64,000 nucleotides of DNA from Romanomermis culicivorax. Its lineage: Eukaryota; Nematoda; Enoplea; Mermithida; Mermithidae. This document shows positions 1 to 64,000 of this stretch, in pieces (position 1 is the stretch's first letter; each line of letters opens with the position of its first letter). The stretch lies in assembly GCA_963922205.1 (NCBI GenBank), contig CAWUHX010000022.1, forward strand, positions 1,116,001 to 1,180,000, read 5' to 3'. A program made the position numbers and the translations under genes. The notes below the pieces were generated by a model. That model had not been told where the DNA came from. It was given only the letters and a program-made list of their open reading frames with translations, and made no database searches.

Positions 1-719
1 TTTAAAATATCCTATGGAATTCACTCCATAAGTAACCAAGGCCCAGTTGCACTAAAAGGGTTTAAGCTCCAGTCAAGATAGTCTGGAACAAAAAGACGAC
101 TCGGTTTGATTTCAGGTTCAGTACAATTTGAATGTCATCAGGACTTGTCGGAATTATAACTATAATATGTCTCCCTCACCATTTTTCAGCTAGTGTGAGA
201 GGCAGGAGTTTTGAATCGGTCGGGAGATAGAATGCCATTGGTTTACCATTTTTTTATATTTGAAGTCATGTGCCATATTATTTTCATATAGAAAAATGTT
301 ACTGTGGTTGATGCCATGGGAAGGACAAAGTGCACGATGCTGCAGAATATACTTTTTCACAGACATAGAAAACTTTTTTGAGACAGAATGAAAATCCAAT
401 ATAAAGAAAGTGAGTTTTTTCCAACTTTGACCCAAGTTCTCAAAAGTCTAGTCCACTTCTTTTTCTAGCATGGCAACTATCGAAGCAAGTATATTCTCCT
501 TTTTTCTGCCCCATCGGGGCATTTTCTAATAAACTAGTTCACTTCTTTTTAGTGGGCCTCAACCATGCACGAAAACTTTCATAGAAGCGCATTGAAGTTT
601 TAAATTTGGTCATCTGCACTTCAAAAAACAATAAAAAAACTTCAACCAACGAATTCTCACCTCCAGCAAAAGTAAAGCATGTGTAAAGCGCATAGTACTT
701 AAAAAATGTTGTAAAGATA
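1..719. other. AT-rich intergenic DNA
   Basis: No coding feature is supported here. The open frames are short, low in complexity and lack recognisable motifs. Nothing repeat-like was recognised before the tandem array begins near 720. Confidence 0.5.
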
Positions 720-1560
720 CTGAAAGGTGACCATATCTATTGAATTCCTCATGGTTCAGAATACTTCAACCCAAAAAATCGCAGAAATACCTTTGTTTAC
801 ACAATTGATTTTTCTCGTGTAAACTGACTCCGTCCATTGAATTCCCCATGGTCAGAAACATCTTCCCTCAAAAATAGTAGAAATACATTTGTTTACACTC
901 AGTATGAATTAGTGTGTAAAGTGATCATTTTCATTAAATTCTCAGTGGTAGAAAACCCCTCCCACAAAAAGCTCACAAAAACAGGCTTGGTTAAATTCGG
1001 AATAATTTTTTTGTGAAGTGACACATGCATTGAATTCCCCGCAGTCGAAAGCCCCTTCCATAAAAAATCACGAAAATACGCTTGTTTACACCCGCGATAG
1101 TTTTTTTTGTAAGATGATCGCATTCATCAAATTCTCCATGATCGAAAACCCCGTTCACCAGAAAATCACGAAAGTACGTTTGTTTACAACTGGGATAAGT
1201 TTTTGTGTAAAGTGATCGCATTCATCAAATTCCCCGTGGTCGAAAACCTCTTCCAGCAAAAAATCACGAAAATACGTTTGTTTACACACGGGATAATTTT
1301 TGGTGTAAACTGATCACATTCATTAAGTTCCTCGTGGTCGAAAATCCCCTCCACAAGAAAATTACCGCAGTACGCTTGTTTACACCGTGGATAATTTTTT
1401 TGTGTAAAGTGAGGACGTCTATTGAATTACCCGCGGTAGAAAACTCTCTCCACTGAAAAATCACGGAAATACGCTTGTTTACACCCGGGATAATTTTTCG
1501 TGTAAAGTGACCGTGTCCATCAAATTCCTGATGGTCGAAAACCCTAGAAGTCCAAAAATC
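720..1560. repeat. ~97-bp tandem repeat array, about 8 copies
   Basis: The landmark TTGTTTACAC (with variants) recurs near 796, 893, 985, 1084, 1180, 1277, 1377 and 1477, giving a period of 92-100 bp. Each unit also carries TGTGTAAAGTGA, a CATCAAATTCC block, a GTGGTCGAAAACCCC block and AAAAATCACGAAAATACG. Copies differ by point changes and small indels, so this is an aged minisatellite rather than a recent homogenised array. Short open frames on both strands simply follow the period and are not genes. Confidence 0.85.
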
Positions 1561-3235
1561 ACAATAAGGCTACAGGTTTATTTGAAACTGCAAAAAAATT
1601 AGCAGTGCATTATGCTGCAGAAACTTATTTTTTAGAACCCATTAGTATTATATAACAAAATTGGGGAATTTGGCGTTTTCAGGGACTTTGGACAACCATA
1701 TAATTGAATTGAGGCCATATTTCAAAAAAAGAAAAATTCGCATTTGAGATTACACCCCCAAGATGCTTAGGCCGAAGTATGGAGGTTGGATATGGCACAC
1801 CGATTGCTGGGCATGGTGGAACTGGGGGGCCTTAAAAAGTGCGTTTTTTACCTGTTTTTGGTATCCCCACCGAGCACCACTCGCTGATAGAGGCGAAATG
1901 ACAAAAGGCACCCCATAGTTTGCCCCTATGCCCGATATTATGCAAAAAAACCCGAAGGTTCTAGCTCTTACCGTTTTGGCTCTAGAGGGGGGGACATGAA
2001 ATTTGGAGGCCAAGTATATTATAGGTTGACGCTGTCGCGCCACCTATGATAAGCAGGAAATTTTCATATTGCAGTAAAGAAAAAATCAACCTTTTGAATA
2101 CAAACTTACATCCGAACACCACATATTGCCACTGTATTTGATAATACGCGAGTACTACTTTTTTGGTAGTAATCACCGACCATTGGTCGGAAATTGTCCA
2201 CCAATCGAAGAGACAGATAAAACCGCCCAATAAAAGCCACGCAACAGCTTCCACAACACTGTACCAATATCGCCAAAATTTCAATGTTTTTCTGAAAGAA
2301 CAATAAACTTGTAAAATGTCTAATATCAAGAGAAAAAAATTTGAATTTGTGAGAAGTAAACATTTTTCTAGTTTCCTCTCCGAATCACACTCATTTAGAA
2401 GTAGAGAGTAAAATTTTATTCCAGTTTACACTGATCTGTCGACCAAAAACTCGTCCGATTTAAAAGTCCACATAATAAGTAAAATAAAATGAAGCGTAGT
2501 GAATTTTACACTGCTTTTCAAATCGTGGCAAAAAGGTCTGAGAATAGGGTTTCGTTTTTTCTAAATCAACATCAAAAGCTGCAGCTTATGCGGAATCTTA
2601 ATGCAGCTACAGTATTTGAAATCTGACATTGCTCTTAAAATTCACGTGTCGAAACTTCTTAAGGGTAACGAAAAATGTGAATGAGAAATCCTATAGTCGT
2701 GTGACCAGAAGCTCATAAAATCTCTCAACGTGTAATAAAAAGTGGCAGATAAAAAAATTAATAGGCATATTAACAGGTAAAAATCAAGATCGGTGTTTTA
2801 ATTTTGCACCATTCACAAAGTAACGGTAAGAAAAGACAAAGTTCAAGACGCATTGAATTAGAAGTGTAACCTAAGAATAAACCATAAGCCTAAGAACGTT
2901 TTCACTCAGGAGAAATTCACTCATTGAATTAAGGTTAGTTTCCTCTACACGAATCTGTTTTTCATTCTCACATTCGGAACATTCTGAGATGATATGACTC
3001 TTAATCTAACCGTTTTTCCGTTTTAAAAATGTAGGGTAACTTTGTAAGAATCATTTAAAGCAATAAACAAAAATATGTAATAGGGGGAATGCCATACAGA
3101 CAAGCACGGGAAGGCTTTTTCAAGTGGGTTGGCCAGGTTACTCCTAACGCTGTTTTTGAATACGTTTGCTATGTTATCATGTGCTAGACCATATACTGTA
3201 ATTATTCCCAACATATGGTATATAGTGCGTAGGCA
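1561..3235. other. AT-rich intergenic DNA
   Basis: No gene is supported. The minus-strand frames between about 1750 and 2363 are Trp- and Phe-rich, overlap one another in different frames and have no domain pattern or credible splice structure. Confidence 0.45.
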
Positions 3236-6200
3236 CAGGGTTCATACACAACCTGGGAAAGTCAGGGAACTTTTTTTGGCACCTAGTAAACCTGGGAAAG
3301 TGAGGGGATTTTTTGGAAAATGTCAAGTGTATGAGATATATGCTATTATTATAGGCCCAACGACCCTATCGGGCCCTAAGGGCAGGACGACAGAAATCTG
3401 AATAGTGCTATTCAATGAATAGGGGCCAGAAATTAGAAATATTCACTGAATAAAATCTTCGCATAAATTTATGTGGTATGACAGAGGGCTGCACAACTTA
3501 TTCTGTGTATAAAATTCGATTTTTTTATTCATCGATTTTATATCTGGTCTTAGCACATAAAAAAAACAAAAAATAGCACAAGAAAATTCATTTTCTTAAT
3601 TTTTCTTTCACAAAAAATGGATGAAGTAGACTTTCTTGATTTTTTATCGACGTGGGAGAAGAAGTAGAATATTTGATTAGTCGCCCTTCATTTCGCCTTT
3701 CAAATCCTTTTGAAATCTAAAAAGATCAGGGGTATTCTTTTCATGGTACTGGTTCAAAGAAACATTTTACGAGAGCTGATTGATTTTTTGCATGGCATCT
3801 TACAGAATCAAACGAAACGTCAGAATAGTTTGTCAATGGATACTGAAGTATGTAACTAAATTTTACTTTCCAATCAATAAATGTGAGTCAAACGAAACCA
3901 AATTCAGTTCATAACATAAGTTTATGATTTACAAAGAACGAAAAGTTTAGGGCTTTCCATAAGACGTGCAATCATACAAATCACACATTGTCGTACCAAT
4001 TGTGCATTCACCAGTGGAAGGTGGAGCAGAAGTCATATTTTGAGCCTCGCGTAACTTCGACAAATTTGAAGCATTCCATAGTGGCTAGATTTTTCTCTAG
4101 GAGCCTTGATTTCTGCATTAGGGCAACCGCTTTCAACCCATTTATTTGTTTTTCTTATTGCCTCAGTGCCTTCCTATATTCGTGCAGCCCAATTTTCAAA
4201 TCATGTTCTTCTTAAATCAATTTCATTTTTACTTTATGTTCGGCTGTCATCTGACACTTCTTCAAGTCCATAAGGTATTTTTGATCAATAACAACATTTG
4301 ATGGAGATTCACTTTGTTCGGTTCACATTTTTTTCACTCTAGGGCCCATTACAGGAGTTTATTCATTGTCAATGTTGTCCATCGGCAAATTCAGGTCATC
4401 AGTTTTATTTAACTCCAACAGCTGAGATTGTTGATGTTCTAAAATAAAGGTTGATTTATAGAAATTCAATGCACACATGTTTGAAGCTGGAAATGCACTG
4501 CACATGGTGTAAACATTTTGAATGAATCACTACTTAAAGATCAGTTTTAGGAACTTCCATCTAGTTTGCATACATTTGTATCCTTGCTCAAGATCTTGAT
4601 AAGACCCACCTATCTGTTGAGATACTTGATAACACGCATCGCTAATCCTTAATCTGCAGCAGATTTAACATGCGGCCATATATCTTTCAGTTGAACGTCT
4701 AAATGGAGTTTTAAAACGTTGATTCCCTTGTTAGGACAGAACATTGCGATATTCTCCCAAAAAATGTGGCGTCGTTATTATAGCTTGTGCAGTTCTGCAT
4801 TTTGAAAAACGGAAAAACTGACCAGCAAGTGCAAGATGAATATGAAGATGGCGATGAGTAAAGAGGGAAAATAAGGAAAATGATAATCCCCAAGGTAAAG
4901 AACATCAATTGTCATTGAAAATGTTAACTAACTTCTGACATATCTTCCACTAACCCAAGTAGATCCACAATCTTCATCTGACACTATCTGGCTACATTAT
5001 ATGTGTTGATTAACGGGGCGGGGATTAAACGCAGAAAAGTGAAGGATTTTCTTGAGTGTCAGATAGCGTCGGACAAAAAATTTCAACTCGATCGAAATTG
5101 CAATCCGGTGTCGGCAGACAGTCGGACAGAGCTGCTATACTTCTGCAATCTAGTGTCAGCCGGCGTCGGCCGACACCAATTGCAATTTCGGTCGAGTTGA
5201 AATTTGTTGTCCAATGCTGTCTGACACTCAAGAAAATCCTTCAGTTTTCTGCGTTTAAGCCCCACCCCGTTAATCAACACATATAATGAAGCCAGATAGT
5301 GGCAGATGCCCTGCTATACTTCATTGGACAGCATCTGTCAAGATGTAAATTTAGTATAAAGAAAAAGAAGAAAAAAATTAAAAAGAAAAAACATTTTATT
5401 TTTTCATTGTACAAACTTTATCTTTATTTTTGTTTGTGTGTACTCGTATGCTTGTTTTATTTTGTAATTTTAGTTGACAAAGTTCACAAACTAAAAATGC
5501 AAATCTTTTATCCTATGACCGGTTAGCGTCTAGAGTTTATTCTCTAAAAAGCCGAAAACTCAAACAGACTAGCCGATACATTATTCCAAAATGTGGATTC
5601 ATTAGAACTTTCTAGTGCAGTTTCGCTTTTGGGAAAAACCTTCCAAAACAAATATAGAAAGAGAAATATACCAATAGTTGACCTTAGCTGACCAAAACCA
5701 TATTTACCTCAAAATGACCAAAACAAATAAATCCTATGCTATCGGCAGTTGCTTCGACAATAAGCCGAAATAAATAAAAACTTTTCTAACATGGTCATTC
5801 TTAAATTCATTCCTAAAGCTTTTCTTTTTCCCCAGCACTTTGAACTTATTCCTTGTACGTTTTTTTCGTCTATATACATTTTCTATTATTAATATTCTAA
5901 ATTTTATAACGTTTATCTTATCTTTTGGACCTTGTCATTTTTACAATAATTTTATCGTAACCGATAAATTTTCGAACTACATTTCGCAATGGCCCGCACG
6001 ATCATACGTAACCATAGAGGTGACTGATAATATTTTTTAAAGCAGAAAGAAATTCTAAAGTTAAAATTATTTTCTCGTTTCTCTAAATTTCTAAAATACA
6101 ATATTTGTCAGTTTTGCCCCGACCTGGCACTGGATGTGGATAGCGTCAGCCAACACTGGCCGAGTCGGCCGGTGCAATCTCTATCCAGTATCAGTCGACA

Positions 6201-6636
6201 CTATCCGACGAAGTATGACAGGGCTTTTAGTGTTCAGAGTACCATTGGAAAGAAAAGAAACATATTTGGACAAAGTTAGCTGAACAGAAACATTCATTTA
6301 TGTCATGCATATTTTTTTTATTCATGGTATAGCTGTGCAATGCTTGTCCACTGTTTTGTCATATGCATAAATTTATTCGATGAATAGTCTATTTGCTCAT
6401 TCATTATAATGTTTTTACCTACGTAACTGTTTTTTGCCATTTCTTATTTATACTTGGTAATACTTACGTGTTGTACACAAATAATTCATGTTCGAGATCT
6501 AATACGAAGACGTATAAAATCGACTCGAAATTCGCTAATACACGTATTATGTTCATTACTAGGAAATTTTCATAAAATACGTGGAAAACCTGGGAAAGTC
6601 AGGGGATTTTTTTTGGTCAGGTGTGTATGAACCCTG
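3236..6636. mobile_element. hAT-like composite element with inverted ends (non-autonomous)
   Basis: The left end starts CAGGGTTCATACACAACC and the right end finishes TGTGTATGAACCCTG, an inverted pair of about 14 bp. The motif CCTGGGAAAGTCAGGG lies just inside both ends, a subterminal arrangement I associate with hAT elements. Flanking bases share only AGGC, so no clean 8-bp duplication is seen and the element may be old. Inside are a foldback repeat (4975-5308) and AT-rich DNA. No transposase frame is visible. Confidence 0.5.
4975..5308. repeat. Palindromic foldback MITE
   Basis: The two halves are near-perfect reverse complements over about 150 bp each. The outer arm begins CATCTGACACTATCTGGCT on the left and is mirrored by AGCCAGATAGTGGCAGATG on the right. 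Inner arms carry TGATTAACGGGG and its complement, and the centre is around GCCGGCGTCGGCCGAC. Overlapping open frames on both strands are palindrome by-products. A related fragment with GACACTATCCGAC and GAAGTATGACAGGGC lies at about 6118-6237. Confidence 0.75.
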
Positions 6637-6774
6637 AGGCTATATTTTTATATTAAATAACAGAACAGAAATTGTAAAAATTCCTAACCGGGAAATGACA
6701 CACTGCACCGGATAAGGACCGAACAGAACGGATAAATCCGCAGTGTTGTGTGCTGATTTCTTACTACTTCGAAC

Positions 6775-7341
6775 TTACTTCCAAGTCTGGCAATCATTCG
6801 TTAGAATAAATATTGCGGGAATGTTAAGAACTATGTTCACAATTAGCATGATGAAAAGCAGGAACGTCGTAAATCTAAAATCGCACAGGCAGACGTCGGT
6901 CGTTTGCCAGAATTTGAAGGGGATCCGGAACTGCGCATTTTTAACTGTACTCAATTTATTTTCGTCGCCGCCGGCTTCTTGACTGCCAACGTACAATTTA
7001 AACCAAGGCGCCTTTCGAGCCGTTGCTTCCAAACAACGACCACGAGCGATCAGCGATCGACCGATCGGGTAAAATTTGGGTGAAATGTCCAACAACAGCC
7101 GCGTTAACGCAGTAGTGTCACTCCCGTTATCGGAGGCGGTGGGCAGGAAACAAAATCGATGCCGAAAATATTGAACATCGTACGGAAATCGAATCAGGTC
7201 GCCGCCGTTTTTCAGATTGGTATTGAACCAGCGGGTAAACGGTGTGAAAATTAAGGTACCTAAAACGACGCAAATGACCGTTTTGATTATAAGAATGACC
7301 GACTGAACAGCCAAATAATTCGTCATTTCTAAGCGTCGCAT
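6775..7341 (-). CDS. Putative two-helix membrane protein, 188 aa, unknown function
   Basis: This is an uninterrupted 188-codon frame with an ATG start at 7341, and it is noticeably less AT-rich than its surroundings. A hydrophobic helix lies at about residues 11-33 (AVQSVILIIKTVICVVLGTL) and a second at about 156-181, rich in Phe, Leu and Ile. The middle ~120 residues are hydrophilic and contain four scattered cysteines. The hairpin-like arrangement with a large loop suggests a small integral membrane protein with the loop on one side. I do not recognise the family. No splice sites are needed, although an upstream exon cannot be excluded. It stands alone, 4.9 kb downstream of the end of gene B on the same strand. 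It could be a retrocopy or a lineage-restricted gene. Confidence 0.55.
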   Translation of the reverse strand: MRRLEMTNYLAVQSVILIIKTVICVVLGTLIFTPFTRWFNTNLKNGGDLIRFPYDVQYFRHRFCFLPTASDNGSDTTALTRLLLDISPKFYPIGRSLIARGRCLEATARKAPWFKLYVGSQEAGGDENKLSTVKNAQFRIPFKFWQTTDVCLCDFRFTTFLLFIMLIVNIVLNIPAIFILTNDCQTWK

Positions 7342-7474
7342 TGTCAGTTACCGATCGAAATTATTCGGAGAATTTCAAGTTGAATGTAAAATTAAAATGT
7401 TGTAAATACAGTATAATTCAGTCGTCAGTGAGCATAGAGTTCAAGATGTCGAAGTCACCATATTTTTTGCTATA

Positions 7475-7717
7475 CTATAGTCTGTTTTTCTTGAAATGCT
7501 TCTAAATAATTCAAGTGGAAAGCAAGCAGTATTTCAAATTTTCGAAATTTGCTGATAGACAATATAAGACTGGAAATTTGTGAGCACACTCACCCAACCT
7601 TTAACAATTTTTCGGGTGAAAAATTTTAAAATAAGAGCTCTATGTATGTAGACGATTTTGACGAGTACTGACTTGTATCACTTTTCTATTTGGAAGCATT
7701 TTATGGAAAAACTATAG
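7475..7717. mobile_element. ~245-bp MITE, family copy 1
   Basis: Inverted ends run CTATAGTCTGTTTTTC on the left and GGAAAAACTATAG on the right. Internal blocks such as TGAAATGCTTCTAAATA, GAGCTCTATGTA and TATTTGGAAGCATTTTAT are shared with copies at 28186-28434, 39726-39972 and 41449-41692. TATA at the ends suggests a TA target, as in Tc1/mariner derivatives. It has no coding capacity. Confidence 0.75.
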
Positions 7718-8076
7718 ACTCCCTTTGAATAATCAATGCAACGATCACACGAAGATAAGTTCAATACGAAAAACACTAGTAAACTTATTACATGTAATTA
7801 AAAGGAAAATTTCGTCCGTGAGTGGCAAACAGAGCAGCACAAAATTTCCTTCAATAACCTGGTTAAAGGGATTTAATTTCTCGTGTAACACGCAGCTATC
7901 GGCGCTGTTTCTTCGATAAATGATTCTTCATAATGGATAAAATGTCTCTTGAGTTCCGTGTTTCAGAAATGAAAAGTTTTCAGCAGAGCTATATTTGGTA
8001 CATTTTGCGGAAGGTTACCCTCTTGTTAAGTGCATGAATGACTGTCTGACATTTGATCGTCAGCACGGAGCTGTTA

Positions 8077-8380
8077 AGGCCCTGTCATACTTCACCGCGC
8101 GGCGCGGTACCGGCCGGCGCCGCGCGGTACCGGTTGTCCTATTCATACTAACAGGCGGCGCCGCTTTTTTACTTTTGGATTTAGCTCTTCTCTAAAAATG
8201 TGTATTGGTTTAGTTGAAACCTGATGGGGCGCCGCGTGGCGCCGCAAAAATTACATAAACCTATTCATACTTCAAAGGCGGTACCGCGCGGCGCCAGCCG
8301 GCGCCGCTATTTAGTATGAATAGAACAACCGGCGCCGCGCTGCGCCGCGCGGTGCCGCGCGGTGAAGTATGACAGGGCCT
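8077..8380. mobile_element. GC-rich Harbinger-type MITE, copy 1 (304 bp, TTA duplication)
   Basis: Inverted ends read AGGCCCTGTCATACTTCACC and the reverse complement, and are flanked by TTA at 8074-8076 and 8381-8383. A three-base TWA duplication is typical of the PIF/Harbinger superfamily. The interior is strikingly GC-rich, made of GGCGCC and GGTACC palindromes (for example around 8090-8130 and 8280-8360) inside AT-rich DNA. A second copy is at 62715-62983. No transposase is encoded. Confidence 0.85.
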
Positions 8381-8383
8381 TTA

Positions 8384-9733
8384 GATTATATGGATAATAA
8401 GTACTCGCTATAATGTGGCTACAGTCTATTTTTTCAAATGAGCCTGGCGCACAGAGAGATGTTTATGCAAATGATCAACAACCTAAATAACAGACACTTT
8501 TTAAATCGCCGCTCACCGATTCATATGGATTACTTCACTTTCCGAGACTGATTTGAAAATGAATAAACTATACTAGTACGTTTTATACGCAGATGCAGTA
8601 TGCACTCAGATATTGAAATTCATTCAATGTTTCTCGAAGAATTGCTACCCATACCTATGCAAGATTCAGTCATGCAAATCGTAGCTAGCACATTAGTGCT
8701 AGACTACAATATGTTTCGTTTTGGGCACGCCGATTTTCACGTTTACGGCAAGATTTCTAAAAAACTATAAGACATCCAAAGCTGAAATTTGGCAACAATA
8801 TAGAACTCGATGCGGGCTACAATATGGTACCACTTAGAATACTATAGACATACTGTAGCTAAAGTTATGAGACAAACTAGAGTATTGTTTTGCCACCTTT
8901 TCATAACTAACGATTGTTCTAACTGATTAGCTCGATTGTGGTATTAATATCTTCAGTAGGGTCATATCTCGGGACCACCACGAAATTTTTTCGAAATATG
9001 CAAATGCGACCTTATTTCAGTGTAAAGAAAAATCTCAAAACTCCGACCAGTAATAACTTTACGAATATTTAGTATTTCTAGACGATTCTTGTTCCGTTGG
9101 ATGCAGCTCCTCGAGTTGTACAAGATACCGACTGGCGGTTTGAAAATTTGCAATGTAAACTTAATTATCATAGAAAATATGCAAATTTGGCCGAGTTGGG
9201 GTAGATGACCGCACAAATATCTCGAGTTGTATAAGTCGTAAAAAGCTAATTATTTTTTTGTTCGATAGCTGAGTAAAATGCCCAGAGTAAACCACCTTAA
9301 CATCTAGTATGTGCAGTGTAAAGAAAGTGTAAATAAAGCGAAAATGTCCATTTAAAAAACTTTTTTTGCGATTTTCAGATCTTTTGTTGCACTATTGAAA
9401 CGAGCTTGTTTTTCTACCCCCCCCCCCAGTTTTGATATTTGTTTTTTGTAAAAATGTATAGTACGTTAGAAATTTGCATAAATGTTGTTTACAAAATTTT
9501 TTTTCGATTTATCGATTTTACGTAGCATCGTTGCAAAGAGCGTATTTTGTTGTCCTTGATGCATATCTTTGTTTTTCGAAATATCTCAACGTACGCTAAA
9601 AATTTGCATAAATGATATATGCCGAAAAATGTAAAATTCGCCGCATTTTAGTGGCGTTCGTACTATACTTCGAAAATACACCTTTTCAGTAAAGAATTTT
9701 TTACACCTTCCTCGCAGGGGCTTGAAAGTATGA
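8384..9733. other. AT-rich intergenic DNA
   Basis: No gene is supported. A C-run lies near 9417-9427. The stretch contains short scattered motifs only. Confidence 0.45.
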
Positions 9734-11805
9734 TATTTATCTGAAAATGCCAGGAAATGGCAAAAAGGAGAATATGTTTTTCCTTTTTGATTGTTTCACT
9801 GGCTTAAAAGTTCGATATTAGGCCTCCCCATCATTTCATTTTAGCAAAATTTTAACTCAAAAAAACTTTAGATTTTCTGAGAAACATATACGCGCAGAGT
9901 TTTTTAAAAGACAAAACGTTTTTAAGCCTCTGCGCATGAAATTCACTTGTCTAGTAGCAATTTTTACAATCTACATGATTACTGTATGTACAATACATAC
10001 TTCGTTTTCATGATAGAACATAAGTGATGCCTCTAACTGCATGTATAAAATTCATTACAGGCTTGTACAAAAGAAAGTGCTATAATTGACAAAAAATATA
10101 CAGAACAATAACCATTCTCTAATACTAGGAAGTGGCAAAAGATGAATATGTTTCTCCATGGCCGTGCGCAAGGGGGGCGGGGGCGGCCGCCCCCCCCCCC
10201 CATTGAGGCAGTAACTCTAAACCGAAAACATGCGTTTTGGTGGACTTTAAAAGGTCAAAATCTCAAAATTTGCCGGCGCTTCGCGTTCGTCATGGGTATA
10301 ATTGTTAGCATATCTACACTTCGACTTACTAATTAGTTAGCATATCTACTTCGACTTACTAATTAATGATCAACAGTTTCTATCAATCAAGTTAGCTCGT
10401 TTCATTTTCTAATTGTTTACAGTGAGATTTTTCATCAAGTCTCTCAATTTTTTCTCTCGATGATTGGAATTTTTTCAACGTTTGCAATCTGAACTTTTGC
10501 GTTTATTGAAGGTGGAAATTGAAGACATTACTCTAGAACGCGATTTCAAAACATTTGTTCACGAATTATCTGATGGAGAGATTTATTTTTCAGCGTTTTA
10601 GAATACAAAAACCCGCAAATTTTGGTTTACGCTTCATCAGTCTGATTTTAATTTATTTCCCAACGTTATGAAAGTTCATTTTCCAGCGTTTTAGAAAGTG
10701 AAAATCAAAAAATTTTTCCGGCGCTCGGCGCCGGACCATTCTATAGAACACCAATATATTCTTCATGAGCTCATTTTGACTAACATAACCAGAATTTTCT
10801 CAATTTTTATCCTAATTTTCGCAGGTTTCTGACTACAAATACAACAAAATGCTTGGGTATGCTCCTAAAATGCATAAAAAAGGATCCGTAGCCACATCAT
10901 AAGCGTTTTTAAAAATGTGGAAAATTTTTGGAAAATGAGGAAAAAAATTTTGGGTCCGGTTCTCATGTGGAAAAAATCTTAGAGGAAAAAAACGGTGATG
11001 CACACAGTATATCCGCGTAAGATCAAAATTTTCTGGGGCTATTCAGTGAAAAAATTTAGTCCGCCCCCCCCCCCATGAAAAAATCCTGCGCACGGCCCTG
11101 TGTTTCTCCTTGTCCCATATTTCACTGAGCATAATACTATACTTCGTTTCCGAGAACCTGGTTGTAAACTCACTGTATCCTTAATTCACACGTATTGTTT
11201 TTTCCTAATTTAAAACGCGGGAATTTAAATTTCTAATACGATTAATGCTAGTTTAAACTTATTTGAAACTATGCTTTAGCTAATTTTACTCAAATAATGT
11301 TCGCCAGTCTCCCAAAAATCGCCGTCAACAAAAATTTTGCTGTTTACCAGCAATTAATTTTTCGAATTTGTTTCAAATTGTGTAAATTCGTTGTCTTGCG
11401 AATCAGGAATACTGTGGGTTTACCACCTGCTTTTCGGAAACAAGGTATAGGCCACTGCATTGTATACAGTAATGAAAAATTCTAACAAAGAATGGCACAT
11501 GAGTAATTACAAAGATTTCGGGTTTTTTATTAAACCAAAGTTTTTTCTTCTGTAAAAATCAACTTTAATAACTGATACTGAAATTTTTCAAAGATTTGTC
11601 CATTTTTGCGCAGAGACATCTTCAGAAATGACTAAAAAACTGGGCGCGTATATGTTTCTCAGAAAATGGAAACTTTTTTTCAGTTGGAATTTAGCTGAAA
11701 TGAAATGATGGGGAGGCCTAATATCGAACTTTTAAGCCAGTGAAACAAGCAAAAAGGAAAAACATATTCTCCTTTTTGCCATTTCCTGGCATTTTCAGAT
11801 AAATA
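9734..11805. mobile_element. Long-TIR DNA element (about 175-bp arms), interrupted by a hAT insertion
   Basis: The arm from TATTTATCTGAAAATGCC at 9734 to about 9915 reappears inverted at about 11632-11805. The matches include CCAGGAAATGGCAAAAAGG, AGGCCTCCCCATCATTTCA and CTGAGAAACATATACGCGC. Both boundaries are next to TA, compatible with a TA duplication. The interior is mostly occupied by a later hAT-type insertion (10157-11100). No transposase frame remains. Confidence 0.75.
10157..11100. mobile_element. Non-autonomous hAT element, 944 bp, perfect 8-bp target duplication
   Basis: The ends are CATGGCCGTGCGCA and TGCGCACGGCCCTG, an inverted pair with one mismatch. They are flanked by TGTTTCTC at 10149-10156 and again at 11101-11108. 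An 8-bp duplication with a CA(G)GG-type terminus is diagnostic of hAT elements. Both ends carry long G or C runs just inside the termini. The interior is AT-rich with a CCGGCGC...GCGCCGG hairpin near 10717. A 150-bp relative with the same termini lies at 57749-57898. Confidence 0.9.
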
Positions 11806-12278
11806 CAGTAAGCACTCAGATATTGTCTAGTATCAGACAGCAGGAGCTCCCATATTTGTATCAATCCAATCCATTTATTTTCGAATGAACCTCGAAATAC
11901 AGCATATCTGTAGGAGGAATCCGTGAGCAAATAATACCTGCATCGTGCGCCGAAATCCTTCAATTTGTTCTCCTACTTGTATTTCACGGCAGTGGTGACA
12001 AATGGAATTTTAGTGTCACGTGACACGTTAGCTATTTGACGCCGATTTTTCATGGCGCAATCCGATTGATTACGACTTACTGCTTCCACGCACGCAGGTT
12101 GTTCAAATGACCATGTATCGGAAGTCAACATTTTCGTTTCAAGTTTTCAATCTTTTTGAAAACTTTGGGATCGAGGTGAGCTTATTCAACATAAATTAAG
12201 CACGATTTATTAAAAAAAGAAGAGGAATAAATATCGTCAGCAAAGATATGATTGTGATATTTTTCACAACTTCTCCGA

Positions 12279-14631
12279 TCATAGTCCGCCAGCAGGTGGC
12301 GGTGGGCCTGCTGACAGGGCCATGGGGGCGGCACCATCAGGTTCAACTGAAAATAATGAAAATTAACATTTCTGAAATCCCTGCTGAAATCGTTCTATGT
12401 AGCCTACAAGAAAATTTCGGACAACAAATCGTATTGGCTTTGCTATTTTCTTCTTGATCGACCGCAAATACGAATTTCAAACATGTAGCATCCAAACCAC
12501 AGCTGAATGGATCTTTGGCATCGCATTGTTTGTCGTTTTGCGGTTTACCACCTCCGAAGCATTGTGGTTCTATAATAAAACATATGTTATTGAGCTACGT
12601 AGTATGACACATGATTTTTAAAGTCTCGTTTTCATGTAGTTTGTATGAGCATTAAGCAAGTGAAAGTTGCCCTTTAGCATCAGGAACAGTGAAGCAGGTA
12701 TATGAAAAACTGCATAAAAACTGCAAAACTACAAAAGAAGCTTCGTATGGAAAGGCCGGCTGATTACGTCCTTAAATTGAGCGACGTTTTTACCAAAAAA
12801 GAGGCGCACAAAAGCCTACTGTAACACAAATATCTGCATCTCAGAAGGCAAGTGCAGATTTAGGGGGCGGGGGCGGCCGCCCCCTCCCCGAAGCTTTTGA
12901 AATAAGATTTTTTTCTGTATACCTATAGGCAAATTTGAAAAATTTGAAAAATTTTTTTGAATTTTTTTGGAAAAATACTTAATTTTGAGCCAGGAAGATG
13001 TAGGACGTCGAGAAATGTCGAAAAACAACGTTTTTATCATAGTAGACATGTTTTTTTGAGGCAAAAAACAATTTTTTAAAACCGCCCCCTCAACCGCCCC
13101 CCCCCTCGAAAAAAATTTCTGGATCCCCCACTGTCAGAAGGTATTGGAGATGGATGTTCTCGTGAACATTTTCTTCAGTCAGTGCAGATCAGGTATAAAT
13201 GATCCTAGACAGAAATAACACAAAATTGTTGTGAACAATGTTCGTGTTTAAAAATTGTAGAAACGGAAGAAAAGTCCTCCCTGTTTAAAAAAACTTACCG
13301 TTTTACAGTACACGGCTTCTATATAATGACCTATCTCATTTGCTGATACTTTTTACCTGGAATCTTGCAGCATAAGCCCAAATTCGTCAAGTAATTGCTG
13401 CAGTACATATTAGACGGACATTGGGATACTTTAATGCCATTAGGAACCGCTTTATTCCGAACGGCACAGAAGGTTACATTTTTCAATAATTTGTCTCGCT
13501 CTTCGTCTGAAATGCGAACAACGGGCGGAGGTGGGGGAGGGCCGGCGGCAGACTGAAAAAAATTGAGGAAACCACAAAGCATGTAGCACAGCAACATTTG
13601 GAAATTTGCTCAATTTTTGGTATCAAATAACGTTTCCGATTCAAAGTTGCACAGGATAATCAATGCCTAGGAGGCATGCTGTCAGTATTTCTCTTATAGT
13701 CTATTCGGGTAAAAATTGCTGTTGCATTATGATTTAACTCGTATTTTTCAGTGTATCAACAAGATGTTGAAGTGATGAATAGATCAGTAGTCCATTTCAG
13801 AATAGGAAACGTGTCTTTGTGTCCGACTAGGGGCTTACCATGGAATCGGCGCGACCACCCACGGCGAACATGGGGTAAGGGCGGGGTGGGTGGCAAACAG
13901 GCGGTGGGGCGCACGTATTGTCGGCCAAAGTGAAATAACCGCAACGGCAAGCGCACTGGTTATTTTTGTTACAATAGGCATTTTCGGGGCACAAATATTC
14001 TTTCTCTTTTTGACAAACGTCGCTCAATTTCAAGCGTTTGACGCATGTTTTATCGCGCAGAACTTCGTCGCTCTGGCAGTCTTTAGTACAGTAGGGATAT
14101 GCAGCCGAGCCGGCTTGCTTGGCGCCGGAATCGCATTGGCACAGCCCTGCAATGGTTAATTTTTTGGTTGGTAACCAAAAATCCTACTGTTGGTCAGAAG
14201 AGGTTCTTTGGTTATCAAAAAAATGTACAGTAAACGTTGGAAAGTATTGTGCTTAAAAGTAGCGTGGTGGATCCAATTCTGTGTTAGGAAATCTTACCAT
14301 TGACGCATGAAGCTAGGAAGCTTTGGCACTGCTCTTGCTTGATGCACTTGTCACCCACCTTGACCTTGGGGTAGCATTGCTTATCAACCAGGATGGCGTC
14401 ATTGGAGCACACTTTCGGGCAACACAACTGTTTACTGTTCGATCCACCGAACGAAACACTGTGGCAATAGTGGGTTTCCCAGGGGCAAGAGATGGAATTT
14501 GGGCCGAACGAATCGCATTGGGCGTTCGGGTGCGGGCTGCCTACTGGGCAATTATCGTTCAGGGCCGGGCAACAGTAACCGGTGCCGTTTTCTTGGGCGT
14601 AACTGGACGAGATGACCAAACAGAAACTTCC
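12279..14631 (-). CDS. Gene B: secreted cysteine-rich EB/lustrin-module protein (5' exon not found)
   Basis: Exons read on the minus strand are 14631-14283, 14146-13839, 13552-13357, 12569-12408 and 12346-12279 (TGA stop). All junctions fit GT...AG and keep frame (phases 1, 0, 1, 1). The protein has a CP..YC...CC lustrin-like block (PWETHYCHSVSF, KQLCCPK), then an EB-like block (VGDKC, QCQSFLASC, CQCDSG), another (LSDVCQ, YCNKNNQCACRCG), Pro-rich linkers and a final CC module ending in a PPPP tail. EB and lustrin-type modules are common in nematode extracellular proteins. The first exon found begins at an acceptor just before GSFCLVISSSYAQ, which looks like the end of a signal peptide, so the start codon lies in an unidentified upstream exon. 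A hAT element sits in the intron between 12570 and 13356. The last exon has the weakest splice donor (GTAGGC). Confidence 0.7.
12849..13133. mobile_element. Non-autonomous hAT element, 285 bp, perfect 8-bp target duplication
   Basis: Flanked by TCAGAAGG at 12841-12848 and 13134-13141. The right end reads GGATCCCCCACTG and the left CAAGTGCAGATTTAGGGGG, so the termini are related but diverged. G and C runs lie inside both ends. It lies wholly within an intron of gene B and encodes nothing. Confidence 0.85.
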
Positions 14632-14639
14632 CTGCAAAT

Positions 14640-15680
14640 TTGTAATTATGGTTTCGAATGATCACTCCTGATCTTCATTAGAAGATAAAATGTTCAATAC
14701 TACAGTAACTAAAGGAGCTAATTATAGAATGTTATTCTTATGGATTGATGCTATAGGACAAAAAACTGTAAATCGTTCTTTTTTTCAATTTTTTACTAAA
14801 CCATATCTCACATAAGAGTGGAAATTTGTGATTGAGTAACCTGTAATAATTTTTTGAGTAAAAAGTTCTACAGTAAAAGCATTGCGTAAACGATTTTTCA
14901 AATTTTCAAAACGCATTTTGTAAAAAACTGAATATAGGGATTTGACGTTCTGCATTGACGTGTTTTGTTTACCTCACACTGACGAAATCGGATTTGATGC
15001 TTGCGAATGGAGTGTCAACGGAGCTCAATCCAGGAAAACTGCCGACAAGGCTGGTGGATCTCCCACATCCAAAAAACCTTTTCCCTTTAGGTCGAAAATG
15101 CCGTCCTGGATCAACATTGTCACTAATTTCATCAGTCAACACTAGTTTTATGGAATTTATTGACCAAACACTTGCTTTTTGAAAACTTTCTTAACTTTTT
15201 TATGCTTTATTTAAACAGTCTAAATCTTGGACGATGAGGAATCAGATCATCCTTGCCAGACCACCTGAAATATGAAATCAATTTGATTGCGTAAGTGCAC
15301 TCAAATCCCGTGATTTACTGTAAACTAGCCTAACAGCACTATTGGTAGCAAAATTTCTGAATAACACAACAGGAAATAACAGCGGACTATGATCTGGCAG
15401 CAATAAGAGACTATGGTCAGTATTTTATACAATGTATGTAAAAACATGACAAACGCTGGCATTGTCGTCGAAATCGTTTACACAAAGCTTTCACGGTGGA
15501 ATTTTTTAAAAATTCTCTTAGGTTAGTTGGGCATGCTCACAAATATTCAATTCTGTATGATAAATCGTCAGCAGATAATTTAAGAATATAAAATAGTATT
15601 TGCTGCTTTCCACTGATATTTAATTATTTGAGAGAAAAACGGATTATACAAAATTTTAGCTTGTTTGACTAACAGTGGGA
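14640..15680. other. Spacer between genes A and B
   Basis: Should contain the missing first exon of gene B, but none could be identified with confidence. A frame of about 65 codons is open on the minus strand around 14962-15170 and ends next to a GTAAAC, and a frame is also open on the plus strand. Neither has a module pattern or a start codon in context. 14740-14900 resembles an internal part of the MITE family seen at 7475. Confidence 0.4.
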
Positions 15681-18600
15681 CTAGCTTTCACAAACCCTTG
15701 GACAATCGTCACCGAGCTTTCGAGCACCAGGCGGCGGTGGAATGTTAGCTGATCCACGAGGAGTAGGTTTGTCACCGCCCAAGTCTGAAGACGTTCTGCA
15801 TTCCCGGAAATTGTTTCCGTCTTTCAATACATCGCCTACCGGGCACGAAACACCTGAACTAATGATTGATAATTCCAACGTATCATTATACCCCATTCAT
15901 TTTTAAATGACTGATGCAGCGATTCCATGAAAGTGAGTTAAAGAAAAACTAGTAAAGCTTGTTACTGTAATCAATAACGCAAATTTCTCGTCCTTAAGGG
16001 GTAAACCGAGCAGCTGAAATTTCCTCCCAAGACCTCGTTAATTGATTCAAATTCCTTGAGTAACACTCAGCTATCAAACACAGTTCTACCCAATCTAAAA
16101 TAGATAAGCATCGTGATTTTTCTATCATTTTGACCTTTCCATTGTCATAAAGCAATTGAGCGTTTTTCTATAGTAAAATGTTTTCCACTCGGTGAAAACA
16201 GTGTGTTAAATTGGACATACTTTTGTGGTTGTCGCTGCGTGCATCATTTCAAGTAAATGTGGCAGGGTATGACAAATCAGCGGAATCCGCATGCGGATGG
16301 CGGATGTGATCTAAAAAGCGGATGCGGAAACCGCTTTTTTTGGGGATATTTTGGTCTAATCAGTGGATGCGGAATCCTCCCTTTTCAAGTCTAAAAGACA
16401 TATATGCTTGGCGGATGGCGTATATTTTTTGTCAATTTTTCGGTCGATTTACTCGAGTCGTAAACTTTTTTGCCGGACATCCACATCATGTGTAAATCGC
16501 GGAGAAATTCGGCATATATGCGGATCAGACATGCACGACAAGAATTTCCAGGGGGGGGAGGATCCTCGAGCTTTTCATCGAGGGGGGTAAGGGCGTGAGA
16601 AAAAAACAAAAGTTCCACAAGCATGCTTTTCATACAAAATGTGCATCAAAATATCAAAAAAAACTGTCTTCGAAAAAGTTCAGGGAGAGGTGCTTGACGA
16701 TTTTTTCAGGCCAGGGAGGGGTGTTCAGGGTCTCAGGTAGGAGGGTTTACCTCCCCTTGACCCCCCTTTGTGCATGTATGATGCGGATATAGAATTTTTC
16801 ATGATTTTTGTTTGCTTTTATGGTTCTTTGAATAAAAAAAGCAAAAAATGATAGAAAATGTGATAAGTGATACCCAAATCTTCACTTCTTTTTGATGCAA
16901 AAATAATGGTTTTTTTGTGTACGCATTGACTAAATGTCCATATTGTCATTATTTATTGGGTTTTCTATTGACTGAACTATAATGAAATGCTGAAACTCTC
17001 AGAGTAAGATCATCCAGAGTGAGATCATGTTTGTACCTAGGATAAATTGGGTGCTTGGCTTATTTATTGCTTATTCACAAAAGAGCGAATACTCAAAAGG
17101 ACGAATCTCAAAAGAGCGAATACCCAAAAGAGCAATTCTCCAAGGAGCAAATCCTCAAAAGAACGAAAAGAGAAATTTTCAATGAAAAAAGCTGTAATTT
17201 AATTTAAAATTTAATTAAAATGTTTTATTCAATTTAAGATTTAATATAAAATTTTAATTCGAAATTAAACAAGTTTTTTCATTTCTTACTTTTAATAAAT
17301 TAATTATGTAGTTAATTTTTCTATTTATAATTTAATTTACAGTTTAGTTTTTAGTTCAATTTAATTTATTTTCATTTTTTCATAGTTAATTTAATTTATA
17401 GTTTTATTATGATTTAATTTTTCAATTTTTCAAAATTTCATTTAAAATTTAATTTAGTCCAAAATTTGATTTAATTTAAAATTTAATTGAATCTAAATCT
17501 TAATTTAATTTAAATCTTAATTTAATTTAAATCTTAATTTAATTTAAATCTTAATTTAATTTAAATCTTAATTTAATTTAAAATTTAATTTAATTCAAAA
17601 TTTAATTTAATTTAAAATTTAATTTAATTTAAAATTTAATTTAATTCAAAATTTAATTTAATTTAAACTTTAATTTAATTTAAAATTTAATTTAATTTAA
17701 AATTTTATTTAATTTAAAATTTAATTTAATTTAAACTTTAATTTAATTTAAAATTTAATTTAATTTAAAATTTAATTTAATTTAAAATTTAATTTAATTT
17801 AAAATTTAATTTAATTTAAAATTTAATTTAATTCAATTTAAAATTTAATTCAATTTAAAATTTAATTTAATTTAAAATTTAATTCAATTTAAATTTAACT
17901 TAATTTAAAATTTACTTCAATTAAAAATTCAATCCTGCCACATCAAATCCCCCCACATCCGCGAAATTTTTTTGCCGTTAAGTCGTATGGCAGATGGTAA
18001 ACGCGGGATCTGCCCTTTTTTCTGAAATCCGCCCTTTAGACGTACGTATCCGCCAAAAAAATGTTGAAGTCGGGCAGAACCACCTGAAATTTAGAAAAAA
18101 ATATCCGCCATCCGCCAAACGTATCCGCCTTTCAGACTTGAAGGGGGTGGATTCCATCATTTTCCACGTCCACCGACTAGACCTCAAAATCCGCCCAAAA
18201 AGTGCGGATGCGGATTCAACATGTGCCATCCGATAAGACTATTATCCACCATCCACATCCGGAGGCGGATTCTACCGATTAGTCACACCCGGCATAGTCA
18301 CGAAAGAGTTGATATTTGAACGATAAAAATTTGCTATGGTAAGTAGTGGCCTGTACCCTTCCTGTTTTTTACAACTTGCGAATTGAAAAATGAAGTGTCC
18401 TCAATTGATCCTTTGAACGTAGCTGTAGATTTTTAGCTCAGGGTAAGCTCGCTTCAGAAGTAAAAATCCCTCGATGTTTTCTGCCTTACGATTGGCAGGA
18501 TTGTCGCAGATATCCTATGATGCCTAGGATTATTTCCAAAAGTCCTATAATGGTCCTTCCTGCAAAAAGATGAATAAGTTAGTTATGAATATTGTAGCGA

Positions 18601-21600
18601 TTTTTGATTGTCTCAGTGCTGATTTGCAATGAACGATGACATCTTGTCTAAAATTTTGCAGCTGTATTTTCATTATTATACAATTCGAAGAGGGAAGAAA
18701 CTACAGTCCCGCTATATGCTCCAAGTTCGAAAAAATATATGCTCCAAGTTCGAAAAAGAAAAAATATATGCTCCAAGTTCGAAAAAATATGGTCACTATC
18801 ATTAACTAGCTCCTCAACTGCATTTACATGATCAACGATCGTTCTTTAAATTTTTTCGCATGTCACAAAAGAAATTTGATCATTTATTCATTTAATACAT
18901 TTTTTTTATTAATTTATTATTTGATCATTATTGCTCCACTTATAACAAAATTTTCGAACGGAACAAACCCATTCCTGTAAGAGAACGTTTGGCAATTACG
19001 TCTTGATACCTACCAGGTGGAATTAACCCTCAAAAATTCGATTGGGTAGCAGATCGGCTACCATAGTCACATCCGCTAGTGGACAGCAAAAAATGTGAAA
19101 AAGGTTTTGCTATTATTTTCATAAGGGCTCTACGAAGACAAAAGAATAAAAGAAAATGGAATATGGTAGACATTCTGTGAGGTAAAAAATATTTTGTTTG
19201 CCACTTTTATGGAACCGCAAGAATGGTTAAAAAACGTAATACTACAGAGAGTCTACCTGAAGATAAGTCACTAATGAGTAAAGATAAATAATAAAATCAT
19301 AAAAATGACCATGCAACCACATTCTAACGAGTGAAAAATTTTTATTTACATGACAAAGTGACCACACAAGCACCTCGAATGACAGAACAATCAGCCTAGA
19401 TGGACGTTTTTCATTCTTTACCCGTACCAATCCGGGTAATGAAAATATCGTTTTCGTTTTGTTTCTTAATTTTTTTCAGACTTTTTTAAAGACTTTTTAA
19501 AATTACTTTCAAATGTTTTAGAATTTGGAGTTCAAAATTTAAAAAAAAAACCATTATTGAATATACCTCCCGAGTAGACCAAGGACTGATTATTTTCAGC
19601 ATGTGCGATTTCTATCTAAAATTATTGGGATAACCCTGGGCCAAAAACAACAAATCACTGCATCTCACCGGCGTTCGTGACACGCATTTGGCAGAACACA
19701 ATTTCTTGCATTTACTTCCGAAAATACGGTGCAAATTGAAAATTTTGATGCGCATCGATTGCAACCGTATATTTCCCAATTTTTAACGAATGAAATTTAC
19801 ATGCGCCATCTGATTGGTAAGAAAATTTAATGAGCCTAATAATTTGTAAATGCATACTTTATATTTAACGCAAAAAGTAAATGTAACGTGTTACTTATAT
19901 ACCTCAGCAGAAAGTAGCGGTTGTGCACTAGGTAGCGGATCTAGCGCCGACCCAAAAATTGGCATCCAAGACGTGTTCTGGACGCGTCCAGGTTGCATCC
20001 GGTGAATAATTGACATTCATGCAATAACCGTCGATCATGGATTTTTCAGAATGTGTAGTGGATAATATGCACTTTGTTTTGACCTACAGTATGACTAAAG
20101 TTGGCCTTCCGTGTATATCTGGCGAATAATGTGTGCTTTCTGTAGGAAGGTGAAAAGAAAGCATCAGCAAAATTCTTTGGTTTTGTATAACATAAGGATT
20201 GGGATGCACATCAGCAGCCTATTGCACATTAGCTGCCTTAGTCAGATCCGCAGCCAAAAAATATAGTATGTATTCATATCTGTTTCATTGCAGGAACGTA
20301 AACGCATAAGGTACTGGTCGAAATTTACTTTTAAAACAAAAAAATTACGCATTGTTTGGATCCTGAAAGACTACACGCGATTTCTTACCAACCAAATGAT
20401 GCAGATTTTCAGCGTCCTTTAGTTTCTCACATTCGACACAAATCCAATACTCGTTAATTTGGGCATTCCGAAGAACTTTGGAAGATTTTTTGCGAAATTC
20501 GTAAACTCATTGTTCGTTGATGCGGGATTCATATTGAATCATCGATTTTTTAAATTTTGAATTCAAAACAGCGTTTGCTTCACCAAAGTCCATTTTTGTA
20601 CGCAATAAGAGGCGAATTTGGCAAATAAGAAAAGCCGAATTAGCTATGGTATTTTTTTGTAATACAGAAGCATACATGTGTGCGCATGTTGTGTCTGTGT
20701 GTGGTCACTTTGATGTGTTTATTACATTTTCTGTTGATCCAGAAAGATATAGATTTATTACGGGTCACTAATTAACTTTATCATTTGTGTTACAAAAGGG
20801 TAAAACGGTCAGACGCTCCATTGTCTGTACTGTAATGTGTCTATCTTTCAAACATCAGTATTATTGGACTATTTTCGTCCAACGTATACAAGTATGTTTT
20901 TCAGGGATGGCAAAAAAATGAAATAAAATATTCTTTGGCTGCAGATCTGACTAAAGGCGGAGTGTCACTTCACGCGGCGGGCAACACCGCGCGTGATGAC
21001 CGCTAGCACGCTAGTTTAGGACCAAGCGGGCAAGCGGCCGCCGCTAGTAATTTTCAAAGGTTACTGTAGAAATTTCAATCGGAATTTCGGCGGTGTTGCT
21101 CGCCAATGTTTTTTCGCGTAGACCTTTCACCATTTGGTGAACGCGATCAAAATTTTTTCCGCTATTCTATCCATGCCGTTTTTTGCTTAAAAATACCACG
21201 GTGCGCTTTATTCATGCATTTTGAGCTTTTCTGGATGTAATTCAATCAGTAATTTACAAAAAAGGAAGAAAAAACGAAGATTGTCGACTTGAGTCAGATT
21301 ATGATAAGAATATATCGAAATTAATAGTAGTAGCAAAAAGCCAAAGCGAGGAAAACCTATGTATTTGTGCTTAGCCAAAATGAAGAGTCATAGATTCAAT
21401 TGGAATCATTCTTCTTTTTTTGGGTTCTGATACCTTAGATTAGAACGTTGTAAGATAAATCTTTCCAACACATATTTCATGATTTGTAATTTAATCAAGC
21501 CTCTTGTGCCAATTGGAACAATTGTCCGTGCTCAAAAAACACACTGCCCTTTTCCCCAGTTGGGAAAAGGCCGGTGGGAAAAGACAGTGGCTCTCAGGAA

Positions 21601-24600
21601 AAATTTGGTTGCTCTGCTCGAAAAAACCCAGAAAGAAATAATAGCCAAGCACAAAAATTGGTTGAAAATTGAACAAAAATCGGAATTTAAGAAATTCTGC
21701 ACTTTTTTACGAATTGTTAATTTAAACTCGTCGGGAAGATTTATTTTAGCAATAAATTCGATTAAAATCGCCGAATGAACAATAATTTTACAAAAAACCA
21801 CGATGAAAATGGTTTAAAATTAACAATTCGGTGCAAGCGCTGCCCGCTAGGATAGAAAAATTTCTAAACTAGCGGGCGCGTGAAAAACTACGGTAGGATT
21901 GCTAGCGGGGATTTCGGTCATCACGCGCGACACCGCTCGCGGTCTGCCCGCTTGGTATATGTCACTTCGGAAGCGGGCGAGCGGTTCACGCTCGATTTTG
22001 ATTGGTCCATTTTTTCTTTTTACTGTAGCGTGACGCGGGGAGCGTGAAGTGACATTCCGCCTTAAGGCTGCTAATGTGCAGTAGGCTGCTAATATGCACT
22101 AGGCTGCGATATGCACTAGGCTGCGGATCTGAGCCCTAACCTAACATAAGCACGTGACTTGTCAATTTGTTGTCGGTATACATTTGATGATCGCATCTTA
22201 TACGCGTTCTGGACGCGTTCGGCATAGACGTTTAATTTGGCTGGTAGTGTTATTTGGAAGTGGAGAAAAATGTAAAATATTTCAATTGATTCTCATTTCA
22301 AATCAAATAGTAATCTAGGCTACATCGAAATTTCATACCTATAGCTGCAGCTTAACTTGAGCTACACTCATTCATAGTAAACCACTGCTTTCTGGTCAAC
22401 TATTGCAATGTGGGCTTACTGCCAAAATGCCTTAAAACAAATGAAAAGTTCTAAGTTATAAGTTTCAATTTTGGTAATCATGAGCATGCCTGGAAATTTG
22501 TGGATTCTGAAATTTTCAAGCTTCTTGACTGAGATCTGCAAAGCGACGAAAATTGACTTTGAAACACATTGAAGCCAAAAAAATTGCATCGCAACTGGAC
22601 TCTTCAAGCAGTTATTTCTTGTTGAATTTGTTTATTTTTCTAGGTCTAAAAATGGCCAGTCTAAAAAAATCCTTGAACAATTAACAGGAGTGAACTTTGC
22701 TAACCAGTCTGTCATTTTCGAACATGCGCGAAATTCTCTGAAGCATCATTTTACAGTAATGTCACCATCGAAAGCAGAAGACCAAAATGTTAGATCTGCT
22801 CTGGTTTTGTAGAGTAGCACTTTCAGGCGGCCATTTTTTGTACTACTATGTACGTAAAATTTTTCAGGTGGCTACACCCCTCTTTGCATAGGAATCCTAT
22901 ACGATTTTTATGAAAAATAGAAACCAAGTCTAGGTGAGCGATTTTATCGTACAGGAGTCCTCCTAGAAATCCTATCTTACGATAATCCTAGGATTCCCAG
23001 GATAATTGTGAGATTCCTTTAATAATCGTTAGACTCCTAGGATTCCTGAGATCGCGCAGAATCCCTTCGTTGGAATCGTTGTAGACCTATCGCATAGATC
23101 CCACGATTTTACTTCTGAGGCGGCTTTAACTGAGTTGGCTCACAGGCTCTATATGGCAGGGGTTTGCACAACACTACAAAGTATATATATAAGTGGTACT
23201 TGCATCCCGATATAAGTCTTTTGAAGCATTTAAAAAAACTGACTGTTGTAAGCCAAAATGCAAAAACTACAACTTCCATTAAACATTCGGAAAACCATGC
23301 TGCTTATATGACTGATTATAATCAGAGAAAATCAAATCGAACTCACTCTTCGGAACGCAAGATGTTTGTAGGGTGGAAAAACCATCGCGGCAAGAACAGA
23401 CGCCTTTCGTGCAAGCAGAAAACGACGGCAAGCATTGTTTGTCGCTCGCACACTTATCAGCCAGATTGGCCACTGAAAAATGTGATACGATTCTTTCTGA
23501 GAAACATGCTTCGATTACTATTCTATGAGGAAAGAAACGAATTGCATAATAGAATAATGGGTGTCAAACAAACATAACCACAAGTTATCTTCTTGATAGA
23601 ACAATACACAGCAAATGATGTTGACGGATTCATAATAGCATTGATGTAGATGAGCTTTCCGTTTCAACTTGAAAAACTTTTGAGACCCAGGACTTATTGA
23701 TGAATGCAGTAGAGCGGTAACAGGACATTTTGTAATTCGATCAAAATCATTTGTTGAAATCCATCACAAGAACTACATACAGCAGGAGATGAGTATGCAG
23801 CAAACCAACTGATTCTTGGGAATCCGCATTTTTTGATTTTTTTTGACTTTATAAGAAATTCTTACGTGGGCTGCAGGTGGTGTTGACCAAAATTTCGTTG
23901 GCTTTGCATCCTGCAATCATGAGAAACGCGGCTATAAAGACGAAAAATACAGCAGACATCAGATTTACTTGGAAGGCATTTATACGTCGTCGAGTCATAA
24001 AATTGATCCTGCGAACATTCTACAATGAAGAAGAAATTCAATATTTGACATTTACCGTCAAGAGCGACACAAATATTACGTATAATGCAGCCTCCATCTT
24101 GGAAAACGTAGGGTTTGGCGCACTGGCAAACTTTGACCTTACCGTCGGCGCCGGGTCCTGTATAGGGCAGGCACGTTGAAGGTCTTTGACAGGTCGCGTT
24201 ACATCGGTTAGACAAGTAAGGGGCTGAAAAACAAATGTCGACATAGATTTTTGATATGAAGTCAGAGAAGATGACCACCATCTTCCAAAATTATAGCTTC
24301 TCATGATTATCAGAAATGAAAACGAGTCTGTGCGCATATGATATTGCATCATACCAGAACGCATCACGTAATATCTTTCATACTTCAATACCAATAGTTG
24401 CACTATTTTTCATATTGAACTAAATTTAAGCTTGGGTATGCACAACAAATATGCTTGAATTTCTCTACTGACTTTTCTTTTCTTTGCAATAGTTATTTCA
24501 CTGAGCGGTTCAAGTCGTCTGAATTTGCTCAATCCCCTTGAAGAAGAATACAGCCTCAGATTTTGGAATCTTGGCAAAATCCAACCAGAAAACCAAAATA

Positions 24601-27600
24601 TTTTTTAACTGTTGAAAGTGTAGGAAACTAAAAAATTAAGAATGTTCCTTAACTTCTTTAGAGGCGATACCACTGGAAAATTGAGACGTTTCCACCTTTT
24701 CCTATTCTAGAATTTTGATAACATGCGTTTTATATATTGGTTATTTGAAGTTTCAATAAATCTTGCTCAGAGAAAGAGTATTCACTGATTTCAGACTTTA
24801 ACCAAATTTCCAAATATTGAAGCGCAGCGACTCACCAGAAGAGCATACTGTTTGAGTGCCTTTTTCGCCCACGAAGCGTTGCGAAGGTTCGAAATTTTCT
24901 GCACATTGACAAACGCCGTTTTGACACAACATGGAATTGGGTCCACCGAAACATTCCGTGTCGTTCGAACATTTTTCGTTATAATATTTCAATGCTGCAA
25001 TAAGGATAAAGTCACTTCTCAATTTGTTTTCAAATCAAGCACAGGTACACTTTGAAGCAGTGCAGCTCCTCACAGGTTAGCAAATCGTGATAAAACTCCT
25101 ACTATACTACCGGAGGATATCATATAAAAAATAAAATTCCGCGGCATCCTATGACAGGGAGGTGATCGGTGGCACGCACAATCGAGATTTCCCATTTTTC
25201 ATTGGTTTTTTGTTACTTGAAGCAGTTATAGGAAGGGTAAAAATTACGGTTGAAGAATAATTTTTAGATACGTATCAATTTTACTTGATAGATGCCGCAT
25301 ATCATGCAATATCTATCAAATAACGTCTTTGAGCCAAACAGAATCACTGAAAAACGTCAAAAAAATTACCGATTTTCATACTTTGGTATACTGTAGCTAT
25401 GCGAATTTCAATTTTCAGCCTGAATGAATGTTACTGTGAAGTTCAATGCATCGGCTGTCTTGGTATAGTGGTTATTGCCTTCATCTAGTCTCAGGAACCA
25501 GGCTCGATCTCGGACGTAACCCAGGTTTTTCTGGTAGCTGGCCTGGATAAACATAATTTTCATCCTTTTAGGGTCGATAAATCGTGTAGGCAAGCTTGGA
25601 ACGCTTCATGCTGTGGTCCACTCATTAGAAATAGCATCTTGATGGTAAGGTGCGGCGAATGAGGAGGTAGGGCTATTCCATTTACGAGGTAGGTAGCCGA
25701 ACAAATCCTGCTTTGTTAGGCAGAAGCTAGCCTGTCAAATGTGGGCCCAACTCACTACAGCCACTGTCTCGCTACAGCCAACATTCCCATACAGTCATTG
25801 TCTCACTACAACCACCAACGATTTTACGAGTGTTTATATGTCATAGGCTGGGGTATGGATGGACCACTAATAGATTTGACCAGAGATGCTCATCGGCCAA
25901 CTTTTGAAAGAAGTCTCCGTTTGCTTCCAAAATAAAGCTGAATCATAAGGAAGGTTGAAAAATGCTATTTCAGAGAAATTGTTTCCTGAATGTAGGCTTA
26001 CCCCCTCCGCCCTGGAACCTCCAGATTTCAGGAGCTGTCTATATCTAGGGTGGATGGTCTTCATCATCAGACTTTGCACCACTAGCTAAGACAAAGGCAC
26101 GTTAAAAAATAACCAACAACCGTGTCTTTGTCTGCTATTTTAAGTTTCTTTTATTTGTTAAAAAAAGATGCATATCAATAATGTAAAAGCCTAGAGGACT
26201 AAGCGGGAATTCTTGCATACTCTTACGTGTTTGGATGCCTGTATTTGTAGCTTTTAATAGAAACTAACACAAAAGTCGGGAAATTCAACAAGAGGGTGAT
26301 TTAGAAACTCGTAAACATGTGAAACCCTTATTTAATAAATAACAACGACAAAGAAGAAAAATCCTTACATATCCGTACAAGTCCTACTATGAACTAACTA
26401 GTACCCCGAATGAGCAAATTACCATTGATGAAAATATTGAAAAACCAAATATTGGCCCTTTATTTTTCAAATAATCTTGGTGGCTGTAGTGAGACAGTGA
26501 CCATAGTGGAACATTCACATGTTGTTTGATTGGTGGCAATAGCGAGATGTCTATACATACATTGGTGGCTATAATGAGATGATGGCTATAGTGGGATGGT
26601 GGCTATTGTGGGAAGGTGGCTGTAGCGAGACACAATCGTTGATTCTAGCCTCCACTAGGTGACAAAAGCACCCAAAGAGCGCCTCTCATAAAAAGAGGGT
26701 ACTTATATGACCGTCCGCCTATAGGAAAATGGGTACAGGTGTACCCACAAAAAATTTTTAGATTCAAACTGCTAGACATATCTCTTTTTGAGACATGACT
26801 AATTTTTAACTTATCATGGGTCAATACAGTCCATGATCAAACTTTTCAAAAATGATTTTTTATTTGATTTCGCCCCCTGGCTACATTCCTGAGGTTAAGA
26901 CGGACGCCGCAAAATCCAACACAAGGCAGATTTTCAACAATTAATTTATTATCATAGGCAAAGATGCAGTACTCTCATTTAGCACAAGGTGAATAATTCA
27001 GCAAAGACATTATTTTTTCATTCTGCCATGTCTTTCCATTAGAGATGCTTTAACATGGTTCGTTTAATTCTGATCATGATCCGTCATAAAAATGTGACGG
27101 CGAACGTTAAAGATAGCCCACATGTTTTTCCCGGAACGGGCTATTTTAGCAATCCATGGAGACAATTTTTGAAGCATCCGTTTCACAATGATCAACAGGG
27201 TTTTTTTCACAGGCCAGGTTTGCAACTTGGGAAAAATTTTTGGTTGCACAGATAAATTTTTGGTTGCTCACTCTAAAATCAATAAATTTGCTTAATTTTA
27301 TCGGAAATACCATCCTAAACTAGTATTCTTGTATTTCATTTGATGCGCGTCGGTCTTACGCTTTTAAAACCCTATTTTCTGAGTTTTGGTGAGAAAATGA
27401 AAAGATTAATACGAGTAATTTGTTCGGCGCGTAGCCGAAAATTTTCTCTGAATTTCAATATTCTAGAATGCTGCAAAATGAATCTTTTCACTTTTATTTC
27501 CCAGACAGACGGTTTGATTTCTCAGTGAATTAGACGAACTTTCAGTCGGACAAACTAAAATTCAAAAACTAGGCAAGCGACTAAGAATTTGGATCAGAAA

Positions 27601-28579
27601 TTTCTAGCATTGTCTTGCACTCAAAATGTTTTAATCACATGAAAGTCAAAGTCTTCATGAAGATCGCAAAAAAATTTTGAGAAAATGACCGAGATAAATG
27701 TTAGTTTTCATCAAACTCGTCAAAAATAATACAGGATCAAACATTAATCCATAATATGTTGATAAATAGAAGCTATAAGCACTAACTTGAATGATCTTTT
27801 CTGATTGCGCACTAGAATAATATAAAAAATTATGAATGAATTTAAACCCGACGCCAAGCGCCGGAAAATTTTCAATTTTTTCCATTTTTAGAACGCATAA
27901 AAATGTATCTCCGGACAGAAAACCCTATAGCCTAATCAAAAGAGCAGTCAGGCCTCAAGTTGCACTGTGCAACTTGGCCGAAAAAATTTGGTTGCAGTGT
28001 GCAAAAAAAACCCTAATGATCAACACTTTTTACTCCGTAGATTTGAAACCATATCTATAGACCTCAATGAGTTAAAAAATCTGTATTTCAGTTTTAGATG
28101 CAGCCGGAGGAAATCAAAATATTTGTCTTTGTTGCTCATTTCATCAGTTCTTAACCAATTTTCCCTAACTCCCGTGTTATGTATGTATAGTCCGTTTTTC
28201 TTGAAATGCTTCTAAATAATGAAAGTGGAAAGCAAGTACTATTTCATTTTTTCGCGATATGCTGATGAACAATATGTCATATAGGACTGGAAATTTGTAA
28301 GAATACTGAACTAACCTTTAACAATTTTCCTACTGAAAAATTTTACAGTAAGAGCTCTGTGTAAACGATTTTAATGACAGTACTGATTTTTGTCACCTTT
28401 CTATTTGGAAACATTTTATAAAAAACAGACTATAGTAGTCTTCTGAATTTACTTTCAGGAGCTTCGTCAACATCACAAATGGCCGTGGGAGGCGCAAGTC
28501 GTCGAGCCGTTTGCTTGGTTCTGGCAGCTTCGATGGCGTATAAAGCAAAGATTGTCAAGAGGCAAATGGTCCGTAGCAT
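15681..28579 (-). CDS. Gene A: secreted EB-module cysteine-rich protein with a histone H3-like mature N-terminus
   Basis: Minus-strand exons: 28579-28453, 24994-24836, 24223-24056, 24019-23969, 23910-23866, 23472-23347 and 15853-15681 (TAG stop). Every internal junction is GT...AG in phase 1, the usual signature of shuffled extracellular modules. The ATG is preceded by an in-frame TAA. Residues 1-18 form a signal peptide (MLRTICLLTIFALYAIEA), and the mature chain would begin ARTKQTARR. Exon 2 carries an EB-like module (CSNDTECFGG, CQNGVCQC). Exon 3 has CNATCQRPSTC and VCQCAKPY. Exon 6 has CASDKQC and CSCRDGF. The last exon has SCPVGDVL, a Pro-rich stretch and a C-terminal CPRVC. The product, about 270 aa, should be exported. 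The last intron (~7.5 kb) is packed with repeats, so the terminal exon is the least certain. The intron between exons 3 and 4 is only 36 bp and, if retained, stays open. Function unknown. Confidence 0.72.
16263..18292. mobile_element. Element with CGGAT-rich inverted arms flanking an AT satellite
   Basis: The left arm starts CAGGGTATGACAAATC and runs into repeated GCGGATG motifs (16263-16400). The right arm (about 17945-18292) is the inverted counterpart ending GATTAGTCACACCCGG. I could not find a matching 8-bp duplication (AAATGTGG versus CATAGTCA). Between the arms are G-rich stretches and a long AT satellite. It lies within the last intron of gene A. Confidence 0.5.
17170..17935. repeat. 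AT-only satellite (AATTTAATTTAAA type)
   Basis: About 750 bp built almost entirely from AATTTAATTTAAAATTT and close variants, including an 18-20 bp period with TAAATCTTAATTTAATT between about 17490 and 17580. It has essentially no G or C. It sits between the inverted CGGAT arms and may be an expanded internal repeat of that element. Confidence 0.85.
18293..20951. other. Intronic AT-rich DNA of gene A, mostly unrecognised
   Basis: No exon with cysteine modules was found on the minus strand here. At 18714-18789 the unit TATATGCTCCAAGTTCGAAAAA is repeated about three times. Around 19917-20030 there is a block with TCTGGACGCGTCC that has a partial counterpart near 22200, outside the Harbinger-type element. 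Confidence 0.4.
20955..22062. mobile_element. Harbinger-type element, 1108 bp, TAA duplication, non-autonomous
   Basis: The ends read AGGCGGAGTGTCACTTCACGC and the complement GCGTGAAGTGACATTCCGCCT, and are flanked by TAA at 20952-20954 and 22063-22065. The subterminal regions share inverted GC-rich blocks (ATCACGCGCG, GCTAGCGG, CAAGCGGGCA). The TWA duplication and AGGC terminus match the MITEs at 8077 and 62715 in style. A 99-codon plus-strand frame inside (21479-21778) has no recognisable transposase motif. Lies in the last intron of gene A. Confidence 0.8.
22066..22128. repeat. Short tandem repeat, AGGCTGC-TATGCACT units
   Basis: About four imperfect copies of a 15-16 bp unit with AGGCTGCTAATRTGCA lie immediately outside the Harbinger-type element. 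An inverted version (GCAGCCTATTGCACATTAGCTGCC) is at about 20214-20245. Confidence 0.6.
25449..25525 (+). repeat. Possible tRNA-derived SINE head or pseudo-tRNA
   Basis: TGGTATAGTGGTTA at 25461-25474 is a good match to an internal A box, and GGCTCGATCTCGG about 27 bp further on resembles a degenerate B box. No proper acceptor stem closes, so a functional tRNA is unlikely. The likely explanation is a SINE or tRNA relic in the first intron of gene A. Confidence 0.4.
25745..26640. repeat. Inverted minisatellite pair (GTGGCTATAGTGAGA units)
   Basis: The right block (about 26479-26632) holds six to eight imperfect copies of GGTGGCTATAGTGAGAC. The left block (about 25745-25825) holds three or four copies of the reverse complement (TCACTACAGCCAC). 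The two blocks bracket about 650 bp of non-coding DNA, so this could be a DNA element with repetitive termini. Confidence 0.6.
27800..28070 (-). repeat. Interspersed repeat with CGGCGC hairpin and GTTGCACTGTGCAAC palindrome, copy 1
   Basis: Shares TTATATTATTCTAG, a CCGGCGCTTxGCGCCGGG-like hairpin, GGACAGAAAACCC and AGGCCTCAAGTTGCACTGTG with copies in the opposite orientation at about 53230-53700 and 58740-59100. Partial relatives occur at 27100-27600 and 57940-58300. Non-coding; family not identified. Confidence 0.65.
28186..28434. mobile_element. ~245-bp MITE, family copy 2
   Basis: Inverted TATAGTC-GTTTTTC and AAAAACAGACTATA ends, with TGAAATGCTTCTAAATAAT and GAGCTCTGTGTA blocks shared with 7475-7717. 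It lies in the first intron of gene A, directly before exon 1. Confidence 0.75.
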
Positions 28580-30175
28580 AATTTAGATACGTTCACTCTC
28601 TCTCTATGTATGTAAGAAAATCAACTTTTCGTGAGTTTCAGTAAACATATACCGGTAGAGAAGTGTACAAACACCGAAAAAGGAATTTTTGTTCTTTATT
28701 TGTTTTTCTGAAATTTTCGACAGTTTTTCTCGCTAGTGCGACGAGTAAGTGGGTGACGCCGCCGGTATATCCACAAAGTTCTCTACTGACGCAAAAAACT
28801 TGCTTTTGTACGTTCGAAAGTTGTCTGAACATTTTTTTTGTTGCAGAAACATAAATTTCTAGCAGCAGCAATTTAAAAAAGAGAATAAACAAACATCCGA
28901 CCAGTTTTTCGAGAATGACAAGGTCGTACAGACAAAGGTGCATATATGAATATCAAATACAAAAGGGCTGAATATTCACCGTTTAAAGTGTTTCGAAAAA
29001 CACACGTCAGTGAAATGAAGATCAAAGAAACTCAATCGATCATTGTTGGTAGATGAGATTCAATACCAAGGGACTGAAACAGAACTTTACCTCGTAAAGA
29101 CGCCCACAGATTTTACATGCCACCAGGGGAAAACTTTCATATAAATTTTTTTGATAATCGTTAGATGATAGCCCTCGAAAACAGGTTTCATACGTCGAAA
29201 CAATGATGAGTCATTAAATATTTTTTTTTACCGTAATAACATCAGCAGAGGCATTTTGATGCATGCAATAATTTTGAGTCAGAGATACATAAGATTGCGA
29301 CTTTTCAACTCATCGATTTATGTCAAAATGACTGTCTTTTATAAAACCCTTATCAAAAAAATAATAATACTGTTGTCGACATCGTCTTTAGACCAAGCCC
29401 CTGCGATGTAATTTTGTACTCGATGAAAAAGTGTGTAATAAGCAAACGAATTTGCATTCGTGTGTGACATACTGTTCAGCACGAAAATGTAAAAAAATAC
29501 GAAATATCAATTGTTTTTCCCGGTTATCATTCACAAGCATTACACGAAAAAGAGACTACATTATAGTCGTTTTGTTTCGACCCTGTGTTACATGCAAAAG
29601 CCTGCCTTATCATCAATCATCTTTCGACTTTGCAATCTTTAACTCGACAACTAAACTCGATTAATTTTGAAATGATCGATGCAGCGATCCCATGAAAATA
29701 AGTTCAATATGGAAAAAACTATTGTGCTTATTACTGTAATCAACGAAAGATTTTTTTCGTAAGTGAGCGGCAAACAAAACGGCTGAAAATTCACTCTAAT
29801 AACCTGGTTAAGTCATCAAAATTTCTCGAGTACCATTCAGGTATTGACCTTTTGTCCAAAGCGACAGTGGATAAGCATGATGTTTTTCAAGGATTTTAGC
29901 CTTTCCCATTCTCATGAATGGATTAAGCCTTTTTCTACATTAAAAATTTTTAAAAATAAAAAAATAAAAAAACAAATAAAAAAATGAAAAAAATAAAAAA
30001 ACAATAAAAAAAATTGCGTATCAAATCCAATAATTTTTTTGGTTTTCGCTGCACCTATCGTTTTAAATTAAGTGAGAAATAGGTGCTCTTATAGTCATTT
30101 TTATAAAATGCTTGTGCATAAATATGACAAGAAATAATTACCACCCTCAAAGTCATGTACAGAAACCTTTTACTG
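28580..30175. other. Upstream region of gene A and intergenic DNA
   Basis: The promoter of gene A should lie at the low end, but no clear TATA box or trans-splice acceptor stands out. A CT repeat (CTCTCTCTCTATG) lies at 28595-28610. An A-rich low-complexity tract occupies about 29938-30015. No further gene is supported. Confidence 0.4.
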
Positions 30176-31082
30176 TGTAACGACCAGATTTGTGTGAGGT
30201 ACTTTACTTGGACCAATCGGTCGATACGGCGGGGTAAATAACGGGACGGGGGCGCGGGCGAACGATTACAAATACGGGGCGATAATATACGAACAATCGA
30301 CGGTCGCTTGAACGTCGACAATAAACGCGCTTCGAATTAAAATACGGACGGGGGCCTCGGTTTAAATGCTTTCGAATAGTCGGCCGCTTGCAAATGTATA
30401 AAGACGGGGCGAGCGCGAAAAAAACACAAGAATAAGAATCAGAATCAGAATCCGAATGATCAAATCACGCTCTGCTTCTTCTTTTATATGGCGATTCTGG
30501 CCACTCCCTGGACGCTGCGGGAGGTCGAGCTTCTGTCCATCTTCTTCCGCCAATCGTCGTTTCCGGCTACGCTTTTTATGCTTACTTAGTTACGCCTCTC
30601 TAACGCTTTTCTGGTACCGTATGCTTTCTGTGCTTCACTTGCTTTCTACGGTGGGCTTGGCCACACCTCTGTGCTTCTGTGCATGCTTCCTGTATCGGTT
30701 TCTCTGTATACACATGTTTTGTGGGGCCGCCGCTACTGTTACACTTGAGACTACTGTACGGCGGGGCTTCTACGTATTTTACTGTGTGCAGGTGTTGTTT
30801 ACGATTTTTACGGGGGATTACGGTAGCTGTGGAATGTGTAGTTTAGTGTGGGTTCTAGGGGAACAGCTGCCGTTTGTGCAAATTAATTAGGGCATCTTAA
30901 TTGGGCTACCGGGGTGTGAACGGATCAAAATAAAGTACTTCACGTAATTTTGTAGGAATGTTTGGGTGTGAATCCCAGACATCCTTGAGACAATAAATGT
31001 GAAAATAAAATAATATCTAATAAATGTCTATTACATACAGTATGCTACATGTTTACAGTACTGCTTTAGCAGGTACGTTACA
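30176..31082 (-). repeat. Retroelement 1, 3' LTR (907 bp)
   Basis: On the plus strand it runs TGTAACGACC to GGTACGTTACA. It differs from the other LTR at about four sites (near 30254, 30345, 30472 and 30985). It abuts a purine-rich tract at 31083 on the coding strand. GC-rich relative to flanking host DNA. Confidence 0.95.
30480..30490 (-). promoter_or_regulatory. Candidate TATA box in LTR (3' copy)
   Basis: On the coding strand the sequence reads CATATAAAAG, about 590 bp into the LTR. It would place a start site about 30 bp downstream and leave an R-U5 of about 280 bp. The same bases occur in the 5' LTR at 38890-38900. Another TATAAAG lies on the opposite strand near 30399, so assignment is tentative. 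Confidence 0.35.
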
Positions 31083-31095
31083 TTTCCCTCCTTCC
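31083..31095 (-). other. Polypurine tract of retroelement 1
   Basis: The coding strand reads GGAAGGAGGGAAA directly against the 3' LTR, the expected position for priming plus-strand DNA synthesis. Confidence 0.8.
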
Positions 31096-31113
31096 GGAGT
31101 TGAACGTCCTCGT

Positions 31114-34100
31114 TCAAGGCTTTCGAGGTTGAGGAGGGGTGGGGGTAGATTCGTTAGCTGCTTTCCGAGGGTAGAAAGGGGTTGTTTCGTTTACATGCAC
31201 CGTAAATGTAATATTCTTATGGGGGTGTTTCAGTGTAACGTTGGGGTACATGAAATTTGTAACTGTATAGGGTCCGTTTTGGCGAGGGAGGAATTTGGGA
31301 GTCAGCCCTTGTTTACACGAATGATTTTTGTAGAGAATAAGATCACCTGCCTTGTAATGTATGTTCTGAGCATGCTTGTTATACTGACGGGTATAGTGGG
31401 CTTGGGCTTTTTGCAAACTTTTCTGCACGGTTGAGAGTGCCTCTGTAAAATGCGATTTTACACGAAGGGCGTAATCGTCTAAATCAACCATGTAGGACGT
31501 GGGGAAAAAATTTAAAGCTGCATCTGACGGCAGATTAGCTTGTCTACCGTGGAGTAATTCAAATGGGGGATATGATGTGCTATCATTTTTATGGATGTTG
31601 ATCGAAAAAACGGCATACGGGAGATAAGTATCCCAATCAGTGTGATTTGAATTGATGTACATGCGGATACGGGTGGCTAGGGTTTGGTTGCAACGCTCAA
31701 CTTCCCCATTGGCAATGGGATGGTATGGGGTGGTATGAATTTTCTGAGTGTTGCATAAACTGGTGATCCGTGAGAAAAGATCGGAGACGAAATCGGTGCC
31801 ACGATCACAATGGATGATTTTTGGGGACCCATGACGGCAAACAATTTTGGTTACGAATAGCTTGGCAATGGTGGCTGCAGTGATGTCAGGGGTCGGGAAG
31901 GCCTCTACATACTTTGTGAAATAATCGATGAAAACGACAATAAATCGGTTGCCGTCTTCTGTGAGGGGTAACGGTCCCATGCAATCAACACCAACTCGAT
32001 CAAATGGGCCAGTTGGCTGAATTGGTACCAAGTTTGCATGCACTTTGTGTCTAAGAGCTTTATGTGTCTGGCATGGGTGGCAAGTTTTGCAGTAACGTTT
32101 GATATCACGGCTCATTTGGGGCCAAAAATATTTCTGTCTGAGCAAGTGTAAAGTTTTCCTGGCTGCAAAATGACCTGTGAATTTGCTGTCATGATGTGAG
32201 GCGATGAGATGCTGGACTTGCGACTTGGGAATGTATAGTTTTGCCTGTTTGTCAACTATACGGAAGAGAATGTTTTGATGCACTGCGAATTTGATCAGAG
32301 TAAGGGGGTGTTTTTGGGCGATTTTTGCTAAAATACTTTTGATAGTTGGGTCAGTGCGTTGTAATTCGGCAAAGTTTTTCTTTTGCTCTTCTTGTTCAGT
32401 TGCTTCGGCTTCCAAAACTGAATTGATAGTTGATATTTCGGGGCGGGTTTCTAATTGCTCAATATCAAAGGATTGTTTTGCTGTCTGTGAGGGGAATCGA
32501 GAAACTGCATCTGCGTTGCGGTTAGCAGTGCCTTTCTTAGGTCGAATGTCGAGTTGAATACCGGAGAGGGCTAATCCCCAACGGGCAATGCGAGGGGACG
32601 GGTTTTCCTTTTGTAAGACTGCCTGAACTGCTGTGTGGTCAGTGTGTACAATAACATGTTGCTGGAAAAGATAAGGGCGGAAATACTTGATAAATTCGAC
32701 TACTGCAAGGGTTTCCAACTCAGTGATCGGATAGTTGCGTTCTGCGGGTTTCAATGTGCGGCTCCCAAAAGCAATGGGGCGATCCTGACCTTTATTATCT
32801 AGTTGACTGAGAATGGCGCCAATTCCGAGTTTTGAGGCGTCAGTTTGCAGAATAAACGGTTTTGTGAAATCGGGATGCTGTAGTATTGGGGCATGGATGA
32901 GTAATTCTTTGAGTTTAGTGAATGCGTTTTGCTGTTCAGGGCCCCAGGAAAATTCGGAATTCTTTTTGAGTAGCGATGTGAGTGGGCTAGAAACTTGAGA
33001 GCAATTTGGGATGAATCTGCGATAATACGAGGGTAGGCCAAGGAATGATTTAACTTCTTTTGAGCTTTTGGGCGTGGGTATGTCATAGATTGCCTGCACC
33101 TTATGGGGATCTGGTGAAATGCCTTGCTGAGAAATGACGTGGCCTAAGTATTGGACTTGGGGCTGGCAGAATTTGCATTTTTGTATGTTTAGCTTAAGGC
33201 CTGCTTGTGAGAATCGGGCAAGAATAGTGTCTAAACGTTCCAGCATTTGGGCATGGGAGTCTGCGAATACTAAAACATCGTCGAGATACACAAGGCATGT
33301 GTTCCATTGCAAACCCGAAAGAATAACGTCCATTAACCTTTGGAATGTGGCTGGGGCATTGGTGAGTCCAAAGGGGAGGTAATTGAATTGATACTGGCCG
33401 GCTGAGCAATTAAAGGCCGTTTTTTCTCTGTCTGCTTGTGCTATGGGAATGGAATAGTATGCATTGGATTGGTCCAGGGACGTGAAATATTTCATTCCAC
33501 GGAGGGTGTCTAGAATTTCGTCTATTCGGGGCAAGGGGTAGGTATCTTTTTTGGTGACTTTGTTGAGGCCTCGAAAATCAATGCATAAACGATGGCCTCC
33601 ATCTTTTTTGGGAACTAAAACTGTGTTGGTACACCATGGGGAATTGCTTTGGCTTATGACACCTGCTGCTGCGAGTTGCTCAACTTCTGCTTGTATGATT
33701 TGCTTTTCTTTTGGGGAAGTCCGATAAAGTTGTCTACGTACGGGTTGGGAGCCATTGGTGTCAATTGTATGTGAAACGAGGGTGGTTCTGCCTACGTCCA
33801 TTTTGGATTTAGCATATAATGTAGGGTACTTCGATAGGGCGCGTAGGAGTTGCGTTTTTTCTGCTTCTGTGAGGTCACTCGAGGTTAAATTAACATTTTC
33901 TTTTAACCATGTGAATGTATCAAAACGGTTGGGCTGGTTTTGCGTGGAAGGGGTTACGTTAGCGGGAGTATTTTGTTTCGGGATGTAACAGGAGACTGTG
34001 CCAATGCATGTTCCAGGGTAAAGAATTTGGGCTGTTTCTTGTGTCTTTAGGACTGATATGCGTATGCGACTGTTTTGATTCTCAGATATACAAGCTGCGA

Positions 34101-37100
34101 AATGGACTTTGGGATTCTGTTTGGGTTTTGGGGTGAATTCAAGCTGTTTGACCTGTAAGTACGATTTGGGCAAGGGGACAGTAAATTCAGTTACTGTACG
34201 GGGTGGTAATTCTAATTTCTCGTCTAGATAAGTTCCACCACGAGTTGAAAGAGGGCTATATTCTAGGCCATCACAGGGTAGTATAACATTGCCAAATTTG
34301 ACCTGTGATTTTTGATTGTTGATAGTGTATTCCCAAAATCGACTGAGAAAGTTTTTGCCTAGAAGGATGTCTGCTGTGCAATCTTTTTGGACATGGACCA
34401 TGATTGTTTCTTGGATTGTTTGGGCTGTTACTGTGACAAAAGTGGTTCCCACAAAGTGAATCCGTAGATTATTTGCTGCTTTTGCTTGGACTAGCGGGGG
34501 TTTCATGTCTAACTGTAAAAGTTGAGCGATTCTGGAATCAATGAGTGAGTAAACTGCACCAGTGTCAATCATGCCTTTTGTCATTAATTTGCCGTTAAGT
34601 GTGATTGGAATATGAGGGGTATGTTTCTCAGGTACGTTTTGGGGTGGCTTATTTGATGCAGATTGCTGAATTTGATTAATGAGTTCGATTGCAGGAGTTC
34701 GGGGGGTATCGATATCGACAAGGACGTATTTCTGCTGTGTTTGTGCCCCACGACGATTAGCTAATTCTAAGAGAGCATGGCCGAATGATGGGGGTATGGT
34801 CTCATGTAAATGTCTGTTGTTTGAAGGTATTTCGTATGCATGTTCGTTTGTGGCATGATGCTTTGGAGAGGGGAAGTATTTTCGAAGAACGAGAAACGAA
34901 TAAAAGACGCCTGCAATAACTACAGTAATAACGGCGAGATTGATAATGATTTGCAGGGGTCCTTTGAGTAAATTGTTTAATCCGTCTGTGAGACTTTGGG
35001 TGGTACCGGTAATTACATGTTCTATGCCTTGACCGGCGCCAGAGAGTGTATTTCCGAGTGCTTGGCCAGTGCCTGAGATCATGTTGTAAACTGTATCGGA
35101 GTTGAGAGACATTTGGGCGGTGTAATTGACGAGTTTTTTGACGACGTTTTCAAGTGTGTGAGTTTTATAAATGTATTGTTTCAAAAAGAGTAAGTTGGTT
35201 GAAATAGTTGCAAGTTGATCATGAAAAATGGCGGGTGTATTAAAATGGAAAAGGGAGAAATTTTGGTTCCAAATGATTTCTAAAGGTAAATTTGTGACAT
35301 GCGGGGATCCTGTTTCACTGACCCATGTATTATTCTGTTTGTAAAGGGCTACATGCATGTGATGGCAGTCAACGGTTTGCGAAAAAGGGGTCAAATCGTT
35401 GCCTCCTGGATTTGAAAACATGAGTTCGGTTCCTACGAGGATGGGTAAAAGTTTGTAGCATGTTTGGTTGATTTTATGGTTGTAGAAGACTTTAGATGCG
35501 TTTACTTGCTTGCAGGGCCAGACTGTGAGGGCTTCTCCTGTAAATTCTGCTATGATGTCGGTTCTTTGTAGGAATGCACGTGCTCCAAGGGTTGCATCAA
35601 GACGTAAAATTTGCCATACGAGATCAAGGTGACGCTGTGCCTGTCTGCATAATTCACTCCATACGTTTTTGAAATTTTGAATTTCGAATTCCTGTATTTT
35701 GTCTGCTAGATAGTTTAGTTTTGCATTGATGGGTTCAAAATCATCAAAATCGTATAGTGTAGTATGAGTTTCGTTGGTTTTTGGGGTTAAAAATGCGTTA
35801 CGATGTGGTGTGCTTTTGTCTAATTGTACAATAATGCCTTGTTCGGTTAGAATGCTGTCTTGGATTTCTGAGCAATTGGGGTTTGAAAAGAGTGTGTTTT
35901 TAACCGAAAATGCACCTTGTAGCTCTTCTATTATCATGTGTGTTTGCGTGAGTTTGATGGGATGTGTGTTTTTGTATTCGAAGGGGCATAAGTTTTCAAA
36001 TGCTGTTTCATTCCAGATAATGGATCCGTCGGCTGTGACACAATGACCTGATGTCGGTTTGCATGACCCTAGGTCACCTAATGTACCTGTCATAGATTTT
36101 CCATTCCAAGATGCTATTTGTCCTATTTCTATGATGACGTTAGTGACCGAGGTACAATGGTCTGTACAACACCATGTGTATTCTACGCTTAGGGAGTTAT
36201 TTGTTGACCAAAATCCTGGTTGGGTTTCGTATAATTTTTGACCGTTGTGTTCTTTGTCTATAACGATTGCCTTACAAACATGTGGGGTTAGATTTTGCAT
36301 TTCGGTTTGGTCGAGGACAATACCTTTTGATCCAAAAAATCCTGTATTAGTACAAATTTTGCGTTTGCGAACACTGCATTTGTATGCGTCTGTAATGTGG
36401 GGCTTAGTGGAGGGGATATAGATTTTTCCGAATGTTTGTACGGGTTTGTCTACTGTGGAAGGGGGCATGCATGATACAAGTTTTGGTATGCTGACTGAAT
36501 GACCGCTCAATGAAGTTCCACACATCTGAAATTGGGCACTACACGATGTGGGGATTATTATACAAAGAAAAATACAAAACATTGGCCAATAGAATGTTTT
36601 AGTGGAGGCGGCGGGGCACTGTATGTTTTCGTTGTGGCCGGTTTGGTGTTGGGGCTTTTGGTGTTGTCGTTTTGCGGTTTTGCGCTGGGGGGGTGGCCGG
36701 TTTGCAATCTGAACATTCTGTAAAACTTTAGAAGTTGAGTTATGGGATGGGGTTTGGACTTGCTTACTTATGGGGGTCGGTAGAAGTGTTTGGCGGGGGT
36801 GGAATTGGTAGGGTTCGGGGGTCAGGCCATGGAGAAGGGATAACAAGTTGCGGCCTGTTTTCGACGGGGTTTCGGGAGCGGTGGGCGGCGTTGTGTCTTG
36901 CTTTCGGGGGATCTTGTAGCCTACGGGGATGGTGGGCGGCGATTTTTCGATTTTTGCGGCTTCAGGCGTGGGGGGTGGTGACATGGTGCACCAATCGGGT
37001 ACGTCCAGATCAAGGACATATTCGTCACTGCGGCGGTGGGTGTTGGGCATGATAGTTCCTAAAGTAGTCTGAGGGCCGTTAGTTATGGCGGGTAATTTTG

Positions 37101-38343
37101 AGTAAAATGCGGGGTCATCAATGTCCATGAGGGGTTGGGGTTGCCTGTACTCAATGCAATTTTGAATATTACGACTCTGCTGATTTGGGCAATACCTGCT
37201 TGTATGACCTCTCTGCTTGCATATAAAACATTGAAAATTGGAGTAGGGTTTTGAAGGGCAGTTATCTGATCTATGTCCTGTTTGGGAGCAGTGGATGCAT
37301 GGGCTTTTACAATCACGTGTACTGTGATTATTACGGAAACAGATTTCACATGATTTTCTGGTGCCTACTGATTTACAATTACGAGCTACGTGTCCGATTT
37401 GTCCACACTGGAAGCATGTGGGTTGCCTAGGGGTGGTATTGTTCCTGTAAGCATTATTCCTGCTGAAAGTATTGTTACTGAAATTGTTGTAGCTACTTTG
37501 TTGTGGGGGTTGAGGTTTTTGTTTGATCTGCAACTGTAAATCTTTTACTTGTTGTTCTAACTGATGCAAAAGATCCTGTTGGTCTGTGTTTTTGGTGAGG
37601 GAAAAGATGGGTTCGGGTTTTGGGGGTATGAAGGGAAGGACATTAGATTTTAACTCGTTTCTAAGGATTTGCTGTTCAATGTAAGCTGCTTCGTCTGACA
37701 TTTCTTTTAGAGTTGCGAACCTTCTATACTTAATTGCTTCCCTGATTTCGTTTTGCATGCCTTCTACAAAGAGGGGTTTTATGATCATTTCTCGTGCGTC
37801 TGTATTAAAGTTAGGGTAGGCGAGGGTTGCGAGATGTTCTAGATCAAATAAGAATTCCGTTACTGTTTCTGATCGCTTTTGTTTTCTTTCGCGTAAGAAT
37901 TGTTGATGTAGCTCATTATCTCTATTGTTTGGGAAAAATGCCTGTAATGCGACTTTATACTGCTCGTATGTGTGGGGAGGGTTTTCGGAATTTGCTAAAC
38001 TTTTGAACTTTGCTAACGCGGCTCCTCCTAAATGAATTTCTAAACATGCCAACTTTAACTGTACGTCTGTATCTTTCATGCCTTGGAGTGCCATGAATTG
38101 TTCTAATCTTTTGTTCCATTCACCAAAATGTTGGGTCACGCGGCCCGTGAATACTGTAGGTTTCGCGTAGAAATTGTTTGCCATGTTATTACGAATGTTT
38201 GCTGTTCTTAGATCGTCTATTAGGGTAGGGTTTACTGTATTCTGATTCAATTGTGTGCGTAGGGTACGAAAATGTTCTGAAAACAAATCGTTTATCTGTT
38301 CTCTAACGATTTCTCCTAAATGATCTTGCGTTTGGTGGGTCAT
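31114..38343 (-). CDS. Retroelement 1 polyprotein: Gag-Env-PR-RT-RH-IN, 2409 aa, one ORF
   Basis: One open frame with no internal stop. Residues 1-300 are a capsid-like Gag (retrotransposon-gag pattern around FLFDLEHLATLAYPNF). Four zinc knuckles lie at about 310-385 (CFQCGQIGHVARNC, CEICFRNNHSTRDC, CIHCSQTGHRSDNC, CFICKQRGHTSRYC). A Pro-rich linker reaches about 580. A hydrophobic signal is at 585-602, a Cys-rich ectodomain at 603-1128 and a membrane helix at 1130-1153. Retropepsin has MIDTGAVYSLID at about 1258 and ILLGKNFL. RT has YLDD at about 1686. RNase H has LQTDAS, ELETLAV and HTDH. Integrase has an HHCC zinc site (2050-2091), catalytic D in VDCMGP, D in HCDRGTDF, E in NGEVERCNQ, and GPY near 2357. 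The start is the first ATG after a ~240-nt leader. All catalytic residues seem present, so it may be active. Confidence 0.93.
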   Translation of the reverse strand: MTHQTQDHLGEIVREQINDLFSEHFRTLRTQLNQNTVNPTLIDDLRTANIRNNMANNFYAKPTVFTGRVTQHFGEWNKRLEQFMALQGMKDTDVQLKLACLEIHLGGAALAKFKSLANSENPPHTYEQYKVALQAFFPNNRDNELHQQFLRERKQKRSETVTEFLFDLEHLATLAYPNFNTDAREMIIKPLFVEGMQNEIREAIKYRRFATLKEMSDEAAYIEQQILRNELKSNVLPFIPPKPEPIFSLTKNTDQQDLLHQLEQQVKDLQLQIKQKPQPPQQSSYNNFSNNTFSRNNAYRNNTTPRQPTCFQCGQIGHVARNCKSVGTRKSCEICFRNNHSTRDCKSPCIHCSQTGHRSDNCPSKPYSNFQCFICKQRGHTSRYCPNQQSRNIQNCIEYRQPQPLMDIDDPAFYSKLPAITNGPQTTLGTIMPNTHRRSDEYVLDLDVPDWCTMSPPPTPEAAKIEKSPPTIPVGYKIPRKQDTTPPTAPETPSKTGRNLLSLLHGLTPEPYQFHPRQTLLPTPISKQVQTPSHNSTSKVLQNVQIANRPPPQRKTAKRQHQKPQHQTGHNENIQCPAASTKTFYWPMFCIFLCIIIPTSCSAQFQMCGTSLSGHSVSIPKLVSCMPPSTVDKPVQTFGKIYIPSTKPHITDAYKCSVRKRKICTNTGFFGSKGIVLDQTEMQNLTPHVCKAIVIDKEHNGQKLYETQPGFWSTNNSLSVEYTWCCTDHCTSVTNVIIEIGQIASWNGKSMTGTLGDLGSCKPTSGHCVTADGSIIWNETAFENLCPFEYKNTHPIKLTQTHMIIEELQGAFSVKNTLFSNPNCSEIQDSILTEQGIIVQLDKSTPHRNAFLTPKTNETHTTLYDFDDFEPINAKLNYLADKIQEFEIQNFKNVWSELCRQAQRHLDLVWQILRLDATLGARAFLQRTDIIAEFTGEALTVWPCKQVNASKVFYNHKINQTCYKLLPILVGTELMFSNPGGNDLTPFSQTVDCHHMHVALYKQNNTWVSETGSPHVTNLPLEIIWNQNFSLFHFNTPAIFHDQLATISTNLLFLKQYIYKTHTLENVVKKLVNYTAQMSLNSDTVYNMISGTGQALGNTLSGAGQGIEHVITGTTQSLTDGLNNLLKGPLQIIINLAVITVVIAGVFYSFLVLRKYFPSPKHHATNEHAYEIPSNNRHLHETIPPSFGHALLELANRRGAQTQQKYVLVDIDTPRTPAIELINQIQQSASNKPPQNVPEKHTPHIPITLNGKLMTKGMIDTGAVYSLIDSRIAQLLQLDMKPPLVQAKAANNLRIHFVGTTFVTVTAQTIQETIMVHVQKDCTADILLGKNFLSRFWEYTINNQKSQVKFGNVILPCDGLEYSPLSTRGGTYLDEKLELPPRTVTEFTVPLPKSYLQVKQLEFTPKPKQNPKVHFAACISENQNSRIRISVLKTQETAQILYPGTCIGTVSCYIPKQNTPANVTPSTQNQPNRFDTFTWLKENVNLTSSDLTEAEKTQLLRALSKYPTLYAKSKMDVGRTTLVSHTIDTNGSQPVRRQLYRTSPKEKQIIQAEVEQLAAAGVISQSNSPWCTNTVLVPKKDGGHRLCIDFRGLNKVTKKDTYPLPRIDEILDTLRGMKYFTSLDQSNAYYSIPIAQADREKTAFNCSAGQYQFNYLPFGLTNAPATFQRLMDVILSGLQWNTCLVYLDDVLVFADSHAQMLERLDTILARFSQAGLKLNIQKCKFCQPQVQYLGHVISQQGISPDPHKVQAIYDIPTPKSSKEVKSFLGLPSYYRRFIPNCSQVSSPLTSLLKKNSEFSWGPEQQNAFTKLKELLIHAPILQHPDFTKPFILQTDASKLGIGAILSQLDNKGQDRPIAFGSRTLKPAERNYPITELETLAVVEFIKYFRPYLFQQHVIVHTDHTAVQAVLQKENPSPRIARWGLALSGIQLDIRPKKGTANRNADAVSRFPSQTAKQSFDIEQLETRPEISTINSVLEAEATEQEEQKKNFAELQRTDPTIKSILAKIAQKHPLTLIKFAVHQNILFRIVDKQAKLYIPKSQVQHLIASHHDSKFTGHFAARKTLHLLRQKYFWPQMSRDIKRYCKTCHPCQTHKALRHKVHANLVPIQPTGPFDRVGVDCMGPLPLTEDGNRFIVVFIDYFTKYVEAFPTPDITAATIAKLFVTKIVCRHGSPKIIHCDRGTDFVSDLFSRITSLCNTQKIHTTPYHPIANGEVERCNQTLATRIRMYINSNHTDWDTYLPYAVFSINIHKNDSTSYPPFELLHGRQANLPSDAALNFFPTSYMVDLDDYALRVKSHFTEALSTVQKSLQKAQAHYTRQYNKHAQNIHYKAGDLILYKNHSCKQGLTPKFLPRQNGPYTVTNFMYPNVTLKHPHKNITFTVHVNETTPFYPRKAANESTPTPPQPRKP
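34624..36591 (-). other. Envelope-like glycoprotein region inside polyprotein 1 (residues 585-1240)
   Basis: Begins with MFCIFLCIIIPTSCSA, a convincing signal peptide. It has many cysteines, several N-x-S/T sites, and one membrane helix (INLAVITVVIAGVFYSFLVL) followed by a basic tail. Blocks shared with retroelement 2 include [43 protein letters not shown] and TCYK-LP. It should form a surface glycoprotein allowing extracellular spread. The stalk before the helix is rich in G, A, S and T. Fusion-protein class is not decided from sequence; a class III or other divergent viral fold is possible. Confidence 0.8.
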
Positions 38344-38560
38344 TCTTGGTTTACGATGGGATTTCTGCTTAAATGCTTCAATTTTTGCTTCACGCTGTAT
38401 TCGTTTAAATGTATCACTTAATGTTTCGTTAGAGGGGATTTCCAGTTTGCTTTCTACGAATACTGTCTTACTGTAGGAAATGATTACTACTGTATTACTA
38501 ATGCTTCTAAACGCCCGGATAAGAGTACACCTAACTGGGGGCAGGGAGTTCCACTGGTTA

Positions 38561-38580
38561 ACGTAATGGTACGGTCACCA
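38561..38580 (-). other. Candidate primer-binding site of retroelement 1
   Basis: Five bases after the 5' LTR, the coding strand reads TGGTGACCGTACC, starting with the TGG expected to pair with a tRNA CCA end. The matching tRNA was not identified. Confidence 0.6.
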
Positions 38581-38585
38581 AAATA

Positions 38586-39492
38586 TGTAACGACCAGATT
38601 TGTGTGAGGTACTTTACTTGGACCAATCGGTCGATACGGCGGGGTAAATAACGGGACGGGGGCACGGGCGAACGATTACAAATACGGGGCGATAATATAC
38701 GAACAATCGACGGTCGCTTGAACGTCGACAATAAACGCGCTTCGAATTAAAATATGGACGGGGGCCTCGGTTTAAATGCTTTCGAATAGTCGGCCGCTTG
38801 CAAATGTATAAAGACGGGGCGAGCGCGAAAAAAACACAAGAATAAGAATCAGAATCAGAATCCGAATGATCAAATCACGCTTTGCTTCTTCTTTTATATG
38901 GCGATTCTGGCCACTCCCTGGACGCTGCGGGAGGTCGAGCTTCTGTCCATCTTCTTCCGCCAATCGTCGTTTCCGGCTACGCTTTTTATGCTTACTTAGT
39001 TACGCCTCTCTAACGCTTTTCTGGTACCGTATGCTTTCTGTGCTTCACTTGCTTTCTACGGTGGGCTTGGCCACACCTCTGTGCTTCTGTGCATGCTTCC
39101 TGTATCGGTTTCTCTGTATACACATGTTTTGTGGGGCCGCCGCTACTGTTACACTTGAGACTACTGTACGGCGGGGCTTCTACGTATTTTACTGTGTGCA
39201 GGTGTTGTTTACGATTTTTACGGGGGATTACGGTAGCTGTGGAATGTGTAGTTTAGTGTGGGTTCTAGGGGAACAGCTGCCGTTTGTGCAAATTAATTAG
39301 GGCATCTTAATTGGGCTACCGGGGTGTGAACGGATCAAAATAAAGTACTTCACGTAATTTTGTAGGAATGTTTGGGTGTGAATCCCAGACATCCGTGAGA
39401 CAATAAATGTGAAAATAAAATAATATCTAATAAATGTCTATTACATACAGTATGCTACATGTTTACAGTACTGCTTTAGCAGGTACGTTACA
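38586..39492 (-). repeat. Retroelement 1, 5' LTR (907 bp)
   Basis: Same length and boundaries as 30176-31082, with about four substitutions. It contains the likely promoter of the element, including CATATAAAAG at 38890-38900. A 144-codon frame on the opposite strand is preserved in both LTRs but has no recognisable product. Confidence 0.95.
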
Positions 39493-39523
39493 ACTGCATA
39501 ATTTTTAACTTAACAAATAATAC

Positions 39524-39626
39524 ACTTTTTTCTTTTTTCTTTTTTCTTTTTTCTTTTTTCCTTTTTCTTTTTTCTTTTTTCTTTTCTCTTTTTTCTTTCT
39601 TCTTTTTTCTTTTTTCCTTTTTTTTC
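39524..39626. repeat. CTTTTTT microsatellite
   Basis: A nearly pure pyrimidine tract built from TTTTTTC and TTTTCTC units, starting about 30 bp outside the 5' LTR. It is low in complexity, and the Lys-rich frame on its complement is not a gene. Confidence 0.85.
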
Positions 39627-39725
39627 TAGAACGTATTTTTTTCTTGAAATGCTTGTAAATATAGAGAGTAGAAAGACTGCTCAACATTTTAACTATTCCT
39701 TGCAAAATCATGTGTTGCATAGAAC

Positions 39726-39972
39726 TATAGCCTGTTTCTTATAGAACGCTTCTAAAATGAAAAATGACACAAACGTGAGTTGATTTGAAAATCCTGTGCA
39801 TGAAGCTTTTACTGTAGAATTTTTCACTCAAAAATTTATGAGTTTTAGCTGGGTGTTGTCACAAATTTTCAGTTCCGTACGACATACGGCTTGGGAGAAA
39901 ATGCTGAAAATATGAAACAGTACTTGCTTTCCAGATTCATTATTTGGAAGCATTTTATGAAAAACATACTAA
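39726..39972. mobile_element. ~245-bp MITE, family copy 3
   Basis: Starts TATAGCCTGTTTC and ends TATTTGGAAGCATTTTATGAAAAACATA. The middle carries TAGAATTTTTCACTCAAAAA, as in copy 4. Confidence 0.7.
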
Positions 39973-41448
39973 AGAAAACTATGAACCCACTCAACTAACC
40001 TAAACCATTCTTTGAGCAAAAAATCTTGTAGTAAAAGCATTAATTAAACGGATTTGAGGGCAGCACTTATTTTTTCTTATTTCTCAATCTACAAGCACTT
40101 TATATGACTATTGTAGGTTCACAAATTTACAGTCCCATATGCGACGCGTGGTTTAATAGGAAATATTAAAATAGAAATATGTACTTGCTTTCTACTATTT
40201 ACTATACCCATTTATTTTCAAATGAGCCTCGGAAAGCAACATAATCCATAGAAATTAATCAGCAGCCGACATCTTTTTTCTCAATTTTTTCCTCCATTTG
40301 CTACAGACAGTTTCTGAAAAGTTCGACATTACCTATGATGAGTTAAAACTTATTCATAACTAAAAGTCAGGTACATAATGTAGTTTTACATGCCGAGTGT
40401 CGTTCCGGAATTTATTTAGCATAAAATTAAAATTCGCGTAGCAACAGTATCCTAAACTTTGGAATTTTCCAACTTTTTAGCATTTTACATTATGTTCACG
40501 CTATAACAAATATCAAGTGAAGACAAGACATAATCCTATAGTAAAACATTCTTTATATGCAAGAGACAATTCCCTATAATTTCGTATAAAACAATTTTTT
40601 AAGATTTCGAACTTTACACTTTTTACGTTATTTTAAAGTTTAAAAAAGAGAGGGAAAAAGCCGGAAAAGTCATTTGGAACTCTTTCCCAACTCCTTCCAA
40701 TAGGATGTCGCAGAATTTTTTTCTTCTTTTCTGTAGGCACTAATATATTCTAATAATGTGTTGTTAAAATTTCAATCCCATAGTGCACCGCTTTGGAAGC
40801 TGTAGAAATTTACACACATTGCACTCTCATTCAAATAATTTTTCTGGGACTACAGGGTTCGTCTTCACCTGATACATTAAAAGAAAAAATGTGACTCGAA
40901 GTCTTCGGATATTTTCATTAATCTAGCTTTGATAATTGCTGAACAATATGCTCCAAATGAGAAGTCGGAAATTTTGAAAATTTATTCAATTTCAGAAATC
41001 AAACCATTCTTTGAGGCCTATCCACAGGAAAACGGTCGGATTATCTTTGCTGCATTAGAAAGGCTCTACAATCGACTATCATTTGATTCATTTTGATTCA
41101 TTTCATCGGCAAACATCAATTGAGGTGAAACAGGGTGATTCCAGCTTTAGTGCACTTTCTCACAGCAAGCCCGAGTCAGACAGCCGCCGTTTACATTGTG
41201 ATATTATTCGCAACTTCGATTCTTTTCCATTAAATTACTATAAAGAGAGTGTGGTTTCTCTTCCGAGACACCCTGTAGCACAACTATTGTGGATGGAGTC
41301 GATGAAATTGTGCCAGTGATTCGATTCGACCCACAACTTTTCTTTTTAATCGTTTAATCTGAACGTTTCTAATGTTTCCTGCATCCCTTTAATAACATAT
41401 TTAGTGGGATTAAACAGTTGTGTCTATTTTCAAAATGTGCAACACCAA
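39973..41448. other. AT-rich intergenic DNA
   Basis: A partial relative of the 245-bp MITE lies around 40000-40200. Otherwise nothing is recognised; a plus-strand frame at 41083-41319 has no motif. Confidence 0.4.
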
Positions 41449-41692
41449 TAGTCTGTATTTAAAAACATGTTTTTAAAACGAAAAATTACAAAAATAATGC
41501 GGTGATTTAAAAATCTTTTATATGAATCTTGTAATGTAGAATTTTTTACTCAGAAAATTTCTCAGAGTTGCATATTTTCACAAGTTTTAAGTCTCATAGG
41601 ACGTAAGGCTTGGCAGAAAATTCTGAAAATGTAAAATAGTACTTGCTTTGCGAATTCTTTATTTGGAAGCATTTTAAGAAAAACAGACTATA
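41449..41692. mobile_element. ~245-bp MITE, family copy 4
   Basis: Starts ATAGTCTGTATTTAAAAAC and ends TTTGGAAGCATTTTAAGAAAAACAGACTATA. The internal ATGTAGAATTTTTTACTCAGAAA block matches copy 3. Confidence 0.75.
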
Positions 41693-42530
41693 CAGCTCCA
41701 AAACGGTGCCAAAATCTAATTGAAATTTCGACACAATATGTTGGACATTGGTGGCTACAGTCACGAAGAAAAAATTCTGCTGCGTCCTAGGGGATGGTGC
41801 CCAAAAAAGTTCCAAATGACTTTTTTGGGTTTAGTTTGACTAAAACCGTAAAGTAAGGAATTATTTCTTCATACCTGCATATAGAACGTGGTATTCCGCA
41901 TTTGATGAACATTCGGCAATAGTCACGTTCTTTCTGAGCTGCGATATTCCGAATCACGTATAAAGATCGAGAAATATCAAAAAAATAAAAAAATTTCGAA
42001 CCTCGGAGTAAAGTAAATATGCGAATTTTTTTTTGAACGAATGCTGTCGCGACAGTTAGCATACAAAACTACTCAGGATGTCCAATTTTCAGATATAATT
42101 AATTTTCAACTTATCATAGGTCAATGGAGCCCGAAGGTTGAATCTCTCTAAAACAAATTGCAATCCATAATTCACACAACTTTTGCCGTTTCTTGCCTGA
42201 AAATCCTCCAATCTTTTGTCCATGACTATATTTTACATTTTCGGGTCAACTATATAACATACGATTTCTGAGAAGTTCTACTTCCCCTATGATAAGTTAA
42301 AAATTAATCATGTCTCAAACTGAGGTATTTTGGATAGTTTCCTGGGCTGAGTTTCATCATATCATTCGTTTTGCTTGAAAACGAAAATACATACCGCTAC
42401 AGTATGCTATAGTTTGAAAATTTAGGTATTTTTGACATTTTTCACTGGTCTTGCTAGCCAACCGGTATTTCAGGATCGGATTGATCTCATTCGATAAATG
42501 AATAGTCGTTTTACTTAACAGAGAATAAGG
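41693..42530. other. AT-rich intergenic DNA with a small inverted repeat
   Basis: AATTTTCAACTTATCATAGG near 42100 is inverted as CCTATGATAAGTTAAAAATT near 42292, suggesting a ~230-bp foldback or MITE. A related half-site lies near 26808. No gene is supported. Confidence 0.45.
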
Positions 42531-44568
42531 TGTCACATTAAACGAAGTGGGGCCATGTCACATTAACCGAAGGTGGTGATCAGTCACATTAACGGGCAAA
42601 CCCGTACCATATCCCATAGGAAACATGGCCATGACACGGTAGGTGACATGCTGTGACCCCGTGGGGTGGCTCCAGTATTGGTCTTCGTTTCGGGAACCCA
42701 ACCCAGCTGATACTACCACAGGTAAACCTATGGTGTACCTCGGCCTTGTCCTGGGGTTAATGCTGTAGGATAATGGACAACGCGGCCGGGTCGGGGGTGT
42801 CAATCCCTAATCCTCATTCTAGGGAATGGGGGACGGTGCCATTCGAAGAATGGCTTACTGTAGGGGACCCGATTGTTAACCTAAATCCCCTTTATTGGCC
42901 CTGACCTTAAGGGTCTGAGGGCTTTCTTAACTGAGGGTCCTTCCGAGGGAAAACTAGCTTAGGGGAGACTCCCACAAATATACCCTCAATAACAATAACC
43001 CCTGAGAAGACTTACGACACCTCTTCTCAAATTACTCGGCGCTGGGCGACGGGTTCGGGGTCAAATGTGGGGTCCTACGGACGGCGTTGTGGGAACGAAC
43101 TCCTTGCGATTCGGCGTGGGTATCCGGCGGCTGCTAGCGGCAGGCGGCGATAACCGACGTTTCCTCGGCGAGGGGCGACGGGTCTCTACAATTAACGGCG
43201 ACGGGGACGGGTTCCTACGGTCGGGTTACTGTAGGCGAAGTGTGTATGTGTAGGTCGGGGTCCGAATATGGTAATTTATTCGACGTGTGACGGCAACGCA
43301 GTTGACAACAATAAAAATATAATAAAAATATCGACGGCGGACGCGACGTGAAGCTAAACGACGAAAAACCAGTTAGGCCCAATAAATGAGTGACAAAAAG
43401 ACAAAACATGCCCTTTTAAAGGGCTCCATAGACTACAGTATGCCTTGGGCGGAGTTAACACTCCCCCAAGCTAACTTCTGCAGCGGAAATCGTTGCAGAA
43501 GATGCCTATGATCACATAGACATTTTCCAATTCACAACGTTAAGCATTGGGGCGAGTTTTCACTCTCCATGCTTAACATAGGAACGTCACTAGTGAGAAT
43601 TTCAACTAGTCGTTTCACGTTGTGAAACGTCGCTAGTTTTTACTGATAAGAAGTGCACGTTGTGCTCTAATTACAGCGATGAGCTCGGAGAGCTTATCTC
43701 TAACGGAAATTCTTGACTAGCGGGCACATACCGTAGTCTACGTGTGCGATTGAAAATAATAAATCGAAACGGAAATAAATGTGCGCAAAAGCAACAGAAA
43801 TAAACATAAAAAGTACACACATAAATTGCATGTAAAAAGTATAAAAACGAAACGCAAAATTGATGTAAATTACTGTAACACAAAACATAACAAAAAACAT
43901 AATGAAAAATTGTGATGTGAATCACGTGATGTTCCACGAAATCCGTCAGCACGTGACACGGCGGTCCTTCGAAAAAGGGCGTCCTCGTCCTTGTGCTCGT
44001 CTGCGACGGTCAAACGTTCAGGTGAGGGTGGCGGCGAGCGGTTGCTGGTTCAGTGGTTTTTCGGTATGTTCTGGTTTGTGGAATTGTGTCAATGTTGCGT
44101 GGAGTTGCTGATGTCCATTGGAGATGCGTGGAGTTGCTGACGTCATTTGATCCCTTCGGTGAAGTTGCCAATTGTCGGTTGATTTGTGAAATCTGAAACG
44201 AGACTAAAAGAAAAATTTTAGAGGCGAGATATAGGCTATCCCATGGATGCGCCTGCAATGTGAGGCAATACCCTAGTTTAGATGCATTGATCGCTGCTCA
44301 TTCTCTTCTTTACACTGCTATTCCAGCTTGGAACAGAAGTGGGTATTTTGTGAGGGGCACGGCGGTCCTTCGAAAAAGGACGACCCCGTCCGTAAGTAAA
44401 GAAGAGAAGAGCTACTTGATTACGGGTCGGCGACCTCCGCATCAAGATGTGGGTCAATGAGATCTTGTGTAAAATCTCTATTTGTTGACGGGATCAACAA
44501 AGGTGCCGTCTCGATGACCTGGGAAGTGGAAGGTATCTCCTCTTCTTCTGTAGGCTGAGCTGGTGACA
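42531..44568 (-). repeat. GC-rich 3' terminal region of retroelement 2, possible long LTR
   Basis: Directly after the polyprotein stop the coding strand reads TGTCACC, and about 2.04 kb later it reads AATGTGACA at a sharp change from GC-rich to AT-rich DNA. TGTCAC...GTGACA is the expected terminal pattern of an LTR. On the plus strand TGTCACATTAAMCGAAG is repeated two to three times at 42531-42600. CACGGCGGTCCTTCGAAAAAGG occurs near 43957 and 44358. No second copy was found upstream of the ORF and no good polypurine tract precedes it, so LTR status is unproven. Confidence 0.45.
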
Positions 44569-44569
44569 C

Positions 44570-47500
44570 TTAGCGTCTAAGCTGATTGACATGCACAGTA
44601 TCTTCTTGATCAGTCTCAAGTCGAATGGTGACATTAGGATAAGCCACATTCGTGACAAAGTAGGGGCCATCATAAATGGGCAATAATTTGGGCGTTAGAC
44701 CACGTTTTCCAGTAGTGCCCAGTTTGAGCACTCGATCCCCAACCTTGTATGAGACATCTCGTGCCATGCGGTCGTAGGACCTAGCATAAGCCGCCTGTGA
44801 TCTCTCAATTCTGCTCTGGATCAAGGTCAAGGCATTGGTAAAATGCCGTTTGACCTCCATATCATAAGTAGAAACATCTATGATATGGGCCTGAGGATTG
44901 AATGAGAGTGCTGCGTCAACAGGTAGCATGGGAGTACGACCATACATGAGCTCAAAGGGTGAATACCCTGTGGACTCATTCATGCTAATGTTGACAGCGA
45001 ACACAGAGTACGGCAGGTGTTCATCCCAATCAGTATGACCTTGGTGGACATACATACGTAACTGTGTGGCTAGCGTTTGGTTAGCTCTTTCCACTTCTCC
45101 GTTTGTCATGGGATGATAAGCGGTGGAGTGGATTTTCTTAGTTGAACAAATGGCAGTGATTTCAGTCATCAGTTTGGACGTGAAATCAGTACCATGATCA
45201 GACTGAAGAATCTGCGGTGCCCCATGTCTGCAGACAATTTGAGTAACAAAAAGCCAAGCTATAGTTTGCGCAGTGATGTCCGGAGTAGCGAAAGCTTCAA
45301 CCCATTTGGTAAAGTAGTCTATGAAAACTACAATAAATCGGTTGCCGTTTTCACTAGTGGTCATTGGTCCCATACAGTCGACACCGACTCGATGAAATGG
45401 TCCCGTAATGGAAATTGGTTTCAGAGTTGCACGGGTCTTTTGTCTCGCAGGTTTATTCCGTTGGCAAAGATCACACCGCTGACAAAAGGACTTGACGTCC
45501 GCACTGAGGGAAGGCCAGTGGTACCTGCGGGCTATAAGCCTCGCGGTACGTTTCGCACCAAAGTGTCCAGCAAGAATGTCGTCATGATGAGCCTCAATAA
45601 TGGTAGTAACCATTGAAGGAGGGACAACAATCTTGTTGGACTCGCCTGTCCACTTCTGAAGGATGTTATCCAACAGGTGGTAGCCATTAACATCATTCTG
45701 ATCACCGTAGGGTTTTAGTGACCTGAGAATGGAGGCTAATTCCGGATCCTCAAATTGAGTTGCGAGAAGGTCATGGTGCTGCGCATCCTGTGATATCTCT
45801 GCATAAGACTCAGACCTGGCCAGGTGCTGCGCACCATTGGTGGTCCTTTGGGATGAGTTCGCCAGGCGCTGCGCACCATCGGAGATCATCATAACTTCTC
45901 CCTCGTGTCTGTATAGGGGAATATCGTCAATACTCTCCCCGGCAAGGGAATTAGGATCAGGAAGGCGTGATAATGCGTCAGCATTACCATTAGACCGACC
46001 TTTTCGCGGCCGAATAGTCAGTTTGAATTCAGCTAACGCGAGGCCCCACCGAGCTATCCGGGACGAAGGGTTTGGTTTTTCCAACACAGCCTTAACAGCA
46101 GTGTGATCAGTCTGAACGACCACCTCATGTTGAAAGAGGTAAGGCCGAAAGTGCTTGACGAAATGGACAACAGCGAGAGTCTCCAACTCCGTAATAGTGG
46201 AGTTTTTCTCAGCTGCTGTTAACCCTCTACTGGTGTACGCAACAGGATGGTCGTATCCATTTTCGTCCAACTGGCTTAGAACTGCTCCTATCCCCGAAAT
46301 ACTTGCATCAGTTTGAAGGATAAAGGATTTCGTAAAGTCCGCATGGGGCAGGACAGGAGGGTTCAACAACAGCTTTCGGAGTTCGTCGAACGCCGTCTGC
46401 TGAGGTTTTGACCACTGGAAGGTAACTTCCTTCCGTAAGAGCTTGGTCAGCGGCTCGCTGAGCTGAGCGCAACCAGGGATGAAACGCCTATAATAAGACA
46501 CAAGACCAAGAAAAGACTTGATGTCTTTAGCGTTTTGTGGAATGGGTAGATCCTGGACAGCGGCCAATTTGACTTTGTCTGGTTCGAGACCTTTCTGTGA
46601 GATGCGGTACCCGAGATATTCTACCTCAGAGTGCGAAAACTTGCACTTGCTCAGTCTGAGCTTCATTCCACCCTGATGGAGATGTGTAAACACATCCGTC
46701 AGGCGCTCAAGCATCTGGATGTGAGAGTTTCCAAACACCAAGATGTCGTCGAGATAGGTCAGTGCAGTGCGCCACTGCAATCCTGTAAGAAGCAGATCCA
46801 TGAGGCGTTGAAACGTCCCAGGGGCATTGCAGAGACCAAAAGGCAGATAGTTGAACTCGTAAAGTCCAATAGGTGTATTAAACGCTGTTTTTTCTTTGTC
46901 TGCCTCAGCAATAGGTATGGACCAGTAGGCGTTAGCCTGGTCAAGGGTAGTGAAGTATTTCACACCCTTGAGTGTGTCCAGGATATCATCAATCCGTGGG
47001 AGAGGATAGACATCCTTCTTCGTGACCTCGTTGAGACCACGAAAATCAATACACATCCGGTGTGACCCATTTTTCTTGCGAACCAAGACGGTATTAGTAG
47101 CCCAGGGAGAAGTGCTAGGCCGGATAATACCTTTTTCTTGGAGCACTTTGACCTCTTGTATGATGAGATCCTTTTCCTTGGGCGCGGTGCGGTAAGGGAA
47201 ACGGCGGACTGGGCGAGCATCACCTGTGCTGATCTCATGGTGCACGAGGTCAGTGGAACCTGTGTCCTTTTCATCAACAGCGTAGAGGTCAGTAAATGCG
47301 ACCAGTAGATTGAGCAATGCTGTTTTATCCTGTGAGGAGATATCCGAAGATATTACAGCATTGGCTTCAACCCACTTACAGTCAAGAATGGTATCAGACT
47401 TGACCGCCGATCCCTGTGAGGAATCAGTATGCATCTGCACATGACCGATGGTCGTGTGTGGGTAGAGAACCACTGCGTAGGTACTTGGGTTAACTACCTG

Positions 47501-50500
47501 TAGGGGTATGCGACCATTGGTCACAGTACTCACAGTACCAGCAAAGTATACATGACGTTGCTGACCCAAAAGAGGCTTAGGGAAGAAAGCTACTTCGGGC
47601 ACAGTTGCATATATTGAAGGTACGGGTGCAGTGAATTGTGTTAGCGAGCGAGGCTCAAGGACAATCAACTCCTGCAAGGGTAGTGCCCCACGAGCAGAAG
47701 GTGGATTGTGGATGAGGCCTTCACACGGAACTTGAAGTTCCTTGAACTGGAGAAAGGATTTCTCCCAGCTCAGGCTGACGCAATTGAAACGTCGGAGGAA
47801 GTTCGTCCCCAAGACTAGTTCAGCTGAACAATTCTCTTGAACCTGGACTTGAATCCGTTCAGAGACATCAGCCACTGTCACCGTGACATAGGCAGAGCCT
47901 AGCAGTAGAATCGGGGACCCATTGGCTGCTATGGGGCCAGCCCTAGTCTCTGTTAGTACCAAGTCGGGTAACTGAACCGCCAACTTGTGATCCAGGAGTG
48001 AGAAAACTGCTCCTGTATCAATTAGAGCTTTGGCCTCTACCCAATTGTTCAGTAGAACCTTGATATGAGGGGTCCTCATCTCAGTGGGGTAGAAAGCTGA
48101 TACTACATGACCTGGGTCAGGTACAGAGTCATCAAAGCTCGACTCTGGCGCATTGGTTCGCTTCGGTATGGCTAAGCCAGTGCATCTGAGTAAACCTACC
48201 AGAGCATAACCAACTGATGTTTCCGGATTGGCCTTAGGAGTTGGATGGACCTGAACAGTGAGTACATGATCTGATCTCTCTCCTGAGCTCTGAGTAGCTC
48301 CTAGTGATTCAACCTCACCATCGGAGAGTGGTGGCACCTCTAGTACAGGGGATGCAGGTGCATCAGAGTCACTAGGCTTGTGAAAACGGCCTTTCTCTAG
48401 TGTAACTGGAGAATTTCCAGGCGGGGGTCGAGGACAGTTTGACCCTGACCTGGCCATGGAATGACCACTAGCCCGTCTAGAAGAGGTCCTACTTCCTCTG
48501 GTTGACCCACGGGATGAGGCAATGGAGGAAGCTCGCAAGGGTGGCCGAGAAAGGGACGAAGTCCTTGATCTTGATCGAGACCCGGACCTGTGGGAGGCCC
48601 TTGACAGTGAATGTGTGTTCTCCCACCAGGGTTCGATCTGATCAATCTCAGCTGCTGTCAACAGAAGTGACAGCTCTACCGCATTCAATCGACAGATATG
48701 TTGTTGGTAGTCAAATGTAATATTCTGGAATTGTTCTAAAAAGTCCAATCCAAGAATCAGATCGACCGGTGCCCAGAAAGGAGACGTAGTCTTACACACA
48801 TGGAGATGTATATCCACTCCTGTGTGTGGCTGACGGGTTCCCGGCAACATTATCTCATACGGTCCTGAAAGGAGAGTATGGACAGCTTTACCATTGATAC
48901 TCATCAATGGATTAAAGTCGTGATGTTGCTGGAAGGCCATCGCGGCCTTCGGACTTTCTTTGATCAGCGCTTTGTGAAGGTTCTGACTAATGGTAGTCCG
49001 TGGACAACCAGTATCAAGGAAAGCTGGAGTTTCCTTGTGGTCAACGAGTACAACAAAACACAGGGTGATCCTGTCTAACTGGGTTGGCACATCGTTCTGT
49101 ACGTAATGAAAACCTACCCAACGCTGAACTTTCCGGAGGAGGTTCAACAGAGAGTATTGGCTAACAAACCGAACCTGTCTTTTGCGCAGGCGGTAACTGA
49201 GGTAATAGGAGATCCTGACGTAGATTAGAAATCCTGTACCGGCCAGTACTGCCAGGGCAATAAGTGTGTTAAAGATTAGCTGCACTGATCCGCTCAAAAG
49301 AGACTGTAAGCCCTGCATGAGGTTGTGCTGCTGACCAGTAATCACATGGTTTGCTGCCAGACCAACACCTTCCAGTGAGGCTCTGATGTCAGTCCCTACC
49401 CCTGCAACCGCCTGATACAGGGTATCTGGTTGTAGGGATAAACCAGACGTATAGTTTACCAACCGGTTCAAGACTGCTTCAATTTGCTCAGTCTTGTAAA
49501 CGTACTGTTTAAAGAAAGCAAAACTAGAAGGGGTCATTGCCAACTGATCATGAAAGAGCGCAGGAGCGTCAAAGTGAGTGACGTTGAAGTGCTGTTTCCA
49601 GAACAGCTCCAGCGGAATATGGCTCACATGGACCGTCCCAGATTCAGTAAACCAGCCAGAGCGATTTCGGAAAATCCCTGTAAAGTGGTGGTCACAGGGC
49701 ACCTTTGGACTGAATTTAGTGAGATCTGGGCCACCGGGGGTGGCAAAATAAATGGCACCGCCAACCTGTACGGGTAGATACTTGTAACAGGTGTCTCCCA
49801 CTCGGTATGAATGATAGACATAAGTGGCGTTGACCTTTTGACACGGCCATATCGTCAGTGCTTCACCCCTAAATTCCGCCGTCAGGTCATTCCTCTGAAG
49901 GAATGCCCGGGCTCCTAGTGTAGGGTCAAAACGAAGCAACTGCCAAGTCAGATCAAGGTAGCGTTGAACGTGAGAACACAACTCTAGCCACATGAATCGA
50001 AAATTGTTAATTTCTGACTCTTTGATCTGCTGAGCCAGGTAATTCAGTTTGGCATTGACGGGGTCAGGGACGGAGTCCTTTGCCAATCCGAATAACCTCT
50101 GGGTCAGATTAAATCTTCCGTGGATGCGTAGAAGAAGACCCTGATCCGTTCGCACTGTGTTCAACCGGAGGTCAGGACACAGTCGAAATACGCGAGAGTT
50201 TCCCGGGATCTTCAGGGCAACTTGCAAATCATCGATGATGATGTGGTTCCCTGATACAGACGCAGTGTAATTACCTTGTGGCCGATAATGGCACTGTGCT
50301 GTAAAGTTTGTGGCAGGCCAAACAATTACCCCGTCTAGAGTAGTGCATTGACCTGCAGTGGGACTGCATCCACCTACATCTCCTAAGGTACTTAGAGCTG
50401 TAGTGCCATCCCATGAAGCGACCTGTCCCTCCTCGATGAAAAGGTTAGTCACTGTCTTGCAGACGTCATTGCAGCACCATGAGTACATCACCTCCAGTGT

Positions 50501-52588
50501 TTGGTTAGTGCTATAAAAGCCAGGACGTATTTCCACAAGCTTTTGTAAACCAAACACTTTCGTGTGATGTGCTAGAGTACACGCCGCAGGCGGGAGGTGC
50601 TGAGTAGTAATGACGTCTGCAGTAATGCCCCTAGATCCGAAAAAACCAGTGTTTGTACATACCTTACGATTCCGCAAGGTACATTTCCATGCTTTAGTCG
50701 TGATTGGATCAGAAATAGGTACATATACTGTAACGTTCATGCGTCGTGGACTCCACGAAGATTTTGGTGGTTTGCATTCAACTTTTTGAGGTAGCTCAAG
50801 TGGATGACCGCTTCTTGAAAGACCACAAAATTGGTATTGAGTAGCATGTGTTGCAGAGCTCAGTCCTAAGAACAGTAGTGTCACGAAGGCCCAATTTATT
50901 ACAAACAAAATATTTACAAACGGTGTCTGCAAATTTACACCAAAATTTACAGTTTTCACCCGTCGGGCGGCTTCATTCTTCGACGTCGTCGTGGTCGGAC
51001 GACGCGGGCTCTTCTCCGGGGAAGTCGATGACCAAGCCTCCTCCGGGGTGGACTTCTCGAAGAACGCCAATCTTCGGGGACCGGGGGACGGTAGCCATCG
51101 GAAATGGCGACGCCTCGGTGACATTGACAGCGTTGTGAATGGCGGGCAAGGGTTCTCCAAAGGCGTTGGCGACCGGTTGCTGTGGCGCAATCGCCACCAG
51201 AGTTTGGGCTCCCGTCGTCGTTGTCGTCGGTGACGTTGCAACAACTGCTGTGGGCCGCACGTTGCGACTGGCCTTTTCCACAGCGCGGCGGACGGCGTCC
51301 ACTGCCGGTGATGACGGTTCACCGTCCAACAGGATCTTGTCCACCGGGGTGGCGCAAATAGTTCCGTCGGCGATAAACTCGAGCGCCCGTCGAGCGACGT
51401 CGGGTCCCAAAATCCGCAACACCGCCGGTGCCGATAGCATGACGTCGGCGGCCGTAAGCGCCTCAACCTCGAACGGCTCGTTGAGTAGCGCCCAGGGGAG
51501 GTGCGGATACTTTTTGGCCAAATTGGTTGACCAAGCAGCCCACATCGCTTCGGTGACGGATGAGGAATCTGTAAGCAAGAGATCATTAAAGCCGGTGACT
51601 TGTAAGGATATCTAATTTTTGAACTTGAAACTTCAGAAAAAGAAGGCAGTTTACCTATCAGATTCATTGATTCCAGTTGACCGACGACCTCCAACGCGGA
51701 GTCCGTGGGAATTCCGGGCGGCGGTCCCTGGTTGATAACACGTGCCGGTGGCGCCGTTGTACCTTCCGTCGGTCGATACGACGCGATTATGCTGACGTCG
51801 CCAGTCGTTTTCGGTGTCGCTGACGGGTTTACGTTGACCGGCGTCACATATTTCGGTGGTGGCGGCGGAAAAGTTGACAATGGGGTCGCCGAAACCACTG
51901 CTGTAGCTGAAAAACCAATACTGATTACGCAGACAGGATAACACAGTTGTGAGCGATCCGCCAGGTGTTCAGCCAAAACTTCATCATCCAGATCAAATAA
52001 ATCTGGGTGAAGAAGACTGTCCGTAACCCCTACAGCATTATTTTGCCGATATTGGTTCCCTGTCCCGTGAGGAGTTGGATTAGCATACCTCCGAAAATTT
52101 CCACTTGCCCCCTGAGGAGAGTAACCAGAATTACCAAAATTAGTCTCACCAGGCAGTGTCGAATTTCGATTGGGGCAAGCCGTTGCCCGGTGCACTCGTA
52201 GTTTTCGACAATGCGGGCAGGGTCTGTCGCATCGGTCAGTCGGGTGCGCCCTCGTTCGACAAAAATAGCAACGGCTGGCGCCGGTGGCGGAGGCGGTGCT
52301 AGGGCTGGCGCTATCGGGATTTTGCGCCCGGCAAGTAGCGTGGTTGTGGGTGCAGCGTCCATGGTAGGAGCACATCTGTAGATGTGCCCCTGACGGGCGA
52401 TCGCCGGCGGCTTGGACACGCGTCGACGGCGTCGATGACGGCGTCAAATTTCTCGAAGGCGGCGCCGATTGCTGAGCCGTAAGTCGCGCAATGTGAGCCG
52501 TGAGCCGGGCCATCTCCGATTGCAAACGTCGAACCTCATCGGACGGCGTGGCCGACGGACGTTGAGCGGTGCTCCTTTGATTCCACAT
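44570..52588 (-). CDS. Retroelement 2 polyprotein: Gag-Env-PR-PR-RT-RH-IN, 2672-codon ORF
   Basis: A single open frame. Residues 73-140 hold three Gag zinc sites ([43 protein letters not shown]) after a coiled coil; no typical capsid domain is seen. Residues about 312-538 are Arg/Pro/Ser-rich and are probably not the natural protein, because a predicted intron moves Gag into another frame. Env occupies about 555-1130. A first retropepsin-like unit lies at about 1178-1300 ([22 protein letters not shown]). An Arg-Ser linker is at about 1330-1380. A second retropepsin lies at about 1518-1602 ([21 protein letters not shown]). RT has YLDD at about 1945. RNase H has LQTDAS, ELETLAV and QTDH. Integrase has its HHCC site, [23 protein letters not shown] and DGPYFV near 2640. 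Catalytic residues are intact despite the missing LTR pair. Confidence 0.85.
47759..49057 (-). other. Two retropepsin-like domains in tandem (polyprotein 2)
   Basis: The first unit (49057-48689) has FLDTGC and, ~85 residues on, LILGLDFL. The second (48061-47759) has LIDTGA and LVLGTNFL. Both pairs match the D-T/S-G and h-L-G signatures of retropepsins. They are separated by about 200 residues, including an SR-dipeptide-rich stretch. Retroelement 1 has only the second type. Retropepsins act as dimers, so the pair could form an internal heterodimer, or the first may be a diverged duplicate. Confidence 0.7.
49199..50926 (-). other. Envelope-like glycoprotein region inside polyprotein 2 (residues about 555-1130)
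   Basis: Starts with a hydrophobic signal ([20 protein letters not shown]), followed by a Cys-rich ectodomain with glycosylation sites and a membrane helix (about residues 1102-1124) with a basic tail. It aligns along its length with the Env-like region of retroelement 1, including [21 protein letters not shown] and [10 protein letters not shown]. There is no Met at the start in this frame, so expression needs fusion to Gag, frameshifting or another splice. Confidence 0.78.
50973..52588 (-). CDS. Predicted spliced Gag of retroelement 2 (509 aa, two exons)
   Basis: Exon 52588-51655 ends ATAG before GTAAAC, and exon 51568-50973 follows TTGCTTACAG. Joining gives a 1530-nt frame ending TGA at 50973-50975. 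The second exon's frame reads as an Ala/Val/Glu-rich globular protein (for example [31 protein letters not shown]). The frame of the long ORF over the same bases is Arg-rich and unstructured. This suggests that splicing gives the natural Gag C-terminus. To reach Env-Pol from this mRNA a +1 shift near 50973 would be needed. The alternative is that both unspliced and spliced RNAs are translated. Confidence 0.55.
51569..51654 (-). other. Predicted 86-bp intron in gag of retroelement 2
   Basis: Donor ATAG/GTAAAC and acceptor TCTCTTGCTTACAG/ATTCC. Its length is not a multiple of three and it has no in-frame stop, so retention and removal both leave open frames that diverge for about 200 codons. 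Confidence 0.55.
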
Positions 52589-52617
52589 TGACCTGACGTT
52601 GTCGGCGGTCCTTTGTT

Positions 52618-52830
52618 CTGAAGAGAAAACAGCATTAGATGGGGCAGTATACCTAATCTCATCCTGAAAAATCTGTGATTCCGCGTAACAGGCTGCTTTG
52701 AGAGTCTCTTCAAGAGTTGTGAACAGAAAACAAACAAAAAGGAAAGAAGAGAAAACAAAACCAATGAAAGGAAAACAGGAAAAATAAAAACAACATGAAA
52801 TTAAAGGAAAAAGAATGGAAAATAACTTAC
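52618..52830 (-). other. Predicted 5' leader intron of retroelement 2
   Basis: Donor ATCCACG/GTAAGTTATT at 52831/52830 is a near-perfect consensus. Acceptor TTTTCTCTTCAG/AACAAAGG ends at 52618. The leader exon would run upstream from 52831, and the ATG at 52588 would be the main start. Confidence 0.5.
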
Positions 52831-52980
52831 CGTGGATACATTTATTTTGAGGCGGCTAGTTGAACGGTTTTCCTCTAATGAAGTTTACATTAAGGATACT
52901 TATGATTCTAATAAACGGTGGGCCGTTTATTAGATGGCGCCGTTTATTTGAGTGCGCCTTTTATAGGAATAAATACGGTA
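52831..52980 (-). promoter_or_regulatory. Candidate promoter/leader exon or DNA-transposon end upstream of retroelement 2
   Basis: The coding strand has CCTATAAAAGGCG (52956-52968) followed by repeated AAATAAACGGC motifs and a perfect hairpin TAATAAACGGCCCACCGTTTATTA-like pair (about 52906-52930). The TATA box and the downstream splice donor suggest a promoter plus leader exon. The TACCGTATTTATTC start and the repeated ATAAACGGC motif also resemble termini of pogo/Tigger-type transposons, so a transposon end may be serving as promoter. Confidence 0.4.
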
Positions 52981-53229
52981 TAACAATGACTTTGAAAACA
53001 AATCAAAAATCTACCGACGAACGGTTGCAGACCATTTTCAAACTGCAATTTTTGAAACGTTGTGTATTCTGTGTAGTAAAAAGATCAGTTTTGCATTCAG
53101 AATGCGGAGCTACTGAAGATCAGTAGCATGTTGACTGTGTCGTTTTGACTCATCGATTAAAAGCAGTATTTACTGTGAGATGACCAAAATTCATTCTATG
53201 TCGGCTCCGATTCAGGTTTTTTTGCACTC

Positions 53230-53710
53230 AGCAGTCAGCAACTAAATTTCGGGCTGTGCAACCAAATTTTTTCTGCCAAGTTGCACAGTGCAACTTGAGG
53301 CCTGACTGCTCTTCTGATTAGGTGACTGGGTTTTCTGTCTGTAGATGCATTTTTATGCGTTCTAAAATGGAAAAAAAAGAAAATTTTCCGGCGCTTTGCG
53401 CCGGGTTTCAATTCATTTATGATTTTTTATATTATTCTAGGGTGTGGTTATAAAAGGTCATTCTAGTTAGTGCTTATAGGTTCTAATTATCAACATATTA
53501 TGGATGAATGTTTGATCCTGTATTGTTTGTTGACGAATTTGATGAAAACTAACATTTTTCTCGGTCATTTTCCCAAAATTTTTGTGGTCTTCATTAAAAT
53601 TTTGACTTTCATGTGATAAAAACATTTTGAGTGTATAAATTTTTGCCGATTGAAAGATCCAAATTCTTAGTCGCTTGCCTAGTTGTTGAATTTTAGTTTG
53701 TCCGACCAGC
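53230..53710 (+). repeat. Interspersed CGGCGC/GTTGCAC repeat, copy 2 (inverted relative to 27800-28070)
   Basis: Contains CAAGTTGCACAGTGCAACTTGAG, GGTTTTCTGTC, a CCGGCGCTTTGCGCCGGG-like hairpin near 53388-53405 and TATATTATTCTAGGG in the same order as the other copies. Non-coding. Confidence 0.65.
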
Positions 53711-53713
53711 ATA

Positions 53714-54660
53714 TGTAATTGGGGGGGGGGAAGTGCTATGGGAACCATACATGTAATTGGGGGCATACCTGTACTTGGGAGGGGGGTTTGGGGGGGGGGG
53801 GACCCCCCCAACTCGGCCAACCCTGTACCCAAAATCGTTTCCCCCCCAACCCCCCCAGTTTGGAAAAAATTAAAAAAATTTTCAAAAAAGTGTATGTTTT
53901 TTGGGAAAAATTTCGACTTTTTCCTACCCCCCCCCCCCAAAATTTCGGATTTACCTCCCCCCAACTGGTCGGAGGTCTTACAGGTATGATTGGGGGGGAA
54001 GTGCTATGGGAACCCCACCCCCAGAAATCGTCGACCATATGGCTAGCCATTGGGCGACCGCCCCCCAGGATTTTCCAATCCTATGGCTAGCCATATGGTA
54101 GCCCTAGGGACCCCCATACTCTTGGTCGGAAAAATACTGGAAAATGTCAATTTTTTGTTGGAAAATGTCAATTTTTGAACTAAAAATGGTCAAAAACGTC
54201 AATTGTCTCGGCGCTTCGCGCCATAGATACATTTTTAATCATTTTTTTAGACAAAAATTACTATTTTGTGAACCGTTTTTCGGACTTTTTCTCGTGAAAA
54301 AATTAATATTTCTTTCTTTCAGAGACTTCTCCCCCCAAAATTTTGGGAATTACTGACCCCCGGCCCAAAAAAAGTGACCCGACCTCCCCCCAGACCACAC
54401 CTGTAAGATCTCCGACCAGTTGGAGGGGGGGGGGAGGAAAAAGTCGAAATTTTTCCCAAAACAGGCCAAAAAACATGCACTTTTTTGAAAATTTTTTTAT
54501 TTTTTTCCAAACTGGGGGGGGGGGGGGGTTGGGGGGAATGATTTTGGGTACAGGGTTGGCCAAGTTGGGGGGGGGGGGTAGTCCCCCCCAATCCCTCTCA
54601 AGTACAGGTATGCCCCAGACCTCGGGGCTCCGTTACATGTATGTCCCCCCCAGGATTTTC
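53714..54660. repeat. G/C-run foldback repeat pair
   Basis: The left block (about 53714-54110) contains CAACTCGGCCAACCCTGTACCCAAAATCG, a run of Cs, then AGTTTGGAAAAAATTAAAAAAA. The right block (about 54420-54660) contains the complement in reverse order. Homopolymer runs of G or C of 8-13 bases occur at many points. Overlapping Pro/Gly-rich frames on all strands reflect these runs and are not genes. A 54040-54400 segment recurs directly at 56149-56460. Confidence 0.65.
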
Positions 54661-54671
54661 CAATCCTATGG

Positions 54672-56148
54672 CAGAGTTCATGCGCGTCCTTGAAATCCTT
54701 GAAATCCTTGAATTGTCCTTATTTTTGAAAGCCGTCCTTGAAATCCTGGAATTGTCCTTGAATTCTGGAAAAAAAGAGAAATGCCCTTGAATTTTCTCAA
54801 AGTTCATGGCGTGAAATTAATTTTGAGGAAAAAACGTCAAAAATTTCCGGCGCTCCGCGCCAAAAAACGTTGTTCTCTTTTCAACTCTTAGTTGTGACTT
54901 TTCTGCTTTGTTTTTATTTTTCATTTATATACCAACTGCCCAGAATTCTGCTGACAAATGGTTTTTTTTCCTTCGCAGGTGTACCCTCATCCTTTTTCTG
55001 CATTGCATGGATTACGCCTCTATCTCAGGATTGTATTAGTGTAATGTCTTCTCACCAACAGTAATCAGGCACCTATAAAAATTATCGTGATCAGTGCACC
55101 ACTTTCAGTACTGTTTAACCTGTGAAAGCTAAAATCTAGGTACCAAAACTTTGTTTTTATAGTCTTACAACTGGGCATGTATGAATAATTCTTGTGAAAC
55201 TCTTAGGCCTTGTTTAAAAGTCACTGTATAACGAAACGAAATTATACACATCCAATAGATAAGTGAAAATTCAGATAAAATCTGCATCAACTGCTGAAAG
55301 TATAGTGATGTTGCTGCAGATAATAGAAAAGACATCAGCTATGAGCCAGCAAGTGGAATACGCCAACCTTCAAGGTATCTTCACGATGAGCACTTTGTCT
55401 GCATATAACGTTTCCTTGATGTTAGCAAAAGTTAAGGTAACCAAATTGAATGAGGATTCCCATTTTGTTAGTGCATATCTATTTTTTAACACAGGAAGTC
55501 AGAAGAATCTATTTCCAATGCTGTCTGAGCAAAATTATGGGATTGAATTATGTGGAATTAATCAATTAATTAATGTGAATTGTGTGAAATTATGTGTAAT
55601 AAGCAAACAATTTTTGTAATTATAGTTTCTGGTTGGTCGAAAGGTTGCGAGTTGATGGATCACAATCTGCATTGTATTCAAGATGTCAGTAATTGAGCAA
55701 ACTTAATTGCATCTGAGCGAGTTGCAGTTGAGTGGTTTGGGATAGCTTATCATGTTTTTCGTGTTGGATAGAATCTGTGATGCAAATCCTGATAGACTGT
55801 GTAAACACAAGGTCGTTGTCCTGGTCAATGAATTGCAATAATACATGGAGAGTGAATATATTTTCAGGGTTTGGAATTGCTCGAGGTTTCGATGATGATT
55901 TAATGTAAAGGTATGTGTCTGGTATGTGTGGTATGTCTTCCAAGTTGAACACTGGTTTGTCTTTGTGGTTGATTATGTCTAGGGCTGATATGGGATTGAT
56001 TTTTCTGAGGATGCTTGGCTATTTCCTTTTGCCATTCTGGAGTATCACTATTTTTTGATGAAAATAGTCCTTGAAGGATGAAAATTTGTTTCCTTAAAAT
56101 CCTTGAATTGTCCTTGAATTTCATTTTCAAAAGGGCGCATGAACCCTG
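54672..56148. mobile_element. DNA transposon with 6-bp duplication, 1477 bp, inserted in a repeat
   Basis: Ends are CAGAGTTCATGCGC and GCGCATGAACCCTG (inverted), with CTATGG on both sides (54666-54671, 56149-56154). The empty-site sequence is seen in the homologous repeat at about 54067-54110, which confirms the insertion point. Both subterminal regions carry CCTTGAAATCCTTGAATTGTCC repeats. A plus-strand 118-codon frame (55263-55619) has no recognised domain. Superfamily not settled: the termini look hAT-like but the duplication is 6 rather than 8 bp. Confidence 0.7.
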
Positions 56149-56460
56149 CTATGGGTAGCCGTAGGAACCCCCATACTTTTTGTCGGAAAAATACTGAAAA
56201 ATGTTAATTTTTTGATGAAAAATGTCAATCTTTTGAACAAAAAATGGTCAAAAATGTAAATTTTCTGGGTGCTCCGCGCTATGAATACACTTTTTCGGTC
56301 TTTTTTTGAAAAAATTGCTATTTTTTAAACTATTTTTCGGACTTTTTTTCGTGAAAAAATCGATTTTTTGTGCTTGAAAGACCCCTCCGCCCCAAAATTT
56401 TGGGAATTACCGACCCCCGGCCCCAAAAAAGTCGTTCGACTCCCCCCCAGACCTCAGGGC
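56149..56460. repeat. Second copy of the G/C-run repeat segment
   Basis: Direct relative of 54040-54400: AACCCCCATACT, TCGGAAAAATACTG, a GCTCCGCGC hairpin and CCCCAAAATTTTGGGAATTACC occur in the same order. It was split from its left half by the element at 54672-56148. Confidence 0.7.
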
Positions 56461-56679
56461 TCCATTACATGTATGCCGACCAGTGGCTAATACAGGCCCG
56501 GTGACATGGTGACATGTCACTAAGCTGAAAAAGTTTTCAAGTTTTTTTCTTACTGTAAAAAATGTTCTGCTAATTTTTATGCGGCGAAATTTATGCATTC
56601 TGTCTGTTCTGTATGTCATCCTTCCTTGTGCCTTGTCATTATTATCTGTCGTCCTATCCTATCCTATCCTACTGATTCT

Positions 56680-57406
56680 TAGGGCTGTATCAATCAGAGA
56701 ATTTTAGTAATTTTGAGTTCGAGTTTGCTCCTTTTGCTTTTCCGAGTTCGAGTTCGAATTTGCTCCTTTTGCTTTTCCGAGTTCGAGTTTAAAAATTTTT
56801 CCGGGTCGAGTTCGAGTAATTCACTATTGTATATAAGCGTCCATTTTGTTACATAAATGACAGTCAATATTATTATGCACCTGGTCTGGTACAACTGAAC
56901 TACATAGAACTGTTTAGCATATGTCATAGTTACTAGGTATAGAATATTTATTTTGTATTACCACACCAATTATACGTTTTATCTATTTGAGCAATATTTG
57001 ACTTGACATCATTAATAAAATGCCTAGAAAAAGTATTATTTGGGATGGCTTTGAAGAAATTGTTTATCAGGCAATCAAGCAGAACGTCTATTGTTTTGCA
57101 AGTTGAATTTGATTGAAACAAAATTCAAATATTGATTCATTGATAATGAAAAATGTGGTTTGTTAGACAAATAAAATGTTTGGGAAATTATGTTACTTAT
57201 GACATATCTTTATCTTAAACACTAAGCAGGATTTCTTAATTCCATTATATTTTAAAGTTTAAACTCGAAAAGAACTCGAAATAATGGTTGAAAAAAATCG
57301 AGTCCGAGTTCGAGTTTTAAATTTCGAAGTTTTCCAGTTCGAGTTCGAGTTGCCAAAATTGTCAAGTTTTAATTGAGTTCGAGTTCGAGTACTCGAAACA
57401 GCCCTG
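56680..57406. mobile_element. Non-autonomous hAT element, 727 bp, perfect 8-bp duplication
   Basis: CTGATTCT lies at 56672-56679 and 57407-57414. Ends are TAGGGCTGTAT and GAAACAGCCCTG. Many GAGTTCGAGTT repeats sit inside both ends (56705-56825, 57265-57395). An ATCCT pentamer repeat lies immediately to the left (56652-56671). No transposase. Confidence 0.85.
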
Positions 57407-57446
57407 CTGATTCTGATTAAGTACAGATTTTTTTGGGACTTGGAAT

Positions 57447-57665
57447 ACAACACAAAAAACACAAAAAAACACAAAAACACAAAAAAAGAACACAAAAACA
57501 CAAAACACAAAAAAACACAAAAAACACAAAACAAAACACAAAAACAAACAAATACATAAACACAAAAAAACACAAAAAACACAAAAAAAACAAACACAAA
57601 AAAACACAAAAAACACAAAAAGACACAAAAATAACAACAAAACACAAAAACACAAAAAAAGAAGA
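57447..57665. repeat. ACACAAAAA microsatellite
   Basis: About 220 bp of CACAAAAA/ACAAAAACAC units. The Phe/Cys/Val-rich frames on the complement are repeat by-products. Confidence 0.9.
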
Positions 57666-57748
57666 TATATAAATTTTGGAAAAATATTTTTTGGTTTTGT
57701 CTGATAATTGTGCATGTATGCGTGACGGCTCTTATGATTAGGTTATAA

Positions 57749-57898
57749 CAGGGCCATGCGCATGATTTTTTCATGGGGGAGCAGACTACATTTTTTTACT
57801 GAATAGCCCCAGAAAATGTTGATTTTACGCAATATACTGTGTGCATGCTGCCTCAATAGGGGACGGCCGCCCCCCGCTCCCCATTGTGCACGGCCCTG
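57749..57898. mobile_element. Short hAT copy (150 bp), relative of 10157-11100
   Basis: Ends CAGGGCCATGCGCA and GTGCACGGCCCTG, flanked by GGTTATAA (57741-57748) and GATTATAA (57899-57906), an 8-bp duplication with one change. The internal TTTACTGAATAGCCCCAGAAAAT block matches the right part of the 10157 element inverted. It is probably an internal deletion derivative. Confidence 0.82.
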
Positions 57899-57906
57899 GA
57901 TTATAA

Positions 57907-59270
57907 CGTTTCCTGTTCGAAAATGCATTATATGTGTTTTAAGAGGGAAATACTGAAAATTATCCGGCGCTTCACGCAGAATTTCAAATGATTTATAATT
58001 TGATCAATTGTAATGCCTGGTTAGAAAATTTCTCCCTAGTTTATACCCATAGCATATTTTCAAAAAATCTTTTTGCGGACTTCAATTAGTTCGACTTTCA
58101 TAAACATAAACTTTTTGCACTTGGAAAATAATTAAAACATCATCAGCTCAACAGGGGACATTGACTGAGCTTCTACCGATTGAGAAATAAAAAATCCAAA
58201 TTCTTGCTTGCCTAATTTTCTAGTTTCATTTTCTCCCACCCGACTGAAAGCTCGCTGAATTCTCAGAAAAATAAGATCTTTCATCACAGAATAAAGGTTG
58301 AAATGATTCATTCTTCAGCATTCTAGAATAATAAATACAAATTTTTCCTCCAGCCCCTGTGGGCCGCAATTACTGATATTAGAATTTGAGACAAGATGTC
58401 ACGCTATTTCATGCTTTGTATCATTTAATAGCAATTTCTTTACATCTATAATCATGATTGATAAAATGGTAGACAAATGTTTGACCTCTTTGCCAAATGG
58501 TGAAAAAACTAAGATTGATATACGAGAGTTGCAGAAGAATGAGATGAAAACATAATTCTCCAATGTTTTTGAAGTCTCAAAATCTAAATTTTCCCAGCGC
58601 TCCACACTGAAGAAGTTACAATTGTCAGACTTTTCATTTTTCTCTACTTTTAAAAGTCTAAAACTGGCGCGAATGAAATGCAACACAAACAACTAGAGTT
58701 TCATCGTTTTTCTGATAAAATCAGATGAATTTATCAATTTTAGTGTGAGCAATCAAAAATTTCTTCCTGCAACCGAATTTTGCCCTCAAGTTGCACATAG
58801 ACAGCGACCAAATTTCGGGCTGTACAACCAAATATTTTCTGTCCAAATGCACAGTGCAACTTGAAGCCTGACTGTCCTTCGGATTAGGTTATAGGTTTTT
58901 CTGTCCGGATGCTGGAGATGCATTTTTATGCATTATAAAATGGAAAATGGTGAAAATTTTCTGGCGCATCGCGCTGGATTTCAATTCATTTTTAATGTTT
59001 CCATATCATTCTAGTGCGTGGCTAGAGAATGTCATTCTAGGTAATGCTGGTTATAGATTTTAATTATCAACATACAGTATGGATATATGGTTGATCCTCC
59101 TGCTTTGTTTTTTGACGAATTTGACTGCTATTCTCCCAAAATCTTTTTGGCGATCTTCAAAAACATTTTCACTTTTGGGTGGATAAAAGATATTGAGTCT
59201 ATAACTAGAAATTTTTGAGGGTTGAAGAATCCATGTTCTTGTTTGCATAGTTTTTGAATTGTAGGTTGCC
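57907..59270. repeat. Two further relatives of the CGGCGC/GTTGCAC repeat
   Basis: 57940-58300 carries TATCCGGCGCTTCACGC, and 58740-59270 carries AGTTGCACATAG, GCACAGTGCAACTTGA, GGTTTTTCTGTCC and CTGGCGCATCGCGCTGG. Copies are diverged and non-coding. Confidence 0.55.
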
Positions 59271-59817
59271 TAACTGAAAACTCATTGAATTCACAGAAAA
59301 ATTCTGTCCATGAAATAAAAATTGAAAAGATTCATTTTCCAGCTTTCTAGAATATCCAATTCAAAAAAAAAATTTTGGTGCAGCATTTTTCTTCAAATGT
59401 TGCAGCATTTTTCTTCCAATATTCTAGTGGCAAAGACAAAGAATCAAAGTCTGGTTTTGATCAGCAATGTATTCCAAAACGATTGCTTTTGTATGCTCAT
59501 ATGTTGACATTGCACATTTTCCGGGCTCCAGCTCATCTTCAGATGAACTTGCAATAACTAAATAGTGCCTGAAATTTGTCAGTTTTATGTAAATGCTTGA
59601 ACTATTTACATTATTAATTATGGCTTACTGAGAAAGTTTGGATGATGAGTTTGAAGATTTATTCAATTTTTGGACCATTTTTTCAGAAAAGCATTGATTT
59701 CGTTGTTTTTGATCAACAACCATTCTAACCAAAGCTAGTTCAGCTTTGTCTGCTGCTTGAGGATCACGGAAACCCTAAATTATTTAATTTTGGTTTGTAT
59801 GATCAATATGTGTTATA

Positions 59818-60548
59818 CAGGGTGAGCCAAAAAAAGGCGACTGGTACTGACTTTCATAGCTTTCAAATGGGTGAAGCTTTTTCAATACGATTTCCTATGG
59901 TCGATAGATAAAACATCTAGTATAAAAACTGCAAGGTTTCAGCCGGATTGCTCAAATATTGACTGATCAGAATCAAAAACACTAAATGTCGGTTTTTTGA
60001 ATATATATTTTGAAAAATTGACAAAATCAACGTGTTTTACAACAGATAAGTACAATAGATCCAATCATGAGATTATATAACAGCTGGAAACTACAAGAGA
60101 GACGTTTTAGTGTGTCCTACTTTCTGTTTCACCAATAATTTTAATCCTTTTTCGATCTGATCAATGACAGAATTGATTTTGTTTTGATTTTGCTTTTTTT
60201 CAATTTTAAAACAAAAGCTCTTGATTCTGGCGAAATTTTGCCCTTTAAATTATGTGTAACTTAAAAATCTGGGTGATTTTCAAAGTATTATTGTGTGTAA
60301 AAAGCTTTACAAAACTTTTCTCACAATAAGACAACTTTTACTTTGGTTTCACAATTTTTGGTTTTTGAAAAATGACCACTTTTACTAAATTTATGTTTGT
60401 ACAGTAATCATATGTGCTAGGAGCGTAAAATTTGATCTTTATGGCAAAGATAAACAGGACATTCTAATGCAGCAATCACATTAAAAAGGCTTTATCCGTT
60501 CAAAAGTTATGGAAGTCAGCACCGGTCGCCTTTTTTTGGCTCACCCTG
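59818..60548. mobile_element. Mariner-like non-autonomous element, 731 bp, TA duplication
   Basis: Ends CAGGGTGAGCCAAAAAAAGGC and GCCTTTTTTTGGCTCACCCTG are perfect inverted repeats of about 21 bp flanked by TA. Inside, GGTACTGACTTTCATA and ATGGAAGTCAGCACC extend the pairing. No transposase frame. A TA target and this terminus style fit Tc1/mariner. Confidence 0.85.
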
Positions 60549-61368
60549 TATTTCAAATTCCAATGCAACCTTCTTTTTAAATCGAGGATCGGTAAGGATG
60601 CCATAGCATAAAGTTCGTTGTCTTCAATAGGTTTAGAGTGGGCTTGATTATCATTTCCACAAAAATATTGATTGCAAAAATTTTTAACAAAGTGACAAGT
60701 GCCAAAACATAATTGACTAAGGTGTCGATACATTATACATGTATCAAAATATATTCTTTTTGTGGCTAAAATATCCCATTCATAGCTTGTCAAATTCTTG
60801 TTATTTAGTCAATCAATGACAACACAGGGCAGTCATGCCAGACATCAGAGGTCCCCAAGGTCATATTTTTCAGGTAGGGGTAAATTTGAAAATTTAGGTG
60901 GTAGTGTAGCTGAATTTCCACTGAACACTTCATTTTGTCTCAAAATTAGGCACCCAGTGGTCAATTTTTAGGACTTTAGGTAGGGGTAATACCCCCCTCA
61001 TACCCCTCCCTATGGGGTTGTGTGCCAGACATTAAAACAACCATTTTCACAAAAAAATTATTTACCAGAGTACTGTAAAATATAAATGTGAACAATCTGT
61101 TTTTAAAGCATAAGAACCTGCATTTATTGTAACAAAAAGTTGCCAAACAATCAGCCATCGTCGATTTTTTGGTGAAACATCAGCCGATGGCAGAAAAACG
61201 CAACAATCAATTAATGCATCAGCCGATGCTGATGCATCGGTCCATCACTAGCTTCGACCAAAAATTTACATAGTTTTTGACTTACTTATCTCCAGTATCT
61301 TTACATCGATGTTGGAAAGTAGTTGAAAATTGAATTAAAGTATTAAGTTCCTGAGTAATTCTACAGAG

Positions 61369-61551
61369 TTATTTAAATTTTCGCATCATTCTACTTCTAT
61401 TCGAATTGCTAAAGCCGTAGGCATACTTGGTCGGTTTTTTTGCGGCCATTAATTTTGCAGCCCGCAATTGTGGGTCGGTTGTAGCTCTCACAGGCTTACT
61501 TTTATGCAGTTCCGCAAAAGTACGGAACCAGAAAACCGCAATGGTAAGCAC
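61369..61551 (-). CDS. Candidate small ORF or exon, 60 aa, unknown
   Basis: A Lys/Arg-rich frame (RATTDPQLRAAKLMAAKKPT, KYAYGFSNSNRSRMMRKFK) following a short hydrophobic start. It is less AT-rich than its surroundings and looks protein-like. There is no domain I can name, and it may be a terminal exon with an unseen upstream part, or a relic. Confidence 0.25.
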   Translation of the reverse strand: MLTIAVFWFRTFAELHKSKPVRATTDPQLRAAKLMAAKKPTKYAYGFSNSNRSRMMRKFK

Positions 61552-61725
61552 AGTTCACCACTATTCCAAAAATTGTGAGATTATGACCTTCTAAAATGCT
61601 ACAGAAATCCCCAAATGGGGAAAGAGTCCAACATTTTTTCCCTCCAAAAAGCACGATTTATGGAAAAAACAGTGGCGTGAAGTGCTGGAAAGCGTTTACA
61701 CTTTGATCTTCCAAAGTTCACCAGA

Positions 61726-61983
61726 ATGCATATTTCCAGTCTTGAATTATCGAAAATTTTTCCCACAATTAGAACCTTGCCCAAATTTTTTTCATCCTTT
61801 CTGAATTTCCTTCCTCAAAAGACCCTTCAAGGAAAACAAATTGTGGACAGAGCTGGTTTTCAAAAAATTATCTATCTAGTTGATAACATTCAGGATTCAG
61901 CGCAGAATTGCATATACTGGATCGATTGTGGTTACCAGAACCGCAAAAAGTACTCCGCTCGCGAACTCATTGTGGGTCTGTGA
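61726..61983 (+). CDS. Candidate ORF or terminal exon, up to 85 aa, unknown
   Basis: The C-terminal half (GKQIVDRAGFQKIIYLVD, YWIDCGYQNRKKYSARELIV) has a natural composition and ends in TGA. A TTTCCAG at 61733-61739 could be an acceptor. Sequence just upstream (GGCGTGAAGTGC) is echoed near 63330, upstream of the next candidate exon. Function unknown. Confidence 0.25.
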   Translation: MHISSLELSKIFPTIRTLPKFFSSFLNFLPQKTLQGKQIVDRAGFQKIIYLVDNIQDSAQNCIYWIDCGYQNRKKYSARELIVGL

Positions 61984-62714
61984 AATAGGCGAATTTTGGC
62001 GAGGATAAACGTGAAGAAATTAATAGGGGAATAAAATAATAAATGTAGATTAAATGAGGCTCAAAATCCTATGTGGAAGTGGGTGAATAATAAACAATTC
62101 AATGGATAAGGCAATTAATAAAATAATGGAAATATAAGAAAAACGTAATGATGAATAATTGGGCGATTGGGTGCAGGGTCGGCCAGGTGGGACGCTGTTC
62201 ACCATAAACTTTATTATATTGACGAAGAATATGGTCGAGAAATGCAGTATAAAAAGGTGAGAAAAAACGGACTGACTAACTTGGCCAAAAAAAGGCCGCA
62301 CGATGACAAAAACACAAAACGAATGGTTATTTAAATTTTGCAAATATAAACAGAATTATAAAGTGATGCGCAAAAACAAATCTTAAAGAAGATTGGTGGT
62401 TTTGAAAAGGTTTTACTGTTGGGGAAATAGTGGAAAAAAATGATAGTATCAGCTTAGCTAGCATGTGGTATCGAACAGGTCCGTAAACCGCAATGCGGTT
62501 ATGGATCGCTACCCTCAAAATTTTTTCCAGTTGCGAGTGATTTGCAGGCCGAAATTTTGAAAGCCGTCAAAAAGTGTGCGGGCTGCACTGTTTTTTGCCC
62601 GTTGCTGCCATGTATGCCTACGGCTTAACTGTCTTCTTGCACAGTTTTTTATCTCACTGACGGGGTTAGCTGAAAAATAGGTTGAGCACAATTTTTACAT
62701 AAATTAATGCCTTA

Positions 62715-62983
62715 AGGCCCTGTCATACTTCACCGCGCGCTACCGCGCGGCGCCGGTTGTTCTTTTCATACTAAAAAGCGGCGCCGCGCGGTACCGCCTT
62801 TGAAGTATGAATAGGTTTTTGTTATTTTTGCGGCGCCGCGCGGCGCCCCATCAGGTTTCAACTAAACCAATACACATTTTTTGAGAAGAGCAAAATCCAA
62901 AAGTAAAAAAGCGGCGCCGCCTGTTAGTATGAATAGGACAACCGGCGCCGCGCAGTACCGCGCGGTGAAGTATGACAGGGCCT
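62715..62983. mobile_element. GC-rich Harbinger-type MITE, copy 2 (269 bp, TTA duplication)
   Basis: Same AGGCCCTGTCATACTTCACC termini and GGCGCC-rich interior as 8077-8380, flanked by TTA at 62712-62714 and 62984-62986. It is shorter than copy 1, and the internal segment is inverted relative to it. Confidence 0.85.
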
Positions 62984-63029
62984 TTAGATGTAGCTTTTTA
63001 ATCATATTTTTACCCATAAATCTTCCCTT

Positions 63030-63260
63030 CCATACCTGTAAGAGATCCGACCAGTTTGGAGGGGGGGGGGTAAACCCGAGATTTTGGGTTGGGGGTCCCA
63101 AAATGGTCAAAAATTTCGAAAATCTCCATTAAAAAAGCCAAAAAAGCTACTTTTACCAATTTTTTCGGGTTTGGGGGGTTGGATATAGGGTTGACCAAGT
63201 TCAGGGGGGTTCCAACATTTAGCTATAGGGTTCGACCAAGTCGGAGGGCGTCCCCCTAAA
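63030..63260. repeat. G-run repeat related to 53714-54660
   Basis: CCTGTAAGAGATCCGACCAGTTTGG and a G run, followed by GGGTTGACCAAGTT blocks, echo the repeats at 53714-54660 and 56400-56470. Non-coding. Confidence 0.55.
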
Positions 63261-63408
63261 TTCCACCAAGTTTACGGTCGCACCTGAGCTGGATTATACA
63301 AACAATGCGCAAAATGATCATTACCGGCGTGAAGTGCCAGAAAAGTTTGAGGTTTTGACCCTCTAAAATCCCAAAATTTTTTTGGCCATTTGGCGAAACA
63401 GACAAAAT

Positions 63409-63587
63409 TATTTTCGCACTTCCAGATTTTTTTCGCCAAAAACACCGGAGCACTTGTGCTAATTGGCACGAGAAGCCAAGAAACTTTGTGGCAATGGCAC
63501 AAAAAATTTAGAAACATATTGAAAACTTTGAATATACGTAAAAATCGTGCCCATCCTGTTTCTTATCGGTTTACAGTTCAAAAATGA
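63409..63587 (+). CDS. Candidate terminal exon, about 55 aa, unknown
   Basis: After an acceptor-like CTTCCAG near 63420 the frame reads FFAKNTGALVLIGTRSQETL and then WQWHKKFRNILKTLNI, ending TGA at 63587. The G-x-L-V-L-x-G-T-R-S...KF..IL pattern weakly recalls half of a TATA-binding-protein saddle repeat, but this is an impression only. No partner exon was located. Confidence 0.25.
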
Positions 63588-64000
63588 ATGAAATGCTGCG
63601 GAAATTCAAATAATCTAAATTTATCTCAATCAAATTGTCCAGAAAGTATGTATTTTTGCTTTTATTTTTGAAGTGTTTTCTGTCCCCTTGAAAACACGTT
63701 TATTAGCTTACCCGAGCAGAAAACAGCTAGAAAAATCCAATGTTTACGTAAATTGCATTGTGCAGCTATAAAGTAAAGTTGTTCCAAAATGTAAAATTCT
63801 AGTTGAAATATGTATTAAATTAGCAGCAAAGTTGAAATCTTAATTAGTCTTGAAAGGTACCAAGCGTGGTTGCCCATCCCCATGTTGTCACATGTGTGGA
63901 TCACGAGTAGTGAAGCAGATAACAAATTATGCGATTTTTGCGCCTCCAAATATGCCTAGGACTGATATGGAAAAAATATGAACACTGTGTTACTCCTTTC
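63588..64000. other. AT-rich DNA at window edge
   Basis: Nothing recognised. Confidence 0.4.

What the first reader, a model, noticed from the sequence alone, without database searches (positions are those of the whole stretch)
31114..38343. Envelope glycoprotein encoded between Gag and Pol in one uninterrupted 2409-codon ORF
Seen: zinc knuckles, then a signal peptide, Cys-rich ectodomain and membrane helix, then DTGA protease, YLDD RT, RNase H and integrase, with no stop. The ORF ends about 30 bp from the 3' LTR, so there is no downstream env. Known: in retroviruses, errantiviruses and enveloped nematode BEL elements env follows pol. Inference: one signal peptide plus one C-terminal helix would leave Gag and Pol cytosolic and only Env luminal. 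Signal peptidase and retropepsin could then separate the parts without a spliced env mRNA. I know of no described element with this gene order.
Basis: partly seen in the sequence, partly recalled or inferred. Interest (0 to 1): 0.92.

Follow-up and report, generated by a model that had tools for sequence, protein, structure and literature searches.

The report
Retroelement with envelope inside Gag-Pol
This genome carries many copies of a retrovirus-like element whose viral envelope protein is encoded between its shell and enzyme proteins in one unbroken reading frame, so all three are likely made as a single chain threaded through a membrane, and comparison of copies shows selection preserving the envelope.

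Summary
A 9.3 kb Ty3/Gypsy-type element (907-bp LTRs with 4 mismatches, ACTG on both flanks) on the minus strand has one 2409-codon frame: Gag, signal-peptide-like helix, envelope ectodomain, membrane helix, protease, RT, RNase H, integrase. The ectodomain matches Pfam Monjiviricetes_fusion (E 6.6e-19) and its model best matches herpesvirus gB, so it is very likely a class III fusion glycoprotein. A 44%-identical Env sits in the same place in a second element of the window. In the window's genome 82 Env matches were scored (98-100% identity), 54 of them in frames of at least 2409 aa. Protease follows Env in 8 of 8 further loci cut out. Env pN/pS is 0.08 in copies chosen by the protease region. 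The Met beside the signal peptide is Leu in 15 of 30 copies, 8 of those in long frames. This favours translation inside the polyprotein; a spliced mRNA borrowing the gag AUG is not excluded. This is a compact, high-copy variant.

The parts
38586..39492 (-). 5' LTR, 907 bp, flanked by ACTG (39493-39496)
   Evidence: differs from the other LTR at 4 of 907 sites
38562..38579 (-). likely primer-binding site (TGGTGACCGTACC...), 6 nt after the LTR
   Evidence: read by eye; tRNA not identified; inferred
31114..38343 (-). single Gag-Env-Pol ORF, 2409 codons
37174..38343 (-). Gag: capsid-like region and four CCHC knuckles (residues 1-390)
   Evidence: Retrotrans_gag 2e-5, zf-CCHC 9.6e-10; motifs
36541..36597 (-). 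signal-peptide-like helix, residues 583-601
   Evidence: hydrophobicity scan; 30 copies compared
34960..36537 (-). Env ectodomain, residues 603-1128, gB-like class III fusion fold (predicted)
   Evidence: PF24664 6.6e-19; folds; selection
34894..34950 (-). Env membrane helix, residues 1132-1150
34339..34611 (-). retropepsin protease (DTGA at residue 1260)
   Evidence: gag-asp_proteas 1.2e-9; motif
33166..33615 (-). reverse transcriptase core (YLDD at residue 1686)
   Evidence: RVT_1 1.7e-35; motif
32563..32946 (-). RNase H
   Evidence: RT_RNaseH_2 8.3e-39
31717..32232 (-). integrase: H2C2 zinc domain and rve core
   Evidence: 1.9e-21 and 9.8e-9
31083..31095 (-). likely polypurine tract (GGAAGGAGGGAAA) beside the 3' LTR
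   Evidence: read by eye
30176..31082 (-). 3' LTR, 907 bp, flanked by ACTG (30172-30175)
44570..52588 (-). second element: 2672-codon ORF with Env before protease, RT, RNase H, integrase; capsid and LTRs not found
49289..50839 (-). Env of the second element, 44% identical to the first
   Evidence: PF24664 1.8e-16; gB fold

Best explanation
The element encodes Gag, a gB-type envelope glycoprotein and Pol in one reading frame and is likely translated as a single polyprotein that would cross the ER membrane twice. Inferred steps: Gag is made in the cytosol; the internal signal peptide (about residue 585) would take the chain to the ER; the Env ectodomain would be luminal; the helix at 1132-1150 would stop transfer and leave protease, RT and integrase cytosolic. 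Signal peptidase would then free the Env N-terminus, and the element's own retropepsin, which follows the Env tail on the cytosolic side, would cut Pol and Gag away. Shown by sequence: order, single frame, selection on Env, and loss of the local start codon in half of the copies examined. Predicted only: the fold. Not shown: expression, topology, cleavage, particles.
For: One frame with the domains in order. Env: PF24664 over its cut-off; Foldseek and VIA-align put herpesvirus gB first; viral models: mononegavirus-type glycoproteins first; the second element's own model agrees. Protease follows Env on the same strand in 8 of 8 PF24664 loci cut out of the own genome, in one frame throughout in 4 of 8 (frames worked out from its coordinates), and in 7 of 11 database proteins with Env, one of the 7 (P0008) by a weak Pfam match only; the other 4 end before that point. 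Three other own-genome families: no Env match at E 1e-4 in the 2.7 kb held after integrase. Selection: Env pN/pS 0.082 over 153 pairs, 18 of 21 copies used, chosen by the protease region. Residue 588 is Met in 15 and Leu in 15 of 30 copies; 8 of the 15 Leu copies lie in frames of at least 2409 aa; the nearest upstream Met is 132-146 residues away in all 15. In the second element, P0004, P0005 and P0006 the nearest Met is 69, 313, 58 and 45 residues before the helix. Sequons 63/4942 in Env against 84/11102 in Gag plus Pol, p 0.002; cysteines 148/4942 against 187/11102, p 2e-7, nine elements pooled. Net positive charge after the membrane helix in 7 of 7 proteins tested. No NPGP (2A) motif in the sequences scanned.
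Against: No RNA or protein data. Splicing could supply the gag AUG. Some relatives do have a Met close to the signal peptide: P0003, P0025 at 6 residues, and L008. P0004 ends 76 residues beyond its Env part, so pol is not in that frame. 28 of 82 copies have shorter frames, and 4 of the 8 PF24664 loci show a shift of frame within Env or between Env and protease. The sequon excess is a pooled one: in P0006 Env has slightly fewer per residue than Pol. Models are of low to middling confidence (mean pLDDT 62 and 64, pTM 0.35 and 0.34; TM-scores about 0.4 or less). Equal numbers of Gag, Env and Pol would be unusual for a particle (recalled).
Confidence: 0.55

Rival explanations
1. Env is made from a spliced subgenomic mRNA: a short 5' exon with the gag AUG or leader is joined in frame just before the signal peptide, while the full-length RNA serves mainly for Gag and Pol.
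For: Spliced env mRNAs are the rule in retroviruses and errantiviruses (recalled). Cer1 has no stop between gag and pol and still uses conventional splice sites for cerv mRNA (PMC10309623, passage). The missing local Met does not exclude a borrowed AUG.
Against: No splice site was tested here. Unspliced RNA would still make the membrane-threaded chain, so splicing would add to it rather than replace it.
Confidence: 0.27
2. Env starts at its own AUG or by internal initiation on the full-length RNA.
For: The window copy has Met at residue 588; P0003 and L008 have a Met close before the helix.
Against: Residue 588 is Leu in 15 of 30 copies, 8 of these in frames of at least 2409 aa; nearest Met 45-313 residues away in four other elements.
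Confidence: 0.1
3. Env is a decayed or passive passenger, carried along by Gag-Pol.
For: 28 of 82 copies lie in shorter frames; a close relative, P0025, has no Env ectodomain.
Against: pN/pS 0.082 in Env, chosen by the protease region, close to 0.080 for the helix-to-protease part; Env without stops in 82 of 82 scored copies, though these were ranked by Env.
Confidence: 0.03

Closest known systems
Burro giant Gypsy elements of planarians (PMC6431247, section 7 read in full)
   Same: Gypsy-type; Gag with CCHC knuckles first; env in frame between gag and pol, just before protease; env region with hits to mononegavirus fusion glycoproteins.
   Different: Burro exceeds 30 kb with ORFs of 4873-5140 aa and cargo such as MATH, BIR, BCL2, ankyrin repeats and dUTPase; here 9.3 kb and 2409 aa with no such domain in the Pfam scan. 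Burro sequences were not at hand, so descent was not compared.
Anakin, BEL-Pao elements with a chuvirus glycoprotein (PMC7642597, passages)
   Same: LTR retroelement that took up a glycoprotein of the Jingchuvirales/Mononegavirales kind.
   Different: BEL-Pao instead of Gypsy-type relatives; position of the glycoprotein relative to pol was not found in the passages seen.
Errantiviruses and enveloped BEL elements Roo, Tas, Cer7 (PMC7642597, passage; otherwise recalled)
   Same: LTR elements with an envelope gene; Cer7 env is said to come from a herpesvirus.
   Different: Their envelope lies downstream of the polyprotein; here it is inside it.
Herpesvirus gB and other class III fusion proteins
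   Same: Predicted fold.
   Different: 10-15% identity in the alignments; carried by a retroelement polyprotein.

Membership tests
Metaviridae (Ty3/Gypsy) | LTRs with short target duplication, Gag with CCHC, PR-RT-RNase H-IN order | tested here: met
Metaviridae (Ty3/Gypsy) | RT placed within Ty3/Gypsy on a tree with named reference elements | tested here: inconclusive
   trees hold database relatives, hardly any named; one hit is named Ty3-gypsy
Errantivirus-like enveloped element | env as separate ORF after pol | tested here: not met
   31 nt between stop and 3' LTR; Env is inside the ORF
Burro | env in frame between gag and protease | tested here: met
Burro | giant size and cargo domains in the polyprotein | tested here: not met
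   9317 bp, 2409 aa; no such Pfam match
Burro | sequence kinship of RT and env | not tested
   no Burro sequence at hand
Anakin | BEL-Pao type pol | tested here: inconclusive
   no BEL-Pao reference was compared; pol relatives listed include one named Ty3-gypsy
Class III viral fusion glycoprotein | gB-like fold and profile | tested here: met
Class III viral fusion glycoprotein | trimer with fusion loops that fuses membranes | not testable with these tools
   needs the expressed protein

The most novel reading that the evidence does not exclude
A whole class of enveloped retroelements, in at least two reverse-transcriptase lineages and at high copy number in one genome, makes capsid, fusion glycoprotein and replication enzymes as one chain that threads the ER membrane. 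Each ribosome delivers core, envelope and polymerase together, with no env mRNA at all: another way, beside splicing, for a retroelement to be enveloped.
Probability: 0.45. Interest if true: 0.86.

Novelty: new variant of a known kind. Interest (0 to 1): 0.66.

Why it matters
Retroviruses and the better known enveloped retrotransposons place env after pol. An abundant family with near-identical copies and selection on Env makes the alternative testable: whether an envelope can be expressed inside Gag-Pol and still be displayed. It also turns a short remark about planarian giants into a pattern seen in several compact families, with one glycoprotein type kept in the same place across divergent elements.

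Tried and rejected
Chance ORF or insertion in one copy: rejected by the second element, the 82 scored copies and the pN/pS value. Env from its own AUG: weakened. 2A separation: no NPGP in the sequences scanned. Env after pol in relatives: no match in 3 of 3 families looked at. Sequence hits to solved structures: 0 at E up to 10. Viral contigs (2 scans) and genome contigs (1 scan): no confirmed relative. The first Env pN/pS (0.033, 30 copies ranked by Env score) is biased low by that choice and is replaced. P0025 as an element that kept the signal peptide and helix after losing the ectodomain: only position and hydrophobicity speak for it; BLAST finds no similarity of these stretches (E above 1). 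Rows left out of the 40-row RT tree: P0007 (90 residues of RT) and P0008 (long branch) among Env carriers with RT, most of the other database rows for size, and P0003, P0004, P0012, P0013, P0014, which gave no RT match. P0029 counts there as an Env carrier although only its membrane helix before protease is present. Papers: ten searches; the one earlier report of env between gag and pol that was seen is Burro; bioRxiv is not held apart from preprints in PubMed Central. Seen: section 7 of PMC6431247 in full and passages of the rest; passages only of PMC7642597, PMC10084718, PMC12440569, PMC10309623, PMC8556966, PMC6238403, PMC11071296; all other papers as search listings. LTR copy number in the genome: not completed.

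Full report
What is there. The minus-strand ORF 31114-38343 (2409 aa) lies in a 9317-bp LTR element, 30176-39492. The two 907-bp LTRs differ at 4 sites and ACTG stands on both sides. The stop codon is 31 nt from the 3' LTR. Pfam on four separate pieces gives Gag and zinc knuckles, PF24664 Monjiviricetes_fusion, retropepsin, RT, RNase H and integrase in that order. Only stretches at 583-605 and 1132-1150, either side of the Env block, pass the hydrophobicity threshold.

It is not a one-off. A second element in the window (ORF 44570-52588) has a 44% identical Env before protease, RT, RNase H and integrase. No capsid match and no LTR pair were found for it. In the database, 11 proteins carry a related Env. 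In 7 of the 11 a protease follows, in P0008 by a weak Pfam match only; the other 4 end before that point. P0005 and P0006 (2293 and 2294 aa) show the whole order Gag, Env, PR, RT, RNase H, IN. The only relative named from an animal genome is P0014 from the mermithid nematode Romanomermis culicivorax, 53% over 282 residues.

Own genome. In 359 Mb and 595 contigs the Env search scored 82 of 4122 candidates; all 82, the window copy among them, are 98-100% identical over 526 residues without stops, and 54 of 82 lie in open frames of at least 2409 aa. The PF24664 search scored 68 of 2320 candidates, all over cut-off, with 0 of 14 control genomes positive. In the 8 loci cut out from that search a protease lies directly after Env on the same strand in 8 of 8; Env and protease share one frame throughout in 4 of 8 (L004, L005, L007, L008), while the others show shifts (frames worked out from its coordinates). 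Two of the 8 (L002, L007) are copies of element 1; the rest are 38-57% identical in Env. For three divergent families (RT 75, 61 and 53% identical to element 1) the next 6 kb hold RT, RNase H and integrase and no Env match at E 1e-4 in the 2.7 kb after integrase. In two of them a purine-rich run and an LTR-like TGT follow the stop closely (by eye). The third has a further 441-aa open frame without a Pfam match.

Selection. Of 21 copies (the window copy and ranks 2-21 of the protease-region search), 18 were usable; two had a stop and one was out of register. Env pN/pS is 0.082 over 153 pairs, with 9.8 nonsynonymous and 33.0 synonymous differences per pair. In the copies ranked by Env, one search gives 0.080 for the helix-to-protease part and 0.208 for the Gag part. 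Env is thus kept about as well as that part of Pol.

How it is expressed. If Env had its own start, a Met before the signal peptide should be kept. Residue 588 is Met in 15 and Leu in 15 of 30 copies, and 8 of the 15 Leu copies lie in frames of at least 2409 aa. In the second element, P0004, P0005 and P0006 the nearest Met is 69, 313, 58 and 45 residues before the helix. Against this, P0003, P0025 and L008 do have a Met close by. A gag AUG borrowed by splicing remains possible and was not tested. Sequons and cysteines are enriched in Env over nine pooled elements, though not in every one (P0006 sequons), and the residues after the membrane helix are net positive in 7 of 7 proteins, as expected for a luminal ectodomain with cytosolic Gag and Pol. 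Topology, cleavage and particles are inferred.

Evolution. In a 40-row RT-RNase H tree, elements 1 and 2, P0002, P0029, P0031 and three rows without an Env match (P0025, P0032, P0038; the last two do not reach that region) form one clade (100/100); P0005 and P0006 sit apart. Well-supported branches force at least three changes of the label; gain, loss and exchange cannot be told apart. The Env tree keeps the same two groups. P0025, a Gag-Pol without the ectodomain, has its two most hydrophobic 19-mers between the knuckles and the protease, but these do not resemble the Env signal peptide or helix.

Known work. Size and cargo differ; descent could not be compared. PMC7642597 (passages) describes BEL-Pao elements with a chuvirus glycoprotein, and PMC10084718 (passages) found no clear capture of Jingchuvirales glycoproteins by Gypsy elements.

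Verdict. A real Gag-Env-Pol arrangement with a gB-type glycoprotein, at high copy number and under selection; a compact variant of a rarely noted kind. The membrane-threaded polyprotein is the likeliest mode of expression and is untested.

Noticed in passing
window 48599-49081 and 47729-48151 (-): The second element seems to carry two retropepsin-like domains in tandem: a weak one (LDTGC, Pfam E 0.004, below cut-off) and a normal one (IDTGA, 2e-7).
   Followed up: partly
window 50912-52588 (-): The N-terminal part of the second ORF has a zinc knuckle but no capsid match, and a long Arg/Pro-rich stretch that looks out of frame although it is open.
   Followed up: partly
P0025 residues 509-588: A close relative (RT 67%) with Gag-Pol in one frame has no Env ectodomain but two hydrophobic stretches 42 residues apart at the place of Env.
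   Followed up: partly
L041 3884-5206 (+): A 441-aa open frame downstream of integrase in another Env-bearing family, without a Pfam match.
   Followed up: partly
L001, L003, L006: Three related loci change frame inside Env, in L001 and L003 near its C-terminal part; decay and recoding were not told apart.
   Followed up: no
G000:C180:404-17640: Three Env matches at a regular spacing of 8365 bases, each with one TGA: tandem copies of a broken element, or an assembly effect.
   Followed up: no
window 16001-18000: GC falls to 27%, against 34-41% in the other 2-kb blocks of the first 30 kb.
   Followed up: no
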